From assembly GCF_000306965.1 (NCBI RefSeq), contig NZ_JH976434.1, forward strand, positions 1,083,807 to 1,147,806: 64,000 nt of DNA. Reading direction: 5' to 3'. The notes under the pieces were generated by a model that saw nothing but the letters and a program-made list of their open reading frames with translations, searched no databases and was not told the origin of the DNA. This document shows, piece by piece, positions 1-64,000 of the stretch. Positions within the stretch are counted from its first letter, which is position 1. Every line of letters starts with the position of its first letter. Made by a program: the position numbers and the translations under genes. This DNA is from Amphibacillus jilinensis Y1. Lineage in GTDB: Bacteria > Bacillota > Bacilli > Bacillales > Amphibacillaceae.

Positions 1-507
1 AATTTTGTCTTCACTACCCGTTACTTTAATGCCCGTTAATCGATCGGTGATGAGCACTAAATCATATGCGGCTATTTTTGCTTTAATTGAAGTTAAGTAG
101 CTCTTCAAAGCCGAAAGACTAATAAACAGTTCTTCTGCCAATTCCTCCTGATAGATACTGGTATCTGTTAAACAATTCATCAGTATTTTCTTTATAATCT
201 GTTCCTCTATCTCATTTTCAGATCTGACGCCTGTCATAATCTTGTGGTTTTTAATTAGTGATAAGTGACGACTATATAATTGGTGGAAAATATCACCCTC
301 CCGTATCTCCAACTCATAACCCTTTCCTTTATAAGCTATGATTTCTGCGCCATATTTGGAGATCGTTGCATTTAACTTCTTAACATCATTCCTAATTGTC
401 CGCGGCGTAACACCTAACAACAGGGCTAGGCTTTTTCCCGTTTGCAGCTCCTTACTGTTACGTAACAAATGAAGAATTTCTACTTCTCTTTTCGTTAGTA
501 GCTCCAT
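1..507 (-). CDS. PRD-type PTS transcription regulator, N-terminal part (runs off left edge)
   Basis: The reverse strand is open from an ATG at 507 to the window edge, giving the first 169 residues. The ATG is preceded by GAAAGGAGC, a good ribosome site. The start (MELLTKREVEILHLL) and the segment around residues 30-50 (LGVTPRTIRNDVKKLN) form a DeoR/Mga-type winged helix. A second HTH follows around residues 118-150 (EELAEELFISLSALKSYL). Two HTH units at the N-terminus are usual for BglG/LicR/MtlR-type activators, which later carry PRD and PTS EII modules; those would lie outside the window, so the family call is inference. The regulated operon is not visible. Confidence 0.75.
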   Translation of the reverse strand, partial: MELLTKREVEILHLLRNSKELQTGKSLALLLGVTPRTIRNDVKKLNATISKYGAEIIAYKGKGYELEIREGDIFHQLYSRHLSLIKNHKIMTGVRSENEIEEQIIKKILMNCLTDTSIYQEELAEELFISLSALKSYLTSIKAKIAAYDLVLITDRLTGIKVTGSEDKI

Positions 508-675
508 TTTCCATTTGCTCCTTTCTATTTATAGTATAAGAAAGCACTTACATTTTATTAAGCTGGATTTTTTCCTATGAAGCGGAAACCCTACCACAAC
601 TAATTATACGCTAATTAGCAAATACGACGATAACCAGAGATCATCACCGTTAACAAATGATGTTATGCATAAACC

Positions 676-704
676 TTTACAAGTCAGGGAAATTCATTTA
701 CCAT
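676..704 (+). promoter_or_regulatory. Candidate sigma-A promoter of the TPP riboswitch transcript
   Basis: TTTACA (676-681) and TACCAT (699-704) are separated by exactly 17 bp and lie just before the riboswitch. The -10 is weak (4 of 6 consensus bases), so this is a reasonable but unproven assignment. Confidence 0.4.
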
Positions 705-731
705 AATCACCATAAAATGAATAGCGAAAAT

Positions 732-824
732 TGCACTAGGGGTGCCGTACAAGATGGCTGAGAGGAACAATTATGTTCTAACCCTTTGGACCTGATCTAG
801 ATCATACTAGCGTGGGGAAGTGCA
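732..824 (+). promoter_or_regulatory. TPP riboswitch aptamer (THI element)
   Basis: The conserved thi-box blocks are present in order: GGGGTGC near 739-745, a GGCTGAGA block near 756-763, the CCCTTTGGACCTGATCTAG block near 782-800, and the GCGTGGGGAAGTG end at 810-822. Outer helix P1 pairs TGCACT (732-737) with AGTGCA (819-824). This class binds thiamin pyrophosphate. The next gene encodes a YkoF-type thiamin/HMP-binding protein, which fits. Confidence 0.95.
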
Positions 825-888
825 GTCGAACAGGTCTATAACTAAAAGGATAAATTCGACTGCATGCCCATGGGCGTGCAGTTTTTTT
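821..888 (+). promoter_or_regulatory. Riboswitch expression platform: antiterminator and rho-independent terminator
   Basis: Antiterminator strands TGCAGTCGAA (821-830) and TTCGACTGCA (855-864) are exact reverse complements. The terminator hairpin at 860-881 (CTGCATGCCC against GGGCGTGCAG, one G-U pair) is followed by seven T residues (882-888). The antiterminator shares 821-824 with aptamer helix P1 and 860-864 with the terminator stem. TPP binding, by holding P1 closed, would block the antiterminator, let the terminator form and turn the gene off. Confidence 0.9.
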
Positions 889-909
889 GCATTTAAGGAG
901 GCAACCGTT

Positions 910-1506
910 ATGAACAAGTTTATTTGTGGAAGTAACCGAATCGCAGGGTGTAGCTTTTCAATCCATCCCATGCGTGATGACTTTATTGAGATTATTATGG
1001 GTGCACTGAAAAATGTCGATACCTCGAAGGTTTGGATGCAGACCGATGAGGTGACCACCTTAGTGAGAGGAAGAATTCCACATGTTTTCGATGTGACTAA
1101 GGCGATTTTTCTCCATGCCGCAAAAACAGGAGCTCACGTCGCATTTGAAGCTACCTATTCAGTCGGCTGTACTGGCGATACGGCTGGTGATGTCTATATG
1201 GCAGAAGATGACAACGTGCTGAACAAGAAAAACGTTGACGTCATCAAACAAGAAGCAGCGACTAAATTCGCTTTATATCCATTAGGCGGTGGTGATTACA
1301 TGGAGCAAATCTATACGCAAATTGAAGCGATGAAACAACATGGCGTTGAGGTTAGCGGGACCCATTATGCCACTCGGCTAGACGGTGAAGTTGTTAATAT
1401 CTTTAATGGATTAGAGAAGGTGTTTATTGATATGGAAGAAAGCGGATCTTCACATACAGTGATGACAGTGTCAATGTCAGCAAATAGTCCTTCAGCAAAA
1501 AATTGA
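910..1506 (+). CDS. ykoF: YkoF-family thiamin/hydroxymethylpyrimidine-binding protein
   Basis: The 198-residue protein starts at the ATG at 910, which has AAGGAGG at a good distance and follows the riboswitch terminator. An upstream in-frame start at 820 lies inside the aptamer and is rejected. The product has the repeated YkoF layout, with an N-terminal half (CGSNRIAGCSFSIHPM) and a second half beginning near the Gly-Gly-Gly of YPLGGGDYMEQI. B. subtilis YkoF is cytoplasmic and binds thiamin and HMP; it is co-transcribed with the ykoEDC transporter. No ykoEDC genes follow here, so this is a monocistronic TPP-controlled copy. Whether the transporter is elsewhere cannot be seen. Confidence 0.88.
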   Translation: MNKFICGSNRIAGCSFSIHPMRDDFIEIIMGALKNVDTSKVWMQTDEVTTLVRGRIPHVFDVTKAIFLHAAKTGAHVAFEATYSVGCTGDTAGDVYMAEDDNVLNKKNVDVIKQEAATKFALYPLGGGDYMEQIYTQIEAMKQHGVEVSGTHYATRLDGEVVNIFNGLEKVFIDMEESGSSHTVMTVSMSANSPSAKN

Positions 1507-1981
1507 AACAGGAATGAATGACCGTAGTAACCATCCCTTCATGTTTAGCTCGTATAGCGCAGGGGTAAGACTGTAAGTTATCCCTGCCTATAAACTTATA
1601 ACGCGTTTTCAATGCTGTTCAAGATAGGTAACAAACAAAAAGATGCATAGTCATTTTTATCTCCACCACTTAACGCTTTGTTCACTTTTTTCCATTGTAT
1701 GTATTAAATCCTTTTCCACAATGGATTTTTCCATTTGCGTTTCGAAAATAACAACAGAAAACTGATACCAAACAGACATATACTTAGCTAATAAGTAAGC
1801 ACAACTATGGAAAAAATAACTTTGTTTTTTCTAAATGTAGCAAAAGTATCTATAATTTCTCTAAAACCATAAAGAAAGCGCTTTAGTTTCCGATATATAT
1901 TATGTGAACATGATTGTGAAGCGACAAACTTTCACTAATTGACAGCTAATCATCAGCTGAACAAAAGATAGGGTGGGGAAT
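1507..1981. other. Non-coding stretch between ykoF and the chemoreceptor
   Basis: No convincing gene is seen. A hairpin at about 1558-1586 (GCAGGGGTAA against TTATCCCTGC) may end the ykoF transcript but has no T run. A cre-like palindrome lies at 1873-1886, upstream of the chemoreceptor gene. Confidence 0.5.
1873..1886. promoter_or_regulatory. cre-like site (CcpA)
   Basis: AGAAAGCGCTTTAG closely matches the CcpA consensus (core AAAGCGCTTT). It lies about 100 bp before the chemoreceptor start, suggesting catabolite control. Confidence 0.5.
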
Positions 1982-3754
1982 ATGAAAAATATCTTTAAAC
2001 GAACAAAAAAACTTAGTAACAAAAGGGCTAGACAGAAGAGGAGGAGAGGAAGTTTAAATAATATCCAATTAACATGGAAGTACGCATCCGTATTTAGTTT
2101 TATTATTTTATTATTCTTCTTATCATCGATGTTTGTATTTCTGACGTTAAGAAATGTGCAAAATGACTTAAAAAATCAGGAACAAAGTGTTGATCGCTCT
2201 ATTATGCTGTCACAAATGAATTATCTTTTTGAGGAGAAATATAGCATTGTCATGCAATCATTAGCGGAACCTACTGAAGAACTAGCACTTTCTTTCGCCG
2301 AAAACGAAAGCGCTTTCGATGAAATGTTGGATACGGTTGAACCTCATTTTAATACTGAGGAAATGAACAACCTATTAGATATCATAAGAACCCATAGTGA
2401 GGAACTAAACCATATGTTTCACGACCTTGAACAGCCCCTTTTAGGTCAACAAGAAAATGTTGATAATCAATTTAGGTATTTTCGAAGGGTGATAGCATCA
2501 GCAGAGAGTCTAAGAAATCGGACTAATTTCGCCTTAGACCAGTTACTTCTTAATGTGAATAACGAACGTCAACAGGCAGTAAGTGCTACCAACGATAGTT
2601 TGCAATCTTCTTCTAATACATTAGTTCTGTCCTTTATATTGTCTCTGGTCCTTGCCATAATCATGTTATTAATCATTCATTTAGGTATCAAAAAAAGACT
2701 ATCAAAAATAATTGAATTTAGTAAGCAATTAACATCTGGAAATTTACATATCACTAATATCGAGGATGTTGGAAAAGATGAGTTAGGCACCATCTCCAAC
2801 ACATTAAATGACATGAAAAATAGGCTATTAGAGACCATGAGCCAAATTTCGACCGTTTCTGAAACCGTTGGGGAGAAAACTGAGTTTCTATCTAAGTTCA
2901 CTGAAAGAATAAGAGAAGGCAGTAATAGTGTGTTTGTTAATATGCAACACTTAATGGCTGGAATGGAGGAGCAATCTAGCACGCTAACCGGTGTTTCTGA
3001 TTCCGTTAAAGACTTTACTGGCTATTTAGGTGAAATCAACAAAAGCAGCCAGACAATGAATGATTCTGCTTCCTTCATTCAGGAAATAACATATAAAGGC
3101 AATGAAAAAATGAATAGCTCGAAGAAAACGATTCGTCTATTAAGTCAAACAGTGACAGAATCAAATGAAAAAATTCTTTTACTTCACGAGAGGACAGATC
3201 AGATTACTCGATTCATACAAGTCATTAAAGAAATTGCCGAACAAACCAATTTATTAGCCTTGAATGCTTCCATTGAAGCGGCTAGGGCAGGTGAATATGG
3301 AAAAGGTTTTGCCGTTGTAGCTTCAGAAATACGAAAACTATCTGACCAGGTAGAGGAATCCGTTACACAAATTGCCCATATTGTCTCTAGTATAAACGAT
3401 GAAACGAAGCGTGTGACAGAGACGTTGGAAAAAGGAAAATCAGAAGCAAAGGAAAGTGTTGCATCAATAAATGATTCCGGAGAATACTTTAGTGAAATAT
3501 ACAGTAATATTCATGAGATGACGGAAAAGGTGAAGGCTAATTCTGAATCTATCAACGAAATGGCTACTAAAAACGCCATGATACAAACGGCGATTCATGA
3601 AACAGCAGCAACTTCTGAAAGTGCAGTATTTAATGTAGAAGAAGTCACCTTAACAATAGAAAACCAGCAAAAACAAGTAGATGACTTAACTACAAAAACA
3701 CAGGAGTTAAAGTCCATTACAACTCAACTGAATGCATTTGTGAAAAAATATTAA
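1982..3754 (+). CDS. Methyl-accepting chemotaxis protein
   Basis: This 590-residue transmembrane chemoreceptor would feed CheA/CheW. The layout is a very basic cytoplasmic N-terminus (residues 1-30), TM1 at about 33-55, an extracellular four-helix-bundle-like sensor, TM2 at about 214-236, a HAMP domain to about 290 and a signalling hairpin. The conserved tip [20 protein letters not shown] lies near 417-436. The ATG at 1982 is preferred over the GTG at 1973 because the AGGGTGG ribosome site then has proper spacing. The sensor domain gives no ligand; proximity to the glucanase locus and the upstream cre box suggest, but do not show, a carbohydrate attractant. Confidence 0.93.
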
Positions 3755-3784
3755 AATATAAATAGCAAACCACTTATTTAAATA

Positions 3785-3818
3785 ACACCCAAACGTGAGT
3801 TAACACATGTTTGGGTGT
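3785..3818 (+). terminator. Terminator-like hairpin after the chemoreceptor gene
   Basis: ACACCCAAAC (3785-3794) pairs perfectly with GTTTGGGTGT (3809-3818) 30 bp after the stop codon. The T tract is poor, so strength is uncertain. Confidence 0.6.
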
Positions 3819-3943
3819 CTGTATTCAGGGATAGCCTATGTATGCCATAAGTCAGAGAAATGGAGCTTACTTGCCGGTTCTGACTTATTTATATATCTAT
3901 CACAGCTTACCGTCCCTAGAACGCCATTGATTGAAGGCTCGTT

Positions 3944-5011
3944 TTATGATCCCTTCCATTTTTTACAGGACTCTCTTTTGATCAGCGTTGCATTTTCCTT
4001 TTCTACAATCCCACGTTGTTGCTCTTGTTCTATTGATTCAATAAGAAGTGTTGTTGCTCTTTTAGCCATTTCAGAAAACGAGATGTCAATGGTTGTTAAC
4101 GGTGGATTTAGATAAGGTGAAAAAAAAGAATTATCAAATCCAATAATTGATACATCTTCAGGAATACGTAACCCTAACTCAGTTATGGCTCTATATGCAC
4201 CAACTACCATCGTATCATTACTTACAAAAATAGCTGTTGGCGGGTTAGCCGTTCTAAAAAAATACTTTATCCCATCGTAACCACTATTCTCTGTAAAATC
4301 ACCTTGATAAATCATCTTGTCTGTCATCTCTATCCCATGTTGCATTAGCGTTGTTTCATAACCTGCTAATCTTTCTTGCGCAGACAATTTATTTAAATTT
4401 CCCGTAATAATACCAATAGAACGATGACCAAGTTCTAGTAAATAGGACACCGCCTTTACACTGCCCTCATAGTTATCTGCATTAATATATATCGCATTAT
4501 GATTAGCGTTATTCACTTCACTCGTATCAATCATAGCAATCAAATGGTTTTGTTCAATGAGACTAAAGATAAGTTCATTTTCCGCTTCTTGTGTTCCTAC
4601 AAAAATAGCTCCATCAATTAGCTTTTGTTGAAAAATACTTTGAACCTTTCTTAAATCATCTTTTGTATATGAAATTGAGACAAGGACGTAATGATCCATT
4701 TTATTCGCCTGGTCGATCACTGCGTTAACAATCGGAGAAAAAAAAGGATTATCATGTATTAATGTATGCTCTGATACTTTTATATGATGACCTTCCTCAT
4801 TATCTTTTACATCTAATAAAATGAGGGCAATCATTTTATTTTTCACTCCAGCTAACTTTCGCGCTGAGGCATTGGGCGCATAATTATATTCTTCAATTGC
4901 TTTCCAAACCTTATCTCTTGTTGTTTGGGGTATATCTGGATAATTATTTATAACTCTTGATATCGTACTTCTGGATAACCCTAAAAGTTTAGCTAAATCC
5001 TCACTACGCAT
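3944..5011 (-). CDS. LacI/GalR-family transcription regulator of the beta-glucan locus
   Basis: The 355-residue protein begins with a LacI-type HTH and hinge helix (LAKLLGLSRSTISRVINNYP, then NASARKLAG near residues 48-56). The periplasmic-binding-protein-like effector domain follows, including SVKAVSYLLELGHRSIGIITG and IPEDVSIIGFDNSFFSPYLNPPLTTI, the usual family signature. The start has GGTGGAG upstream. It lies just downstream of, and parallel to, the two-headed GH16 gene and is separated by a strong hairpin. Its likely targets are the GH16 promoters, where a 16-bp palindrome with a central CG step (typical of LacI operators) is found. The effector is probably a glucan oligosaccharide (inference). 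Confidence 0.9.
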   Translation of the reverse strand: MRSEDLAKLLGLSRSTISRVINNYPDIPQTTRDKVWKAIEEYNYAPNASARKLAGVKNKMIALILLDVKDNEEGHHIKVSEHTLIHDNPFFSPIVNAVIDQANKMDHYVLVSISYTKDDLRKVQSIFQQKLIDGAIFVGTQEAENELIFSLIEQNHLIAMIDTSEVNNANHNAIYINADNYEGSVKAVSYLLELGHRSIGIITGNLNKLSAQERLAGYETTLMQHGIEMTDKMIYQGDFTENSGYDGIKYFFRTANPPTAIFVSNDTMVVGAYRAITELGLRIPEDVSIIGFDNSFFSPYLNPPLTTIDISFSEMAKRATTLLIESIEQEQQRGIVEKENATLIKRESCKKWKGS

Positions 5012-5103
5012 AAAGTCTCCACCTATTAAATGATATTTATACTATTATATCAGAAAACGCAGAACGTTATATGTTTGAATTTTTATTATCTTTCCTCTCA
5101 TAG

Positions 5104-5149
5104 AAAGCGGCTGTCTCTTGGGCATCGTAGCCTTTTCGACAACCGCTTT
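5104..5149 (-). terminator. Hairpin between the large GH16 gene and the LacI gene
   Basis: AAAGCGGCTGTC (5104-5115) pairs with GACAACCGCTTT (5138-5149), with one G-U pair and a smaller nested stem in the loop. It lies 60 bp after the GH16 stop. The T run is better on the plus strand (CTTTT), so it may act as an attenuator or processing signal. Confidence 0.65.
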
Positions 5150-5210
5150 TATACCACAATCCACCTATTACTTAAAGGTCGGAGTGCTTTTGCTTTGTAC
5201 AACTTTGCTT

Positions 5211-8200
5211 TTATTCGAAACGCTTTCGATAAGATACCACCGCGAAGCAAACCGCCCCAACAAGTAAAGTTAGGAATCCAATTAACAGCATGGTATGGAT
5301 GTTTGTTGCTGTACTTGGAAGTTTTTCTCCATCTCTATCATCCTCTTCACGATCTTCATCTTCTAAATGGTCTTGATCTTCGCTTTCATCTGGATCTGTT
5401 ATTGGACTTTGATCTTCGTCTGGATCTGTTTCTGGTATGACTATTTCTGGATCGTCTAATTCTGAAAGTGGTGTATACCTCACCCAATCGTATTCTGCAA
5501 CTAACGGAATATCGTCATCATCGAATGCTCCTGTCCAGTCATCAACACCAATTCCAGGCCATAGATTCATCATGATTTTTTGTGGTGTTTGTGGAATGTT
5601 TTCTGTTGCTGTGTAAACAGCTTCACCGTTTACATACCATGTAATAGAGTCTTCTCGCCAATCAAATCCATATGTGTTAAATGATTGAGATGCATCAAAG
5701 CCTAAATCATGATAATACTCATTACCGCCGACACCATCAGTGAAATAGTTGAATTGTATTCTTGTTGTATCCTTACCTAAAAATTCGATATCAATTTCAT
5801 CCCAAGGATCATTGTCCCAATCCCATTCACCTGTGTACGTAAAGAAAGATGAGACAGTTCCCTCTGACGCTACAGGCCTCATACTTACTTCGTAAAAACC
5901 ATAGTGATAGAAATCATTTGTACGGAGTTCACCAGACTTATATGGTATACCCGTTTCCGAAGCGTTCTCGTCATGATCAAGCGTTAATTGCATTTTATCA
6001 TCATCGAACGTTACTTGTTCAGGATACCACGTTGTATTAAACATATCCCCGTTTGTCCAAACGCCTGCCATTGACCATCTTTCTTCATCATGGAAATGAA
6101 ATTCTTCAAAGAACGACTCACCCATTGGTCTCTCTGCCGGCGTATCTGGATCTTCATTGTCTGGATCGTCTGGATCTGGATCTTCATTACCCGGATCATC
6201 TAAGTCCGGATCCCCAACCTCGACCTTTCTGACAATAACATTGTCAATAAATATATCATGTTCTTCATCAGGAGTTAGCCCATCCGCATCTTTTCCTAAA
6301 GCAAAACCAAACTTAGCTATAGGGTCAGATGGTTCTGTCATTTCAAAAGAATAATTAAACGTTTGCAATTGATCGGTTAGCGATGCGGTTTCATCAAAGT
6401 ATTCAGTCCATACATCATCTTCTTCACCGTTGCGTTGAATTTGAACACGTAATGGTCGGTCCACTGTTGATCTTGCATCAAAAGAAACCTCATAAGTAGC
6501 ACCTTGTTCCATTTCAATCCCGTGTTGGAATAATTGAATATTCCAATCCGATTCACCACTATTAGTAATAGAAACTTTAGCTTGTCCATCCTCTTCAGAG
6601 AAAGTTGCTTCTCCTGGACTATAGGCTTCTCTTCTCCAACCTGATAAAGAATCGAAGGTACCGTTTTCTAGAAGATTCTCTGATTCTATATCTAATTGAA
6701 GTCTCTCTAAAAATACATTGTCAATGTAAACATCATTGTTATTTCCACCCATGTTAAATTGAAGCATAGCATTATTATCATGTTCAGCTTCCATAGTAAA
6801 TTGTACAGTATACTTTTCTGTATCTGTTGTTAAGCCAATTGTTTCTTCATAAACAACGTCAGCATGTGAGTTTGTAAAAGCGACTTGAATATCTCTCTCA
6901 GCTTCTGAACTTGCCTCAAAAGTTAATTCGTATATTCTGCCATTCTCTAACCTAAAATCACTTTGTGTTAACTGGACAGCATTTACATTAGCGCCACCAT
7001 TGGTAATTAATGCGTCGAATCTACGTTCATTTATTGCACTTCCAATATAATAAGTGGCATCCGCCGTTGCATCGGTATGGAATTCCCAGAATCCCATTCT
7101 CCCTTCCCCTTGATCAAACGTACCATTATAAATGTAATTTCCAGTTGGAAGGGGACCTCTTATCGTATCAGCAGGGTCTGGTTCAGCAATTTTCTCTAAT
7201 TTAACATCTGTAAGTGAAACATTGCTATCGTCTAATCCCATATTAAATTCATATCTTGCTTTTACATCCGTTAAGTCTTCCATCTTAAACTCAAATTGAT
7301 AATCTTCCCAAGAAGTAGAAAGAGTAAAGGGCTCTTTTCCGGCATAATCAGCCCAACCAGCATCGCCATCTCCCCCTATTTTTACTTTTAACGGCCTTTC
7401 ATTCTCCGCTTTTGCACGAAAAGAAGCTCTATACATTGCACCTTCTACGAGATGTATTGGGGATTGAAGCACCTGAATACCGTGTTCGACCGTTCCACCT
7501 GATTCGATTTGAACATCTAACACACCGTCATTAACTTCAAGGGTAGCATCACCGCCATCAGCTTGTAGAAATGTCCAATAATCTGTATGCGGCACACCCT
7601 CTATTCCATCGATTTCAGGATCATTACTGCCAAAGTTCCCATTATATACGTAGTTCCCATCTTCTAAAGGTGCTCTTCCTTCACCTGCTTCCGCACTTTC
7701 AGGCTTTTCATGGACTGGATATTCATCTTTCTCGTAGAACCTTACATAATCAACAGCCATTTGTTGTGGAAATACAGTTGTTTCATCAGGATTTCCAGGC
7801 CATCCACCACCAACAGAAATATTTAAAATTAACATAAATGGTTGATCGAAAGGAGCAGGGTAAGTGTAGTCATCTGCATGATCAGGATGTTTAGTGAACC
7901 AATCATTTGCCGTGTGATAATGAACATCATTGACATACCACCTTATTTCTCCAGGTTCCCATTCTATACTAAACACATGATAATCTTCAGCAAAGGTCGT
8001 ACCATCTTCCAATCTATATGTCCCTTCTATTGAGCGATGTGGTGCACCGAAGTGGACAGCCCCATGAACCGTATCAGGTTCATGACCTAACAACTCCATA
8101 ATATCAATTTCTCCACTTACTGGCCACGTTCCATAGAATGGCTCATCATTTGGCATCATCCAAATTGCTGGCCACATGCCTTGTCCCTCTGGTAATTTGG

Positions 8201-8603
8201 CTCTTACATCCACTCTACCATAAGTCAATGTTTGCTTATCTTGGGTCCATAGCTTAGAAGAAGAGTAATGATATACTTGACCATCTTCCTCTGTAATATC
8301 TTCTTCTCTAGCCTCAATAATTAAAGAACCATCTTCAACCCATGCATTATCCTCTGTATATGATTGTATTTCATCATTCCATCTCCCATTTGTTGGTTCA
8401 TCAAAGCTCCAATTATCCATATTTATTTCGTCACCATCAAATTCGTCTGACCACGTTAACTTCCAACCATCTGATTCTGGATCTGAGCTTCTGTCAACAT
8501 TTGAACTACCTTCTGCGAAAACACTACCTATACCTAAATAACTAAAGTTGGAACTAACTAGAATTACTGCGATTAAAACAATCAATGCCTTCCTAAACTT
8601 CAT
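5211..8603 (-). CDS. Two-headed wall-anchored GH16 beta-glucanase (laminarinase plus lichenase)
   Basis: This 1130-residue secreted enzyme should cut beta-1,3 and mixed beta-1,3-1,4 glucans at the cell surface. Domains in order: signal peptide (1-31); GH16 laminarinase-type domain (about 42-292) with GEIDIME at 164-170 (E165, D167, E170 catalytic); three CBM4/9-like modules (about 315-470, 488-634, 642-795), each opening with an NGxF motif; Asp/Pro/Glu-rich linker (797-826); second GH16 domain of lichenase type (about 827-1047) with DEIDIE at 935-940; acidic spacer; LPSTA sortase motif (1095-1099); TM helix (1104-1123); KRFE tail. GGAGG precedes the ATG. Upstream lie a cre box and a shared palindromic operator. 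Two different GH16 heads in one anchored chain is unusual. Confidence 0.93.
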   Translation of the reverse strand: MKFRKALIVLIAVILVSSNFSYLGIGSVFAEGSSNVDRSSDPESDGWKLTWSDEFDGDEINMDNWSFDEPTNGRWNDEIQSYTEDNAWVEDGSLIIEAREEDITEEDGQVYHYSSSKLWTQDKQTLTYGRVDVRAKLPEGQGMWPAIWMMPNDEPFYGTWPVSGEIDIMELLGHEPDTVHGAVHFGAPHRSIEGTYRLEDGTTFAEDYHVFSIEWEPGEIRWYVNDVHYHTANDWFTKHPDHADDYTYPAPFDQPFMLILNISVGGGWPGNPDETTVFPQQMAVDYVRFYEKDEYPVHEKPESAEAGEGRAPLEDGNYVYNGNFGSNDPEIDGIEGVPHTDYWTFLQADGGDATLEVNDGVLDVQIESGGTVEHGIQVLQSPIHLVEGAMYRASFRAKAENERPLKVKIGGDGDAGWADYAGKEPFTLSTSWEDYQFEFKMEDLTDVKARYEFNMGLDDSNVSLTDVKLEKIAEPDPADTIRGPLPTGNYIYNGTFDQGEGRMGFWEFHTDATADATYYIGSAINERRFDALITNGGANVNAVQLTQSDFRLENGRIYELTFEASSEAERDIQVAFTNSHADVVYEETIGLTTDTEKYTVQFTMEAEHDNNAMLQFNMGGNNNDVYIDNVFLERLQLDIESENLLENGTFDSLSGWRREAYSPGEATFSEEDGQAKVSITNSGESDWNIQLFQHGIEMEQGATYEVSFDARSTVDRPLRVQIQRNGEEDDVWTEYFDETASLTDQLQTFNYSFEMTEPSDPIAKFGFALGKDADGLTPDEEHDIFIDNVIVRKVEVGDPDLDDPGNEDPDPDDPDNEDPDTPAERPMGESFFEEFHFHDEERWSMAGVWTNGDMFNTTWYPEQVTFDDDKMQLTLDHDENASETGIPYKSGELRTNDFYHYGFYEVSMRPVASEGTVSSFFTYTGEWDWDNDPWDEIDIEFLGKDTTRIQFNYFTDGVGGNEYYHDLGFDASQSFNTYGFDWREDSITWYVNGEAVYTATENIPQTPQKIMMNLWPGIGVDDWTGAFDDDDIPLVAEYDWVRYTPLSELDDPEIVIPETDPDEDQSPITDPDESEDQDHLEDEDREEDDRDGEKLPSTATNIHTMLLIGFLTLLVGAVCFAVVSYRKRFE

Positions 8604-8752
8604 ACTAAATAACCTCCATTTTTTTATGAATAGTGTTGTAAATGTAACGACGTATCACCCTCCTAAAAGTAGCTGATAGCGATTGTGAAGTGAGATAATG
8701 TAAAATACTGCGATTAATTCCTTCTCTTTCATCACCACTTACTAGCACTCAA

Positions 8753-8768
8753 ACTAACGCGCGTTAGT
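8753..8768. promoter_or_regulatory. 16-bp palindromic operator, LacI type, shared with the second GH16 gene
   Basis: ACTAACGCGCGTTAGT is a perfect palindrome with a central CG. It is nested in a wider inverted repeat, CACTTACTA (8736-8744) against TAGTAAGTG (8765-8773). It lies 150 bp upstream of the GH16 start. The core CTAACGCG-GTTAG recurs before the other GH16 gene at 60321-60348. Confidence 0.65.
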
Positions 8769-8840
8769 AAGTGATTAAAAAAAATAGATTTCACCATCAT
8801 ATACCTTATTAGATGCCGTATACGACCTTCTGTTGTAATC

Positions 8841-8862
8841 ATTATATAGAAAGCGCTTTCAA
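8841..8862 (-). promoter_or_regulatory. -10 element and cre box of the large GH16 gene
   Basis: On the reverse strand a TATAAT (8841-8846) lies immediately after the cre palindrome GAAAGCGCTTTC (8849-8860). No good -35 is seen at 17 bp, so the promoter may need an activator. The cre overlaps the spacer, where CcpA would repress in rich sugar. Confidence 0.6.
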
Positions 8863-9112
8863 AGACATTTTAAATGATCTTTGTAAATAAATCAATCTTT
8901 TATAAGAAGGGATTTTCTTAAACTGACATTCGTATGCTTTTCATTCGACTTTTATGTAGATACAATACGTAACGATGTTTACACTGCCCAACATTAATGG
9001 TAGTATACCGCTAAAAGAAGTAGGATACTTTTATTCAATTTATGAAAACCCATACAAAAAAATCCCATTTTACGGTCGATTATCAGTGATTAAAGTAGAT
9101 AAGGAGTATTTT

Positions 9113-9949
9113 ATGAAGAAAATATATGAAAATATAAGTATTGATAGAAATACACAAATGAATCTTTTTAAGTTTAAAGCTACAGACATTGACCGAATCA
9201 TACCGATGCATTTTCATAATGAAATAGAATTAATATATTGTGTTAAGGGTCAATTAAAAATTTGGCACGAAGGTAAGAACAGTATTATGTCGAAAGGTGA
9301 CCTCCTTTTTATCAATAGTGGAATGCCTCATTTGAGTCAAAGTACGTCAAAAAATGAAGTGATTGTCATTCATTTACCCGAAACATTATTTATACAAGAA
9401 AAATTATATATAAAGCTTGATACTGTCAATGAGGATATACCAGAGCGTATAAAAAAACAGATCACAAATATAATGACTTCACTGTATGAACTTCACTGTT
9501 CTTATGGGGAATTCTCTTTTTTAAAAGAGCAGAGTCTTGTTTTAGATTTAGAATATATCTTAGTCACCCAGCTTGCTTGCCAATTGAAAAACGAAAAAGA
9601 ATTTTATTCAAATCAACAAAAAAAGATTAAAGAAATCATCCATATCGTTAAAGAACATTATCGGGATAATATTAGCTTAAAAGAAGTAGCGTCACTATGT
9701 GGGTATTCACCAGCTTATTTATCTAGAATGTTTCATCAGCATGTCGGACAATCTTTTGTTGAGTTCAAACAAATATTAAGTTTGGAAAAAGCCATCGAAT
9801 TGATGGAAACCACCGATAAGACTTTTGAACAAATTTCTATGGAAACAGGGTTTTCAAATGAGAAGTCTTTTAGAAAGGTGTTCAAACAAGTGATTGGTAA
9901 AACACCACGCGAATATAAAAGCAGTAAAAAAACGACCGAAATTAAGTAA
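9113..9949 (+). CDS. AraC-family regulator with N-terminal cupin sensor
   Basis: The 278-residue protein starts at the ATG at 9113, directly after AAGGAG. A longer reading from 8975 has no ribosome site. Residues about 20-100 form a cupin (MHFHNEIELIYCVKG, GDLLFINSGMPH). The C-terminal 100 residues are a double AraC HTH (ISLKEVASLCGYSPAYLSRMF and FEQISMETGFSNEKSFRKVFK, then GKTPREYK). It diverges from the large GH16 gene and precedes the EIIBC and GH3 genes. It is therefore likely an activator of one or both transcripts in response to a beta-glucoside (inference). Confidence 0.9.
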   Translation: MKKIYENISIDRNTQMNLFKFKATDIDRIIPMHFHNEIELIYCVKGQLKIWHEGKNSIMSKGDLLFINSGMPHLSQSTSKNEVIVIHLPETLFIQEKLYIKLDTVNEDIPERIKKQITNIMTSLYELHCSYGEFSFLKEQSLVLDLEYILVTQLACQLKNEKEFYSNQQKKIKEIIHIVKEHYRDNISLKEVASLCGYSPAYLSRMFHQHVGQSFVEFKQILSLEKAIELMETTDKTFEQISMETGFSNEKSFRKVFKQVIGKTPREYKSSKKTTEIK

Positions 9950-10033
9950 AATAAAACCTCTTATTGTAACCGCAAACATGATACGCTTACACTACGTTAA
10001 TCATTTATACAAATACAGAAAGGATGTAGGATT

Positions 10034-11434
10034 ATGAGTATTGATAAAGCATACACTTCCATCGTTCAACAATTGATAGAAGCAGTCGGAGGAAAAGATA
10101 ACATTATTTCAATGGCTCATTGTGCGACACGATTAAGGTTGATTGTCAAAAATAGAGATATTATTGATGATGACAAAGTAGACAATATTGATAAAGTAAA
10201 AGGCTTCTTTTTTACATCGGGACAATATCAGATTATTTTTGGAACAGGTACTGTAAATAGAGTTTATGAAGAAATGGTGAATCAGGGGGTATCAGCCACG
10301 TCAAAGTCTGACTTAAAAGAGCTTGCTTCAGAGGAAGAAGACAACGCGTTCAAAAGAATTATTCGTATATTTGGCGATGTGTTTGTTCCGATTATTCCAG
10401 CATTAGTAGCTACCGGATTATTTATGGGTTTAAGGGGCTTAATTACGCAACCAGAAATACTCTCTTGGTTCGGTTTAACGCCAGCTGACATTTCACCAAA
10501 TTTTATAATGCTAACACAAATTTTGACCGATACTGCTTTTGCATTCCTACCAGCTTTGGTTTGCTGGTCAGCATTTAAAGTATTTGGCGGATCACCACTT
10601 CTAGGAATTTTGCTAGGATTAATGCTCGTTAGCCCGTTGTTACCGACTTCATGGGATGTTGCACAAGGTAACGATGAGCCGTTATTATTCTTTGGTTTTA
10701 TAAAAGTCTCTGGTTATCAAGGATCTGTTTTACCAGCATTTATTGTTGGGGCAGTTGGAGCCACATTAGAAAAAAGAATAAGAAAGATAGTACCAGAAGC
10801 ACTAGACCTTATTTTAACGCCTTTACTTTCCCTTCTGATCATGATGTTACTCGCTTTCTTTATTATTGGACCGGTTTTTCATGAGGTAGAAGGATGGATG
10901 CTAGCACTGGTAAATGTATTAATAGGCCTTCCTTTCGGTATTGGTGGACTTATATATGGAGCAATCAATCAGGTTATTGTCATTTCGGGGCTTCATCATG
11001 CGCTAAACTTAATTGAAATTGACATGTTAGCGGATACAGGATGGAATTTGGTTAACCCAATAAGTTCGGCTTCTATTTGCGCTCAAGCAGGCGCTGCATT
11101 AGCAGTAGGTATGAAAGCCAAACGCACAAAAATTAAAGCAATCGCATATCCATCTGCAATGTCCGCATTACTTGGTATTACTGAACCTGCAATTTTTGGT
11201 GTTAATATTCGTTATGGTAAACCCTTTATTATGGGTTTAATAGGCGGGGGCGCAGGTGGATTCCTAGCAACTCTGTTCAATGTTAAAGCGACTGGTATGT
11301 CAATTACGGCAATTCCAGGGGCTCTATTGTACTTAAATAACCAATTATTACTGTATGTACTCGTTTCCTTTGTCGGATTTGCTGTCGCCTTTGCATTAAC
11401 TTATGCTTTTGGCTATAAAGATCAAAGTGAGTAA
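10034..11434 (+). CDS. PTS EIIBC transporter, sucrose/beta-glucoside type (no EIIA)
   Basis: The 466-residue membrane protein imports and phosphorylates a sugar. The N-terminal EIIB domain carries the phospho-cysteine C30 in AHCATRLRLIV. After residue about 110 a ten-helix EIIC of the glucose/sucrose superfamily follows, with the conserved GLHHALN and LLGITEPAIFGVN segments. No EIIA domain is fused or encoded nearby, so it must borrow one, as sucrose-type EIIBC proteins often do. The neighbour is a GH3 beta-glucosidase and the surroundings degrade beta-glucan. The likely substrate is a beta-glucoside such as laminaribiose rather than sucrose (inference). Confidence 0.88.
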   Translation: MSIDKAYTSIVQQLIEAVGGKDNIISMAHCATRLRLIVKNRDIIDDDKVDNIDKVKGFFFTSGQYQIIFGTGTVNRVYEEMVNQGVSATSKSDLKELASEEEDNAFKRIIRIFGDVFVPIIPALVATGLFMGLRGLITQPEILSWFGLTPADISPNFIMLTQILTDTAFAFLPALVCWSAFKVFGGSPLLGILLGLMLVSPLLPTSWDVAQGNDEPLLFFGFIKVSGYQGSVLPAFIVGAVGATLEKRIRKIVPEALDLILTPLLSLLIMMLLAFFIIGPVFHEVEGWMLALVNVLIGLPFGIGGLIYGAINQVIVISGLHHALNLIEIDMLADTGWNLVNPISSASICAQAGAALAVGMKAKRTKIKAIAYPSAMSALLGITEPAIFGVNIRYGKPFIMGLIGGGAGGFLATLFNVKATGMSITAIPGALLYLNNQLLLYVLVSFVGFAVAFALTYAFGYKDQSE

Positions 11435-11501
11435 CACATATATTTAATTTCACCTAGAATGTATGACTTCATAATCGCACAGTTGATAAGCAGCTTACAA
11501 A

Positions 11502-11540
11502 CAGGGCGAAAAGGCATAATCAATATGCCTAATTGCCCTT
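11502..11540 (+). terminator. Hairpin between EIIBC and GH3 genes
   Basis: AGGGC and AAGGCATA pair with TATGCCT and GCCCT around a short loop. There is only a weak T tract, so partial termination or mRNA stabilisation between the two genes is likely. Confidence 0.5.
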
Positions 11541-11634
11541 TGCTTATCTTGAGCGATGTTACTCATATCCATCGCAAACACAGAGGGATATCCTTCATTT
11601 TAATCAACCAGATAAATAGATTGGAGCTTTTCAC

Positions 11635-13884
11635 ATGAATAATGAAATGTTAAGAAAGAAAGTGGATCAGTTAACCATTCAAGAAAAAATTGGACAGTTA
11701 ATTCAGTTAACAGGTAACTTTTTCGACACACACAATGACAGTGTGGTTACCGGACCCCAAAAAAAGATTGGTTTAAGTCGATCTTATCAAATTAATAATA
11801 CAGGATCGATCCTGAACACAGTTGATAAGCAACAAATTAGAGAGATGCAAAGGACTCACCTGCTTAAATCAACTCATAAAATCCCGTTGCTCTTTATGGC
11901 TGACATTATTTACGGCTTTAAAACCATCTTTCCCATTCCCCTAGCACAGACATGCAGTTGGAATTTCCCTTTAATTGAAGAGTCAGCAACTGTACTTGCC
12001 AAAGAATGCTATGAGGCAGGTATTCATGTCACCTTTGCACCTATGGTTGATTTAGTGCGTGACCCGAGGTGGGGACGCGTGATGGAGGCACCTGGTGAAG
12101 ATACCTTACTTGGAGAATGTTATGCAGAGAGTATGGTAAATGGGATTCAAGGTAACGGTGATGCTCAGCATATTCCAAAAGGAAAACTTGCCGCCTGCAT
12201 TAAACACTTCGCTGCATACGGCGCTGCGGTTGCGGGTAGAGAATATAATTCTGTCGATATGTCTGAAAGCATGCTAAGAAATTTTTTCCTACCAAGTTAT
12301 GCTAAAGGCATTGAAGCTGGCGCTAAATTAGTCATGACTGCTTTCAACACACTTAACGGCATCCCTTGCACGGGGAACAAATGGCTTAATAGAGATATGT
12401 TAAGAGATACACTTCATTTTGATGGTGTCCTTATTTCTGATTATGCTGCTATTGATGAACTAATAACTCACGGCTATGCCGAAAACCAAACTTCCGCTGC
12501 AAAGCAAGCGTTGTTAGCTGGTGTTGATATCGATATGAAAACCGCCGTATATGCCAACAAATTAGAAAAATTAGTTAAACAAAATCAAGACTTACACGCC
12601 TTATTAGATGAGGCGGTCTTAAGAGTGTTAATGCTAAAAAATGATTTAGGTTTATTTGATGACCCTTACCGAGGGATTCAAACAGAAGAAGACATCACAA
12701 ACACCATACTATCGAAGGAGCATAAAGAAACAGCACTTAAATTAGCAGAAGAGTCGATTGTTTTATTAAAAAATAACAATCATACTTTACCATTAAGTAG
12801 AAACCAAAAAGTTGCATTAATAGGCCCGTATGCAGAGGAAAAAGCCACTTTAGGATTTTGGGCAATTACGGGAGACGAAGCAGACACGATTACATTAAAA
12901 GACGGCTTACACGCCTTATTAGATACTAGCTGTTTATCAGTCGCAAGAGGCGCTTACCTTTTAGATAAACATACAGAAAACCTATATGACAAATATAATG
13001 ACAAACTACCTGTTGAGAGCGAAGATGAAGAAACGTTACTTGAAGAAGCAATTGCTATCGCTAAAACTTCTGACATTATTGTGTTAGCAGTAGGGGAAAA
13101 CACTTACCAAAGTGGAGAAGGCGGCTCACGTACAAATCCTGTGTTACCTGCTACTCAGCTACGACTCATCAATGCGTTAAGTACGTTGGCTAAACCGATT
13201 GTACTCGTAGTTTATGGTGGCAGACCTCTGATCCTCACTGAAGTTGAGGAAAAGGTATCCGCGATTCTTTATGCATGGTTCCCAGGGACAATGAACGGGC
13301 TTGCAGTCGCTAACCTTCTGACAGGGAAGGCAAATCCATCTGCAAAGCTATCAATGACATTCCCCCGATCTGTCGGCCAAATTCCAATCTATTATAATGA
13401 ACTTCGTACAGGGAGACCACAATTGGATGAAGAGAATACGCACCGATTTGCTTCGAGATATATCGATCAATCCAATCTTCCACTATATCCATTTGGATTT
13501 GGTAAAAGCTATACACACTTTCAATACAGTGATTTTCGTTTAAATCAAGAAGAGATGACAAAAAACGAGCAAATAAAAGTAACCCTTACAGTGAAAAACA
13601 CCGGCTCTTATTCCGGAAAAGAAATTGTCCAACTATATATTTGTGATAAAGTGGCTAGCATCACAAGACCCGTAAAATTATTAAAAGCATTTAAGAAAAT
13701 AGACCTTAAAGTAGGCGAATCACAAAGGATCGAATTTGAAATAGATAATAATATGTTGAAATTTTATCACCCTGATGGAAGTTTTGATAGTGAACATGGC
13801 GATTTTGATATCTTTATCGGTAAAGATTCTGCGGAGCATTTATTTAAAAGAAGGATTCGACTCGTTTCTAAACATAATACTTAA
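11635..13884 (+). CDS. bglX: Cytoplasmic GH3 beta-glucosidase
   Basis: The 749-residue enzyme has no signal peptide, so it acts inside the cell on imported oligosaccharides. The GH3 N-terminal barrel shows DPRWGRVMEAPGED (143-156), KHFAAYG (190-196) and the nucleophile region GVLISDYAA, with D269 as the predicted catalytic residue. The C-terminal GH3 sandwich (LAVGENTYQSGEGGSR) and a fibronectin-III-like tail (VTLTVKNTGSYSGKEIVQLYI) complete the family layout. GGAG precedes the ATG. It follows the EIIBC gene by 200 bp. PTS products are normally cleaved by GH1 or GH4 phospho-glucosidases, so its pairing with a PTS permease is odd. Confidence 0.92.
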   Translation: MNNEMLRKKVDQLTIQEKIGQLIQLTGNFFDTHNDSVVTGPQKKIGLSRSYQINNTGSILNTVDKQQIREMQRTHLLKSTHKIPLLFMADIIYGFKTIFPIPLAQTCSWNFPLIEESATVLAKECYEAGIHVTFAPMVDLVRDPRWGRVMEAPGEDTLLGECYAESMVNGIQGNGDAQHIPKGKLAACIKHFAAYGAAVAGREYNSVDMSESMLRNFFLPSYAKGIEAGAKLVMTAFNTLNGIPCTGNKWLNRDMLRDTLHFDGVLISDYAAIDELITHGYAENQTSAAKQALLAGVDIDMKTAVYANKLEKLVKQNQDLHALLDEAVLRVLMLKNDLGLFDDPYRGIQTEEDITNTILSKEHKETALKLAEESIVLLKNNNHTLPLSRNQKVALIGPYAEEKATLGFWAITGDEADTITLKDGLHALLDTSCLSVARGAYLLDKHTENLYDKYNDKLPVESEDEETLLEEAIAIAKTSDIIVLAVGENTYQSGEGGSRTNPVLPATQLRLINALSTLAKPIVLVVYGGRPLILTEVEEKVSAILYAWFPGTMNGLAVANLLTGKANPSAKLSMTFPRSVGQIPIYYNELRTGRPQLDEENTHRFASRYIDQSNLPLYPFGFGKSYTHFQYSDFRLNQEEMTKNEQIKVTLTVKNTGSYSGKEIVQLYICDKVASITRPVKLLKAFKKIDLKVGESQRIEFEIDNNMLKFYHPDGSFDSEHGDFDIFIGKDSAEHLFKRRIRLVSKHNT

Positions 13885-14020
13885 GTAGGCGTAACGCAAA
13901 ATAGTGGTTAAAGCCTCCCACTACAAGTAGTTATCCCTATTAAGTGAACCTTCATTATCGTTAAAAAAGGAAAGCAGCAAGTATCTGTGATAGGGCAGGT
14001 ACTTGCTGTGAAACGATTCC

Positions 14021-14054
14021 AGTAAGCCAATAGCTTTATAGGCTTACTTTTTTT
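14021..14054 (+). terminator. Rho-independent terminator after the GH3 gene region
   Basis: AGTAAGCC (14021-14028) pairs perfectly with GGCTTACT (14041-14048) and is followed by a run of T. A second hairpin just upstream (AGCAGCAAGTA against TACTTGCTGT, about 13974-14009) precedes it. It ends the glucan operon before the next unit. Confidence 0.85.
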
Positions 14055-14145
14055 GATCGGTAATTCTTTAATTTTAGAAAATATCGTTTTACATTTATAG
14101 AACTTGGTGATATTATAAAACAAATTAAAGTTATGAGGTGGTCAA

Positions 14146-15189
14146 GTGGATATTCTTCAATTAACCAGTAAGAAAAGAGAAACCTACAATGTGAAGCTCA
14201 ACTATTCAACGCTATGGGAGTGTGCTTTAGGTATTGCCGCCATCACCAATACCAAACTAATTACCACACTCGATCAACCGAGCTCGTATTGGCAACAATT
14301 AAAGCAATCTATGACAACAGCACTACAAGATGAGTTAAAGTTCGTTGAAGAAAATAACACATGGAAAGCCTTGCTCCAACTGCTTCATCGCAAGACATTT
14401 ACGAGCTTAGCTGAATTTGTTACATACATTGAAGATCTCGAGGCATACAACATACGCTATCAATGTCTACCTTTTATAGGTCATCAATACGAAACATATC
14501 GAGAAGGTAGTGCAAAGCAGGATAAGCATTTAACCGAACAGTTCGTCCGGCTAACAGAGAGCAATCCCTTCTTTCCACAATACATCACATTTATAAGTCA
14601 GGTTGACATATCGCTATTAAAGAAACACCTTGTCACTGTTATGTGCATGTGGTACGAAGAAATTATAGCAAAAAGCCTTGAAGAAACAGAGGCCATTTTA
14701 AAAAATGATTATCAAGCAAAAGAAATGATGAAGAAAAAGTTAACGCCAGAAGAATTGGTCCAGTGGGCTACTGGTGGTATTACCTATCTACCCGAACCTA
14801 GTGTTCATACTGTATTGTTAATCCCACAATATATCTATCGTCCGTGGACTATTGAAGCTGATATTGAGGGAATAAAGGTTTTCTATTATCCCGTTTCCAA
14901 TGAAAGCATCTCGCCCGATGATAAATACACGCCGAATCATTTCTTAGTATTGAAACATAAAGCGTTAGGGGATGAAATTCGTCTCAAGATTACTAAAATG
15001 CTATCAGAGAAAAGCCGGACATTACAGGATATCACTGAACGGCTTGATGTTGGAAAATCTACTATTCATCACCATCTAAAAATACTAAGAGCAGCTAAAC
15101 TAGTAGAGATAATTGATTCAAAATATGTACTAAAAAAGGATGCACTTGAACTTTTGTTTAAAGAATTAGCATTCTATCTGGACAAATAA
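14146..15189 (+). CDS. ArsR-like regulator with C-terminal winged helix
   Basis: The 347-residue protein starts at a GTG with GAGGTGG upstream. The first 270 residues are an uncharacterised alpha-rich region of the type seen in large ArsR-like regulators of Firmicutes. The C-terminal 80 residues are an ArsR winged helix (KALGDEIRLKITKMLSEKSRTLQDITERLDVGKSTIHHHLKILR). The stop is 14 bp from the MFS exporter gene, so the two form an operon in which this protein probably controls exporter expression. No metal-binding Cys motif is visible; the signal is unknown. Confidence 0.85.
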   Translation: MDILQLTSKKRETYNVKLNYSTLWECALGIAAITNTKLITTLDQPSSYWQQLKQSMTTALQDELKFVEENNTWKALLQLLHRKTFTSLAEFVTYIEDLEAYNIRYQCLPFIGHQYETYREGSAKQDKHLTEQFVRLTESNPFFPQYITFISQVDISLLKKHLVTVMCMWYEEIIAKSLEETEAILKNDYQAKEMMKKKLTPEELVQWATGGITYLPEPSVHTVLLIPQYIYRPWTIEADIEGIKVFYYPVSNESISPDDKYTPNHFLVLKHKALGDEIRLKITKMLSEKSRTLQDITERLDVGKSTIHHHLKILRAAKLVEIIDSKYVLKKDALELLFKELAFYLDK

Positions 15190-15203
15190 AGGAGAAACGA
15201 AAG

Positions 15204-16436
15204 ATGGCATCCATATTAGAAAATAAGTCCTTCACCTCCATCTGGATTGGGAGCGGAATTTCCGAATTAGGAGGGGCATTTGGGACCTTCTGCAATTCTG
15301 TTTTAATCTTTCAATTAACAGGTTCGACAATGGCATTGGGGGGTATGTGGTTATTATACTTCATACCCTCGTTATTTCTTCAGTTATTTATCGGTCCTTT
15401 TATTGATCGCTGGAGCCGCAAATGGGTGATGATCTTTTCCCAGTGGTTAAGAAGCATTATTTTTCTCATTCCACTCTTCTCTTTATTTACAGCGACACTT
15501 TCACCCTGGCATATCTACACGGTGCAAATCGTGGTAGGGTTAATTACACCGCTTTATGTTCCAGCTAATCAAGCCATCACCCCTACCGTTGTTTCTAAGG
15601 AGCATTTAGAGACAGCGAATGCCTACGTAGACGGGACAGTAAAATTAATGTCATTTACGGCACCCCTGCTTGCCGGAATCGTCGTTGAATCTATTGGTGT
15701 CACAAACACGCTCCTCTTAGTTAGTTCCCTACTTATGCTAAGTGGTTTTACATTACTATTTATTCATGAGCCTAGAGCCATTCAGCAGATTAGAAAACCA
15801 TGGTTAAAAGAATTTGGATCTGGGATAATGTATTTCTTTACAAAGCCCATTATTGTTTGGCTAGGTATTTTTTTAAGTTTCGTGCAGTTTGGTGTCGGAG
15901 TAACAATGGTGACAACACTTCCTTACATAACAGAAGAACTGGGAGGAAGCTATGCGCAGTATGGCTATTTTATGGCTGGCTTCCCAATCGGATATATTAT
16001 AGGAGCTTTGCTCGTTGGAAGAATCGTTTATAAAAGCCGAAGACGCTTAATGCTCGGATCGTTATTTATCGGCGGACTGACTTTTATCGCCCTATTCTTT
16101 AACACAAGTATTGGATTAGGGATCACAACTGAGGTTTTAGGCGGCATGGTTATGGCCTTTTTCAGTGTTCATAATACAACTCTCTGCCAAAAAATCATTC
16201 CTCAGCATCTCATGGGGAAAATTTTCTCAGTAAGGCTATTGATTATTAGGGGAAGTATGCCTTTAGGCGTCCTAGCTGGTGGCGCTTTAAGTAATGCCTG
16301 GGGTATTCGGCCACTATATTTATTGATCGGATCAATGATTTGTACAGTTTCGCTATTAGGTATTGTTTTGCCTTACTTTAAGTTTCTTGATACATCTAAT
16401 ATTAAAGAAGCTAGTCTAAAGAATGTTACCCTTTAG
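15204..16436 (+). CDS. MFS exporter, MFS_3/enterobactin-exporter-like
   Basis: The 410-residue protein has about 12 membrane helices. It carries the short loop GPFIDRWSRKWVM after TM2, typical of MFS drug or siderophore exporters, and a repeat GRIVYKSRRRLMLGS after TM8. AGGAG precedes the ATG and it lies 14 bp after the ArsR-like gene. The pairing suggests export of a toxic compound that the regulator senses. The substrate cannot be read from sequence. Confidence 0.88.
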   Translation: MASILENKSFTSIWIGSGISELGGAFGTFCNSVLIFQLTGSTMALGGMWLLYFIPSLFLQLFIGPFIDRWSRKWVMIFSQWLRSIIFLIPLFSLFTATLSPWHIYTVQIVVGLITPLYVPANQAITPTVVSKEHLETANAYVDGTVKLMSFTAPLLAGIVVESIGVTNTLLLVSSLLMLSGFTLLFIHEPRAIQQIRKPWLKEFGSGIMYFFTKPIIVWLGIFLSFVQFGVGVTMVTTLPYITEELGGSYAQYGYFMAGFPIGYIIGALLVGRIVYKSRRRLMLGSLFIGGLTFIALFFNTSIGLGITTEVLGGMVMAFFSVHNTTLCQKIIPQHLMGKIFSVRLLIIRGSMPLGVLAGGALSNAWGIRPLYLLIGSMICTVSLLGIVLPYFKFLDTSNIKEASLKNVTL

Positions 16437-16477
16437 AAATTATACTGTGCGCAAATACTTTTAAAACCATCTAAAAC

Positions 16478-16514
16478 TCCTGGGCACCACTAGTTGCTGT
16501 TACCCGGGATTTTT
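16478..16514 (+). terminator. Terminator of the ArsR/MFS operon
   Basis: TCCTGGG (16478-16484) pairs with CCCGGGA (16503-16509), followed by TTTTT, 42 bp after the MFS stop. Confidence 0.75.
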
Positions 16515-16657
16515 GATTAAGTAAGACATGTCGCCCACTTATAAATGCTGTTTACTCATTTAATTCTCAAAGCTAAACGACATCGCTATAAAATCAAAGG
16601 GTAAGGATTATCAATTAATAACCCTTATTTCTATAAATAAAATAACGAAGGACTGTG

Positions 16658-16685
16658 ATGCCAAATATATTTTGTAATATGGCAT
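16658..16685. promoter_or_regulatory. Inverted repeat before a candidate small gene
   Basis: ATGCCA (16658-16663) and TGGCAT (16680-16685), extended by ATAT on both inner sides with one unpaired A, form a 28-bp dyad 27 bp before the start of the small open frame at 16712. It could be an operator or part of a promoter. Confidence 0.35.
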
Positions 16686-16711
16686 GGTGAGTTTATAATT
16701 TGGAGGTATCT

Positions 16712-16837
16712 GTGTGGCATTTAAAAATGGCGTCTCTTGTTGACTTGCTTCATACAATCTGCAACACCCATTTAGTTACTGTGAAAAAAGGATTAATGGA
16801 TAATGACAAATTAGAGTTACTCATGAAAGGTGATTAA
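16712..16837 (+). CDS. Candidate 41-residue protein
   Basis: A GTG-started frame begins five bases after GGAGG and runs 41 codons (starting MWHLKMASLVDLLHTICN and ending ELLMKGD). I do not recognise the product. A good ribosome site and an upstream dyad favour a real gene. Against it are the lack of a known family and the overlap of its 3' end with the opposing Nudix gene (16817 onward). Confidence 0.35.
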   Translation: MWHLKMASLVDLLHTICNTHLVTVKKGLMDNDKLELLMKGD

Positions 16838-17227
16838 AAAAGGGTGTTCATCTTGATTCAAACATGTTAACAGTTCTTGCTTAAACTCATCATAGCTAAT
16901 CAATTGTAAAGCTTCTTCAACATCAAAAAAGGCAACTTCTAGACTTTCTGAACTTGTTTGAGGCTTGCCACTAATCGGTACGGCTAACCACCACATGTTA
17001 CAAATCCCTTTCGCTACTTCTTGTGAAACACCGCAAAATTTTATCAGTTTTATATCTATTCCAGTTTCTTCTTTTACCTCCCTTAAAACCGCTTCTTTAA
17101 ACGTTTCATCTCGTTCCACATGGCCACCGGGGAGCTCCCATCCACGCTTCGGATCTAACTTTAACAGTATTTTATTTTGTTGATTAACAACAACAGCTCC
17201 CGACGTGATTGTGTATGCACATGTCAT
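16817..17227 (-). CDS. Nudix hydrolase
   Basis: The 136-residue protein carries a complete Nudix box, GGHVERDETFKEAVL then REVKEETGI, which binds the metal that cleaves nucleoside-diphosphate-X substrates. The ATG at 17227 is chosen because AGGG abuts the alternative ATG at 17233. The fold is MutT-like with no extra domain and the substrate is unknown. Its 3' end faces the small frame at 16712. Confidence 0.88.
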   Translation of the reverse strand: MTCAYTITSGAVVVNQQNKILLKLDPKRGWELPGGHVERDETFKEAVLREVKEETGIDIKLIKFCGVSQEVAKGICNMWWLAVPISGKPQTSSESLEVAFFDVEEALQLISYDEFKQELLTCLNQDEHPFLITFHE

Positions 17228-17278
17228 TTTCATCCCTACTTTTCTATCAGAGGTAAACGCTCTTTTTTTTCATGACTT

Positions 17279-17462
17279 TCAAGAAAAACTATAAACATCA
17301 TCAAAGTAATGCCGTAGATCTGGATTTAAATGATGGGTGACAAAAATCACCGTCAAATCTTCATGGGATAGAATATTTTGTTCAACTAAAAAGGACGTTT
17401 TTGGATCCTAGCTACTGGTACCCTCGTCAATAATAAGCATGTCCTTCATCCCTATCGATCCC
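17279..17462 (-). pseudogene. Relic of an ABC transporter ATPase (3' end)
   Basis: The reverse strand reads a Walker B and H-loop region: MLIIDEGTSS, an in-frame TAG, DPKTSFLVEQNIL, then DLTVIFVTHHLNPDL before a stop at 17279. This matches the end of an ABC ATPase (D-loop normally SALDP; the stop replaces that residue). Everything before Walker B is missing. It is therefore a dead 3' fragment lying directly after the small membrane-protein gene. Confidence 0.75.
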
Positions 17463-17690
17463 TTAGGCTGTAAACAATAAAATCCCTAATATAGCTACAA
17501 TTATAAAGTTAATGATAATCTGTTTCTTTGAGTCTTCCTTAAACGTAATAATTGAAGTGACTAAAGCAATAGTAAGGTAAATTGCTAGCGCAATTCTTAC
17601 ATCTAAATTAAATATATAAACAGCAAGAAAGACCCCTAAAAATACAATTGACCAGCTCATTTTATCATTTATTTCTCTAATTCTTTTCAT
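17463..17690 (-). CDS. Small membrane protein of unknown function
   Basis: The 75-residue protein starts at the ATG at 17690, which has AAAGGAGAG upstream. A longer reading to 17738 has no ribosome site. A charged N-terminus (MKRIREINDKM) is followed by three hydrophobic segments, roughly residues 13-30, 32-49 and 57-73. I do not recognise the family. Its neighbour is an ABC-ATPase relic, so it may be the surviving part of a lost transporter or lantibiotic-immunity cassette (speculation). Confidence 0.6.
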   Translation of the reverse strand: MKRIREINDKMSWSIVFLGVFLAVYIFNLDVRIALAIYLTIALVTSIITFKEDSKKQIIINFIIVAILGILLFTA

Positions 17691-17738
17691 GTTCTCTCCT
17701 TTTTCTACCTTATATCTTAGTTTACAAAAGTCCGTCAC

Positions 17739-18223
17739 TTCATTTTTTTACCAACTCTAACTTAATACATTATACTATCAACAAACCACATTTGGGAGTA
17801 CCTTTTTAAATCATGGGAAGTTAGTTTTTTTCTCCTATAGCCACATTTTTATTATGAATTGGTGACATAATCTGCTTTTTACATACGGTAATACAGCTCT
17901 CGATAGATGTCTATTATGAGATTTCCATTCGTAAATTCAGTAAGCTTTGTTTATAATTCCATAATAATACGTCAAAAATAGAGAAGAAATCTTGATTTGA
18001 TTAAATTGTGGATTATGTAGGTTACTCTCTCGCGATAAAGGTAAATATCACCTCTTTATCACTTATAACCGGAATACATTTAGAGAATTTCAGAAGATAA
18101 CGTTTTAGAAAGAAGTGCTGCTATAGGCATATTTAAAACGATATAGCGTAAATTCCCCATTACTGTTCCCTCCAAAATTATGCTATGATAGTCTTGACAA
18201 TACTTGGTTAGGAGCTTTCAATC
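17739..18223. other. Intergenic stretch without recognised gene
   Basis: No coding signal was found. A hairpin with GATAAA and TTTATC arms lies at about 18035-18060. The last 30 bp hold a TTGACA-like hexamer and the ribosome site of the GIY-YIG/DUF2075 gene. Confidence 0.4.
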
Positions 18224-19873
18224 ATGTCAGACATCATTTTTAAAGAACAGCCATTTACGCAAGAAGCGATGGATAGGATTAAGGGCACATTTATTGATGA
18301 TTATCCCGTTGTCTACATTATTTATAACAATGATCAAAAACCAATGGCTTATATTGGCCAAACCGTGCATGCGAAGCAACGGATTCAGCAGCACCTGAAG
18401 GATCAACAACGAAAAAAACTGAATGCTACGTTAATTATTGGCTATCAGAAATTCAACCAATCCGCTACCTATAATATTGAGACAAATCTGATTAACTATT
18501 TTATTGCTGACAGTAAGTATCAGCTGCAAAACATGAGTCAAACAACCAATAGCCAAGTACATAATTATTTCGATAAACACTATTACCACCGAGAAGTATT
18601 TAAAGAAATTTGGGCTGGACTCAAGAGCAGAAACATTGTTAAAGAGGATATAGACATTCTTGAAAACAAGGATGTTTTTAAACTATCGCCCTACAAGTCA
18701 CTCTCAACCAGCCAGCTAAAGGTTAAAGAGGATATTCTCGACTATTGCACTAAGCAAATTCATAAAGACGGGCAGCATGTCTTTTTAATAAAAGGTGAGG
18801 CAGGTACAGGAAAAAGTGTTGTACTTAGCTCGTTATTTAATACATTACAAGATTATTCGAAAGACACAAGTTCGTCATTATATAAAACAAATAACTATCT
18901 ATTAGTTAATCATGGAGAAATGATTAAAACCTATCAAAGCATTGCAAGTAGCTTGCCGAATCTCAAAAAGAACAACTTTTTAAAGCCGACATCTTTTATT
19001 AACAAAGTTGACAAAGGGACAATTAAAGCTGCAGATGTTGTCCTAGTTGATGAAGCACACCTGTTGCTGAGCAAGGAAGACACATATAACAATTTTAATT
19101 ATCAAAATCATCTAGAAGAGATTATTAAACGCAGTAAAATTACTGTCATTATTTTCGATCCAAAGCAGTTTCTTAAAATTAAAAGCTATTGGAATGAAGC
19201 GACCATTAGGGATATGACGAAGCAGCATAAAACAACCGTTTATCACTTAACCGATCAATTCAGAATTCAGGCTAGTGAGGCTGTCCCCGCTTGGATTGAT
19301 GCATTTGTGGAGAACCGGTTGTTACCGATTCCTAACGAGTTAGAGGGGTTCGAGTTAAAAGTGTTTGAAAGTAGCCAAGCTATTAAAGAAGCTATTTTTA
19401 AGCAAAATGAAGCACATGGCTTATCAAGACTTGTTTCTACTTTTGATTACTTGCACAAAAAAGACGGTAATAGCTATCTCGTTGATGAAGGTGGTATTCA
19501 TTTGCCTTGGAACACGACCAGCACAAAAACGACTTGGGCAGAGGAAGCTTCAACAATTAGAGAGGTCGGTTCGATCTACACGGTACAGGGTTTTGATTTG
19601 AATTACGTTGGTGTGATTATAGGTCCATCGATAAGCTATGACCCACGCACAGATCAGCTTGTGATTGATACTCAGAAATATAAGGATACAGAAGCCTATC
19701 GCAAAAGACAAGACTTATCAGAACAGGAAAATGAGCAGCTAAAGGTTGAAATTATTTTAAATTCGCTTAATGTGTTAATGAAGCGTGGTATTCATGGTCT
19801 ATACATTTACGCAACCGACGATAATCTAAGGGAAAGATTACTTGAACTTCAAGAGGAGGGCCAATATGTCTGA
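18224..19873 (+). CDS. GIY-YIG nuclease fused to DUF2075 NTPase
   Basis: The 549-residue protein joins two activities. Residues 28-95 are a GIY-YIG endonuclease (VVYIIYN, AYIGQT at 42-47, R53, E86). Residues about 160 to the end are a DUF2075 superfamily-1-like NTPase with Walker A GEAGTGKS (191-198), Walker B VDEAH (275-279), and the late helicase-like motif SIYTVQGFDLNYVGVIIG. TAGGAG precedes the ATG. The gene overlaps the following MazG-like frame by 8 bp, implying translational coupling. The combination suggests a DNA- or RNA-targeting defence or repair enzyme (inference; no direct evidence here). Confidence 0.85.
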   Translation: MSDIIFKEQPFTQEAMDRIKGTFIDDYPVVYIIYNNDQKPMAYIGQTVHAKQRIQQHLKDQQRKKLNATLIIGYQKFNQSATYNIETNLINYFIADSKYQLQNMSQTTNSQVHNYFDKHYYHREVFKEIWAGLKSRNIVKEDIDILENKDVFKLSPYKSLSTSQLKVKEDILDYCTKQIHKDGQHVFLIKGEAGTGKSVVLSSLFNTLQDYSKDTSSSLYKTNNYLLVNHGEMIKTYQSIASSLPNLKKNNFLKPTSFINKVDKGTIKAADVVLVDEAHLLLSKEDTYNNFNYQNHLEEIIKRSKITVIIFDPKQFLKIKSYWNEATIRDMTKQHKTTVYHLTDQFRIQASEAVPAWIDAFVENRLLPIPNELEGFELKVFESSQAIKEAIFKQNEAHGLSRLVSTFDYLHKKDGNSYLVDEGGIHLPWNTTSTKTTWAEEASTIREVGSIYTVQGFDLNYVGVIIGPSISYDPRTDQLVIDTQKYKDTEAYRKRQDLSEQENEQLKVEIILNSLNVLMKRGIHGLYIYATDDNLRERLLELQEEGQYV

Positions 19874-20206
19874 CATCGATGCATTAATTGCAGAGGTAAA
19901 TAGATTTAGAGAAGCACGAGATTGGCGGCAATTTCATAACCCAAAGGATCTTGCTCTTTCCTTATCACTAGAAGCAGCAGAATTACTGGAGAACTTTCAA
20001 TGGAAAACGAGCGAGGAGGCCGTGGCGAGTAATTTATCTGGAATGAAGGATGAGCTTGCAGATGTTCTTATTTATGCACTTATGCTTTGTTCAGATCTAG
20101 AACTCGACTAGAAGCCATTATTAAAGCAAAACTGGAGAAAAATAATCAGAAGTATCCGATTGATAGAGCTAAAGGGAGAAAAGAAAAATATAGTGATCTA
20201 TCTTGA
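19866..20206 (+). pseudogene. MazG-like nucleotide pyrophosphohydrolase, frameshifted near the 3' end
   Basis: The start at 19866 has GAGGAGGG and overlaps the previous stop. The frame reads MSDIDALIAEVNRFREARDW, then SLEAAELLENFQW and DELADVLIYALMLCSDL, the helices with metal-binding Glu/Asp of MazG-like enzymes. It ends early at TAG (20109-20111). One base earlier in phase the reading continues LEAIIKAKLEKNNQKYPIDR and on to YSDLS, ending at 20206, which is the expected family tail. A single-base loss near 20108 explains this. All catalytic residues precede the shift, so the 81-residue product might still act, or the shift may be a sequencing error. Confidence 0.8.
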
Positions 20207-20224
20207 TTTGGAAAGGACACAGCC

Positions 20225-20935
20225 ATGAAAACCATTATCTTTGATGTTGACGATACCTTGTACGATCAAGCACTATCATTTCACGAGACGTTTAAAAGTC
20301 TAATTGAATCGTCTTGGAGCTATAACGAGATAGATACTATCTACCGAACGAGTCGAAAATACAGTGAAATCCTTTTTGATCAGAGTGAAGCTGGAGAAAT
20401 TTCAGTTTTAGAGTGGCAGATAGGGCGCATTGCCAAAGCGTTAGCCGATTATGGCATTCAGATTAATGATGAACAAGCACTTGCCTTTCATGAAAGCTAC
20501 AAGCAGGCTCAAGCTAATATTCGCTTGTTTCCTGAGGTGGAGGAGCTGCTTAATCATCTTGCCCAACTAGACGTACAGCTCGCTGTCCTAACAAATGGCG
20601 AAGAATCACATCAACTAATGAAAATAAAACAACTTGAATTAACCAATTGGATTCCAGAAGAAAATATCTTTGTCTCAGGAACATATGGCATTGCAAAGCC
20701 CAAATCAGGTATTTTTAAGATGGTTGAAGAAAAACTAAATTGTGATCCCAAACAAACCGTATACGTCGGTGACTCGTTTGAGAAGGACATTGTTGGCGCA
20801 AAGCAAGTTGGGTGGAAAGCCGTGTGGATCAATCATAGAAAGCATGAACAAGCGCCTAATAGCACTATTAATCCTGATAAAGTTGTGTATAGTGCTGCTG
20901 AATTATTTAAGTTTTTTAGAGCTCGTATTAACTAG
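20225..20935 (+). CDS. HAD-family phosphatase, YjjG-like nucleotidase type
   Basis: The 236-residue protein has HAD motif I DVDDTLYD (residues 7-14), motif II LTNGEE, motif III lysine in GIAKPKSGIF and motif IV VGDSFEKDIVGA, with a helical cap. These fit the HAD subfamily of YjjG-type house-cleaning nucleotidases. AAGGAC precedes the ATG. It follows the MazG-like gene by 18 bp, so the three genes probably form one transcript dealing with nucleotides and nucleic acid. Confidence 0.85.
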   Translation: MKTIIFDVDDTLYDQALSFHETFKSLIESSWSYNEIDTIYRTSRKYSEILFDQSEAGEISVLEWQIGRIAKALADYGIQINDEQALAFHESYKQAQANIRLFPEVEELLNHLAQLDVQLAVLTNGEESHQLMKIKQLELTNWIPEENIFVSGTYGIAKPKSGIFKMVEEKLNCDPKQTVYVGDSFEKDIVGAKQVGWKAVWINHRKHEQAPNSTINPDKVVYSAAELFKFFRARIN

Positions 20936-21078
20936 CATGTTTTATGGTTGTTATAGGACTATAATTATACCATTTTAAAAAGAGAAGGCTCAATTTACCC
21001 GATTAGTAACGTTCAAGGACAAAAGATAAAAACATCTCATCTTGATAACATTATGATTGTGCTGAAGCAACTAAAAAA

Positions 21079-21110
21079 GAAGGACACTAAAAATTATTTA
21101 GATGTCCTTC
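21079..21110 (-). terminator. Terminator for the reverse-strand relic gene at 21125
   Basis: GAAGGACA (21079-21086) pairs with TGTCCTTC (21103-21110). On the reverse strand the stem is followed by TTTTTT, only 15 bp after the relic's stop codon. Confidence 0.7.
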
Positions 21111-21124
21111 ATACTATTAATCTA

Positions 21125-21358
21125 TTAATAAATAGAGTAATTAAAACTCATTTCAACGTATTTCCGGAAGTAATTAGTGGATCCTGATGAACCACCTATT
21201 GAAAAACCTGCCGCAGACCAACCAGCATTGAAGCTCTGGGTCGTTGCAATTTGAATGGTTGCATCTCCAAGGACTCTAATTCCGATTGAAGGGAAGGTGC
21301 CGCTAGTTGAAATTGTATCAGCAGTAGCAGATTCTATTGTATGGCTACCTGATCCACA
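21125..21358 (-). pseudogene. 3' relic of an unidentified gene
   Basis: The reverse strand reads about 78 codons rich in Ser, Thr, Gly and Ile (FPSIGIRVLGDATIQIATTQ, SAAGFSIGGSSGS, then NYFRKYVEMSFNYSIY and stop). There is no start codon or ribosome site. A proper terminator follows. This looks like the C-terminus of a secreted or surface beta-rich protein whose 5' part has been lost. No family is recognised. Confidence 0.5.
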
Positions 21359-21456
21359 TAATCAAGATATCGTTTTACGCGTTTTTAATAATAAACGTAT
21401 TAAATGAACATTCATTTTATGGTATATTGAAATTATATATAGGAGGTATATATCTA

Positions 21457-21669
21457 ATGTTTGAAATTTCAACAGAAAACTGGAATGGTTTAGTTAATAG
21501 TGTTGCAGATTTAGCTGATAAAACCCAACGACAATTAGTGGATGTAAATAGTTACTTAAGTGAATTAAATCGCACATTAATCTACACGAATATTATCTTA
21601 ACGGTTATTGCTTTGACATTTATAGCCTCATTAATTATTAAAGTGACTAAATATAAAAGAGATAAATAG
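21457..21669 (+). CDS. Small single-pass membrane protein
   Basis: The 70-residue protein starts 11 bases after a perfect AGGAGG. An amphipathic N-terminal helix (residues 5-38, SVADLADKTQRQLVDVNSYLSELN) precedes one TM helix (about 40-60, IYTNIILTVIALTFIASLII) and a KVTKYKRDK tail. The layout resembles small phage or toxin-linked membrane proteins, but no family is recognised. It stands between two gene relics. Confidence 0.55.
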   Translation: MFEISTENWNGLVNSVADLADKTQRQLVDVNSYLSELNRTLIYTNIILTVIALTFIASLIIKVTKYKRDK

Positions 21670-21710
21670 CAACGTATTAATGCACGTTTAAATATATAGT
21701 TATAAAAAAA

Positions 21711-21974
21711 TTATCTTTTCACTATTTTCTGCTTATCTCGCATAAATGCAGCATAAATTGATTTTAACCCTGTAGTATCTAAGTCAATATTATTTTCATA
21801 GGCATATTTAATAGAGTGTCCTAATCCTAACGTCATACTTCCAGCAAGACTAGCGCCCGCTATGGTGTCCGCACCCGGAATAAGTTTAGCTACGATGTTA
21901 CCCGTTAAAGTCGCAATCGTTAATTCCTGCGCGCGATCCTTTGTGATTGGCTTTTCGTATAATGTGGCTAAGCG
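21711..21974 (-). pseudogene. 3' relic of a DUF697/YcjF-like protein
   Basis: The reverse strand reads 87 residues with no start, directly after an in-frame stop (21975-21977). It includes KDRAQELTIATLTGNIVAKL, IPGADTIAGASLAGSMTLGLG, and HSIKYAYENNIDLD, ending RDKQKIVKR. The Gly-rich helical pattern is like the C-terminal membrane-hairpin domain of DUF697 proteins attached to GTPases. The GTPase part is absent. The family call is tentative. Confidence 0.5.
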
Positions 21975-22015
21975 TTACCAATTAGCCGGACTTGAATGCC
22001 TACAGTAGAATGATA

Positions 22016-22654
22016 TCAGCAACCAATAAAATAATTAATAAACTCAGAAACACGATTAAATGAGATATGTGGCTCTATCGAAAATGCAGAGGTTTGATAA
22101 TCCGGTAACCATTGAACACCCACTGTAAGAACATTTGCTTGAATGCCTGCGTACATATCTGCATCACTATCCCCAATAAACATTGCTTCTTTATGTTGTA
22201 ATTGTAATATAGATAACGCCTTATTTATCCCTTCTGGATTTGGTTTCGGTTCAATGACATCATCACCTGTTATAATAACATCAAAGATATTTTCCATTTG
22301 AAGTGCTTCTAAAGAAATATCCAAACTCCTTTTTGCTTTTCCAGTCACTATTCCTAATTTAAAACCTCTTTCTTTTAAAAGCTTTATTAAATTAACAATG
22401 TCATTATTAGGCTCGACTAACGCATGATGATGTTCTGCATATTTTTCATAATACCATTCAATTGCCTGCTCTTTATTAGCATTTAATAGGTTTTCTTTTA
22501 TAATGCCTGTTTCAGACGGACCAAACATCGCCTTAACGGCTTCAGGAGAAAGGTCTTTATTATCAAATTTTTGAAAAACATTTTGAAAAGCATAAAAACA
22601 AAGGGGTAAAGTATTCGCTAACGTTCCATCAAAATCAAAAATAATTGCTTTCAT
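22016..22654 (-). CDS. HAD hydrolase, PpaX/phosphoglycolate phosphatase-like
   Basis: The 212-residue protein has DFDGTLANT (motif I, residues 7-15), IVTGKAK (II), EPKPNPEG (III) and FIGDSDADM (IV), with an alpha-helical cap between I and II. This is the layout of PpaX/Gph phosphatases. AAGGGAG precedes the ATG. It stands alone between relics and the iron importer. Substrate unknown. Confidence 0.88.
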   Translation of the reverse strand: MKAIIFDFDGTLANTLPLCFYAFQNVFQKFDNKDLSPEAVKAMFGPSETGIIKENLLNANKEQAIEWYYEKYAEHHHALVEPNNDIVNLIKLLKERGFKLGIVTGKAKRSLDISLEALQMENIFDVIITGDDVIEPKPNPEGINKALSILQLQHKEAMFIGDSDADMYAGIQANVLTVGVQWLPDYQTSAFSIEPHISFNRVSEFINYFIGC

Positions 22655-22765
22655 AACAGACGCTCCCTTAAAATTTGTCTTCCTCTTTCTCCCAACATTA
22701 TCAAAATTATATTCAAAACTGGGGGCATTCTCGATAAAACGAACCTTTAATAATTAAACATCTAT

Positions 22766-24451
22766 CTAATATTTTTTTAACAAATACCTTAGCGGAATAA
22801 TGGATATTAGTATAATAATTAAAGCCGCCGGCGCCGCTAAATAGTAAAACGATTCATTGGCTTCTACATAGACTCTGACCGCTAACGTATCAAAACCTGG
22901 GGGGCGTAGCATAAGTGTTGCCGGCAGCTCTTTGATCGAACTCACAAAGACAAGCGCTCCACCTGCCAATACCCCTGGCAAAATCGAGGGTAGAATCACT
23001 TTAATCATAACTTTCCAAGGGGGGTGTCCTAAACTTCGTGCCGCTTCATCAATACGAGGTGATACAAGGCTTAACGATGCTTCTCCGGCTTGCATTGCCT
23101 GTGGTAAAAAACGGATAACCAGGGCAATAGCCACCATATAAAACGTATTATATAAAGCAGGCAGATGGTTATTAAAGACAAAGATCATCCCTAAAGCAAC
23201 AATAACACCCGGTAGCGCATAGCCTGCGTAACTTAACTTATCTATTGAGCTTGATATGACAGATGGGTATCTTGATTTCAAATAAATAATTGGCATAGAA
23301 AGTACCATACACAGTAAAGAAGCAAATAAAGATACGCGCAAACTGTTCCAAGCAAATCCAAAGAAGCGTGCATCTAGTGCACCCCTACCTATTCCAATAG
23401 CAGACCAGTAAACAAGCACAATTATCGGTAATACCACCGAAACAAAGAAAATAACACAAACATAAATAAGTGCTGGTATTTTCCACTTACCAAGTGATAA
23501 AATATCAGGTTCTTTAAAAGTATTGGCTGTTTGGTAATACTTACTCTTCCTCCTTGTTTTCACCTCTACCCATAGAATAACAATCGTTAGCAACATAAGG
23601 ACTAAGCTTAAGATAGAGGCCGAAGCCGTGTCAAAACTTGCTCGTTGAAAATAAATAGCTGCTGTAAATGTAACATAGCGCATCATTGCAATGACACCAA
23701 AGTCAGATAAGACATATAAAGCGATGAGGATAGCTCCCGCACCAATTGCCGGTCGCAAAAAAGGTAAGTTAACCTTCCAAAAGATTTGTCTCGTATTCAT
23801 CCCCTGCGAGCGAGCAATTTCTTCAAAGTTACGATTCATCTTGCGCAGCGAAGCACTTGCTATTAAGAATACATAAGGATATGTAAACATGGTTAATACA
23901 AAAAACACACCCCAAAAAGAATAGATATCTATCGGATACTCGCCAAACATATTTACTAACCAGGATACCTCTCGCCAAGCATTTTGCACCCAACCACTTG
24001 GTCCAAGGACAATAATATATGTCATCGCTCCTACATAGGGTGGAATAACTAATGGGAGTGCCAACAGCCACTGCCATATTTTCCGACCAGGTATATCCGT
24101 ACGCACAACAATCCAAGATAATGTGACACCAATCAAGACAGCACACAAAGTAACCGCAACGGTTAGCGAGAACGTATTCAATAAAAGTTGTGGAATCCGA
24201 TCATCTAGTAGACGCCTCCAGCGATCAACACCCGCGAATAATGATTGCCAGATAACATAAATGATTGGTATAGACATTATGAGTCCAGTTAACAAGCCAA
24301 GTAAAAACAATACTTTACCGGGCGGGTTTCCATGCCAACTGTCCATCCACTTTCTCCTTAAGAAACGGAGAACGGCTAGAGAAGTATCTTCTCCAGCCTT
24401 GGCATTGTTATCATTATTTAATTGGTGATAATTTTGATCGTCTTCACTCAT
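22766..24451 (-). CDS. fbpB: Ferric-iron ABC transporter permease (two fused membrane domains)
   Basis: The 561-residue protein holds two homologous binding-protein-dependent permease domains with about 12 helices. The ATPase-contact EAA loops are visible at FEEIARSQGMNTRQIFWKVNLPF and IDEAARSLGHPPWKVMIKVI. This fused architecture is typical of FbpB/AfuB/SfuB Fe(III) importers. AGGAGAG precedes the ATG. It follows the binding-protein gene by 37 bp on the same transcript. Confidence 0.92.
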   Translation of the reverse strand: MSEDDQNYHQLNNDNNAKAGEDTSLAVLRFLRRKWMDSWHGNPPGKVLFLLGLLTGLIMSIPIIYVIWQSLFAGVDRWRRLLDDRIPQLLLNTFSLTVAVTLCAVLIGVTLSWIVVRTDIPGRKIWQWLLALPLVIPPYVGAMTYIIVLGPSGWVQNAWREVSWLVNMFGEYPIDIYSFWGVFFVLTMFTYPYVFLIASASLRKMNRNFEEIARSQGMNTRQIFWKVNLPFLRPAIGAGAILIALYVLSDFGVIAMMRYVTFTAAIYFQRASFDTASASILSLVLMLLTIVILWVEVKTRRKSKYYQTANTFKEPDILSLGKWKIPALIYVCVIFFVSVVLPIIVLVYWSAIGIGRGALDARFFGFAWNSLRVSLFASLLCMVLSMPIIYLKSRYPSVISSSIDKLSYAGYALPGVIVALGMIFVFNNHLPALYNTFYMVAIALVIRFLPQAMQAGEASLSLVSPRIDEAARSLGHPPWKVMIKVILPSILPGVLAGGALVFVSSIKELPATLMLRPPGFDTLAVRVYVEANESFYYLAAPAALIIILISIIPLRYLLKKY

Positions 24452-24488
24452 ATATACTCTCTCCTAAGCCGCAAAACCAAAATCGAAG

Positions 24489-25517
24489 TTACCTCAATTC
24501 AAGGTCTAAACCAGATTGTTCAATAAGTTCTTTCGTATCTTCAAAGTATTTCCCGAGATCTTTTAACGGCATTTGTTGAACTTTTAAATCTGCAAATCTA
24601 ACTGCATGTTCATATGGAGGCTCTAAATCAGCATTGATAGGGATTTCTAAAGACTCTCCAACAAATTCTAATTGATTTTCTGGTAAAAGTAACCACTCAA
24701 TAAATGCTTTGGCATCCTCTTCATTCGGCGCACCGTTTACAAGGCCCACACCTGCAGCATTAGCAATAACGCCCATATCCCCTTCTCCTTGATCAGGATA
24801 AATGAAACCAACGTTATTATTGTTCGGTTCTTCTAACTGTTGGTGATAGTAGTAGTTGTTTACTAAACCAAATGGATGCTCACCTGCACCAACGGCCTGC
24901 CGAATGTCACCATGACCACTGTAGATGCCACCTGCATTATCTTTAATGGCTTCGACCCACTCAGCTGTTCTTTCATCTCCCCACTCATTACGCAAAGCAG
25001 AGACATTACCAATCATACCGCCATTGCCACCGCGAGTAATAGCAAATTGCCCCTCAAATTCTGCATCCATTAATGCTTCCATCGTTTTTGGCATTTCCTC
25101 TTCAGTGATCATATCTTTATTGTAAATGAAACCACGGGATCTTGCTGATATAGCAATCCAAGAATTGTCATCTGCACGATATGGCGCATCGATGGTTTCA
25201 ACACCTTCTCCATCAAAGCTTGCTAATAAGTCTTCCATACGTAAATATTCTAATGCACCAATATCATTTGAAATAAAAATATCAGCTTGCACATTACCCG
25301 TTTCTTCTTTTAATTGGAGTGCATCTGCTTCATGTAAAGTTCTAACCGTTATCCCTGTTTCTTCAGAAAATTTATCAAGTAACGGTTGTACAAATCTTTC
25401 GTTACGGCTTGAGTAAACGACAAGCTCGTCTTCATCCCCTTGACCACATGCAGTTACTAAGATTACTAACAACATTAACGATGCTATAAACATCAAAGAT
25501 TTAATTGATTTCTTCAT
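24489..25517 (-). CDS. fbpA: Ferric-iron-binding lipoprotein of the ABC importer
   Basis: The 342-residue protein starts at the ATG at 25517 after GAGGGG. A lipoprotein signal ends in the lipobox LVTACG. The mature part begins ELVVYSSRNERF, the usual opening of AfuA/FbpA proteins, and contains FGLVNNYYYHQQL, in which tandem tyrosines bind Fe(III) in the family. The promoter region has two Fur-like boxes. The permease gene follows. Confidence 0.92.
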   Translation of the reverse strand: MKKSIKSLMFIASLMLLVILVTACGQGDEDELVVYSSRNERFVQPLLDKFSEETGITVRTLHEADALQLKEETGNVQADIFISNDIGALEYLRMEDLLASFDGEGVETIDAPYRADDNSWIAISARSRGFIYNKDMITEEEMPKTMEALMDAEFEGQFAITRGGNGGMIGNVSALRNEWGDERTAEWVEAIKDNAGGIYSGHGDIRQAVGAGEHPFGLVNNYYYHQQLEEPNNNNVGFIYPDQGEGDMGVIANAAGVGLVNGAPNEEDAKAFIEWLLLPENQLEFVGESLEIPINADLEPPYEHAVRFADLKVQQMPLKDLGKYFEDTKELIEQSGLDLELR

Positions 25518-25559
25518 GGCTATGTTTCCCCTCATTAAATATATTTTACTGATCGACAA

Positions 25560-25619
25560 TGACATTCATTCTCATTTAAAAACTGTGCTTAGTTTATCTT
25601 GAATGATAATCGTTGTCAA
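25560..25619 (-). promoter_or_regulatory. fbpA promoter with two Fur-like boxes
   Basis: On the reverse strand TTGACA (25614-25619) and TAAACT (25591-25596) are 17 bp apart. TGATAATCGTTGTCA (25604-25618) overlaps the -35 and spacer and matches the 7-1-7 Fur pattern at 12 of 14 positions. A second box, TGACATTCATTCTCA (25560-25574), lies just downstream. Iron-replete Fur would repress the transcript. Confidence 0.7.
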
Positions 25620-25724
25620 TAAGGTTTTGGTCTTTTCGTTTCTAACCCCTTACATGCTTAAAGTTAAGGAAATGACACTTCTCTATGTGAATTTCGATTG
25701 AAATCGATTCATTTTATTTTTGAA

Positions 25725-25791
25725 AAAAGCGCGGCTTTCTTCATATGATTACACCTTTTATATTGATAAGGTGCGAAGAAAGCCATGCACT
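25725..25791 (-). terminator. Terminator of the fbpC transcript
   Basis: GGCTTTCTTC pairs perfectly with GAAGAAAGCC. A nested CACCTT/AAGGTG stem sits inside and, on the reverse strand, a T run follows. It lies just after the fbpC stop, so the ATPase gene is a separate transcript from fbpAB. Confidence 0.8.
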
Positions 25792-25811
25792 TATAAGATA
25801 ATTATTTAATT

Positions 25812-26867
25812 TTAATTAACTAGGGCAACCAATTCAGGCGTTATATTAAATGTAACAGCACGACCGATTTCAATCTCTTGTTCAACCGGTGCATAGATAA
25901 CCATTGGTTGATTAGAATGATCACCTGATTGTAATCGAACATGAAGTTCTTGGTATTCACCACTGTATGTAGCGCGTTCAACTATACCAGAGTAACGGCC
26001 ATATTCCGCAAGGCGACAACCTTCTGGGCGAATAGACACGACAACATTTTCCAGTTCTTTATTTGTTTGTTGAGGTACACAAACGCGACCAAAATGCGTC
26101 TCAACGTGCTTCAAGTCTGGACATAACCTTCCAGATACTAAGTTGGTTTTCCCAACAAATTGAGCAACAAAACAATTAACAGGGCAACGATAAATCTCTT
26201 TAGGCGATGCAATTTGTTGAATAATTCCTTCATTCATGACGACAACACGATCAGATACTGAAAACGCGTCTTTCTGATCATGGGTCACAATAATTGCAGT
26301 TGCGTTAGCTTTTCTAAGGATATTCGTGACATCCAAACGCATCTTTTCTCTTAGTCCTGCATCTAAATTGCTAAACGGCTCATCCATTAAGATAACTTTG
26401 GGATTGGGTGCTAATGCACGCGCTAATGCAACCCGTTGCTGCTGACCTCCAGATAGTTCATTCGGTAAACGGGTACCAAAACCAACTAAACCAACTAACT
26501 CAAGGACTTCACGAACACGTTTTTTCTTATCTCGAAGTTTCCATTTATTTAAGCCAAACATTATATTTTTTTCAATTGTTAAAAATGGAAATAGGGCATA
26601 ATCTTGAAACACCATGCCTATTCCCCTTTTTTCAGAGGGTAAAGAGCGACGATCATCACAAACGATTTCGTCACCAATTCGAATGCTGCCACCTGTAGGC
26701 TTTTCAAACCCTGCTAACATTCTGAGTGTTGTTGTTTTACCACAACCACTCGGTCCTAATAAAGTTATAATTTCACCCTCTGATATTTCAAGGGTTAATT
26801 GATCGACTGCAGGTGTAGCTGCTCGATTATAATACTTCGTTACGTGATCCAATTGAATATAACTCAT
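25812..26867 (-). CDS. fbpC: Ferric-iron ABC transporter ATPase
   Basis: The 351-residue ATPase has Walker A GPSGCGKT (38-45), signature LSGGQQQR, Walker B VILMDEPFSNLD, H-loop IVTHDQ and a C-terminal TOBE-like regulatory domain (about 245-350), as in FbpC/AfuC. GGGGA precedes the ATG. It lies directly upstream of fbpAB with its own terminator and a separate Fur-like box (near 26904-26918). Confidence 0.92.
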   Translation of the reverse strand: MSYIQLDHVTKYYNRAATPAVDQLTLEISEGEIITLLGPSGCGKTTTLRMLAGFEKPTGGSIRIGDEIVCDDRRSLPSEKRGIGMVFQDYALFPFLTIEKNIMFGLNKWKLRDKKKRVREVLELVGLVGFGTRLPNELSGGQQQRVALARALAPNPKVILMDEPFSNLDAGLREKMRLDVTNILRKANATAIIVTHDQKDAFSVSDRVVVMNEGIIQQIASPKEIYRCPVNCFVAQFVGKTNLVSGRLCPDLKHVETHFGRVCVPQQTNKELENVVVSIRPEGCRLAEYGRYSGIVERATYSGEYQELHVRLQSGDHSNQPMVIYAPVEQEIEIGRAVTFNITPELVALVN

Positions 26868-26903
26868 AATTAAGCAATCCCCTTTGTTTTTTCATCGATT
26901 GAA

Positions 26904-26918
26904 TGAGAATGAGATTCA
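26904..26918. promoter_or_regulatory. Fur-like box before fbpC
   Basis: TGAGAATGAGATTCA partly fits the 7-1-7 Fur pattern (about 10 of 14 positions) and lies 37 bp upstream of the fbpC start. Confidence 0.4.
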
Positions 26919-27090
26919 CTATCAAATTTTAGCATAGGCAAGCCTTTAGTGCAATAACGTACTCCAGAGTTTTACCGTGTACCGTGATACAGAAGAACTC
27001 ATTTAAGCGCACACTAACAATGACGCGCTCCGCTAAACTAAGCGATCGAATATTCTGAGAGTATCTTTCTTTGAACGATTTTTCAATTTA

Positions 27091-27119
27091 TTGTAGCCAC
27101 CTATTATACAGACTATGCT
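27091..27119 (+). promoter_or_regulatory. Candidate promoter of the AAA/radical-SAM operon
   Basis: TTGTAG (27091-27096) and TATGCT (27114-27119) are spaced by exactly 17 bp, about 50 bp before the first gene. The rest of 26919-27090 shows no recognised element. Confidence 0.5.
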
Positions 27120-27167
27120 AAAATAAATTTAATTAATAAATTGTGAAGATAAGGGAGCGGTCATTAT

Positions 27168-28820
27168 ATGCGTAAAGAAACATTCACTGAGAAGCTTGCA
27201 AATTATTTAAGAGCTCGATTTTCGTTTCTTTCTATATCAACATGGGAAGAAGATCGTGTCATACGTGACATTCAGAACATTTGTTCCAATGCTCAGTTAA
27301 TTAAAACCGTACGTAAAGTATACACGTGGACAGTTACAGAAGGATTAACAGATGAAGACCACCTAACAATTAATAATACCACTCAACCGTTGCGTGCATT
27401 AGAACAAATTGAACGTGTGGAAGAGCCCTCAGTATTCATTCTAAAAGATTTCCATATTTATCTGGGAGGAGAAAATAGACAACCTGATTATACCATTATT
27501 CGCCGAATACGAGACTTGGTTTCTGTTATTGAGAATAGTCCCTTTCATAAAAATGTTATTTTTATATCACCAAGCTTTCCAATTCCTATGGAGTTACAGA
27601 AGGACATTATGATCGTTGATTATGGACTCCCAACCTATATTGAAATTAAAAAAGTGCTCCACCAAATGATTCAAATGAACAAAGGAAATGATAGGATCAC
27701 AGTTGACTTGGATCAAGCTGATGAAGAAAAGTTAGTTAAAGCTGCCCTTGGACTAACCATGCAGGAAGCCGAAAATGCCTTTGCCTTATCTATGGTTACT
27801 GATGGGAGATTGGATATCAACAGTGTAGATCACGTTTTAGAAGAAAAGCAGCAGATCATTCAAAAGAATGGTTTGTTAGAATATATCCCCCACGAACCTA
27901 GCATGAAGGATGTTGGTGGACTCGAAAACATCAAACGCTGGCTTTCGCGCAGGAACAATTCTTGGATGGAGTCAGCATCTGAGTATGGACTACCTGCTCC
28001 AAAGGGGATCTTACTAACTGGGATACCTGGGTGTGGGAAAAGTCTAATTGCAAAAGCTGTCAGTTCATTATGGAAACTCCCTTTACTGAAGCTAGATATA
28101 GGGAAAATTTATTCTGGTCTAGTCGGAAGTAGTGAGGAGAACATGCGAGAAGCTATTCATACAGCAGAAGCAATTTCCCCCTCTATTTTATGGATTGATG
28201 AACTTGAAAAAGGCCTTGGAGGGGCGAATGGATCGGGTGATAGCGGAACCTCGTCTCGTATTTTCGGTACGTTACTTACTTGGATGCAAGAAAAAACAAA
28301 TCCTGTTTTCGTTGTTGCGACAGCAAATAATATTCAGTCCCTGCCCCCCGAATTGCTTCGAAAGGGCCGATTTGATGAAATATTTTTTGTTGATTTACCT
28401 ACTAAAAGAGAGAGAGAGGCTATCTTTAAAATTCATCTCACTAAACGGCTTACTTCAGAGAAAGTTAGCGGTGATTTAACAGCTGATGATGCTCTATTCT
28501 CCCATTTTTCTTCTTTATCTGAAGGCTTTATTGGCGCAGAGATTGAGCAAGCTATTATTTCTGGTTTATTTGAAGCATACGCTGAACAACGACATTTAAG
28601 AGTGGCGGATATTGAAAAAGCTATTGAGCAAACTGTACCGCTCTCCATCACTCAAGCAGAACAGATTCGTTCTTTAAGAGAATGGGCGAATGTTAGAGCA
28701 GTTGCTGCAACACCAAAAGATGATCGTGCAGATTATGGTAGTGATGCAGAAGAAAAGCAACTTCCAAGCCCTTCAAATGATATCCATACCTCTCGAGGTG
28801 GTCGAACACTTGATTTTTAA
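27168..28820 (+). CDS. Ycf46-like AAA+ ATPase
   Basis: The 550-residue protein heads a five-gene operon. Residues 1-235 resemble the degenerate P-loop-like N-terminal domain of Ycf46 proteins. Residues 245-480 are a full AAA+ module: Walker A GIPGCGKS (285-292), Walker B LWIDE (341-345), sensor 1 at ATANN (384-388), KGRFDE (399-404) and C-terminal lid helices. The tail (residues 510-550) is acidic and disordered, ending GGRTLDF, nearly the same as the end of the fourth gene. Ycf46 proteins are common in cyanobacteria and plastids, where their role is poorly defined. An unfoldase or remodelling role for partners in the operon is inferred. Confidence 0.87.
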   Translation: MRKETFTEKLANYLRARFSFLSISTWEEDRVIRDIQNICSNAQLIKTVRKVYTWTVTEGLTDEDHLTINNTTQPLRALEQIERVEEPSVFILKDFHIYLGGENRQPDYTIIRRIRDLVSVIENSPFHKNVIFISPSFPIPMELQKDIMIVDYGLPTYIEIKKVLHQMIQMNKGNDRITVDLDQADEEKLVKAALGLTMQEAENAFALSMVTDGRLDINSVDHVLEEKQQIIQKNGLLEYIPHEPSMKDVGGLENIKRWLSRRNNSWMESASEYGLPAPKGILLTGIPGCGKSLIAKAVSSLWKLPLLKLDIGKIYSGLVGSSEENMREAIHTAEAISPSILWIDELEKGLGGANGSGDSGTSSRIFGTLLTWMQEKTNPVFVVATANNIQSLPPELLRKGRFDEIFFVDLPTKREREAIFKIHLTKRLTSEKVSGDLTADDALFSHFSSLSEGFIGAEIEQAIISGLFEAYAEQRHLRVADIEKAIEQTVPLSITQAEQIRSLREWANVRAVAATPKDDRADYGSDAEEKQLPSPSNDIHTSRGGRTLDF

Positions 28821-28843
28821 TTTTCAAAAAGGAGAATCCATCA

Positions 28844-29302
28844 ATGAGTTTATCACTTGTATTAGTTCCAATAGTTATCGGCATCAGCTCTGGCATTAAA
28901 CTCGCTATGTCAGAAAAAGTAGAAGATGGTGCTTTTTATAAACTTCAAACAAATATGAAAGACAACGCGCTACTAGCAGAAACACTTCGAAACTATGGTT
29001 GCCAGGTCACCATGGATGAAGAACAGCTACAATCGTCTCTTGGAGATACACAACTTGGTTTTCAATTAGAAGAAGATGGTACATTTAGTGCGGTATTCTC
29101 AGCTGAAGTGGTCACCAAAGATGCTAAAGAATTGATGACTGATCTTCAAGAAGAATATAGCAGATTGGTCCAAAAACAGACCTATGAAAAATTATTACAG
29201 CGCGCTTCAAAAAAAGGACTTCTACTTGAATCTGAGAATACTAATCAAGAAGATACTATTGTCTTAACCTTTCAAGTAAAGGAGCAACGCAACTATGAGT
29301 AA
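28844..29302 (+). CDS. DUF1257 (Ycf35-like) protein with hydrophobic N-terminus
   Basis: The 152-residue protein starts after AAAGGAG, 23 bp from the ATPase stop. Residues 2-22 are hydrophobic (LSLVLVPIVIGISSGIKLAM) and may form a membrane anchor. The remainder follows the DUF1257 pattern: a short alpha/beta unit (LLAETLRNYGCQV), a central IGF-like strand (QLGFQLEEDGTF), and a C-terminal helix pair (LLQRASKKGLLLE). The assignment rests on pattern and on the Ycf46/DUF2997 context, so it is moderately sure. It overlaps the next gene by 8 bp. Confidence 0.65.
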   Translation: MSLSLVLVPIVIGISSGIKLAMSEKVEDGAFYKLQTNMKDNALLAETLRNYGCQVTMDEEQLQSSLGDTQLGFQLEEDGTFSAVFSAEVVTKDAKELMTDLQEEYSRLVQKQTYEKLLQRASKKGLLLESENTNQEDTIVLTFQVKEQRNYE

Positions 29303-29504
29303 AAAAATCCAGATTGAGATTACAGCAAATGGAGAGGTCAGAGCAAAAACACTAGGAATTAAAGGAGAAGCGTGCTTAAATTACGTAGAACTTATTGAAG
29401 AACTCGTCGATGCAGAGACCATTGACTCTGCCTTTACAGAAGAATATCAAGAAACAGCTATTCACAGCTATTCACAGCAACAGCATCACTTGAAAAAGGA
29501 GTAG
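29295..29504 (+). CDS. DUF2997-family small protein
   Basis: The 69-residue protein begins inside the end of the previous gene (ATGAGTAA overlap). It shows the DUF2997 outline: a beta hairpin (KKIQIEITANGEVRAKTLGIKGEACLN) that ends with Gly-x-Ala-Cys, then a helix (YVELIEELVD). The C-terminal 20 residues are Gln- and His-rich. Function of the family is unknown; it normally co-occurs with DUF1257 and Ycf46-like proteins, as here. Confidence 0.75.
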   Translation: MSKKIQIEITANGEVRAKTLGIKGEACLNYVELIEELVDAETIDSAFTEEYQETAIHSYSQQQHHLKKE

Positions 29505-29510
29505 ATAAAC

Positions 29511-30254
29511 ATGAAAAATGCCATTACACCAATGGGAGTCAAATGGGAGTTATTAAAGTCCTTATGGATACTTTGGTTAGTCGTTCCCTTTGGTTTCACC
29601 AGTTATATTAGCTTTTTTTATATTAGTATGCGCGTAAAAAAACGCTCATGGTTTATAGCAGGCCTTATATATTCTTTTATTTTCATCCAATTTGTATTAG
29701 TTGATGAATTTAATCTGACCGATGGCTTTATTGGTGGCATATCCACAATGCTCTTGTTCGTAGGCTGGATCGCCGCATGGGTACATGCACTTAATGCAAG
29801 AAAACAATATTTACCGATGCTCCTGGAGAAAATTCAGTTAGACGCAAGAAGTATTCCTCAACCACAGGATGCGTTTGAAATGTCTCCTCCGGTAGTCTCT
29901 GCAACAGCAGTAGCACCATTAGATACTGAATTAACCAATGAAAACCTAACCGATCATCAAAGGCAACCTGAGACATTTGAGAAAAAAGTAAATATGAACA
30001 TAGCGACCATTGAGGAAATAGCTTCAGTTCCTTCGATCGGAAACATTCTAGCTAGTCAAATTGTTGAAGTTCGCAAGCAGGAAGGGCCTTTTCATGACTT
30101 TGCGGATTTTGTAGAATTGGTGGCTATTAAACCGCATATTTTAGCTAAAGCAAAACCTTTTATGACTTTTGCAATTGACGATTTCGATAAGGGGAACGAT
30201 AAACAACAACATAGTCAATCCAAACATTCTGCCGGAAGGGTTGTTGATTATTAA
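29511..30254 (+). CDS. Membrane protein with C-terminal helix-hairpin-helix
   Basis: The 247-residue protein starts after AAAGGAG, which overlaps the previous stop. Three or four TM helices occupy residues 14-100. A Pro/Thr-rich linker follows, then a ComEA-type helix-hairpin-helix (about 160-222; NMNIATIEEIASVPSIGNILA). The tail after residue 225 is disordered and ends SAGRVVDY, echoing GGRTLDF at the end of the AAA+ ATPase. The HhH could bind DNA or a protein partner at the membrane. The stop and next start overlap (TAATG). Confidence 0.75.
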   Translation: MKNAITPMGVKWELLKSLWILWLVVPFGFTSYISFFYISMRVKKRSWFIAGLIYSFIFIQFVLVDEFNLTDGFIGGISTMLLFVGWIAAWVHALNARKQYLPMLLEKIQLDARSIPQPQDAFEMSPPVVSATAVAPLDTELTNENLTDHQRQPETFEKKVNMNIATIEEIASVPSIGNILASQIVEVRKQEGPFHDFADFVELVAIKPHILAKAKPFMTFAIDDFDKGNDKQQHSQSKHSAGRVVDY

Positions 30255-30856
30255 TGCACTTACAGCTTCATCGATTTTTACCTTCAAGCTTAGCAGAAGG
30301 GCCTGGAAAACGAGCCTCGATTTGGGTTCAAGGATGTCCGATCCATTGTAAAGGGTGCGGCGTTCCTTGGACCTGGAACCCAAAGCTAGGGACTGCCTCA
30401 GATGTAGATACGCTATGGGAGCAAATCTTAAAAAGTAAAGAAGTGAATGACATTGAAGGCATTACCTTTTTAGGTGGAGAACCTTTTGAACAGGCTGAAC
30501 CACTGGCTGTTCTAGCGGAGCGTGCACAAAACATCGATCTTAGCATTATGACTTTTAGTGGCTACTATTACGAAGAGCTTAAAACATTAAATAAACCCGG
30601 CTGGAAAGCACTTCTTGCACATACCGATATTTTTCTAGACGGTCCTTTCGAGTTAGACAAACCAGATCCTATCCGACCATGGATAGGATCAACCAACCAA
30701 GGTATTCATTTCTTAACAAACCGATACACGCATTTAAAAGATGAGCTAGAGAAGATCCCTGACAGGTTAGAAATTTATATAAAAAAAGATGGCACAATTG
30801 AAGCCAATGGAATGGTTCCATCGGAATCTTGGAAACAACTATTTAATGGCATATAA
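30254..30856 (+). CDS. NrdG-like radical-SAM enzyme
   Basis: The 200-residue protein has the 4Fe-4S motif CPIHCKGC (CxxxCxxC, residues 28-35), the GGEPF motif and NrdG-like sequence spacing throughout. NrdG activates anaerobic ribonucleotide reductase, but no nrdD is near; the host operon suggests a different target. Translation is coupled by TAATG to the membrane-protein gene. In such an operon it could modify a peptide or activate a glycyl-radical partner (inference). It is the last gene before a strong hairpin. Confidence 0.85.
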   Translation: MHLQLHRFLPSSLAEGPGKRASIWVQGCPIHCKGCGVPWTWNPKLGTASDVDTLWEQILKSKEVNDIEGITFLGGEPFEQAEPLAVLAERAQNIDLSIMTFSGYYYEELKTLNKPGWKALLAHTDIFLDGPFELDKPDPIRPWIGSTNQGIHFLTNRYTHLKDELEKIPDRLEIYIKKDGTIEANGMVPSESWKQLFNGI

Positions 30857-30868
30857 AACAAACCCCTT

Positions 30869-30903
30869 CAATCAGTGGGATTTCTGTTCGCGCCCACTGA
30901 TTG
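30869..30903 (+). terminator. Terminator-like hairpin of the AAA/radical-SAM operon
   Basis: CAATCAGTGGG (30869-30879) pairs perfectly with CCCACTGATTG (30893-30903), 12 bp after the radical-SAM stop. The T run is short. Confidence 0.75.
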
Positions 30904-31324
30904 TTAGTTGAGTGAAGCTATGCTCAACATCATTCATTCCTCAGCTACTTAGTTAGCTTTTTTGGAAATGTTGAAATGACTGCAAGTCGTTGTATAATGC
31001 TTGCTTTTCTTATTGACCGTCATCCCCTCACATTTCTACGACTACAAACTGACTCTATCATTCAACTCACCTTAAATGATTTTAAGCAATCTAAATAACA
31101 ACAATTACTGACAGTAATTCCTCACTTCTTTTTGCTTCAGTATTATTCCCTATCACTTGATACTGCGAAATGTATAGCATTCCTTACTACCACCAAAGAA
31201 TGGGTTCACTTTTTGTTGTAACCGCCCACAAAATTCAAACCTAACATAGATTGAAAGCGTTATCTATAGTGTTTATGATTAAGTTGTAAGTGATCTAGCA
31301 ACAGAGAATGAGAGGAGGATGAGC
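30904..31324. other. Intergenic region before the ascorbate-type PTS operon
   Basis: No gene is seen in this stretch. Its last 75 bp hold the promoter and cre of the PTS operon. Confidence 0.5.
31251..31279 (+). promoter_or_regulatory. Promoter and cre box of the ascorbate-type PTS operon
   Basis: TTGAAA (31251-31256) and TATGAT (31274-31279) are spaced exactly 17 bp. The cre-like TGAAAGCGTTATCT (31252-31265) covers the -35, so CcpA would repress directly. Confidence 0.7.
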
Positions 31325-31780
31325 GTGCTAAGTAGCATGATAGACAAAGCATTCATTCAACTAAACGTCAAAGCAACCGATTGGCAGGATGCAATTAAAG
31401 TATCTGCACAGCCTTTGTTAAAGGCAGGGAAAATTGCAGAGTCCTACATTGAAAAAATGATTGATATCGCACTTGAGACAGGTCCATATATCGTGATTGC
31501 GAAAAATGTCGCATTACCTCATGCCCCACCAGATGCCGGGGTTTATCAAACAGCGATGAGTATCACTGTTCTAGAGCATGATGTCCATTTTGGTAACCCG
31601 GATAACGATCCAGTTAAATATTTATTCTGTCTCAGTGCTACGGATAGCAATAGTCATTTAGAAGCACTTGCCGAACTAGTTGATTTGCTTGAAGATCAGA
31701 ATTTTTTCCAGTTGTTGAACCAAGCTCGTAATCGCACTGAAGTGCTCGATTACGTGATTAACAAAACCAAAAATAGATAG
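31325..31780 (+). CDS. PTS EIIA, ascorbate/fructose-mannitol type
   Basis: The 151-residue protein is taken from the GTG at 31325, six bases after AGGAGG; the ATG at 31319 abuts that site. It carries the phospho-histidine region NVALPHAPPDAGV and a FGNPDNDPVKYLFCLS strand, typical of the EIIA domain of SgaA/UlaC proteins. It passes phosphate from HPr to the next gene's EIIB. The same fold recurs as the EIIA-like end of the regulator at 34969. Confidence 0.87.
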   Translation: MLSSMIDKAFIQLNVKATDWQDAIKVSAQPLLKAGKIAESYIEKMIDIALETGPYIVIAKNVALPHAPPDAGVYQTAMSITVLEHDVHFGNPDNDPVKYLFCLSATDSNSHLEALAELVDLLEDQNFFQLLNQARNRTEVLDYVINKTKNR

Positions 31781-31791
31781 GAGAGTCTTAT

Positions 31792-32076
31792 ATGTACAAA
31801 GCTTTAGTTGCCTGCCGAGCAGGTGTCGGTTCCAGTCTTATGCTAAAAATAAAAACCCAACAGGTTATAAAAGAAGAAAGCTTTCCAATCGAATTAGAGC
31901 ATGCCTCCCTTGATGCCGTATCAAGCTTTAATGGCGAACTCTTGATCACACTAGTGGATGTCGCTAATGAACTTAAAGCAAGTGGCATTAAAAAAGACAT
32001 CATCGGGATAACCAGCATTACCAATAAAGCAGAAATTAAAGAAAAACTAGCCGCTTACATCGAAAAAAACACTTAA
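31792..32076 (+). CDS. PTS EIIB, ascorbate (SgaB/UlaB) type
   Basis: The 94-residue protein starts after AGGAGAG. The phosphorylated cysteine lies in ACRAGVGSSLMLK (C9), the SgaB/UlaB P-loop. It sits between the EIIA and EIIC genes with short gaps. Confidence 0.88.
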   Translation: MYKALVACRAGVGSSLMLKIKTQQVIKEESFPIELEHASLDAVSSFNGELLITLVDVANELKASGIKKDIIGITSITNKAEIKEKLAAYIEKNT

Positions 32077-32095
32077 TGAGAAGGAGAGAATTGAA

Positions 32096-33355
32096 TTGGA
32101 TTTTATTGTTAGCTTATTAAGTAATCCAAGTATACTTTTAGGGATATTTGCATTTATTGGATTAATCGCCCAAGAAAAAAATGGTTCTGAAGTGCTCTCA
32201 GGTACGTTTAAAACCATTATTGGCTTTCTGATCTTTAGTGTCGGTGCAAGTACAATTACCGGTACACTGCAAAACTTTAACACCCTATTTCAAGACGGCT
32301 TTAACATACCTGGTGTGATCGCATCTCCAGAAGCAGCGACAGCACTTGCGCAAACACAGTATGGCTTCGTCGTTTCAAGCACGTTAATTCTTGGGTTTTT
32401 AATGAATCTCGTATTTGCGAAATTCACACCACTTAAGAATATTCTTTTCCACGGTGGACACATCTTGTTCTTTGCTTGTGTGTTAGCCTTGATCTTAAAA
32501 TCGTATGGCTTTCAGGATATGACAGCGATTATCATTGGTGGAACAATTTTGGGGTTTGCATCAGCCGCCTTACCAAAGCTTTGTCAGCCATTTATGCGTA
32601 AGATCACAGGTGGGGACGATATTGCCATTGGGCACTTTAATATGATTGGTTATGCCTTTTCAGGGCTAATCGGCAAAACTTTTGCTAAACATGCCGATAA
32701 GACAACGGAAGATATTAAGTTTCCAAAATGGTTATCCTTCTTTAGAGATTTTTTAATGGGCATCTCCGTCATCATGTTAATACTATTTTATATTGCAACT
32801 TTCGCTGCGGGTCGTGCGGTTACGAGTGAACTGGCAGGAAATGTACATTGGCTTGTCTTTCCACTTATCCAAGCCTTCACCTTCGCTGCAGGTATGTCCA
32901 TCTTAATGTCTGGGGTAAGAATGTTTTTAGCTGAGATCACGGCAGCCTTTGTCTCTATTTCGGAGCGATTCATTCCAAATTCGAAGCCTGCATTAGATGT
33001 CCCGACGATTTTCCCATTTGCACCTACCGCTGTTTTAGTCGGCTTTTTGACTTCTTATAGTGCTGGCTTAATCGCCATCGCTGTAATGGTAGCGGTTGGC
33101 TTTCCGGTGATTATTATTCCTGCTGCGCACATCTGCTTTTTCTCTGGTGGTACAGCTGGCGTATTTGGTAATTCAACTGGAGGTTGGCGTGGCGCAATAG
33201 CAGGTTCATTTATTATGGGGTTATTACTTGCCTTTTTACCCGTATTACTTTACCCATTATTTGCAGATATGGGCGTTGCCGGGTCAACCTTCCCAAACGT
33301 CGACTATAACATTTTCGGCATACTGTTAGATTGGATACTCGGTCTGTTCCTTTAA
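32096..33355 (+). CDS. PTS EIIC permease, ascorbate (UlaA/SgaT) type
   Basis: The 419-residue membrane protein uses a TTG start seven bases after AAGGAGAG. It shows the UlaA-family features ILFHGGHILFF, LQNFNTLFQD and conserved helices SVGAST and GFLTSYSAG. The family imports L-ascorbate or related sugar acids. The accompanying aldolases do not match the ascorbate pathway, so the substrate is a different carbohydrate acid (inference). Confidence 0.88.
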   Translation: MDFIVSLLSNPSILLGIFAFIGLIAQEKNGSEVLSGTFKTIIGFLIFSVGASTITGTLQNFNTLFQDGFNIPGVIASPEAATALAQTQYGFVVSSTLILGFLMNLVFAKFTPLKNILFHGGHILFFACVLALILKSYGFQDMTAIIIGGTILGFASAALPKLCQPFMRKITGGDDIAIGHFNMIGYAFSGLIGKTFAKHADKTTEDIKFPKWLSFFRDFLMGISVIMLILFYIATFAAGRAVTSELAGNVHWLVFPLIQAFTFAAGMSILMSGVRMFLAEITAAFVSISERFIPNSKPALDVPTIFPFAPTAVLVGFLTSYSAGLIAIAVMVAVGFPVIIIPAAHICFFSGGTAGVFGNSTGGWRGAIAGSFIMGLLLAFLPVLLYPLFADMGVAGSTFPNVDYNIFGILLDWILGLFL

Positions 33356-33394
33356 AACAAGGGACTACTATTATTAAAAAGGCGGTTTTAGACG

Positions 33395-34288
33395 ATGAAT
33401 TGCACTGGTATTATTACAGCAATGGTCACACCTCTTGATCAAGAAGAGCAAATTGACCATGACAAAACGAAACAATTAATTGATCATCTTATTAATAAAC
33501 AAGTCCATGGTTTATTCATTTTAGGGACAAACGGGGAGGGACATGCTCTAAATAGAGATACAAAATGCACATTTACTAAGCTAGTTATGACACATGTTAA
33601 TAGCAGAGTTCCCGTATATGTAGGTGTGGGTGAGAATTCAACGAAGGAAACGGTCATCATGGCAAAACAAGCAGAACAGCTTGGCGCAGATGCCCTATCA
33701 GTCATTACGCCCTACTTTATGCCACCAACGCAAACGGAACTTATTCATCATTACACAACAGTAGCACAAGCGGTGCAAATTCCGATTGTCCTTTATAATA
33801 TGCCGAGTAAAACAGGGGTTAACATTGAGCCTGAAACAGTCAAGGTCCTTACTGAGATCAATAACATCATTGCCATCAAGGATAGTAGTGGCGATCTCGA
33901 TAACATGGGAAAATATTTAGAAGCTACCAAAAAATGTACCGACTTTCATGTCCTATCAGGCTCAGACGCAAACATATTGAAGCTACTCCAAATGGGCGGG
34001 GCTGGGGCGGTTTCTGCTACGTCCAACCTACTAACTGACGCTGTTTTGAATATCTTTCAATATTGGCATAAAGCTGACTTGGAAAAAGCCTCTCATTATC
34101 AAGCGTCTATTGAACCCTTGCGTACCTTGTTAAAGCGAGGTACGGTTCCCAGTGTACTAAAAGCGACACTGAATGCATCAGGTTTACCAGTTGGTCAGAC
34201 GTGCAAGCCCGTGCTGATGCCGAACGATGCCGTGCTAAATGCTATTGAAAACATGCTTGAATATTACCGAGACCATGCGATACTGTAA
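33395..34288 (+). CDS. DapA-superfamily aldolase
   Basis: The 297-residue class I aldolase has the pyruvate-binding GTNGEG (43-49), Y134 in LYNMPSKTG and Schiff-base lysine K162 in IAIKDSSGD. These place it among DHDPS, sialate lyase and keto-deoxy-sugar-acid aldolases. Its place in a PTS operon favours cleavage of a 2-keto-3-deoxy acid rather than lysine synthesis. Start after AAGGCGG. Confidence 0.85.
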   Translation: MNCTGIITAMVTPLDQEEQIDHDKTKQLIDHLINKQVHGLFILGTNGEGHALNRDTKCTFTKLVMTHVNSRVPVYVGVGENSTKETVIMAKQAEQLGADALSVITPYFMPPTQTELIHHYTTVAQAVQIPIVLYNMPSKTGVNIEPETVKVLTEINNIIAIKDSSGDLDNMGKYLEATKKCTDFHVLSGSDANILKLLQMGGAGAVSATSNLLTDAVLNIFQYWHKADLEKASHYQASIEPLRTLLKRGTVPSVLKATLNASGLPVGQTCKPVLMPNDAVLNAIENMLEYYRDHAIL

Positions 34289-34302
34289 AGGAGGAATTGA
34301 AA

Positions 34303-34938
34303 TTGAACCGTGCTGAAGTGGTTACCAAGATTAATCAAACGGGTATTATGGCAATTGTCAGAGTTCGTACTCACGCACGTGCTAAAGAGATCGCCCAAGC
34401 GTGCTTAGATGGTGGTGTGAACATTCTAGAGATCAGTTATACACACGCAAATGCTGGTGATATTATCGCTTATTTAAAAGAGGAATTCAATCATAGTCCA
34501 TTAATTATTGGCGCAGGAACTGTGCTTGATAGTGAGACGGCTCGACACGCCATCCTGTCAGGCGCACAATTTGTTATTGCACCTAACTTCAAAAAAGAGG
34601 TGGCGTTGCTGTGCAATCGCTATCAGATCCCGTATGCACCTGGGTGCACCTCTACGAGTGAGATGGTTGAAGCACTTGAGTATGGGGCATCACATATTAA
34701 AGTTTTTCCAATTGCCGAGTATTTCGGGCCATCATTTATTAAAACCATTAAAACCCCGCTCCCATATGCACCTTTGCTCTCGTCGGGTGGTGTCACACTT
34801 GAAAACTGTCACACGTGGTTTGAAACAGGGGTTGAATGCTTAGGTGTCGGGTCACTATTAACAAAGGGTAGCTATGATGATATTTTAACGCATGCCCGCA
34901 CGTTAATCGAAAAGCGTGATCTGGCGCGATCATTATAA
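34303..34938 (+). CDS. eda: 2-keto-3-deoxy-6-phosphogluconate aldolase-like (Eda)
   Basis: The 211-residue enzyme is started at the TTG at 34303, eight bases after AAGGAGG; the TTG at 34297 is too close. Family marks: AIVRVRTHARA, ILEISYT, IGAGTVLDSE, FVIAPNF and the Schiff-base region HIKVFPIAEYFG. Eda splits KDPG-type acids into pyruvate and an aldehyde phosphate. The gene starts 14 bp after the DapA-like aldolase stop. Two keto-acid aldolases in one operon is unusual. Confidence 0.88.
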   Translation: MNRAEVVTKINQTGIMAIVRVRTHARAKEIAQACLDGGVNILEISYTHANAGDIIAYLKEEFNHSPLIIGAGTVLDSETARHAILSGAQFVIAPNFKKEVALLCNRYQIPYAPGCTSTSEMVEALEYGASHIKVFPIAEYFGPSFIKTIKTPLPYAPLLSSGGVTLENCHTWFETGVECLGVGSLLTKGSYDDILTHARTLIEKRDLARSL

Positions 34939-34968
34939 CGAAGCTTAGCGCACTGGAGGTGAAGGCGA

Positions 34969-37053
34969 TTGTTAGATGAACGATCCATGCAAATCATTAA
35001 AATTTTATTAGCATCAACTTATGTGTTGAAACAAGAATTAATGCAAAAGTGTAAATTGACAAAGCGACAGCTTGAATACAGTATGGATAAAATTAATGAT
35101 TGGGTAAAAAGTCAACACCTTCAGCCGATTCGCTTTAACGGTGATCAAGTCAGCGTCGACTCTGAAACCTATGCATTTCTTTTGAAAATGTTAAATACCA
35201 AGAAGAAAACCGTGATTGCGAACTACTTTCTTAGCAATCAAGAGCGGGTTGACTTTTTATATTTAATGATTTTCTCCCATTCTGGCTATCTATCTGTCGA
35301 GCATTTTATCTCTGGACTTCAGGTGAGTAAGTCGACTGTCTTTAAAGACATAAATGCTTTAAAAGCCTTGTTAACCGACTACGGAATAGCGCTTGAATAT
35401 AACAGAAAGTCGGGCTACTATTTATCAGGTGAGGAAAAAACCATTCGTCACTACATGCTTTGCATTGTTTTGCGCTATTTTTCTGAAGAAACGAACAGAC
35501 GATTTTTAGACTTTTTCATTGAGAGCAATCACATGATAAGTTTTCCTGAGATGCTGGAGGCTATCGTAGAGCTGTCAAAAAGCGTACAGCTCACTTTTGT
35601 AGAAAATCGAATGATTGAATTTACTTACATTTATATTTTTTTACGCGAGCGATTAAAGGATGACTCCACATTCATTCCGATAGCATTAGCAAACTATCAC
35701 GAAATCAAAGATACACCAGAATACACGTTTGCTAAGCAGCTCTTAAAGCATTCTGATATTGAAAAAGAGGAAGCCGTCCTCTATATTTGTTCCTGTCTAC
35801 TCGGGTTCTCCACTGGTGTTAAGGAAGCCCATAGTAAGAAACAACTTGAAATTTTACAGCTTGTTGAGCGAATGCTTGATCGCTTTGAAGCCTTATCAGG
35901 TATTGTGGTGGAAAATCATCAATTTGTCTGTTCACAAATTTATATACACTTTCAGCCGACTTATTATCGCTTGTTGTTTAATCTACCGGTGATTAATCCA
36001 TTGAAGGAAGAAATCAGGAGGAAATATAATAGTCTGTTTTTGCTTGTCAAAGCTTCACTCAAGACGATCAGTGACCATTTAAATATGCCTATTCCAGATG
36101 ATGAAATTGCGTTTCTAACATTGCATTTCGCTTCAATCATTGATAATTTCGAACAAAAATATCATCGTAAAAAAACGGCCATTATTATTTGTCCAAATGG
36201 AATTGGCAGCTCAATGCTACTGTATTCACAACTAAAGGCAATTTTTCCAGAGATTTTTTTCTTAGAGCCGATCGACTATTTAAAGCTTGATGATGTGTTG
36301 GATCAAGTTGATGTTATCTTTACCACCTCTACTGAGGGACACTACTTCAATGTGAAAAAGCCATTTTTCTTTGTTAGTCCAATCATGACGGATATTGATG
36401 CCATGCGCTTAAAACAGGAAGTATACTATAAATTACATCAAATAGCCTATCATTATCCGAATTATACACATGTATTTAATATTATTAAAAGATACGTGCC
36501 TGAAGCAGATTTAGAAGCAGCTGAAGATGAGCTAAAGCAGTCATTTATTGAGACACCTATTGTTGACAAACCAAGCAAAGAAAAATTGACACTGACTGAC
36601 CTCATTCAACCCGACTACTTGCAGCTTGATGTCTTAGCTAAAAACAAGTGGGAGGCTGTTGAAAAGGCAGCGCAACCCCTTCTGCAATCAGGAACAATTA
36701 CGGAAGCTTATATCGGAAAAATGATGGAATCCTTAGCGTTAGACAGTTCCTACCTGGTCATCGCACCAAATATCGCCATGCCCCATGCTAAATCGGAATA
36801 CGGTGTCAATAAGCCCTGTATGAGCTTAACGGTATTGGCGGAACCAGTGATCTTTGGCAATGAAAAGAATGATCCCGTCAACTATATTTTTTGCCTAGCT
36901 GCTAAAGACAAGGAATCTCACTTAACCGCCATGTCGTCATTTGTGCAACTCATTTCCTCTGAAGAATTTATTAGCACCTTAGCAACCGCACACTCGACAG
37001 AAGAGGTTTTACAATATATTAAAAATTTCGAAGCAACGCTTGAGCTCTATTAA
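34969..37053 (+). CDS. PRD-containing PTS-controlled transcription activator
   Basis: The 694-residue protein starts at a TTG eight bases after GGAGGT. Domains: N-terminal winged helices (1-150, with HFISGLQVSKSTVFKDINALK), two PRDs (about 180-390), a EIIB-like domain with the P-loop CPNGIGSSMLL (about 405-415) and a C-terminal EIIA with the phospho-histidine in IAMPHAKSEYG. It is a MtlR/LicR-type activator of its own operon, controlled through phosphorylation by the PTS. Its EIIA end is closely similar to the stand-alone EIIA at 31325. Confidence 0.9.
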   Translation: MLDERSMQIIKILLASTYVLKQELMQKCKLTKRQLEYSMDKINDWVKSQHLQPIRFNGDQVSVDSETYAFLLKMLNTKKKTVIANYFLSNQERVDFLYLMIFSHSGYLSVEHFISGLQVSKSTVFKDINALKALLTDYGIALEYNRKSGYYLSGEEKTIRHYMLCIVLRYFSEETNRRFLDFFIESNHMISFPEMLEAIVELSKSVQLTFVENRMIEFTYIYIFLRERLKDDSTFIPIALANYHEIKDTPEYTFAKQLLKHSDIEKEEAVLYICSCLLGFSTGVKEAHSKKQLEILQLVERMLDRFEALSGIVVENHQFVCSQIYIHFQPTYYRLLFNLPVINPLKEEIRRKYNSLFLLVKASLKTISDHLNMPIPDDEIAFLTLHFASIIDNFEQKYHRKKTAIIICPNGIGSSMLLYSQLKAIFPEIFFLEPIDYLKLDDVLDQVDVIFTTSTEGHYFNVKKPFFFVSPIMTDIDAMRLKQEVYYKLHQIAYHYPNYTHVFNIIKRYVPEADLEAAEDELKQSFIETPIVDKPSKEKLTLTDLIQPDYLQLDVLAKNKWEAVEKAAQPLLQSGTITEAYIGKMMESLALDSSYLVIAPNIAMPHAKSEYGVNKPCMSLTVLAEPVIFGNEKNDPVNYIFCLAAKDKESHLTAMSSFVQLISSEEFISTLATAHSTEEVLQYIKNFEATLELY

Positions 37054-37068
37054 AAAGGGGGACCAAAA

Positions 37069-37662
37069 ATGGACATTATTGAGGAAGCACGACGCGTTTT
37101 AGATATTGAATCACAAGCGGTAAGGACACTAGCAAGTCAACTCAACCATACCTTTATCAAAGTCGTAGAGGTGCTCGCCCAAACAAAAGGTAAAGTGATT
37201 GTTACCGGAATAGGCAAATCCGGTCATGTGGGGAAGAAAATAGCCGCATCTTTATCCAGCATGGGTACGCCTGCATTTTTTGTCCACGCATCAGAGGGTG
37301 TACACGGTGATTTAGGCATGGTTGAATCACAAGATATCGTTATCTTAATTTCAAATAGTGGCGAAACAAAAGAAGTACTCGCATTACTACCCTCATTGAA
37401 GCGGATTGGGGCGAAACGAATTGCTTTTACTTCCAAGCAAGCATCAGCTTTAGCTGTCAGCTGTGATTACCTCCTGCTTTATCAGTATGAACAGGAAGCC
37501 GATCACCTTAACCTCGCACCGACAACCAGTGCAACACTTGCGTTAGCACTAGGTGATGCGCTGGCGGCAACCTTATCAAAGCTAAAGGAATTTAAGCATG
37601 CAGACTTTCACCTCTATCACCCTGGTGGTAGTCTCGGTGAACAATTGAAAGAAATGAAGTAA
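37069..37662 (+). CDS. SIS-domain sugar-phosphate isomerase (KpsF/GutQ-like, no CBS)
   Basis: The 197-residue protein has the SIS core VTGIGKSGHVGKKIAASLSSMG (two strands joined), FVHASEGVHGDLGMV and ISNSGETKEVL, close to arabinose-5-phosphate isomerases. The tail CBS pair of KpsF is missing, so it is a short sugar-catabolism form. AAAGGGGG precedes the ATG. It ends the PTS operon and may convert an intermediate before aldol cleavage. Confidence 0.85.
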   Translation: MDIIEEARRVLDIESQAVRTLASQLNHTFIKVVEVLAQTKGKVIVTGIGKSGHVGKKIAASLSSMGTPAFFVHASEGVHGDLGMVESQDIVILISNSGETKEVLALLPSLKRIGAKRIAFTSKQASALAVSCDYLLLYQYEQEADHLNLAPTTSATLALALGDALAATLSKLKEFKHADFHLYHPGGSLGEQLKEMK

Positions 37663-37674
37663 CAGATCATGTGA

Positions 37675-37709
37675 AAGAAGACCACTAAAACAATGCAAGT
37701 GGTCTTCTT
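37675..37709 (+). terminator. Terminator of the ascorbate-type PTS operon
   Basis: AAGAAGACCACT (37675-37686) pairs perfectly with AGTGGTCTTCTT (37698-37709), 13 bp after the SIS stop. No long T run, though CTTCTTGG follows. Confidence 0.7.
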
Positions 37710-37856
37710 GGCGCTGTTCGCTTATGACAAGATTACTTTATTCACTAGCGAATCAACAGCTCTCCTGTTAGTTAATTCATCTTTACTTGTCCTTGCATCA
37801 GCTGAATCGCCAAAGTAACATTTCTAATACAAGATGATACGAGGAGTCGCCTTCAC

Positions 37857-38648
37857 CTATTGAAGCGCCCACGCCAGCGCCTTTTCAATGTAGGTATTCC
37901 AAAATGTCCAACTATGTTCACCAGGTGCTTCAACATAGGTAAAATCACTATTTTCACTATTTAGAAAATCACGCAATTTATGGTTGACATCTAAGAGAAA
38001 ATCTTCACTTCCACATGCCATATAAATGTGTGGGATCGTTTTATTTTCTTTCTTTAATTGAGAGAATAACGCCTCAGGGTCTTTATCGCTACCTTTAAGT
38101 TTCGTAAGATCACCGAAGACTCTTGTGAAGTATTGATAATCAGCGACACCATCAGCATAATCAGGGCTAGCATTTTGTATATTATATGTGATCAGGGCTG
38201 AGGAAAGCGCAATAATTTTCCCGAAATTTTCTGGATATTTTAATCCATTTCGAATCGCACCATAGCCGCCCATTGATAAACCACCAATAAAGGTATCTTC
38301 CTTTTGATCAGAGATCGGAAACATACCTCTCGTGTATTCAACTAATTCCGCTCCGATGTATTCGCCATACAAATTCTTTTTATCGGTATCGTCGATATAG
38401 AAGTGATTTTCACCCGAAGGCATAAATATAGCAATCTGGTACCTCTCCGACAGTTCTCTGACATTTGCATAAGTTAACCAATCTGTGAAGCTACCAGAAT
38501 AACCATGTAAAAGATATAGAGACTTCATTGCATGATGGTCGTTCACTTTCTGCCCAGCTTCTTTTCTCATATCCTTTGGAATAAGTGCATTAAAGGTAAC
38601 TTCTCTTTGCATAGCATCTGAAAAATAACTTACTTGTAGTAAAGCCAT
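37857..38648 (-). CDS. Esterase (EstA/esterase D-like alpha/beta hydrolase)
   Basis: The 263-residue protein has the nucleophile elbow GGLSMGGYGA, a late acid/loop region and catalytic histidine in PGEHSWTFW, as in tributyrin-esterase/feruloyl-esterase-like proteins. No signal peptide, so it is cytoplasmic. AAGGAG precedes the ATG. It ends the sucrose-type operon and may remove acyl groups from imported sugars (inference). Confidence 0.82.
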   Translation of the reverse strand: MALLQVSYFSDAMQREVTFNALIPKDMRKEAGQKVNDHHAMKSLYLLHGYSGSFTDWLTYANVRELSERYQIAIFMPSGENHFYIDDTDKKNLYGEYIGAELVEYTRGMFPISDQKEDTFIGGLSMGGYGAIRNGLKYPENFGKIIALSSALITYNIQNASPDYADGVADYQYFTRVFGDLTKLKGSDKDPEALFSQLKKENKTIPHIYMACGSEDFLLDVNHKLRDFLNSENSDFTYVEAPGEHSWTFWNTYIEKALAWALQ

Positions 38649-38700
38649 GTTTAAAACACTCCTTATTCATTTAAGTTAATAACATCAATAGCACCAGCGA

Positions 38701-40170
38701 TCACACAATTAATGTCACGTTCTGATTGTTTTCATCAATGTAATTTATTTGCGTTTTATATGTCTTAAGATCAATTAGTAACGTACAGAAGCTATCCCCT
38801 TGTTCCCAAGAAAGCTGAACCCAATCGTTTTCGACATCCATCATGCTAAATGTCCCATTAAATGCGGGATATTCATTTCTAAACCTTATTAGTTTCAATA
38901 ACCGTTGCACAACTTCTTTCTCTAATGCTTGTTCTATGTCTACCGTGGTAAAATTATGCCTATTAATCTCTCGCCCTTCACCAGTTTGCGCTACTTTCTC
39001 AGTGTCATTTTCTTCGGCCAATAATGTCACATAATAAACTTGAGGAATACCTGGCACAAAAAATTGAATAGCTCGTGCAGCTAAATATGCGTCATCATCG
39101 CTATTCAATAACGAGTAGTACGACCCTCTAATTTGATGGACATCAAAACCATCATCAGCTTTATGCTCATCTGATAAAATATAACTTAAATTCGCGCCTT
39201 TAGCTAAACAGTGATCGACTAACGTCTTTGCCTCTTTGGTATCAATCAAGTCATCCATGTCAGGCTTAACGGGGACACCATCATGACAATCTAACATCGT
39301 AAATTGATTAGCTGGACGATCTTTCAAATAATCGTACAGTCCTTCACTATTGCGGTTAATTAAAGTATCAAGTACCGTGTAAGGTAATATAAAATCGTAA
39401 ATCCAAAAGCCGTGTTTAGCCAGTTTATACTGAATTGAATAATGCGCATGTACTTCAGGCAATAAAGCAATATCTAATGAATCTGCTAATTGTTTTATCC
39501 AATCTAAAAATGTATAGATTTCTGGTTCAACAAAAAAGCCACTTGTGCCTATTTTTTTAATAATATAGCCGATCGCATCTAATCTTACTATCTTGACATT
39601 ATGCTTACTAAAATTTTCAAAGAATGTTTTTATCAAGCTTTTAAATATCTCAGAATGCACATCCAAATCAATTTGTTCAGATGGTGTTTCGCGACCAAAT
39701 GTGGTCCAAACCTTAACATCCTCACCAGTCGATTTAATTTGAAATGTGGAATAAGGTACTTTCCTTCTAAGGAACATTTTATCAATGTCTTCTTTTCTCG
39801 GCTGACCATCTTCCCATAACTTATCTAAAGTAATAAATAAATTGGCGTAGTCTGATTGATCACCTTTTTCCAAGAAATCTTGAAAGTAGGCTGATTTTTG
39901 TGATATATGATTAACCATTAGATCAAGTAAAACATCGAAGTTCTTTCCAATTTCCTTTATATCTTTCCACCCACCGAATGTTTTATCAATCTCCAAATAG
40001 GTCAGAGGTGCAAAACCTCTATCACCTGAAGAAGGATATGGGGGTAAAATATGGACACCGCCTTTAAAAATATCCGAGAAATAGGTTGTTAACAACTGAT
40101 TTAATGTTGGCAAATCCCCTCCAAATGAATCTGGATAAGTAATTAATTGCACTTGATTTTTTAATGCCAT
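38701..40170 (-). CDS. sucP: Sucrose phosphorylase
   Basis: The 489-residue GH13_18 enzyme converts sucrose and phosphate to glucose-1-phosphate and fructose. Catalytic residues are visible: nucleophile D198 (VRLDAIG), acid/base E239 (LLPEVHAHY) and D297 (LDCHDGVP). The family opening QLITYPDSFGGDL and GVHILPPYPSSGDRGF are intact. AAAGGAGGG precedes the ATG. It sits between the kinase and esterase genes of the same strand, giving sucrose breakdown without ATP cost for glucose. Confidence 0.94.
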   Translation of the reverse strand: MALKNQVQLITYPDSFGGDLPTLNQLLTTYFSDIFKGGVHILPPYPSSGDRGFAPLTYLEIDKTFGGWKDIKEIGKNFDVLLDLMVNHISQKSAYFQDFLEKGDQSDYANLFITLDKLWEDGQPRKEDIDKMFLRRKVPYSTFQIKSTGEDVKVWTTFGRETPSEQIDLDVHSEIFKSLIKTFFENFSKHNVKIVRLDAIGYIIKKIGTSGFFVEPEIYTFLDWIKQLADSLDIALLPEVHAHYSIQYKLAKHGFWIYDFILPYTVLDTLINRNSEGLYDYLKDRPANQFTMLDCHDGVPVKPDMDDLIDTKEAKTLVDHCLAKGANLSYILSDEHKADDGFDVHQIRGSYYSLLNSDDDAYLAARAIQFFVPGIPQVYYVTLLAEENDTEKVAQTGEGREINRHNFTTVDIEQALEKEVVQRLLKLIRFRNEYPAFNGTFSMMDVENDWVQLSWEQGDSFCTLLIDLKTYKTQINYIDENNQNVTLIV

Positions 40171-40185
40171 TCCAAGTCCCTCCTT

Positions 40186-41142
40186 TTATAATTTATAGAT
40201 TTCTTTAATAGCTTCTAGTTTAGGCAAGTCAACCACTCCACCAACAGCCTTTAATTTATATGCACTAACAGCATGCCCAAATTCTAGCGCTTCTTTTAAT
40301 AAATAACCTTTGATTAAAGCAGCATAGAAACCCGACCAAAAAGCATCTCCTGCACCTGTTGCATCCACGACATTTGAAGCATAACTACTAAACTTAACCG
40401 TCTCTCTTCCGTTTGAGACAAGTGCACCCTCTTTCCCTAAAGTCATAATGACCAATTTCGCCCCTAAATCTAGAAATTTTCTAACTTGATTTTCATGTTT
40501 ATCCTGACCAAACAGTCGCTCCGCATCATCCTCCGACGGTTTAATAATATCAACATGTTGGATAATCGATTTTACATATGCCGGACCATCTTCTTGCCTA
40601 GAGAACAGCTTAGGGTGATAATTCGGATCAAAACAAATCAAGAGACCGTTTTGCTTTGCAACTTTTATACATTTTTCGATGGTATGACGTGCTGGGTTTC
40701 TTGAAATCGGCCAACTGGAGAAGTGCAATATTTTTGAATCCTGGATTAACCTAGCCAATTGTTCACTATAGTCTAAATAGTAATCTGCCCCTCTGTAAAA
40801 GATAGGTACGGGCGTATCTTTGCTTTTGGTTATTAGCACCATACTTGTTGCGTGATTTACCTGTTGGATAAATGAAGGATCTAATTGTACTTCGGTTAAA
40901 TAATTAATTAAAAAATCGCCAAGCCCGTCTTTCCCAACAGCCGCTACCGCAGTTGAATTAATGCCTAGTCTTCTCGTATTTATCGCAATATTAGATGGTG
41001 ACCCACCAAAAAACCTACTGTATTGATTACTCTCAAAATTATCACCGTAGTCTGTAGAAATCATATCAACTAATAATTCACCAATCGCTAATACATCATT
41101 TTTTTTATTAGTAAAGTTAATTTTATCTTCAAAATTTAACAT
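40186..41142 (-). CDS. PfkB-family carbohydrate kinase (probable fructokinase)
   Basis: The 318-residue kinase has the PfkB signatures: GGSPSNIAINTRRLG (46-60), and near the end DATGAGDAFWSGFYAAL with the catalytic Asp. AAGGAG precedes the ATG. It lies 15 bp before the sucrose phosphorylase gene, whose fructose product it would phosphorylate. A candidate LacI-type half-site lies upstream. Confidence 0.87.
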   Translation of the reverse strand: MLNFEDKINFTNKKNDVLAIGELLVDMISTDYGDNFESNQYSRFFGGSPSNIAINTRRLGINSTAVAAVGKDGLGDFLINYLTEVQLDPSFIQQVNHATSMVLITKSKDTPVPIFYRGADYYLDYSEQLARLIQDSKILHFSSWPISRNPARHTIEKCIKVAKQNGLLICFDPNYHPKLFSRQEDGPAYVKSIIQHVDIIKPSEDDAERLFGQDKHENQVRKFLDLGAKLVIMTLGKEGALVSNGRETVKFSSYASNVVDATGAGDAFWSGFYAALIKGYLLKEALEFGHAVSAYKLKAVGGVVDLPKLEAIKEIYKL

Positions 41143-41439
41143 TTTTTCTCCTTATCATGCACTCAAATTATATTTAATTTTGCTAAAGGTGCTTAGTGTA
41201 CCCTGCTTAATAACAATCTGAAAAATTAAGTTTATTTATCCTTAATCAACTACACGTGTATGTCTTTAACAGGTGTCTTTTTATGCCTATGAGAGAAAAA
41301 CCAACAATGCACACAACCAAACATGTTAATCGTTACCACATGCACATGCGGAGAGTTACTGCTCCGTTGTAACACACTTTGCATAGCTTTACATAAAGCG
41401 CATTCATTATTTTCATGATTTGATCTAGTTAAGTAATAC
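41143..41439. promoter_or_regulatory. Region before the kinase gene with LacI-type half-site
   Basis: ATCGTTACCAC at 41329-41339 is the same 11-mer, reversed, as half of the palindrome before the binding-protein gene (46243-46258). The region is otherwise without a gene. Confidence 0.4.
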
Positions 41440-42438
41440 CTATGTGGTACTTCCTTTGATCAGTTCAACATTTACCACCTTATTCTGAATGGTGCTAACA
41501 TCCTCGTTCTCCAAAATTAAATCAATCAAAGTCGAAGAGAGAACATGCCCAATTTGATCCGTTGGTTGACTAATTGTAGTGAGTTTTGGTGTTTGTAATA
41601 AACGCGTAAAGCCATGATAGTCATAGCCGACAATTTTTAGCTGATCGGGGATCGCAACACCATTATTTGTAGCCCACGCATACAATACATAGGCAAGCAA
41701 ATCATCACTACAAAATACACCGTCAAATTCATTTATATAAGGTCCTACTTCTTTTTTAATAAACGCATACAAATCATCATATTTATATATTCCAAAGAAA
41801 TTATTTTTATTTTCAATAATTTTATAGGGAATGTCATTTTCTTTACACGTTATACTGAATGCGCTTCCGCGACGATTCGATAACATATCCCTTTTAAACG
41901 GACCAGAAATATGCAACAGCCTCTTGCATCCTTTGTCTATTAGATGTCGCGTTGCCAATACACCACCAAGATAATTGTCCGAACCTACATAAGGGATATT
42001 CGATATAATTCTATCAAAGGTAACAATCGGAAAATTTAAGCTTTCGTAATGTGACACTTCTAGCGTTTGACCACACATAATTATTCCCGCAATCCGATTT
42101 GCTTTAAGCATATCAATATAGCTTTTTTCTTTTTCATAGTCATCTAGAGAATTACAAATGATTGTCTTAAACCCATTTTCATTTGCATTAATCTCAATAT
42201 ATTTTATGACTTCAGAAAAAAAGGGGTGGCTTGAATCCGGTACAATGACACCGATAAATGTCGTTTTACTGTTCTGTAACGATCTTGCTATTTGATTGGG
42301 TTGATAATTAAGGTTTTTCATAGCAGTTTCTACTTTTTTACGCGTTTCTTTTCCAATATAGCCTCGATTATTAATAACCCTAGAAACGGTTGTAACAGAT
42401 ACGCCTGCCTTCTTAGCTACATCCTTAATGCTCGTCAT
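41440..42438 (-). CDS. LacI-family regulator of the sucrose-type locus
   Basis: The 332-residue protein is started at the ATG at 42438, seven bases after AGGAGA; an ATG six bases earlier abuts that site. It opens with a LacI HTH and hinge (MTSIKDVAKKAGVSVTTVSR and PNQIARSLQNSKT), then a ligand domain ending IVGYDYHGFTRLLQTPKLTTI. It lies between the transporter genes and the catabolic genes on the same strand, so it is likely the local sucrose-response repressor. Candidate operators lie at 46045 and 46243. Confidence 0.9.
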   Translation of the reverse strand: MTSIKDVAKKAGVSVTTVSRVINNRGYIGKETRKKVETAMKNLNYQPNQIARSLQNSKTTFIGVIVPDSSHPFFSEVIKYIEINANENGFKTIICNSLDDYEKEKSYIDMLKANRIAGIIMCGQTLEVSHYESLNFPIVTFDRIISNIPYVGSDNYLGGVLATRHLIDKGCKRLLHISGPFKRDMLSNRRGSAFSITCKENDIPYKIIENKNNFFGIYKYDDLYAFIKKEVGPYINEFDGVFCSDDLLAYVLYAWATNNGVAIPDQLKIVGYDYHGFTRLLQTPKLTTISQPTDQIGHVLSSTLIDLILENEDVSTIQNKVVNVELIKGSTT

Positions 42439-42444
42439 TGCCAT

Positions 42445-42803
42445 TCTCCTCGTGTCTATTGATTACCATCATTTTTCACCAGGACGTGTCATACCCGGTG
42501 TATTATAATTTGTGTTGCTAGCCCATACTTAAGCTAACAAGAAAGGTTTTAATTATTATAATGCCAACATAGTTAGATAATGATAGACAAAACGATTATC
42601 ATTTAACTAGATTGACTCACGTATTGTTGTTAACTTCAACGTTTTATTATAACATTTCTAATGAAAGATTAGAAATATATGGACAATAAGCACGTACTTT
42701 AAATTGGATATATTCTATTGCCTGTTTAATCAATACCACTCTGAAATCTCTAACACCATTTCTTTGCTAACCGAATGACACCCTTTCATTTTCAAATTCA
42801 CAT
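42445..42803. other. Intergenic region between permease and LacI genes
   Basis: No gene is seen. An inverted repeat (AATGATA 42579-42585 against TATCATT 42597-42603) may be an operator or Fur-like site. Its role is unclear. Confidence 0.4.
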
Positions 42804-43628
42804 TTATTTAATTGCTCCTTCAACAACACCACGCACAATATGTTTTTGCAAGATAAGAAAGAATATAATGATCGGAATAATCGCAAGAACAAGACCCGCC
42901 ATTGCTAATCCGTAATTGTTGGTATAGGTTCCAAAGAATGAAAATGTCGACAAAGGAATCGTTCGTTCCTCTGCTGAAACTAATACTAACGATGGCAATA
43001 AAAAGTCATTCCAAATCCATAACACATCTAGGATTAAAACCGTTGATGTAATCGGTTTTAAAATAGGGAAGATGACTTTCCAAAACACTTGTAATCTCGA
43101 GGCTCCGTCAATAATCGCGGCTTCTTCAAGTTCAAATGGAATATTTTTAATAAACCCATGATAGATAAATGTTGCTAGACTTAAACCAAAACCCAAGTAA
43201 TAAAACATAAGCACATACTTACTATCCAGCAGCCCTAACCTTCCATAAATCGAAACAAAAGGAATCATTAAAGATTGAAACGGAATAATCATCGACATCA
43301 CTAATAATAAGAAAATAAACCTATTTACCTTCCACTTCCATCGAACAAGAAAATAAGCCAACATCGATGAAAATACAATAATTAATAAAGATGATCCAAT
43401 CGTTACAATTAATGAATTTTTTAATGCTGAAATAAAGTTCATTGCATTAAACGCTTGAATATAGTTACTAAAGCTAAACACTTCCGGTAATGCTAATGGA
43501 TTTCTAACAACAGACAAATTATCCTTGAAAGAATTTATGATAATGATGATAAATGGAAAAACAAATGCTAAAAATAAAAAGAGGGATAACAAATAATAGA
43601 GTAGAGATTTAATTTTTTTCGATTTCAT
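42804..43628 (-). CDS. Sugar ABC permease, MalG type
   Basis: The 274-residue protein has six TM helices and the EAA motif EEAAIIDGASRLQVFWKVIFPILKP in two parts. It overlaps the previous permease stop (TAATG) and has GGAGG inside that gene. It forms the importer channel with the 43628-44515 product. Confidence 0.92.
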   Translation of the reverse strand: MKSKKIKSLLYYLLSLFLFLAFVFPFIIIIINSFKDNLSVVRNPLALPEVFSFSNYIQAFNAMNFISALKNSLIVTIGSSLLIIVFSSMLAYFLVRWKWKVNRFIFLLLVMSMIIPFQSLMIPFVSIYGRLGLLDSKYVLMFYYLGFGLSLATFIYHGFIKNIPFELEEAAIIDGASRLQVFWKVIFPILKPITSTVLILDVLWIWNDFLLPSLVLVSAEERTIPLSTFSFFGTYTNNYGLAMAGLVLAIIPIIIFFLILQKHIVRGVVEGAIK

Positions 43629-44515
43629 TAGGCTTCAACCTCCATTTTCTTCATAATCCCTACCTGTGTAACAGCTATTAACGCAACAATAATAAATAAC
43701 ACCAAAGCCTTCGCTTGACCTTCACCAAACCGTTGATAAGTAAAGGCCTCTTGATATATGTGCATAGCAATTAATTCAGTAGATCGGAAAGGTCCACCGT
43801 CTGTGAGCGATAAGTTTGTATCATAAACAAGGAAACTTCTCTGCAACGTCAAGAAGAGACTTATGGTAAAAGATGGGATCATTAATGGGATTTTCACTTT
43901 AACCAACTGTTTAAAAGCGCTCGCTCCATCTAATAGTGAAGCTTCCATCAATGACTTGTCGATTCCCATTAAACCAGCGATATAAATCAACATCATGTAT
44001 CCCGAGCTTTGCCACACACTGACAATGATTAACGTCCATAAAGCTGTTTCGGGATTAGCTAGCCATGATACAGAAAAAATCCCCCAACCCAATTCAACTC
44101 CTACACTTACAAAAGCTCTAGAAAAAATAAACTGCCAAATAAAACCTAAAATAATTCCACCAATTAAATTAGGTGTGAAAAAGCTTAGTTTGAAAAACTC
44201 TTGCCCTTTTCTACCTTGTGTCACAAGCAAAGCAAGCCCGAACCCTAATACATTTGTTAACACTAACGTGTAAACAACATATTTAAATGTAGCGACTAAA
44301 CTACTTCCAAAGTTAGGATCAGAAAAAGCGTTTATAAAATTTTTAAATCCAATAAATTCAAATAATGAGCCTGTCAAACCTGTCCACGTTGTTACTGTCA
44401 TTAAGATACCTATAACAAAAGGAACAATCATAACAAGAAAGAATACTAATAATGGAATAAAACCAAAAAGCCCAAAAACTTTTAACCTTTCGGAAATTTT
44501 CTTTTCATGATACAT
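43628..44515 (-). CDS. Sugar ABC permease, MalF type
   Basis: The 295-residue protein has six TM helices and the EAA loop MEASLLDGASAFKQLVKVKIP. GGAGG precedes the ATG. It lies 195 bp after the binding-protein gene, with a hairpin between them. Confidence 0.92.
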   Translation of the reverse strand: MYHEKKISERLKVFGLFGFIPLLVFFLVMIVPFVIGILMTVTTWTGLTGSLFEFIGFKNFINAFSDPNFGSSLVATFKYVVYTLVLTNVLGFGLALLVTQGRKGQEFFKLSFFTPNLIGGIILGFIWQFIFSRAFVSVGVELGWGIFSVSWLANPETALWTLIIVSVWQSSGYMMLIYIAGLMGIDKSLMEASLLDGASAFKQLVKVKIPLMIPSFTISLFLTLQRSFLVYDTNLSLTDGGPFRSTELIAMHIYQEAFTYQRFGEGQAKALVLFIIVALIAVTQVGIMKKMEVEA

Positions 44516-44667
44516 AACACTTCCTCCAATAATTTTATAGTATTTATTTTTTTAACTTGAAATGATACCTCCAAAAGATTAATTTCTATTACGCTTTTAG
44601 CACCTTTACTACTGCTACTATTGCTACAAGTCATTGCACAATAGTCTGAACGACCATTTAAAACAGG

Positions 44668-44705
44668 AACATTGGGACAAGCCAAATGACGCTCACCCCA
44701 ATGTT
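44668..44705 (-). terminator. Intercistronic hairpin after the sugar-binding-protein gene
   Basis: AACATTGGG (44668-44676) pairs with CCCAATGTT (44697-44705), six bp after the stop. On the reverse strand a TTTT tract follows a few bases on. Such hairpins let the binding protein be made in excess over the permeases. Confidence 0.7.
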
Positions 44706-44710
44706 ATATT

Positions 44711-46024
44711 TTATTCTGAATCTACCGAAGACCAATACGCCTCAAATTCTTCCGCTAAATCAGCTCTATCAATTCCATCAGCTAGATATTTTTCTAGACT
44801 AGCACCCATGACATTCATTGCATCTGAAGGATAATAGCTAACAATAAACTCTAGTGTATTATCATTATCCATATAATTTACTATATCTTGTGAAAGAGGA
44901 TCTTCAGGTGCCATATCAAAATTATCTGATACTGGAATTAAATTTAATGTGTTCACATAATGATCTTTTCCGGTCTCTGAAGAAACTAACCAATTTAAAA
45001 ATTCTTTAGCAGCTTCTTGCTCTTCTTCACTCGCTTGCTCAGCATCAACTGCCCAAAACGAAGGTGCACCTACTGAAATATGACTGTTTCCGAAATCAGA
45101 TGCATCATTACTAATTGGCACAGGCAAAAATCCGAACTCCCCATCAGGATTAACTGCTTGTATTTGCGGATAAGCCCAGTTACCCATAAACCATAGACCT
45201 ACGTCTCCACTTGCTAATTCTAACGGTGCATCATCATAAGACGGAGCCAATGGTGCACGCTTATGTTTATTAAATTCTTTCATGATATCGATGGTGTCTA
45301 CCCAGCCATTAAAAATATCATTTTCAGTAAAAGTTATTTCTCCATTTAAAGTATCTTGTAAAAACTGATGCCGCTCATCTCTGTCAGATGACTGACTAGC
45401 AAACATCGCATTGGTGAGGTGCGCGCCTAATGACCAATCCATTGGTGACACAGTTAACGCATCCACACCGTCTAATGCATCTATTTGTTCAAATAAACCT
45501 TTAAGATCATCTGTCGTTTTGACAGTTTGTGGGTCAAAACCACCCGTTGCTTCATCTAGGACTTCTTTATTATAAATAAAACCAAAACCTTCAACGCCTA
45601 ATGGTTGACCTAATACTTTACCATCATAATTTACACGTGCATAATAATCTTCATCTACCGTATCAATCCATGGCTCCTCTGATAAATCGAGCAGGCTATC
45701 TTTGAATTCGTCAATTTCCATATTAGCTAATGTAATGGTCGGAGCATTACCCGAGGCATACAATGTCGTCATTCTCTCCAGTACGACCTGGCCACCTAAA
45801 GGGATTACGGTAACCTTAACACCAGTTTCTTCAGTGAAATCAGCAACAACTTGATCAAACTGCTCAGTGATCTCGGGCTTCGTTAGTAAAATAGAAATTT
45901 CAACGTCACTACTTGCTGCTTGCTCTGTATCATCAGAAGAGCCTCCGTCATCATTTGAATCCCCACAAGCCACTAATAAAAGAACGAATAACAATCCTAC
46001 AATCCAAATCATTTTTTTCTTCAT
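44711..46024 (-). CDS. Sugar-binding lipoprotein of the ABC importer
   Basis: The 437-residue extracytoplasmic protein has a lipoprotein signal with lipobox LLVACG, then the family-1 solute-binding fold (PLGGQVVLERMTTLYASGN and FMGNWAYPQI). AAGGGAGGG precedes the ATG. It heads the operon. The sucrose phosphorylase and PfkB genes make sucrose the probable ligand (inference). No ATPase gene is present here, so a shared MsmX-type ATPase must power it. Confidence 0.92.
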   Translation of the reverse strand: MKKKMIWIVGLLFVLLLVACGDSNDDGGSSDDTEQAASSDVEISILLTKPEITEQFDQVVADFTEETGVKVTVIPLGGQVVLERMTTLYASGNAPTITLANMEIDEFKDSLLDLSEEPWIDTVDEDYYARVNYDGKVLGQPLGVEGFGFIYNKEVLDEATGGFDPQTVKTTDDLKGLFEQIDALDGVDALTVSPMDWSLGAHLTNAMFASQSSDRDERHQFLQDTLNGEITFTENDIFNGWVDTIDIMKEFNKHKRAPLAPSYDDAPLELASGDVGLWFMGNWAYPQIQAVNPDGEFGFLPVPISNDASDFGNSHISVGAPSFWAVDAEQASEEEQEAAKEFLNWLVSSETGKDHYVNTLNLIPVSDNFDMAPEDPLSQDIVNYMDNDNTLEFIVSYYPSDAMNVMGASLEKYLADGIDRADLAEEFEAYWSSVDSE

Positions 46025-46044
46025 ATTAATTAAACCCTCCCTTT

Positions 46045-46093
46045 TGTAAGTGCTTACATAACGTATGTTAACCTACTTATTTTTTTATGTCAA
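46045..46093 (-). promoter_or_regulatory. Promoter of the sugar importer with start-site operator
   Basis: On the reverse strand TTGACA (46088-46093) and TAACAT (46065-46070) are 17 bp apart. TGTAAGTGCTTACA (46045-46058) lies at the expected transcription start. It is palindromic apart from its centre and would suit LacI-type or CcpA repression. Confidence 0.7.
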
Positions 46094-46242
46094 TCGTTTT
46101 CATAAAATTATTATGTCACTCCTTGTTTTCTATATTAAGTTGATTTTAAATATTATTGATCTTATACAAACATTTCTTAACATTGCTATTTTAACGGTTT
46201 TTTTAGTTTCTTTTAATATCCTGCTTAGTTAGTGAAAATAAG

Positions 46243-46264
46243 GTGGTAACGATACCACATTATA
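46243..46264 (-). promoter_or_regulatory. Second importer -10 with LacI-type palindrome
   Basis: GTGGTAACGATACCAC (46243-46258) is a near-perfect palindrome with a central CG. On the reverse strand it directly follows TATAAT (46259-46264). A related half-site lies before the kinase gene. Confidence 0.55.
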
Positions 46265-46456
46265 CCCATACATTACTACATTACAGCGTTTTTGGTAATC
46301 AATCTTTCAAGAATGTTCTCTCATTAATTTAAAAAATAAAGAATAAGCCGATTTTTTTCTTACTTTCAAGTATAATAAGCTATATTCAGGTCATGTATAG
46401 AATCATTTGTGGACAACATCCTATGCATATAACTAAAACAAAAAAGAGGTTGAATA

Positions 46457-47902
46457 ATGAGTGAAAAAAGTTTTGCCGATTATCAGGTAAGTGACGAGAT
46501 AAAACAAGCATTAATGTTGCTAAAGTACAACACCCCTACAGAAGTGCAAAGCCAGGTAATTCCTTTAGCATTAGAAAATAAAGACCTCGTCGTCAAAGCA
46601 CAGACAGGGAGCGGAAAAACTGCAGCCTTTGGTATTCCTATTGCCGACAAGGTTGAATGGCTTGAAAATAAACCGCAGGTCTTAATCCTTACCCCGACAC
46701 GAGAGCTTGCGGTACAAGTTCGTGAAGATATAACGAATATTGGCAGATTTAAGCGAGTGAAAGCATTGGCCATCTATGGAAGAGAACCTTTTAAACCCCA
46801 ACAGGATGCGCTAAAACAAAAGACGCACGTTGTTGTTGGAACGCCCGGACGCGTGCTCGATCATATCGATCGCGACACGTTGCCACTAGAACACATAAAG
46901 TATTTGATCATTGACGAAGCAGATGAGATGCTTAATCGTGGGTTTATCGATCAAGTTGAAGCCATTATTAATGAGCTCCCCTCCAGTCGTGTGACGATGG
47001 TGTTTTCGGCAACCTTCCCTGAAGATATTAAAAAGCTATGCCATGACTATATGCATGAACCTTCCCATATCGAGATTGCATCAACAGGGATTACCGCTGA
47101 TACGATTGAACACGCCTTGATTGAAGTGAAAGAAGGAGACAAGATTCCACTCCTTAAAGACTTGACGGTTATCGAAAATCCAGATAGTTGCTTAATTTTC
47201 TGTCGAACGAAAGAAAACGTTGATAGCGTCTATAGTGAATTGGATCAAGCTGGCTACGCTTGCCAGAAACTCCATGGTGGACTTGAGCAAGAAAAACGTT
47301 TTGCTGTTATGGATGGCTTCAAATCAGGAAGCTTTCGATATCTTATTGCAACAGATGTTGCTGCGAGAGGGATTGATGTTGATGATGTCTCCCTTGTGAT
47401 TAACTATGATGTTCCATTGGAGACTGATGCCTATGTACACCGAACAGGCAGAACCGGACGAGCAGGCAACAAGGGAAGGGCAATCACGTTTGCCACCCCT
47501 TATGAAGGGAAATTTATTAGAGAGATTGAGAACTATATTAACTTTGCGCTTCCCACTATGGAGCCACCAGCTCATTCAGAAGTAGTGAGCAACAAGGATG
47601 CTTTTGAGGAAAAACAGCGTAGCAAGCGGATTGTAAAAAATAATAAAACAGCCCGAATGAATCAGGATATTTTGAAGTTGCATTTCAACGGAGGGAAAAA
47701 GAAAAAACTTCGTGCCGTTGATTTTGTCGGCACCATCGCAAAAATCCCTGGCATCACCGCAGAGGATATCGGGATTATAACCATCCATGAGCAAATGACC
47801 TATGTTGAGATCCTAAATGGAAAAGGGTCGATTGTTATGCAAGCAATGGAGAATACGACGATTAAAGGCAAAAAGTTGAGAGTGAGTAAGGCAAGAAAAT
47901 AA
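46457..47902 (+). CDS. dbpA: DEAD-box RNA helicase, DbpA/YxiN type
   Basis: The 481-residue helicase has all core motifs: [23 protein letters not shown] (IIDEADEML), SAT, and RGIDVDD then [10 protein letters not shown]. The last 75 residues ([23 protein letters not shown]) are the DbpA C-terminal RNA-binding domain that recognises 23S rRNA hairpin 92. Length agrees with B. subtilis YxiN. Role: 50S ribosome assembly. Confidence 0.95.
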
Positions 47903-47920
47903 TCATATCGATAACGCCGT

Positions 47921-47947
47921 CCAAGTCCCCCGTTTGGGGTGACTTGG
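47921..47947 (+). terminator. Hairpin after the dbpA gene
   Basis: CCAAGTC (47921-47927) pairs with GACTTGG (47941-47947) around a C/G-rich inner stem. There is no T run; ending is probably inefficient. Confidence 0.6.
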
Positions 47948-48350
47948 CATAGCCAGCGCTTTAATCCACTTAAACCTTCTAATATTCATAATATCTTCAA
48001 GAGTTTGAGAAGCATACATGGATAAGCCTATTACTATTGATATTTCACCAAATCGACCATGCCTTAATAGAGCTGGAAACGAGTCAAGCTACTGCTTTTT
48101 AAAAACCCGAAGGTTACTAAACATCTAGACAATTGACCTCGACTTTTCAAAGTAAGCACAGATAAACTTTTTCAAGTACTTCATGGCAGCTATGAACACA
48201 ATGCAAACCATTAATTATTGTACTGGTGGTTTGCATTGCAATTGAATACCCCCGTTACCCCGCCTAACTAAAATATCCATTAAAAGGGAAATGGCTGCAC
48301 CCATTATGTGCTATGTAATCGTTATATTGACCGCATTACTCATCAAAAGC
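47948..48350. other. Intergenic region between dbpA and DeoR genes
   Basis: No gene is supported. A perfect 12-bp stem (CAATGCAAACCA at 48199-48210 against TGGTTTGCATTG at 48227-48238) lies between the converging transcripts and may end one or both. Confidence 0.5.
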
Positions 48351-49124
48351 TTAATAAAGCACCTCAATTTTATGGTGTTGAAGCTTCTCTAGCTCTGACT
48401 CCGATAATGAACGATCAATGATCATGTAATCTACATCCGCACAATTTAGGCTCTGATTTAAATATTTCTGGTTAAACTTATCACTTGTTACCATTAAAAC
48501 GAGTTCCTTCGAGCGTTTATGAAAGGCTTGCTTAATCAGTGCTTCTCCTTCCGTAATTTCAGTTGCACCCACAGTAAAATCAAATCCCCGACATGAAACA
48601 AATGCAAGATCGACATGATAGCTTAAAGCATCGTTGAACGCTTTTGAGCCATTCACAGTGAAGCGCTTAGGTACGATGGAACCGCCAAGTATGTTGACAT
48701 CTGCAGATGTGTACTCTGATAATAAACTAGCCGTAATTACACCATTTGTAATGACCTTTAGCCCGTTAAATCGATTTAATTGGTTAACAAGGTGCAAGGC
48801 TGTACTACTAGAATCAATAAATAAGCTCATGTCATCTTCTATTAATGTCTCAGCGATTTTTGCCATCCGCTCTTTATTCTTCTCATCATTAAACTTGTCT
48901 ACTTTCATCAGATAGGGGATATCAATCTTCTGACGATCAATAATTACAGCTCCACCTCTAGTCCGTCGAATAAGCCCTTTATTCTCTAGCTCAATTAAGT
49001 CCCGTTTAATTGTTGCTTCACTATAATTAAGTAAATCAACTAAATCGATTGTCTTCATAAAATTCTCTGCCTTTAAGTGATTAACAATTTTATCTTGCCT
49101 TTCCCTTTGAATTGCTGTAACCAT
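48351..49124 (-). CDS. DeoR-family regulator
   Basis: The 257-residue protein has an N-terminal DeoR HTH (RQDKIVNHLKAENFMKTIDLVDLL, in two parts, then SEATIKRDLIELENKGLIRRTRGGA). The C-terminal DeoRC sugar-phosphate-binding domain is typical (LFIDSSSTALHLV and VITNG). It ends a PTS-aldolase operon and probably senses a sugar phosphate. TTGGAGGGG precedes the ATG. Confidence 0.92.
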   Translation of the reverse strand: MVTAIQRERQDKIVNHLKAENFMKTIDLVDLLNYSEATIKRDLIELENKGLIRRTRGGAVIIDRQKIDIPYLMKVDKFNDEKNKERMAKIAETLIEDDMSLFIDSSSTALHLVNQLNRFNGLKVITNGVITASLLSEYTSADVNILGGSIVPKRFTVNGSKAFNDALSYHVDLAFVSCRGFDFTVGATEITEGEALIKQAFHKRSKELVLMVTSDKFNQKYLNQSLNCADVDYMIIDRSLSESELEKLQHHKIEVLY

Positions 49125-49179
49125 TCTAACCCCTCCAATTGATTAAAGGCATGGACATTTTGTCCACGCCTGATCTTAT

Positions 49180-50043
49180 TTAATACAAATCTGCTTTACC
49201 AATCGTATTAAGAATTGTAAGCTTGTGTTTAACAACCTCTTTTACTTTATTATTTGCCGATGGATAGACTTGATTGGGCTCGTAAACACTAGGGTTTTCA
49301 AGCAATAAACGTCGTACTTCATCAAAAAATACACTTTTTAAATCAGATGACAGATTTACTTTACCTACCCCATATTTTACAGCCTCACTAACCTCAGCAT
49401 CAGGATTTCCAGACCCTCCGTGTAAAACAAATGGAATATCTATACGTTCACTTAAATCTTTTAGTAACGTTAGGTTCAACTCCGGCTTAACCTCCTTCGG
49501 GTAAAGACCATGGGCCGTGCCAATAGCCACCGCAAGCGTATCGATGCCAGTTCGATTGACAAAATCAACAGCCTGGTCGGGATCAGTATAAATAATTGTA
49601 TCAGATCCGCCTTCATAGGAGTCTCCGTTATTACCAATAGTACCCAATTCAGCTTCGACTGAAACACCTACCTTATGGGCAAGCTCGACAACCTGACTTG
49701 TCAAAGCTACGTTATCTTCATAGTCAGCAAGGGAGGCATCAATCATCACAGAGGTATAGCCATTACGAATGGCACGCATCACGTCACCAAGGGTACCACC
49801 ATGATCCATATGAATAACAACCGGAACCTTACTTTGGTATGCATATGCTTTTACAGTGGCAACAAAAGCATCACCTAAATACTCTATTTCATCTGGATGG
49901 ATTTCAAGAATCACTGGTGCATTTTGCGCCTCTACCTCCTCCATTATTGCTTTTAGCATATCATAGCTACAAATATTAAAGGCTGGCACTGCAAATTTAT
50001 GAGCTTTAGCTACCTGTAGTAGTGCTTTCATTGTATATAGCAA
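49180..50043 (-). CDS. Class II ketose-bisphosphate aldolase (Fba/GatY-like)
   Basis: The 287-residue zinc aldolase has the metal-binding HMDHG, a GTAHGLY and VLHGGSG histidine motifs and AVPAFNI opening. A TTG at 50043 is taken as start by family alignment; the TTG at 50052 is too near AGAAGGG. It follows the fructose-type EIIBC gene by 21 bp. It would split a ketose 1,6-bisphosphate or 1-phosphate made after PTS import. Confidence 0.85.
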   Translation of the reverse strand: MLYTMKALLQVAKAHKFAVPAFNICSYDMLKAIMEEVEAQNAPVILEIHPDEIEYLGDAFVATVKAYAYQSKVPVVIHMDHGGTLGDVMRAIRNGYTSVMIDASLADYEDNVALTSQVVELAHKVGVSVEAELGTIGNNGDSYEGGSDTIIYTDPDQAVDFVNRTGIDTLAVAIGTAHGLYPKEVKPELNLTLLKDLSERIDIPFVLHGGSGNPDAEVSEAVKYGVGKVNLSSDLKSVFFDEVRRLLLENPSVYEPNQVYPSANNKVKEVVKHKLTILNTIGKADLY

Positions 50044-50064
50044 TTTAAACAATCCCTTCTTATT

Positions 50065-51456
50065 CTATATTGTATTTGTTAATGCTTCTTGCTTTATTGG
50101 TTTTTTAAGTAGCCCAATCATTACTGCTGTCACTAATGTACCTACAACTAAAGCTAACAGATACATAGGCAAGTTATTAATAACATTAGGTATGAACATC
50201 ACCCACACACCACCATGTGGGGCCATAGACGTTACACCAGCAGCCATAGAAATAGAGGCTGCTACTGCTGAGCCTACCATTAAGCTAGGAATTACCCGAA
50301 TTGGATCAGCTACTGCAAATGGGATAGCACCTTCTGTAATATATGAGGCACCTAATACCCAACAAGACTTACCAGATGTTTTTTCTTCCAATGTAAACTT
50401 GTTTTTAAATATTACTGTTGCTAAAGCAAGTCCTAGTGGCGGTGTCATACCCGCCATCATACACGCTGCAATAGGTGCATTAACACCAGCTGACATGAGT
50501 CCAATTGAAAAGGTCGAAATAGCCTTATTTATCGGCCCCCCCATATCCGCTGCCATCATAACCCCAATCAGTAAGCCAAACATCAATCCAGAAGTCTCGC
50601 CTAAACCATTTAAAAATTCAGTCAGCCCATTTAATACCCATGAAATTGGTGTGTCAATGAGGAAAACCATCGCCATTCCAACAATAGTAATCGAGATTAA
50701 CGGCACAACAATTAATTGGAAAATAGCTGAGATTGATTGCTTAACATGTATTTTAGTTGCCGTAAAATCAGTTACATAGCCTGCTAGAATTCCACCGATC
50801 ATCCCTCCCAGAAATCCCGATCCGCCAGCCGCTGCTAACGTTCCCGCTATTAAACCTGGAGCAAAGCCTGCTCGCCCAGCAATTGACGAAGCTATCCCCG
50901 CCGCTAGAGCAGGCACCATTAGGGCAAATGCTGTACCACCACCAATTTGTGATAGTGCACCGGCAATGACATTATATTTCCCGCTGTCGGGATCAGATGC
51001 TTCAATTCCAAAAGCAAAACTAATTGCAATAAGAATACCACCAGCAATTACAAATGGAAGCATGTAATTGACACCATTCATAAAATGACTATACAACCCC
51101 TTTTTATGACTAGATACTGAGCTATTCTCTTCCGTATCTTTACTGGATTGAAACGTGCCTTCCCCTCTGATCGCCTCTTCTAGAATAGTAATGGGATCTT
51201 TGATCGCTTTAGATGTTGACACCTTCTTAATCGTTTTCCCCGCAAAGCGACTTAGATCAATCCCTTTATCAACCGCGAGGATAACGACATCTGCTTCTTT
51301 AATTTCTTGCTCTGTCAATACATTCTCCGTTTTAGCGCCCTGAGTTTCAATTTTGACTTGATGTCCCTCCGCTTCTGCCGCTTTTTGCAACTTTTCTGCC
51401 GCCATATAAGTATGGGCGATACCGGTCGGACATGCCGTAACACCAATGATTTTCAT
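50065..51456 (-). CDS. PTS fructose-type EIIBC
   Basis: The 463-residue protein has a FruA-type EIIB with the phospho-cysteine C9 in ACPTGIAHTYMA and, after about residue 130, a EIIC of fructose type (MLPFVIAGGILIA; APIAACMMAGMTPPLG). AGGAGG inside the preceding gene gives translational coupling (stop and start 1 bp apart). Import releases a ketose-1-phosphate or similar. Confidence 0.9.
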   Translation of the reverse strand: MKIIGVTACPTGIAHTYMAAEKLQKAAEAEGHQVKIETQGAKTENVLTEQEIKEADVVILAVDKGIDLSRFAGKTIKKVSTSKAIKDPITILEEAIRGEGTFQSSKDTEENSSVSSHKKGLYSHFMNGVNYMLPFVIAGGILIAISFAFGIEASDPDSGKYNVIAGALSQIGGGTAFALMVPALAAGIASSIAGRAGFAPGLIAGTLAAAGGSGFLGGMIGGILAGYVTDFTATKIHVKQSISAIFQLIVVPLISITIVGMAMVFLIDTPISWVLNGLTEFLNGLGETSGLMFGLLIGVMMAADMGGPINKAISTFSIGLMSAGVNAPIAACMMAGMTPPLGLALATVIFKNKFTLEEKTSGKSCWVLGASYITEGAIPFAVADPIRVIPSLMVGSAVAASISMAAGVTSMAPHGGVWVMFIPNVINNLPMYLLALVVGTLVTAVMIGLLKKPIKQEALTNTI

Positions 51457-51457
51457 C

Positions 51458-51916
51458 TTATTCGCCTCCTAAGCTTGTTAAAATAGAGCGTATTTCTTCT
51501 GCATCTTTGGCCATCTTGATGCTCGCCTTAAACTGATCATCCATTAACTTTCTTGCTAAGAAGCTAAGCAGCTCGAGATGCGTATTATTAGCCTGATCAG
51601 GAACAGCAATCATAAAAACACACTCAACACGTGATCCGTCTAAAGCCAAGTAGTCCGTCAGCTCATCTACATGAGCGAAAGCGATCGTTGGTTTTATTAC
51701 AGCCTTTGATTTCGCATGTGGAATACCAAAGCCTTCCTCAACACCTGTAGAAGCTTCTTTTTCTCGCTTTTTTAAATCTTTTATAAAACGTCTTGCACTT
51801 GTTATACATCCATTATTTTCAAGGCTTAGAGCTAGATTATTAAACAATTCTTCCTTTGTCTTAATCGTTAAATCAAAGACAATATTTTGTTTATCTAACA
51901 CCGATGATATTTGCAT
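51458..51916 (-). CDS. PTS fructose-type EIIA
   Basis: The 152-residue protein has the phospho-histidine motif GFGIPHAKSKAV and strands DGSRVECVFMIAVPD, as in FruA EIIA domains. AGGAGGGG precedes the ATG. It begins the PTS, aldolase and DeoR operon. Confidence 0.9.
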   Translation of the reverse strand: MQISSVLDKQNIVFDLTIKTKEELFNNLALSLENNGCITSARRFIKDLKKREKEASTGVEEGFGIPHAKSKAVIKPTIAFAHVDELTDYLALDGSRVECVFMIAVPDQANNTHLELLSFLARKLMDDQFKASIKMAKDAEEIRSILTSLGGE

Positions 51917-51937
51917 ATCACCCCTCCTATCTCAATT

Positions 51938-51992
51938 TGGTAAGCGCTTACCATGACAATGTCATTGTAGCACCATGATCTATTTAGTTCAA
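51938..51992 (-). promoter_or_regulatory. Promoter of the fructose-type PTS operon with a cre-like palindrome
   Basis: On the reverse strand TTGAAC (51987-51992) and TACAAT (51964-51969) are 17 bp apart. The perfect palindrome TGGTAAGCGCTTACCA (51938-51953) lies just after the predicted start site and fits CcpA control or a sugar repressor. Confidence 0.75.
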
Positions 51993-52405
51993 TGAAATGA
52001 ACGAAAGTTTACATTTTGGATTTAATAGAGGCATATCATGCATTTTAATGAACGAAAACAGTCATTTAGTTTTTTAACTTGGGTGAGCGTTATATGGCAG
52101 ACAAGGGGAGAAAATGAGATTAGTATTATTGCATTTATAGAATGGAAATACTTTGTTAGCAGAAGAAATGACGAAGACATGTTAGTAAGACAAAAATAAA
52201 CTGATAACAGCATAAGATTATTGTTAGTACTACAATGATTCGAATCGTTTGTGGCAAATTGATTCTTAAACCTCAAAATAGAAAATCTATTGAGGTGGGT
52301 AGTAGCTCTATGGCATCCGTATAGCCAGAGGTTTTCAAAGACTAGCAGTAAAAAACGAGCTTGTGCTACAAGCTCGTTTAGTTTGATATTTAACAAGTAA
52401 TGACA
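51993..52405. other. Intergenic region, no gene
   Basis: Apart from the terminator at 52353-52379 and the promoter next to 51992, nothing is recognised. The reverse-strand frame covering 52022-52396 overlaps that terminator and is not a gene. Confidence 0.5.
52348..52379 (-). terminator. Terminator of the GAF/FapA transcript
   Basis: AAACGAGCTTGT (52353-52364) pairs perfectly with ACAAGCTCGTTT (52368-52379) around a three-base loop. On the reverse strand a T run follows. It lies 27 bp after the GAF-protein stop. Confidence 0.9.
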
Positions 52406-54226
52406 TTAAAAACTAAAGTTTAATATATCCTCTTTCTGTTCAACATTAGCTATGCTATGCCATTCCTTACTGTTTATTTCATGATCAGATAACATAAATT
52501 CATACCCATTAAATTGATAGTTTTGACATCCCACCAACGCCTGTTGCTGCTGATGCTCATGATTAAATGGACCACTATTTGTTCTTTTATAATAAACAAA
52601 AAAGGGCACTTGATATTCCTTTAAAGCATGTAGTTTATTCTCAACGTCTTCTAAAAATTTTTCTCTTTCATTAAGCGTGTAATACTGTTTAATTTTACTG
52701 TTTTGGTCAATTTGATAGATGATTGGAGAAATATTTTTCGTTATGGTATCAATAAGTAAAACTTCCTCTTCCTTTAAACTATCTTTGGCTTCTAACACAA
52801 TTAAAAAACCAAAAGGCAGTGGATTATCTTCCATTACCATTGAATCGTCAAGGCCTTTAGATGTTAATATAGGTGATATGACTACGCAATTTGTTTCATT
52901 AACTAGCTTTTGCATCTCCTCATTGAAATACTTCTTGATAGCTCCCTCTGAAAAACCATATAACGTCTCTCCGCTAAAGGTATCTTCCCATTGATCATTG
53001 ATCAGGAATAGCTGCTCATCAGCTTCTAACCCTATACTACTTGTTATTTTATACTGCCCTTCTTGTTGAAAAGCAAAAAACATTTTTTTAACCCCAAAGT
53101 AAAGTTGTAATGTCTTAGCTGTTAGGTGAGTTAATTCCTCGATCGTTCGGCAATGGTTAATATTTCTTACCAATTTGTTTAGACTAGATAAAACCTTAAA
53201 CTTCCTATCAATCTTTTGTTTTTGAATGGCAAGCTCATCAAACATCATTGCATTATTAATTGCTATATAAGTAGAACCTGCTAATGATTCAATTAATTCA
53301 AACAGCGATGGATCGTAATCTTCTTTATTTAATGGTTGGCCTAATGTTACCAAACCCAAAATTTCCTCTTTTACAATAAGCACAATATACTTTGCATTTA
53401 ATTGCTGAAACACCTCATAATTAACGAAAAGTTTTTGAATGATATTGGCATCTCGCTCAATATGCAAGACAATCGGTTCACCTCTATAACGTGTGTCAAC
53501 TAACTCTATTTCTGTATAGTATTTTTGATAATTAGTAACGTCACGGTAACCCTTGATTTTTATGACTTCAGTAACAGCATCATATATACCAAAAGAAGTC
53601 ACCCTACTACCTGATACTTCACTAAATACTTCCGTGGCTATCGTGTAGAGTTTTTCCAAAGTCACTTCAGATAACATCACTTTCGTATTTTGATTAATTG
53701 CAAACAAGTCGAAATTCTTCTGATCTAATTTAGCATTCGATTCTTTCAATTCAGCAAAATAGTTGCAATTTTCCAATGAATTGTTAATTAAACGCATCAA
53801 AGCATCTGCAATGATGTAATCATCTTTCTTAAAATCATCAACAACTTTTCCATTAGTTAAAATAAAACCAACCATGTAATTGTCAACCATAAGCGGAATA
53901 ACCAATTTGATATTAAACTGCTCTATGATTTGCTTTGAAAAAAACGCATCAAAGTTATCGACAACAATATTACCAAAGTGAGCTGGAAAATGACGTAGCT
54001 CTGTAGAATCTGGAATTATACATTCATCAAACGGATATAACCTGTTGTACTTTAAAACATACGCATCGTTACTTTTTATAAATAACGCAGATGCATTTAA
54101 TGTTAAAATTTCATTTGAAAATTCAAAAGCAAATTCTGTAATTTGCTCTGTATTAAAACGCTGCGTGAAAAATTCAACAGCCTTTAGCAAACCTTCATAC
54201 CTATACAAACGCTTTACTCGATCCAT
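52406..54226 (-). CDS. Multi-GAF-domain protein without output domain
   Basis: The 606-residue protein is started at the ATG at 54226, which has GGGGGA. Three GAF-like units can be seen (roughly residues 25-165, 190-345, and 360-530), for example LGLVTLGQPLNKEDYDPSLFELIESLAGSTYIAINNAM in pieces. No kinase, GGDEF or HTH domain is visible. Coiled linkers join the units. It is expected to be a cytosolic sensor or scaffold. The adjacent FapA-family gene lies 50 bp upstream on the same strand, suggesting the two act together (inference). Confidence 0.72.
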   Translation of the reverse strand: MDRVKRLYRYEGLLKAVEFFTQRFNTEQITEFAFEFSNEILTLNASALFIKSNDAYVLKYNRLYPFDECIIPDSTELRHFPAHFGNIVVDNFDAFFSKQIIEQFNIKLVIPLMVDNYMVGFILTNGKVVDDFKKDDYIIADALMRLINNSLENCNYFAELKESNAKLDQKNFDLFAINQNTKVMLSEVTLEKLYTIATEVFSEVSGSRVTSFGIYDAVTEVIKIKGYRDVTNYQKYYTEIELVDTRYRGEPIVLHIERDANIIQKLFVNYEVFQQLNAKYIVLIVKEEILGLVTLGQPLNKEDYDPSLFELIESLAGSTYIAINNAMMFDELAIQKQKIDRKFKVLSSLNKLVRNINHCRTIEELTHLTAKTLQLYFGVKKMFFAFQQEGQYKITSSIGLEADEQLFLINDQWEDTFSGETLYGFSEGAIKKYFNEEMQKLVNETNCVVISPILTSKGLDDSMVMEDNPLPFGFLIVLEAKDSLKEEEVLLIDTITKNISPIIYQIDQNSKIKQYYTLNEREKFLEDVENKLHALKEYQVPFFVYYKRTNSGPFNHEHQQQQALVGCQNYQFNGYEFMLSDHEINSKEWHSIANVEQKEDILNFSF

Positions 54227-54276
54227 AAGAATCCCCCATTTATGCACAATTAAGTGAAATCGACCCAATCTTCGAA

Positions 54277-55893
54277 TTATTCAAAAAACAGTTTGCCTTT
54301 TTTAACATAATACATCCCTGTCATCGATTTCTTAAGTTTCTTCTGAATATTTTTAATTTGCATCGTCGTTTCAGGATACGCTTTATAAATGGCTTGTATC
54401 TCTCCCTCTCCCTTCGTCTCCAAGAAAGAAACAATTACTTGCCTTTGTTTTTCCAACATAAACACTTCTTGACTAAGCTTCTCTTGCACATCGAGATTGT
54501 TTTCATACTCTTTTAAAGCATTAACTTTACCATCAGACTCTTCCTGTAGACTGAAATAGGTTTCATACACTTCTAATTCTCTATTTACTTTCTCTAATTC
54601 AATCAATCGTTTTTTATAGTCTTTCAACAACGCTTCTAATTGTTGTTTTAATTCTAATCGATTAAAGCCTTCAATTTTAATCTCGGTTTCACGTTCATAT
54701 TGATTGCCAATAAAAGCTGATATAACCTGAACCTTTGCTTTGACACTTCCCCCAATTATCTTTCCTTTGTGCTGATCTAAGACAACTTTTTTGGCCATCA
54801 AATCACTTCCGATAGAGTAATATCCAATATTTATTTCATTCCCCGCGACAATTGTACATTCATTGGCATGTTTTATATACACGTTTTGCGCAGCTTCGAT
54901 GTAGGCTGTTCCCTTACCAAATACGCCACCTTGTATATATACATCCCCTTGTCGAGATATAATCTTATCTATTCCACCAATACCCAACGGGTTTAATATC
55001 GAAATATCCTTAGTCGCAGTAACTGAAAAACTATCAGTAACCGTCCCGGTTATCTTGATGCTCCCATCAAATTCAATATTTCCAGTGTCTACGCCAACAT
55101 CCCCCGTAATCACTAACATATCATCAACTTTAATTTTTCCATTTTCAATGACAACCGCTCCATTTTTCTTCGCATATAGCGTAATGGCGCCATTCTCTTT
55201 TACTTCCTTAACAGATTTAGGATCGAACTTAAAAAGAGATTCGTTTCCTTTTTTAGCTGGAAGTATCTCACCAGTAACTGTCCACCCAGGGGTACCCTCT
55301 GTTGCTATAATTTTTTCACCTAGCCAATCGCCTTTAGCTACTTCATCAATAAGGTTCATTTCATAAAAATTAGCCGAATGATCTTCGTTAATTTGTGGTC
55401 TTTTTTCTGAGAGCTCAATATATCTGACCTGTGCACCTTTTCCATCAACCGGCTCAGCACCCCGCGCAATAACGACCTTTTCGTTAAAAGGAAGTTCGTT
55501 TTTAAGAACTTCTGGTAATATACCATCCGTCACTCCTGCTGTTTCCAGTGCTTTTAATATTTCAGATACCATATGTTTGTGATCACATACTTCAATTTCT
55601 TCCTCTAACAAGTTCAACTTTATTGATGCTTCAAGCAAGTCTTTAGAAAGGATCACTTCAATAATAGGCTTAGCTTCTCCAATAACGACTGGCTCATTTG
55701 TGGCATTTTCTATCGCTTGTTTCAGTTGCATAAAGTTAGAAATCTTGATCATAGGAAGTTCTGCTAAGATTGAATTAAAATCGAGCAAATTAAACCCCTG
55801 TTTACTTACCGCTATCAAGACTAAATGCTCCTCTGCCCACAAGCTAAAATATTCATGATCAACTAATTTTCTTTGTGTTTTATTTGTATCCAT
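54277..55893 (-). CDS. FapA-family (DUF342) beta-helix protein
   Basis: The 538-residue protein has an N-terminal FapA domain (about 100-250, with DWLGEKIIATEGTPGWTVTGE). The central part is a repeated beta-strand helix (about 255-410: GDVGVDTGNIEFDG, GTVTDSFSVTATKDISI, QGDVYIQGGVFGKG). A charged coiled coil follows (about 415-500). This is the DUF342/FapA layout, linked in other Firmicutes and proteobacteria to polar or flagellar regulation. It is co-directional with the GAF gene. Confidence 0.85.
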   Translation of the reverse strand: MDTNKTQRKLVDHEYFSLWAEEHLVLIAVSKQGFNLLDFNSILAELPMIKISNFMQLKQAIENATNEPVVIGEAKPIIEVILSKDLLEASIKLNLLEEEIEVCDHKHMVSEILKALETAGVTDGILPEVLKNELPFNEKVVIARGAEPVDGKGAQVRYIELSEKRPQINEDHSANFYEMNLIDEVAKGDWLGEKIIATEGTPGWTVTGEILPAKKGNESLFKFDPKSVKEVKENGAITLYAKKNGAVVIENGKIKVDDMLVITGDVGVDTGNIEFDGSIKITGTVTDSFSVTATKDISILNPLGIGGIDKIISRQGDVYIQGGVFGKGTAYIEAAQNVYIKHANECTIVAGNEINIGYYSIGSDLMAKKVVLDQHKGKIIGGSVKAKVQVISAFIGNQYERETEIKIEGFNRLELKQQLEALLKDYKKRLIELEKVNRELEVYETYFSLQEESDGKVNALKEYENNLDVQEKLSQEVFMLEKQRQVIVSFLETKGEGEIQAIYKAYPETTMQIKNIQKKLKKSMTGMYYVKKGKLFFE

Positions 55894-56129
55894 ATACCCT
55901 ACCCCTTAGTTAGAATACTTTCGCAACATAAGAATAAATGAGTCTTTTGATTTATGACAATAGTTCCGTAATTCTTCTATACCAAGTATAATATGATCAT
56001 TAATAAATTGATATAAATTATTAAAAAAAAGCTGGATTAAGATGCTTTCTATAATGATTTATATATAGATTTGTCACAAAAAAGGTAACTATATACTTAA
56101 CAATGACACAATTTAATAGCAATTATAAA

Positions 56130-56233
56130 TTTTAACATCTCAGAAAAGTGAAACAAACATTTAAAAAGACGTGAAAGTAGGACAAGGGGACATAACAGCT
56201 CGTGAAGCGGGAAGTTTGCGAAATAAGGAGTAG
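56130..56233 (+). pseudogene. Relic of a paralogue of the small basic protein at 60581
   Basis: The plus strand reads GQGDITAREAGSLRNKE before TAG (56231-56233). This is nearly the end of the 60581 product (GQGDITAREAGGLKHKK). Upstream, KDV is preserved, but a TAA interrupts where the intact gene has Glu, and the earlier part (KVKQ region) is out of frame. It is thus a decayed second copy. Confidence 0.75.
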
Positions 56234-56404
56234 ATTGCTCAACTTTAAAAGAGTGGAAGTTCATGTTTCTCACTCCCACCCTACTCACCATATTTTTTTA
56301 TAAAAAGGCTCGCTAAATCAATACGCATGATCTCTACTAACTGTCTAACTAATGAGACTGTTAAATATTTCCAATTTACTAAACGAACCTTCAATCGGGA
56401 CTTT

Positions 56405-56438
56405 AGCGGGCGTTTTACGAAAGGTGATCTATGATAAA
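56405..56438 (+). repeat. Short dispersed repeat, copy 1
   Basis: AGCGGGCGTTTTAC followed after 8 bp by ATCTATGATAAA. The same pair recurs at 58436-58471. It may be the decayed end of an insertion element; no transposase remains. Confidence 0.4.
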
Positions 56439-56461
56439 TGTGATCAAATCTATATCAAATC

Positions 56462-57871
56462 TCATTCAAGAGTAAAAGAAGCTAAACTTGCTCGGCCATT
56501 ACCTGTATAAGTTAAATAAATGGACTGAACACCATCTGGAATAACCACTTCTGATCGATATTCTGTCCATACATTGGTAAACGCAACCGGAATGGTCGTA
56601 AGTGTTTCTCCATCCCAGGATGTTTTTACTTCAAATGCTCCACTACAATAGCCCCTCACCTTAATTGTGATCGCTTTAATACCTTGGCAATCAAAATATT
56701 TAAATCCTGCTGTGGCCGATTCGGTCATGTTGGCAATGTACCCTATCTCTTCGTCTCCATCCTTGCCATCTTGCGTAATTTTAGGAAAGTGAGAATCCAT
56801 CCACAAATCACCTGTGTACATCGCCTCATCATTACAGAACAGATGACACGCAATATAGGCTGGATACTCTCCTCTACCCACAAGTGGACCACCATTAGAA
56901 CCACAGGACGTCATCTCTACTTGAGGAATCGTCCCATCGCTTAGTATCTCAATCGGCTCGACACATCCCTGTCGACTAAAATTAGATCCGTTCGTATGGC
57001 GGTGATAAAAAATGTACCAACTTCCTTTTATATCAACAATACTCCCATGATTATTACCACCATAGTACATCGGCTTTTCAGCAGGCTTATAGATATCAAT
57101 ATGAAGATCGTTATTGCTTACAATCACCCCGCCATAAACAAAACCCTTTGTCGGGTGCTTACTCGTCGCATAGCACAATTCATGCATGACAATGGAGGAA
57201 TAAATAAAGTAGTAAGTATCATCTTTTTTCCTAATTGAAGGTGCTTCAAAAAATTCGTGCCCTTCAAAGCCACTACCTGCACTATAAGGCTGACTTGGCA
57301 TGATAAATACCGGATCCTCTAGTATCGTCAACATATCTGCATCAAGCACTGTCGCCATCGCCCCACTCCTTGATCGATCGCCTGGCCCACAAAATCCCGT
57401 ATAAAGATAGGTTTTATCGCCTTCAGTTAATACACCTGGGTCAAATTGAGGTTCATCACCTTCTCGTTCCCCTAAACGTGTACCATCAGAATAATGAACA
57501 TACCCGTAAAATTCGTATTGCCCAGCAGGTGTATCTGACACCGCCACGGAGACGATTGGAACCTTGTCTAACACATAGTATAAGTAATATCGACCGTCTG
57601 GCCCAACAGTGACATCCGGCGCATAAAGACACATGTTAGCTGCTGTATTCAGTGGATCATCAGTTTTTTTATAGATCACACCTTCATATGTCCAATTTGC
57701 TAAATTATCGATCGGCGCAGACCAGCATACGTAATCATTAAGACAATATGCATGGCCGTTAAAACGATCATGTGAGCCATAAACATAAATACGATCATTA
57801 AAGACATAAGGTTCACCATCAGGAATATACTCCCACGAGGGGAGATAGGGATTAAAACCTTGTTTTTTCAT
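56462..57871 (-). CDS. GH43 glycoside hydrolase with C-terminal CBM6-like domain
   Basis: The 469-residue protein shows the five-bladed GH43 opening IPDGEPYVFNDRIYVYGSHD with the putative catalytic Asp (D18), the CLYAPDV turn and a HEFFEAPSI segment with catalytic Glu. The last 130 residues are a beta-sandwich like CBM6. No signal peptide, so it is intracellular and would act on imported xylo- or arabino-oligosaccharides. A cre-like site lies 140 bp upstream. Exact specificity (xylosidase or arabinofuranosidase) is not decidable. Confidence 0.85.
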   Translation of the reverse strand: MKKQGFNPYLPSWEYIPDGEPYVFNDRIYVYGSHDRFNGHAYCLNDYVCWSAPIDNLANWTYEGVIYKKTDDPLNTAANMCLYAPDVTVGPDGRYYLYYVLDKVPIVSVAVSDTPAGQYEFYGYVHYSDGTRLGEREGDEPQFDPGVLTEGDKTYLYTGFCGPGDRSRSGAMATVLDADMLTILEDPVFIMPSQPYSAGSGFEGHEFFEAPSIRKKDDTYYFIYSSIVMHELCYATSKHPTKGFVYGGVIVSNNDLHIDIYKPAEKPMYYGGNNHGSIVDIKGSWYIFYHRHTNGSNFSRQGCVEPIEILSDGTIPQVEMTSCGSNGGPLVGRGEYPAYIACHLFCNDEAMYTGDLWMDSHFPKITQDGKDGDEEIGYIANMTESATAGFKYFDCQGIKAITIKVRGYCSGAFEVKTSWDGETLTTIPVAFTNVWTEYRSEVVIPDGVQSIYLTYTGNGRASLASFTLE

Positions 57872-58009
57872 TAAAAATGCACCACCCGAATTTTAATTTT
57901 TAATTTTTTTATTGATCATCATTAAACAGCTTTGAATATCCAGCAATGTATTTCGATGTTTCTCTGATAATAACCATTGATTAATTAGTTGTTCTCATGC
58001 CCAGAAAAA

Positions 58010-58023
58010 AGAAAGCGCTATCA
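58010..58023. promoter_or_regulatory. cre-like site before GH43
   Basis: AGAAAGCGCTATCA matches the CcpA consensus closely, 140 bp before the GH43 start. Confidence 0.55.
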
Positions 58024-58435
58024 AACTATGACACAAAGTAACTCGATTAACCACTACCTCCTTCCGTGCTTGTAGTTTTATTTCAAACTGTTTCACTATT
58101 CTTTATGTTATATAGCCTTCTTCTATTGGATTCAAAAATTACCTAGTAATCTTAATTTACAATATAACGGAAATTATTTCAAGATTGTAATGGATGCTTT
58201 TCTATTGCTTGTCTGACTTAAGACAAGCAGATCTTATAGCATTCCAAATCATTCGCATTACTAGACCCAAATCGAAAAAACTTCTTCACTTATAAAATGA
58301 CAAAAAAGCAATAGATTTACGCGCATTAAGCCCATGGCACATTCGTCCGTCGCCCACGGATTGGTCGTTCAGCGAATCAGGACATTAACATCCGTTATCT
58401 CTCCCTAAATAGAATTGCTCAACACCCTATTTTGA

Positions 58436-58471
58436 AGCGGGCATTTTACCTCTAGGGGCATCTATGATAAA
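58436..58471 (+). repeat. Short dispersed repeat, copy 2
   Basis: AGCGGGCATTTTAC and, 10 bp later, ATCTATGATAAA. Matches 56405-56438 with one difference in the first block. Confidence 0.4.
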
Positions 58472-58565
58472 ACTTTTTTTATACCACTCTAAGTATCTCT
58501 ATCCTTTGCAAACCACTCAACCTTTAGTTATCTTGGATACTAACATACTTAGAATCCTTTATAAA

Positions 58566-58597
58566 AAAAGCAAACACCTTTTTTCAGGTGCCTGCTT
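58566..58597 (-). terminator. Terminator of the second GH16 gene
   Basis: AAGCA-AA-CACCT pairs with AGGTG-CC-TGCTT (a two-by-two internal loop). On the reverse strand it is followed by seven T. It is nearly 290 bp after the GH16 stop. Confidence 0.6.
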
Positions 58598-58883
58598 ATT
58601 ATTCAATCGACCAGATATACTTCGAACCTTTTTAAATTTTTCTAATAGCCGAAAGTAATTTCTCGAAACCTCATTATTCCAATGGAAAAGGTCTCATTCA
58701 TCTATATAGCGTTGCCTCACTAACCTCTAGGGTAATCTCGATTTTCAAAGCTTTCAGAAACGCCTCTAGCCACTTTACAGCTTGATGAATAAAGCGATTT
58801 GACATATTGACCATATTGACTAAACATTACTGGTTATGACGTATTACACCATTACAACTTAATCGCAATTGTCCTTTGAAGGA

Positions 58884-60020
58884 CTATTCATTCTTAAACC
58901 AAAACTCACTTAAGTTTGCTCCACCACTAGTAGAAACAATATAAACATCATGAACACCACGCACACTACTATCTAAATTCGGGGTGCCATTCCATTCATA
59001 ACTTGACCAACCTCCCGTCGGTCCGTAGTTAACGGTACCAATTCGCCTGCCGCTCGGACTACCAATTCTTATATCAAAGCTTCCTTGAACAGATGATGCG
59101 TAACTAACCGCAAACGCATTATAACCAGTAGAAAAATTAACATTATTAAACTTGATCCAATTTCCCGGACTGAAAGACCCGACTCCACAATTCCAAGAGG
59201 TCACACCTCTCGAATCATTAAAATCACATGCCCGCAATTGAAAATCCTGCGCTACTCCGGGTTGTTGCCCCCCACTTGTAGTTGGTGTATATCGAACCCA
59301 CTCATAGTAGGCATTTGCATTTTGACCTGAGTAACGCCCCGCCCATTCATCAATACCATAAGTATTCCAAATGTTCATCATTATTTTACTTGGACTACTC
59401 GGTATATTTTCTGTAGCTGTCGCAACTAATCGACCATTAACGTACCATCTAATATAGTTTGGCTGCCAATCAAACGCATAGGTGTTAAAACTTCGAGAAG
59501 CATCAAAACCTAAATCATAAAGAATCTCATTTCCACCAACACCGTTTGTGTAGTAATTAAACTGGACCTTTGTCGTATCGTTCCCTAAAAACTCTATATC
59601 AATCTCATCCCAAGGAGCGCCATTATAGGAAGGGCCAGTATAAGTGAAAAATGAGGAAATTACACCAGATACATTAGACGGCCTCATTGACACTTCATAC
59701 AGTCCATACCCGTAAAAATTATGCGTTGTATATTCGCCACTTTCATAATTATACGGACGTGCATACGCGTCATTTCTACGCAGTGATAATTCTAGTACAC
59801 CACCACTAAAATTCACTCGATTAGCACTCCAATGCGAGCCGAAGAAAGCGTCATCATTTTTCCAGCCATCGGACATTTGCCAATTATGTGAATCATGATT
59901 ATTAAAAGGGGCAAATAAGCTATCTCTTGTCACGGGATTGTTTGCGTAGGTTACTGTAGGTAATGAGAACATGAATAGCGTAAAGATAAATACAATAATG
60001 GTTTTTTTACCTTTAATCAT
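58884..60020 (-). CDS. Secreted GH16 lichenase with C-terminal CBM6-like domain
   Basis: The 378-residue enzyme has a signal peptide (about 1-26), a GH16 lichenase domain (about 35-245) with the catalytic motif WDEIDIEFLG and the conserved EYTTHNFYGYGLYEVSMRP and FNTYAFDWQP blocks, and a C-terminal beta-sandwich (about 258-378) of CBM6 type. It is closely similar to the second GH16 head of the protein at 5211-8603, but lacks a wall anchor and so is free. AGGAG precedes the ATG. A cre box and a shared palindrome lie upstream. Confidence 0.93.
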   Translation of the reverse strand: MIKGKKTIIVFIFTLFMFSLPTVTYANNPVTRDSLFAPFNNHDSHNWQMSDGWKNDDAFFGSHWSANRVNFSGGVLELSLRRNDAYARPYNYESGEYTTHNFYGYGLYEVSMRPSNVSGVISSFFTYTGPSYNGAPWDEIDIEFLGNDTTKVQFNYYTNGVGGNEILYDLGFDASRSFNTYAFDWQPNYIRWYVNGRLVATATENIPSSPSKIMMNIWNTYGIDEWAGRYSGQNANAYYEWVRYTPTTSGGQQPGVAQDFQLRACDFNDSRGVTSWNCGVGSFSPGNWIKFNNVNFSTGYNAFAVSYASSVQGSFDIRIGSPSGRRIGTVNYGPTGGWSSYEWNGTPNLDSSVRGVHDVYIVSTSGGANLSEFWFKNE

Positions 60021-60320
60021 AACGGATCACACTCCTATTTATTTTTTCCTTTTTCACTGTTGTTAATTCTAATTAATTCGTCAAACCAAACTCAATTTAA
60101 TTTCCTTGATCGCACTTCTAAAGTGTTGGCTTCGAAAAAGTTAAGACGAACTCAAATCAGCGATAATCTTTTAAATCATCTTTAGACAGATTAAATGTAA
60201 TTTAGCATCCCCCCCTTAACAGGTATTTGGCTTAAAATTAAGAATGAAGCACTGTCATAATACGGAAACTAACGATGTCGTTTGGTCATCTTTCATATAT
60301 GTGTAGTCTGAAGTTTCATC

Positions 60321-60348
60321 CCATTAGCTAACGCGTGTTAGTTAATGG
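60321..60348. promoter_or_regulatory. 28-bp palindromic operator shared with the large GH16 gene
   Basis: Arms CCATTAGCTAACGC and GTGTTAGTTAATGG form a near-perfect 28-bp palindrome (two mismatched pairs). The core CTAACGCGTGTTAG matches the operator at 8753-8768 (CTAACGCGCGTTAG) at 13 of 14 positions. It lies 300 bp before the GH16 start. Confidence 0.7.
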
Positions 60349-60410
60349 GTAAGAAAGAATAAGAATAGACTTGTAACTGCAGGGGTGTCGTAAAGAAATT
60401 GCCAACATTC

Positions 60411-60459
60411 AGAAAGCGCTTTCATTAATGATATTAAACTATTACACAAAACTTTTCAA
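60411..60459 (-). promoter_or_regulatory. Promoter and cre of the second GH16 gene
   Basis: On the reverse strand TTGAAA (60454-60459) and TAATAT (60431-60436) are 17 bp apart. The cre AGAAAGCGCTTTCA (60411-60424) lies just after the start-site region. Confidence 0.65.
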
Positions 60460-60523
60460 TCCTTTTTTGTAAAATTTTCCGAAATTAAATTGGGGCATGT
60501 GATGCTAGTGTGACAGCTTATAT

Positions 60524-60537
60524 TTAAAGCGCTTTTG
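60524..60537. promoter_or_regulatory. cre-like site before the small-protein gene
   Basis: TTAAAGCGCTTTTG resembles cre and lies 43 bp before the small-protein start. Promoter hexamers are not clear. Confidence 0.4.
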
Positions 60538-60580
60538 CTAATAATATGATGGTATAAAAAATTAGAAATGGAGGGTTTTG

Positions 60581-60724
60581 ATGCAACAACCTAAGAAAAA
60601 TACAAAAAACACAGCTTCCAAAACACACGCTGCAAAAGTAAAGCAAGAGATTGAAAAAGATGTCAATGCAGGACAAGGTGACATAACCGCACGCGAAGCT
60701 GGGGGATTAAAACACAAGAAGTAA
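60581..60724 (+). CDS. Small basic 47-residue protein, SASP-like motif
   Basis: The frame starts after GGAGG and encodes MQQPKKNTKNTASKTHAAKV, then KQEIEKDVNAGQGDITAREA and GGLKHKK. It is highly charged. The segment NAGQGDITAREAGG aligns with the first conserved block of alpha/beta small acid-soluble spore proteins, but the second half of that family is missing. The family call is tentative. A decayed copy lies at 56130-56233, so the protein belongs to a small local family. Confidence 0.65.
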   Translation: MQQPKKNTKNTASKTHAAKVKQEIEKDVNAGQGDITAREAGGLKHKK

Positions 60725-61101
60725 ACAGCAAAGGGAGGAGGTTCGTTAACTTCCCCCTCTACCAACACTCCCACTACATACACGATTCGAGTACACAGCA
60801 TCCAACCTTTTGTTAATATATCCATGATCCCTCACGTGCATCGGCATCTTCAGAACATTTCCTGCCATGGCGGGCTGGACCAGGCGATTGCCGAGCCATT
60901 TTGTAGACATCTTGGTGTTGACCGAACACCCTCAACATGTTGTTTGAGTCGCTGATTAGGTTCATGGTACTGCTTCTCTCGTTTATTTGCCAGGGTATTT
61001 GCTTTGGCTAGCGATGCTTGGTGCACTTCTTCTGTAAGACGTTGTACTATTAAAAACACGGTAGCTATCACTTTAGGATTGGCTACCGCATTCTAATTAT
61101 T
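60725..61101. other. Intergenic region with possible decayed coding sequence
   Basis: A reverse-strand frame at 60850-61071 encodes a Lys/Gln-rich 73-mer without ribosome site, perhaps a relic. A hairpin GGTAGC/GCTACC at about 61060-61086 probably ends the immunity gene transcript. Confidence 0.4.
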
Positions 61102-61443
61102 TTATTCTTTATAAGCTTCCTCAAATGCTTCCAAAAACTTATCTGGTAGCTTTAATTTACAGTAATTATCTAATTTACCCAAATAAATATTGAGTTGCTC
61201 TCTATCATTATCAATAATTAGTCTCTCCCCAAATACGTTTAAAACTTTGTGCTCTGAGTTTACTATTATCCCCATACCAATTGTATGGGTTCGTTCTTCG
61301 ATAATACATTTAATTACAAAAGTATCATACAATACAAAGGACAATTCTTCTTTTTCAACATTAATCTTCGGACTAGTGAACTTATATCCAAAATAATTTT
61401 GTAAAATAACATATAAATCATTAATACTTATCGGTTTATCCAT
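61102..61443 (-). CDS. Probable immunity protein for the LXG toxin
   Basis: The 113-residue protein starts after AGAGGG, 14 bp downstream of the toxin gene. It is acidic, with a mixed alpha/beta pattern and no signal peptide or membrane helix. No known family is recognised. Position right after a polymorphic toxin gene is the reason for the call. Confidence 0.65.
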   Translation of the reverse strand: MDKPISINDLYVILQNYFGYKFTSPKINVEKEELSFVLYDTFVIKCIIEERTHTIGMGIIVNSEHKVLNVFGERLIIDNDREQLNIYLGKLDNYCKLKLPDKFLEAFEEAYKE

Positions 61444-61457
61444 AGAATCATACCCTC

Positions 61458-63089
61458 TTATTGTAATATTGGTTTTGCAAGCATATTTACTTCATCAAAA
61501 AAATAACCATTTCTCTGCAAATATTCTAATTCTTGCCCTAAAAAACCGAAATCATCTACAGGATTATGAGAAAAATGAATGGTTTTACGGGCATTGATCG
61601 CATCATCTAAAAATGCTTCATTATACAACTTAAACATTTCATTATCTGTTAAGCCTTGGGACTTCTTAACTTCTCCCCATTGTGCACCTAAATCAAAATA
61701 AGTATGGTCTTTTCCAGCACGTGTTATATAACTTGTTTGTCCACCACCATCATATTTACCTAACATCACTTTATTTGCATCCGCATTTTTAACACTCGTT
61801 TCGTATACTTCAGTGTATGCTTTAAAATCAATTTTTTTTGCTTGACTAGGTAATCCAGTTAGTTTTTTGGGTTTAAACGCATTGTTTATCCCTTTCAACA
61901 TATCAGGTGCAAACGGAGCAGCAAATAATGTTGAACCTAAAACACCTTGAGCAAGACTCGCACTGCGCTGTTCGGCTGTTAATTCATTACCAAAAACATC
62001 TTTGCCAGTGATATATTCTGAGAAACCATTGGCGGCAGCTAAACCGTAAAGTCCCATCTCTGCCTTTTGAATTGTCGAAAATGCATTGGCTGTTTTGTAG
62101 ATATCTAAGCTTGTATTAACCGCTTTGACGCCTTTGGTCGTCGCGTAGATGTCTTTGCCACCTTTGATCGCTTTGCCTGCCCAACCGACAAACGGAATAA
62201 AGCCAGCAGCGGCTAGACCCGCATAAGCGATCCGCTGCCCGGCGGTGTATTCGACGCCAGTAACTGGATCGACCCCTGTAGTGGCGCGAATGGAGTCATA
62301 ATAGCCGGTCGCTTCACCAACAAAGGTTTTGGTTCCATCCCAGAGGACTTCGTACCACTCACGGTTCTGTAGTTCTCTTGCATGGGCTTGTTCTTGTTTA
62401 TGAGCGAGATACTCAGCCGTATAAGCTTCGGCATCCTCAATATTTTTGTAAACATCGCTACTGTGATAAGCATTAGCGTCAAAATGTATCGTTGACGCAT
62501 CGCCACCTTGCATGGTTGCTCTCAAGAGCTCGTCAAATAATTCCATTAAGAAACTTTGTTCCGGTAAAGAGGCGTGATATTCTTCACTTAATAAAGCATC
62601 GATATCATCAATCGCCTCAATCGTTTCTACCCGCTTCTGATGCAAGTCGCTCATCTGCTGATCAAATTGATCTCTTGAAAACGGACGTAGGGTCATGATA
62701 TCTTCGATGTCACTAAAGATCTGTTCTAATGTTTGTTGTTGATCACTGACCATTTCATCTGCCTGGACTTCACGCTGGACAAGGTCTTCACTTAAAAACT
62801 GGCTATCTACCTTTGTTTGACCGCTTAATTCAAAGTCAGATAAGGTACCTGATACCCCCTCGAAAAAAGCAATTTGATGATCGATAAAACGATACCAAGC
62901 ATCAATCACATCCATTTGCCCTTGATAGAAACCTTTAATCGCTTCAGCCCCTCGCCCTTCAAAGCGATCTAAGCCGATGATTTCTTCGAAAGATTGGCGA
63001 AGTTGTTCAAATTGGTCTCGATACTCTTGGTAATGCTTGACTCGTGCTTCCATTGTATCACGTAATCGCTCTGCATTTAATTGTTTCAT
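61458..63089 (-). CDS. LXG-domain polymorphic toxin
   Basis: The 543-residue protein is started at the ATG at 63089, after GAGG. Residues 1-205 form the helical LXG delivery domain used by type VII secretion. A middle segment (about 245-310) has the pretoxin pattern GVDPVTGVEYTAGQRIAYAG with glycine-rich hydrophobic helices. The C-terminal 120 residues (about 420-543) form a distinct toxin domain with HTYFDLGAQW, NEAFLDDAI and KTIHFSHNP motifs. The toxin class is unknown to me; conserved polar residues suggest an enzyme. The next gene is its probable immunity. Confidence 0.87.
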   Translation of the reverse strand: MKQLNAERLRDTMEARVKHYQEYRDQFEQLRQSFEEIIGLDRFEGRGAEAIKGFYQGQMDVIDAWYRFIDHQIAFFEGVSGTLSDFELSGQTKVDSQFLSEDLVQREVQADEMVSDQQQTLEQIFSDIEDIMTLRPFSRDQFDQQMSDLHQKRVETIEAIDDIDALLSEEYHASLPEQSFLMELFDELLRATMQGGDASTIHFDANAYHSSDVYKNIEDAEAYTAEYLAHKQEQAHARELQNREWYEVLWDGTKTFVGEATGYYDSIRATTGVDPVTGVEYTAGQRIAYAGLAAAGFIPFVGWAGKAIKGGKDIYATTKGVKAVNTSLDIYKTANAFSTIQKAEMGLYGLAAANGFSEYITGKDVFGNELTAEQRSASLAQGVLGSTLFAAPFAPDMLKGINNAFKPKKLTGLPSQAKKIDFKAYTEVYETSVKNADANKVMLGKYDGGGQTSYITRAGKDHTYFDLGAQWGEVKKSQGLTDNEMFKLYNEAFLDDAINARKTIHFSHNPVDDFGFLGQELEYLQRNGYFFDEVNMLAKPILQ

Positions 63090-63482
63090 CGGACATAGCC
63101 TCACTTAGAAAAGATAAAAATGATCTATTATTTGATCAGTGGTGATCATTTTTCCTACCTTCTTCATTTAGTCTGTTACGCGTCGTTATTGATCAGCGGA
63201 GCTAACCAAGCTGATTTAACTGTAATAACCGTTCATAAATCAATACTAATTGAAGTGTTTTTTACCGTAAATAGGAAAAATGCTTTGTTTTTTAGCCACT
63301 TATTCTAATGTGAGTTTTTTTTCTCAGACCTTAGGAACTAGTTTTTAAGGGTTTAACTAACTATATTTATAATGCTTAATTATTCGCCTTTGTAATTTAC
63401 TGGATTTGCTTAAGTTTATTTTCTATTTTCATTAATATTAGTTTACTCCAGTTGTGAGTGATTTAAATGTTAATTTGTGTTG
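63090..63482. other. Intergenic region with a terminator
   Basis: AAAAATGATC (63116-63125) and GATCATTTTT (63144-63153) form a perfect 10-bp stem with T residues on the reverse strand. It ends the transcript of the gene at 63483 or guards the toxin gene. No other element is recognised. Confidence 0.6.
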
Positions 63483-64000
63483 TTACTTCTCCCAAATTAA
63501 TTCTGCACGTTTTAAAATCGAATCCCAGGAATCTTTTCCTGCAGTGATTTTTTCTACATCAAAATCGACATAATACACCGCATCAACCGTGTCACTTTCC
63601 ACCAGATTAAAGGTATATTCCTGATCATTAAAACCTTTTTCATAATTGAAAAGATTTCTTGAAGGCGACTCGGCCATCGTTTTTGTATAAAAAATAAAAC
63701 TCACATTCTTTTTCTCTCCATCAATTTCAAATGTCATAGGATGCGTTTCGTTAACAGCTGCATAGCTTTCACCTGAATAATGTAAAGTCAATTGATTATC
63801 ATTTTGTTTTTCAATCTTAAATAAAGCTTCCGAATAAGGAATAACTGTTTCATAATAAAAAACATAGGCAAATGCCCCCAATAAAATGATCGCCGTAGTA
63901 ACAATAGAAGCCATTGAAATAAACACTTTTTTCTTACGCCATTTCTTATTAATCTTTTTAATAATGGGGGCTTTATTTTCTGCTGGAATATACAGTTTCC
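63483..64000 (-). CDS. Anti-sigma-factor-like membrane protein, C-terminal part (runs off right edge)
   Basis: The frame is open to the window edge, giving 172 codons of which the first lie outside. It contains a basic linker (IIKKINKKWRKKK), one TM helix (VFISMASIVTTAIILLGAFA) and an extracytoplasmic beta-rich domain ending in DAVYYVDFDVEKI. The layout fits zf-HC2-type anti-sigma relatives, in which a cytoplasmic zinc finger precedes the linker. That part is not in view, so the family is inferred. Confidence 0.6.
   Translation of the reverse strand, partial: KLYIPAENKAPIIKKINKKWRKKKVFISMASIVTTAIILLGAFAYVFYYETVIPYSEALFKIEKQNDNQLTLHYSGESYAAVNETHPMTFEIDGEKKNVSFIFYTKTMAESPSRNLFNYEKGFNDQEYTFNLVESDTVDAVYYVDFDVEKITAGKDSWDSILKRAELIWEK

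Follow-up and report, generated by a model that had tools for sequence, protein, structure and literature searches.

A C-terminal tail shared by a Ycf46-like AAA+ ATPase and its membrane partner in a bacterial radical-SAM cassette: a candidate address peptide

Background

The DUF1257 and DUF2997 families and the Ycf46-type ATPases are conserved orphans found in cyanobacteria, plastids, plasmids and phages. Two kinds of described systems bear comparison with them from the side of the ATPase: the anti-phage system IetAS, in which the partner of the AAA protein IetA is a serine protease, and the HbYX motif, which is common to ring ATPases and unrelated proteins. HbYX is a short C-terminal motif of certain proteasome activators that binds one receptor (PMC8907193), and DUF2997 clusters in cyanobacteria with ycf35, which codes for a DUF1257 protein, and fed7, which codes for an iron-sulphur protein (PMC4284462). 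Here we analyse a five-gene operon of Amphibacillus jilinensis Y1 that joins a Ycf46-like ATPase, a DUF1257-like protein and a DUF2997 protein to a membrane protein and a radical-SAM protein.

Gene organization and protein families

The window, that is the whole 64,000-nucleotide stretch analysed (contig NZ_JH976434.1, positions 1,083,807 to 1,147,806), carries five + strand open reading frames whose positions and spacing agree with the original prediction: gene 1 (27168..28820; ORF list, Pfam, PHROG match), coding for a AAA+ ATPase of 550 aa; gene 2 (28844..29302; ORF and profile search), for a DUF1257-like protein of 152 aa; gene 3 (29295..29504; ORF and profile search), for a DUF2997 protein of 69 aa with a conserved GxxC motif; gene 4 (29511..30254; ORF and profile), for a membrane protein with a ComEA-type helix-hairpin-helix (HhH) domain; and gene 5 (30254..30856; profile search), for an NrdG-like radical-SAM protein of 200 aa. 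Genes 1 and 2 are separated by 23 bp, genes 2 and 3 overlap by 8 bp, 6 bp lie between genes 3 and 4, and genes 4 and 5 share one base within TAATG. The claim that a single promoter serves the set found no support, as 13 promoter-like sites were found against 13.5 expected, none of them above chance. As for the terminal hairpin, the 79 bases 3' of gene 5 form a better fold than their shuffled versions do (z -4.39), with two stem-loops, and folding places an 11-pair stem-loop at 30869..30903 (+ strand), but terminator calling on the + strand after gene 5 returned no call. The neighbours of the operon in the window appear, on reading, to be an ABC transporter and a PTS.

The AAA protein comprises an N-terminal region without a Pfam match, a single AAA domain (PF00004, 109 bits, residues 281-409), a variable linker and a C-terminal tail. 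It is a member of phrog_8638, which it matches over nearly its full length (491.4 bits, residues 2-522 of 550), and shares 35-43% identity with relatives borne on cyanobacterial plasmids. Alignment with seven relatives shows G285, P287-S292, D344 and E345 to be invariant; the motif GIPGCGKS (residues 285-292; 28020..28043, + strand) we take to be the Walker A motif, and D344/E345 presumably form the acidic pair. Gene 2 scores 18.0 bits against DUF1257 (PF06868), under the gathering cut-off of 22.2, hence "DUF1257-like"; the same position is annotated DUF1257 in related sets, with whose sequences it aligns. On reading, its N-terminus is hydrophobic, and its predicted fold is alpha/beta with a single long helix. 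Foldseek gave no match for this protein at E 0.001 or better. In comparisons of the DUF1257 fold, KA1, BamC and TBP-like matches lay near noise level, and the best Z against KA1, TBP-like and helix-grip folds, 8.8 (5wi2, rmsd 2.3, 75 residues), is near the range of common arrangements. For a naturally occurring fusion of DUF1257 with DUF2997, the similarity is to the N-terminal part of spermine synthase and of SAM decarboxylases (Z as high as 10.0), and RnlA matches at E 2.6e-4, yet with a TM-score of 0.25; we draw no function from these likenesses of a predicted fold.

Gene 3 is a DUF2997 protein (PF11211, 49.7 bits against a cut-off of 24.1). The N-terminal half of the gene 4 product is hydrophobic, with about three putative membrane stretches by reading, and is followed by an HHH_3 domain (48.1 bits, residues 157-219; 29979..30167, + strand); its match to ComEA (TIGR01259) is confined to the HhH region and stays, at 35.3 bits, below the cut-off of 152.35. 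Gene 5 matches Fer4_12 at 112.7 bits and NrdG (TIGR02491) at 99.8 bits, the latter below the equivalog cut-off of 126.1. The three cysteines of its cluster motif CPIHCKGC (CxxxCxxC; 30335..30358, + strand), C28, C32 and C35, are invariant across ten aligned relatives.

Recurrence of the cassette

All five families are present at 50 of the 61 loci of close AAA relatives whose neighbourhood is complete, a biased sample for which 31 of 92 loci with a AAA match were set aside as having under 4 kb on a side (locus L025 was dropped as a repeat of L040). This linkage is far beyond chance. It excludes the prospect, raised with the original prediction, that the homologues are never linked elsewhere, and supports the view that the operon is a genuine co-inherited unit with a membrane-linked AAA protein and a radical-SAM protein, one that recurs in distant bacteria and for which the literature searched holds no published role. 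The description of the families as a mainly cyanobacterial and plastid set proved too narrow: the five-gene form was found in Bacillota, Actinomycetota (there also on plasmids), Gastranaerophilales, Armatimonadota and others, and phages and phage-like plasmids carry the AAA/DUF1257/DUF2997 core as well. DUF2997 is sporadic, being present in none of 40 relatives and in 13 of 398 genomes of the class, the host's own included; a sister species retains a decayed AAA fragment. Literature searches for the combined system returned no match, searches for DUF1257 proteins in plasmids and phages gave nothing useful, and PADLOC assigned the five genes to no one system, reporting only generic AAA hits (IetA, TRIP13) and a weak viperin; such a system was thus not found in PADLOC or the literature searched.

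A C-terminal tail shared by the ATPase and unrelated partners

The strongest clue, which the original prediction missed, lies at the ends of two of the proteins. The AAA protein terminates in RGGRTLDF (28794..28817, + strand) and the membrane HhH protein in GRVVDY (30234..30251, + strand), as found by alignment and tail scans, and the two ends conform to one motif, R-x-[VIL]-[DE]-hydrophobic. At the loci examined, this motif ends 78 of 92 AAA ORFs and 77 of 94 HhH-class ORFs, the latter by a pattern with G or E before the R and for a class gathered with a profile built from full-length proteins, tails included; when the residue before the R may be any, or one of a wider set, client tails number 89. 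The motif is absent from the ends of the radical-SAM (0/84), DUF2997 (0/82) and DUF1257 (0/80) ORFs (0/246 together), and it ends only ten of 9,110 other ORFs, all ten adjoining cassette genes. It further recurs on unrelated architectures, namely a membrane protein without an HhH match in L028, L030, L032 and L033 (L030 being the one tested), TPR proteins and, in L069, a protein with an Mrr nuclease domain; one cassette (L078) codes for up to seven tailed HhH-class ORFs.

Within the tails, G precedes R in all 78 AAA cases, R itself being demanded by the pattern, and the penultimate D or E of the 78 AAA and 89 client tails is likewise required for selection; the other positions vary, with either D or E and several hydrophobic residues at the end. 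All six Arg codons are used, as are all four Gly codons in the AAA genes, and a Shine-Dalgarno-like string is present in only 48 of 167 tails. As judged from the sequences, the tail is conserved at the protein level. That the tails are kept as Shine-Dalgarno sites of the next gene was rejected, given the varying synonymous codons and the 48 of 167 count. A pattern scan of the host genome, with a pattern that excludes tryptophan ends, gave 42 matches, against 55 for a backward-pattern control. The eight matches read yielded no further tail-bearing protein: two are the cassette tails, and six, by crude ORF calling, were not gene ends.

The rule has exceptions. A few tails carry one or two extra residues (GRQIDFGD in L112, GRIVDFDL in L081 and L083, and KRMVDMQ in the client of L055), and a free C-terminus is therefore not strictly required. 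In L096 and L107 the AAA protein has the tail or nearly so (GGRPVDA) and no adjoining cassette partner; DUF2997, looked for in both genomes, was not found. A crude ORF scan of Mycobacterium phage Catdawg showed one tailed gene, the AAA; a Treponema AAA protein ends in RKLEM with no matching neighbour; and L018, a P. polymyxa plasmid, codes for two membrane proteins with the ends RVIHF and RVIRL and for a AAA protein whose end does not match.

Relatives further removed, phages among them, end in tails of different sequence, and there too the ATPase and its non-homologous partners have similar ends. The two main radical-SAM-bearing branches have a common core tail, hydrophobic-[DE]-hydrophobic; the huge-phage group has basic RRRV-type tails and no radical-SAM match. 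With at most 30 sequences scored a side, AAA-partner tail scores were 15.8, 15.7, 13.5 and 13.9 within four lineages and 16.3 and 16.4 between two lineages with one common motif, against 4.2-9.0 when tails of different motif types were paired and 5.8-8.4 with internal partner segments. We also ranked the families of same-strand ORFs within 5 kb by the resemblance of their ends to the AAA end. For the present cassette (group 1) the partner came first at 47.5 of 74 loci, where 6.2 were expected and an internal AAA segment gave 6.5; the figures were 9.5 of 14 in group 2 (0.6 and 1.5), 8 of 20 in group 4 (1.4 and 0) and 2 of 4 for the variant cassette (0.2 and 1). Outside group 1 the partner families had been noticed by their ends and then gathered by homology, so that there neither scoring nor ranking is blind. 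A blind test run locus by locus, with a correction for how many neighbours each has, gives a weak signal: it is passed by 28 of 154 loci, against 11 with an internal AAA control segment. Six-residue motifs give little power; 20 of the 88 loci in group 1 pass, and 2 of the 18 in the "other" group. One of the latter, L021, matches a minus-strand ORF (uncorrected p 0.003), probably by chance, and because of this we treat L156, L158, L159 and L163, each a pair from a single locus, as no more than suggestive. With the correction applied, L158 and L164 (the L163 sequence) pass, L156 and L163 narrowly miss, and L159 misses. Related sequences are not independent, and the case for shared tails comes down to some three motif types, with single cases besides.

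A proposed docking mechanism and its alternatives

The ATPase and its partners share a tail. From this we infer a docking role for it, and with that role a reader, a ring, a remodelling step, a cargo and a task for the radical-SAM protein. We propose, at roughly even odds (about 0.5), that the five genes code for a membrane-linked AAA+ remodelling machine whose parts are drawn together by a shared address peptide. The common motif sits on a variable linker in both the ATPase and the membrane HhH protein; a putative receptor within the machine, most likely either the AAA protein or DUF1257 and DUF2997 as a pair, would read it, such that ATPase ring and client meet at the membrane. The ATPase might then remodel the client or be anchored by it to the membrane, and a component may be modified by the radical-SAM protein. 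A client-marking tail would turn "unknown function" into a testable scheme that names the likely interacting proteins, and would let clients be predicted from sequence in any cassette-bearing genome. A tentative extension, which we regard as rather doubtful, is that the Ycf46-like AAA+ machines of bacteria and phages form an undescribed class, in which a lineage-specific C-terminal password on the ATPase and unrelated clients changes in step, preventing cross-talk between bacterial and phage machines resident in one cell, and in the radical-SAM branches is also chemically modified as a switch.

It is possible, if on balance improbable, that the tail is a tag which the AAA ring grips to pull the client, with the ATPase's own copy serving as an inhibitory pseudo-substrate until a client competes. 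Every set compared has the AAA protein, and no other component is present in all of them, sets that lack a DUF1257, DUF2997 or radical-SAM match (L108, L137, L138 and L141) included; but the tail matches in L137, L138, L141 and L116 are weak (uncorrected p 0.015 to 0.07) and none of the four passes correction. This account amounts to the docking proposal with the ATPase fixed as reader; if true, it would reveal a recognition code new to AAA+ machines.

A conflict or anti-phage system, with the variable membrane proteins as effectors and the AAA and radical-SAM proteins as sensor, is compatible with docking and appears unlikely. The sporadic distribution of DUF2997 (0/40 relatives, 13/398 class genomes), the plasmid carriage, the decayed AAA fragment of the sister species and the variable client domains, Mrr nuclease included, are consistent with it; set against these are PADLOC hits limited to generic AAA similarity (IetA, TRIP13) and a weak viperin match, the carriage of the core by phages themselves, and window neighbours read as ABC transporter and PTS.

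Radical-SAM enzymes modify peptides, and the tail could itself be the substrate of the gene 5 protein, presented with the help of DUF1257/DUF2997 and modified at a residue on both ATPase and client; this would be a new radical-SAM protein modification, and we consider it quite unlikely. No tail is present on the radical-SAM protein or on either small protein, the tailed proteins vary in number and architecture as substrates do, and the hydrophobic-[DE]-hydrophobic form is that of the two main radical-SAM-bearing branches, the RRRV-type being that of huge phages without a radical-SAM match. However, AAA and partner tails are alike in phage sets with no radical-SAM match in the stretches examined; Sanguibacter L108 keeps tail-like ends on its AAA (GGRKVVF) and partner (GRRLDL) with no radical-SAM gene adjoining; the P. 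polymyxa set has such a gene, and its membrane proteins end without the acidic residue; and tail positions vary, apart from the pattern-required R and the AAA G (78/78).

The original prediction's remark that the NrdG-like protein lacks any nrdD does not hold genome-wide: nrdD lies at G000:C1:643704-645476, followed by its own 157-aa NrdG-like gene, so the argument from its absence fails, and the idea of a missing NrdD partner is rejected. That gene 5 provides anaerobic ribonucleotide reductase with a spare NrdG, and that the operon supports nucleotide or iron-sulphur metabolism, is most improbable. In its favour are the NrdG-like profile match, the ThyX gene after the set on two group 2 plasmids, and the susceptibility to iron limitation of a mutant in fed7, which adjoins DUF2997-ycf35 in cyanobacteria (PMC4284462); against it, gene 5 scores under the NrdG cut-off and the host nrdD has its own adjacent NrdG-like gene.

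Comparison with known systems

Gene 5 shares with NrdG (TIGR02491) the profile family and the CxxxCxxC motif, but misses the cut-off, and the host nrdD has an NrdG-like neighbour of its own. The likeness to IetAS is confined to the AAA domain (IetA, 72.8 bits), the IetAS partner protein being absent from the five genes. The cyanobacterial DUF2997-ycf35-fed7 cluster likewise places DUF1257 and DUF2997 beside an iron-sulphur protein (PMC4284462), but Fed7 is a ferredoxin where the operon has a radical-SAM protein. On two cyanobacterial plasmids, AAA relatives lie near DUF1257 and DUF2997 as they do here, though these AAA proteins, the plasmid-borne ones being those compared, lack the R-x-[VIL]-[DE]-hydrophobic end. 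The phage AAA protein phrog_8638, of unassigned function, resembles the window ATPase along residues 2-522 (491.4 bits), whereas the huge-phage sets of this type have no radical-SAM match. Finally, although the window ends LDF and VDY differ from the hydrophobic-Tyr-X end of HbYX, the cassette includes no proteasome, and the receptor here is putative, the tail resembles HbYX-type docking in being a C-terminal motif common to non-homologous proteins of one gene set.

Gene content and distribution of the cassette

The five genes of the cassette (27168-30856, forward strand), coding in order for an AAA+ ATPase, a DUF1257-like protein, a DUF2997 protein, a membrane HhH protein and an NrdG-like radical-SAM enzyme, lie where the original prediction placed them and with the spacing it described. 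Pfam and NCBIfam profiles recover the AAA, DUF2997, HHH_3 and 4Fe-4S/radical-SAM domains as assigned, with the DUF1257 match remaining below threshold; the radical-SAM protein scores under the cut-off of the NCBIfam NrdG profile. The supposed absence of nrdD proved incorrect: the host genome carries nrdD with an NrdG-like gene of its own behind it, and hence the radical-SAM protein of the cassette is an extra paralogue. The proposed single promoter gained no support, promoter-like sites being no more numerous than expected by chance, while of the proposed terminal hairpin there stands a region 3' of the fifth gene that folds well (z -4.39), with no terminator called there.

None of 40 relatives yielded DUF2997 (the search covered 41 genomes, the host's own among them); across the class it was detected in 13 of 398 genomes, the host's own again counted. 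The same order of five genes recurs in two more Bacilli genomes (L026 and L027) and on plasmids of Paenarthrobacter and Rhodococcus, where the second gene, annotated as hypothetical, was assigned through alignment. With the AAA alignment as query, a scan of GTDB species genomes yielded at least 80 loci, those listed coming from Bacillota, Actinomycetota, Gastranaerophilales, one armatimonadote, one planctomycete and others. Linkage of the homologues does extend beyond the window, all five families being present in 50 of the 61 loci whose AAA gene has 4 kb or more on each side, in a sample that is biased by the seeding of the scan with the window's own AAA subfamily and that takes in the window, both plasmids and the Bacilli loci located via DUF2997.

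The sister species genome is collinear with the window on both flanks of the cassette site, and between these flanks retains a frameshifted remnant of the AAA gene of 205 bp with 87% identity (window 27420-27624; sister locus L196, 9279-9482); a tblastn search there for the other four genes was negative. The common ancestor therefore had at least the AAA gene, which has since decayed in the sister species, and we infer the same history for the cassette as a whole.

A C-terminal tail shared by the ATPase and its partner

In the alignments, variable linkers lead to a terminal RGGRT(I/L)DF in the AAA proteins and to GRxVD(Y/F)-like sequences at the ends of the HhH proteins. We searched six-frame ORFs of at least 35 aa from window positions 22001-36000 and the compared loci L014, L015 and L022-L113 (duplicate L025 left out) for the strict terminal pattern [GE]R.[VIL][DE][FYLIVW]. 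It ends 78/92 AAA and 77/94 HhH-class ORFs, and none of the 84 radical-SAM, 82 DUF2997 and 80 DUF1257 ORFs. Only 10 of 9,110 other ORFs carry it, and all ten adjoin cassette genes: they include TPR proteins and an Mrr nuclease domain protein in L069, and, as judged by reading, membrane proteins of a variant cassette (L028, L030, L032 and L033). In this variant DUF1257 and DUF2997 are fused into one protein (L030, 7475-8107; also the other three loci), and an unrelated tailed membrane protein replaces the HhH protein. Seven tailed HhH-class ORFs occur together in one cassette, L078. As codon choice at the conserved residues varies freely, the tail is selected at the protein level. Cassette genes with tailed HhH-class proteins were also observed on an IMG/VR contig (L154), which may be host DNA mislabelled as viral.

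Other tails in distant lineages

A branch on phage-like plasmids and contigs (group 2; L143-L153, L135 and L136) combines genes for a radical-SAM enzyme, a partner of unknown family, the AAA protein, DUF1257 and DUF2997, with ThyX in some (following the set in L135 and L136). All ten partners kept display D-[IL]-[DE]-hydrophobic at the end or at most two residues from it; by our reading of the list, 8/12 AAA proteins have it near the end, or 10/12 if the first position may be E or Q. The set of huge phages (group 4) comprises AAA, DUF1257 and DUF2997 with no radical-SAM match. Here, RRRVAP-like sequences stand at the AAA C-terminus, and most members of two downstream families carry PRRRV or RRI-like ends; about six of the 38 listed ends depart from this basic motif. 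One of these two tailed families (L174, 7813-8832; L170, 7522-8592) gives weak beta-solenoid/left-handed beta-helix matches. A third plasmid set (L137, L138, L141 and L116) shows no DUF1257, DUF2997 or radical-SAM matches; its tail pairing, and that of single phage loci ending in RKLS, RKLA or RVIRR, is suggestive only.

Tail scores between AAA proteins and partners of the same lineage range from 13.5 to 15.8, and reach 16.3 and 16.4 across two lineages with one common motif; comparisons across motif types give only 4.2 to 9.0, and those with internal segments 5.8 to 8.4. In a rank test for partner families with an AAA-like end, the window-type loci (group 1) scored 47.5/74 against 6.2 expected and 6.5 with an internal AAA segment. 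The corresponding values were 9.5/14 (0.6 and 1.5) in group 2, 8/20 (1.4 and 0) in group 4 and 2/4 (0.2 and 1) in a small variant group. By this test, an AAA-like end on the partner family is far commoner than chance. The case for tail sharing is strengthened by the rank test and weakened by a blind per-locus test of low power, passed by 28/154 loci versus 11 for the control, and by the choice of partner families, which outside group 1 were noticed first by their ends, their members then being gathered by homology.

Several loci depart from the pattern. A few tails bear extra residues (L055, L081, L083 and L112), and in L096 and L107 the AAA protein is tailed, or nearly so, without a cassette neighbor. 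Such a tail was not seen in the AAA relatives of L103, L113, L020, L021 and L142, and L018 and the Treponema AAA protein show no tail pairing with a partner. The Sanguibacter locus L108 pairs an AAA protein ending in GGRKVVF with a tailed membrane protein, and none of DUF1257, DUF2997 and the radical-SAM enzyme is encoded next to them; DUF2997 was not found in the whole genome, and radical-SAM matches (best E 1.1e-30) lie away from the locus. The AAA protein gp97 of the Mycobacterium phage Catdawg (genus Corndogvirus; L115, 3860-5638) ends in KVRVLDL, of the same motif class, and stands alone, a crude ORF scan finding no second tailed gene.

Functional implications

Given that at least two otherwise unrelated proteins per gene set share one peptide, which differs by lineage in both, the economical reading of these sequences is that the tail serves as a docking peptide. 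Its candidate readers would be the untailed cassette proteins or the ATPase itself. The radical-SAM enzyme may also act on the tail where it is present: the acidic residue of the tail core is kept in both main enzyme-bearing branches, but the P. polymyxa set, though it includes the enzyme, lacks this residue. Such modification is unlikely to be the sole reason for the tail, as tails are shared even in sets where no radical-SAM gene was found.

Comparing the predicted folds of DUF1257 (mean pLDDT 84.8) and the natural fusion (82.3) gave no informative match. Among the open-licence papers listed for DUF1257/DUF2997, Ycf46/Ycf35, their combinations and slr0374, no title or abstract start describes the gene set or the shared tails. 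Plasmid pTRESU01 of Treponema succinifaciens carries a gene pair for a radical-SAM and an AAA protein close to those of the window (L016, 5333-7488). Immediately 3' of the pair comes a gene whose annotation is phage baseplate assembly protein V, and the pair may belong to a contractile injection cluster.
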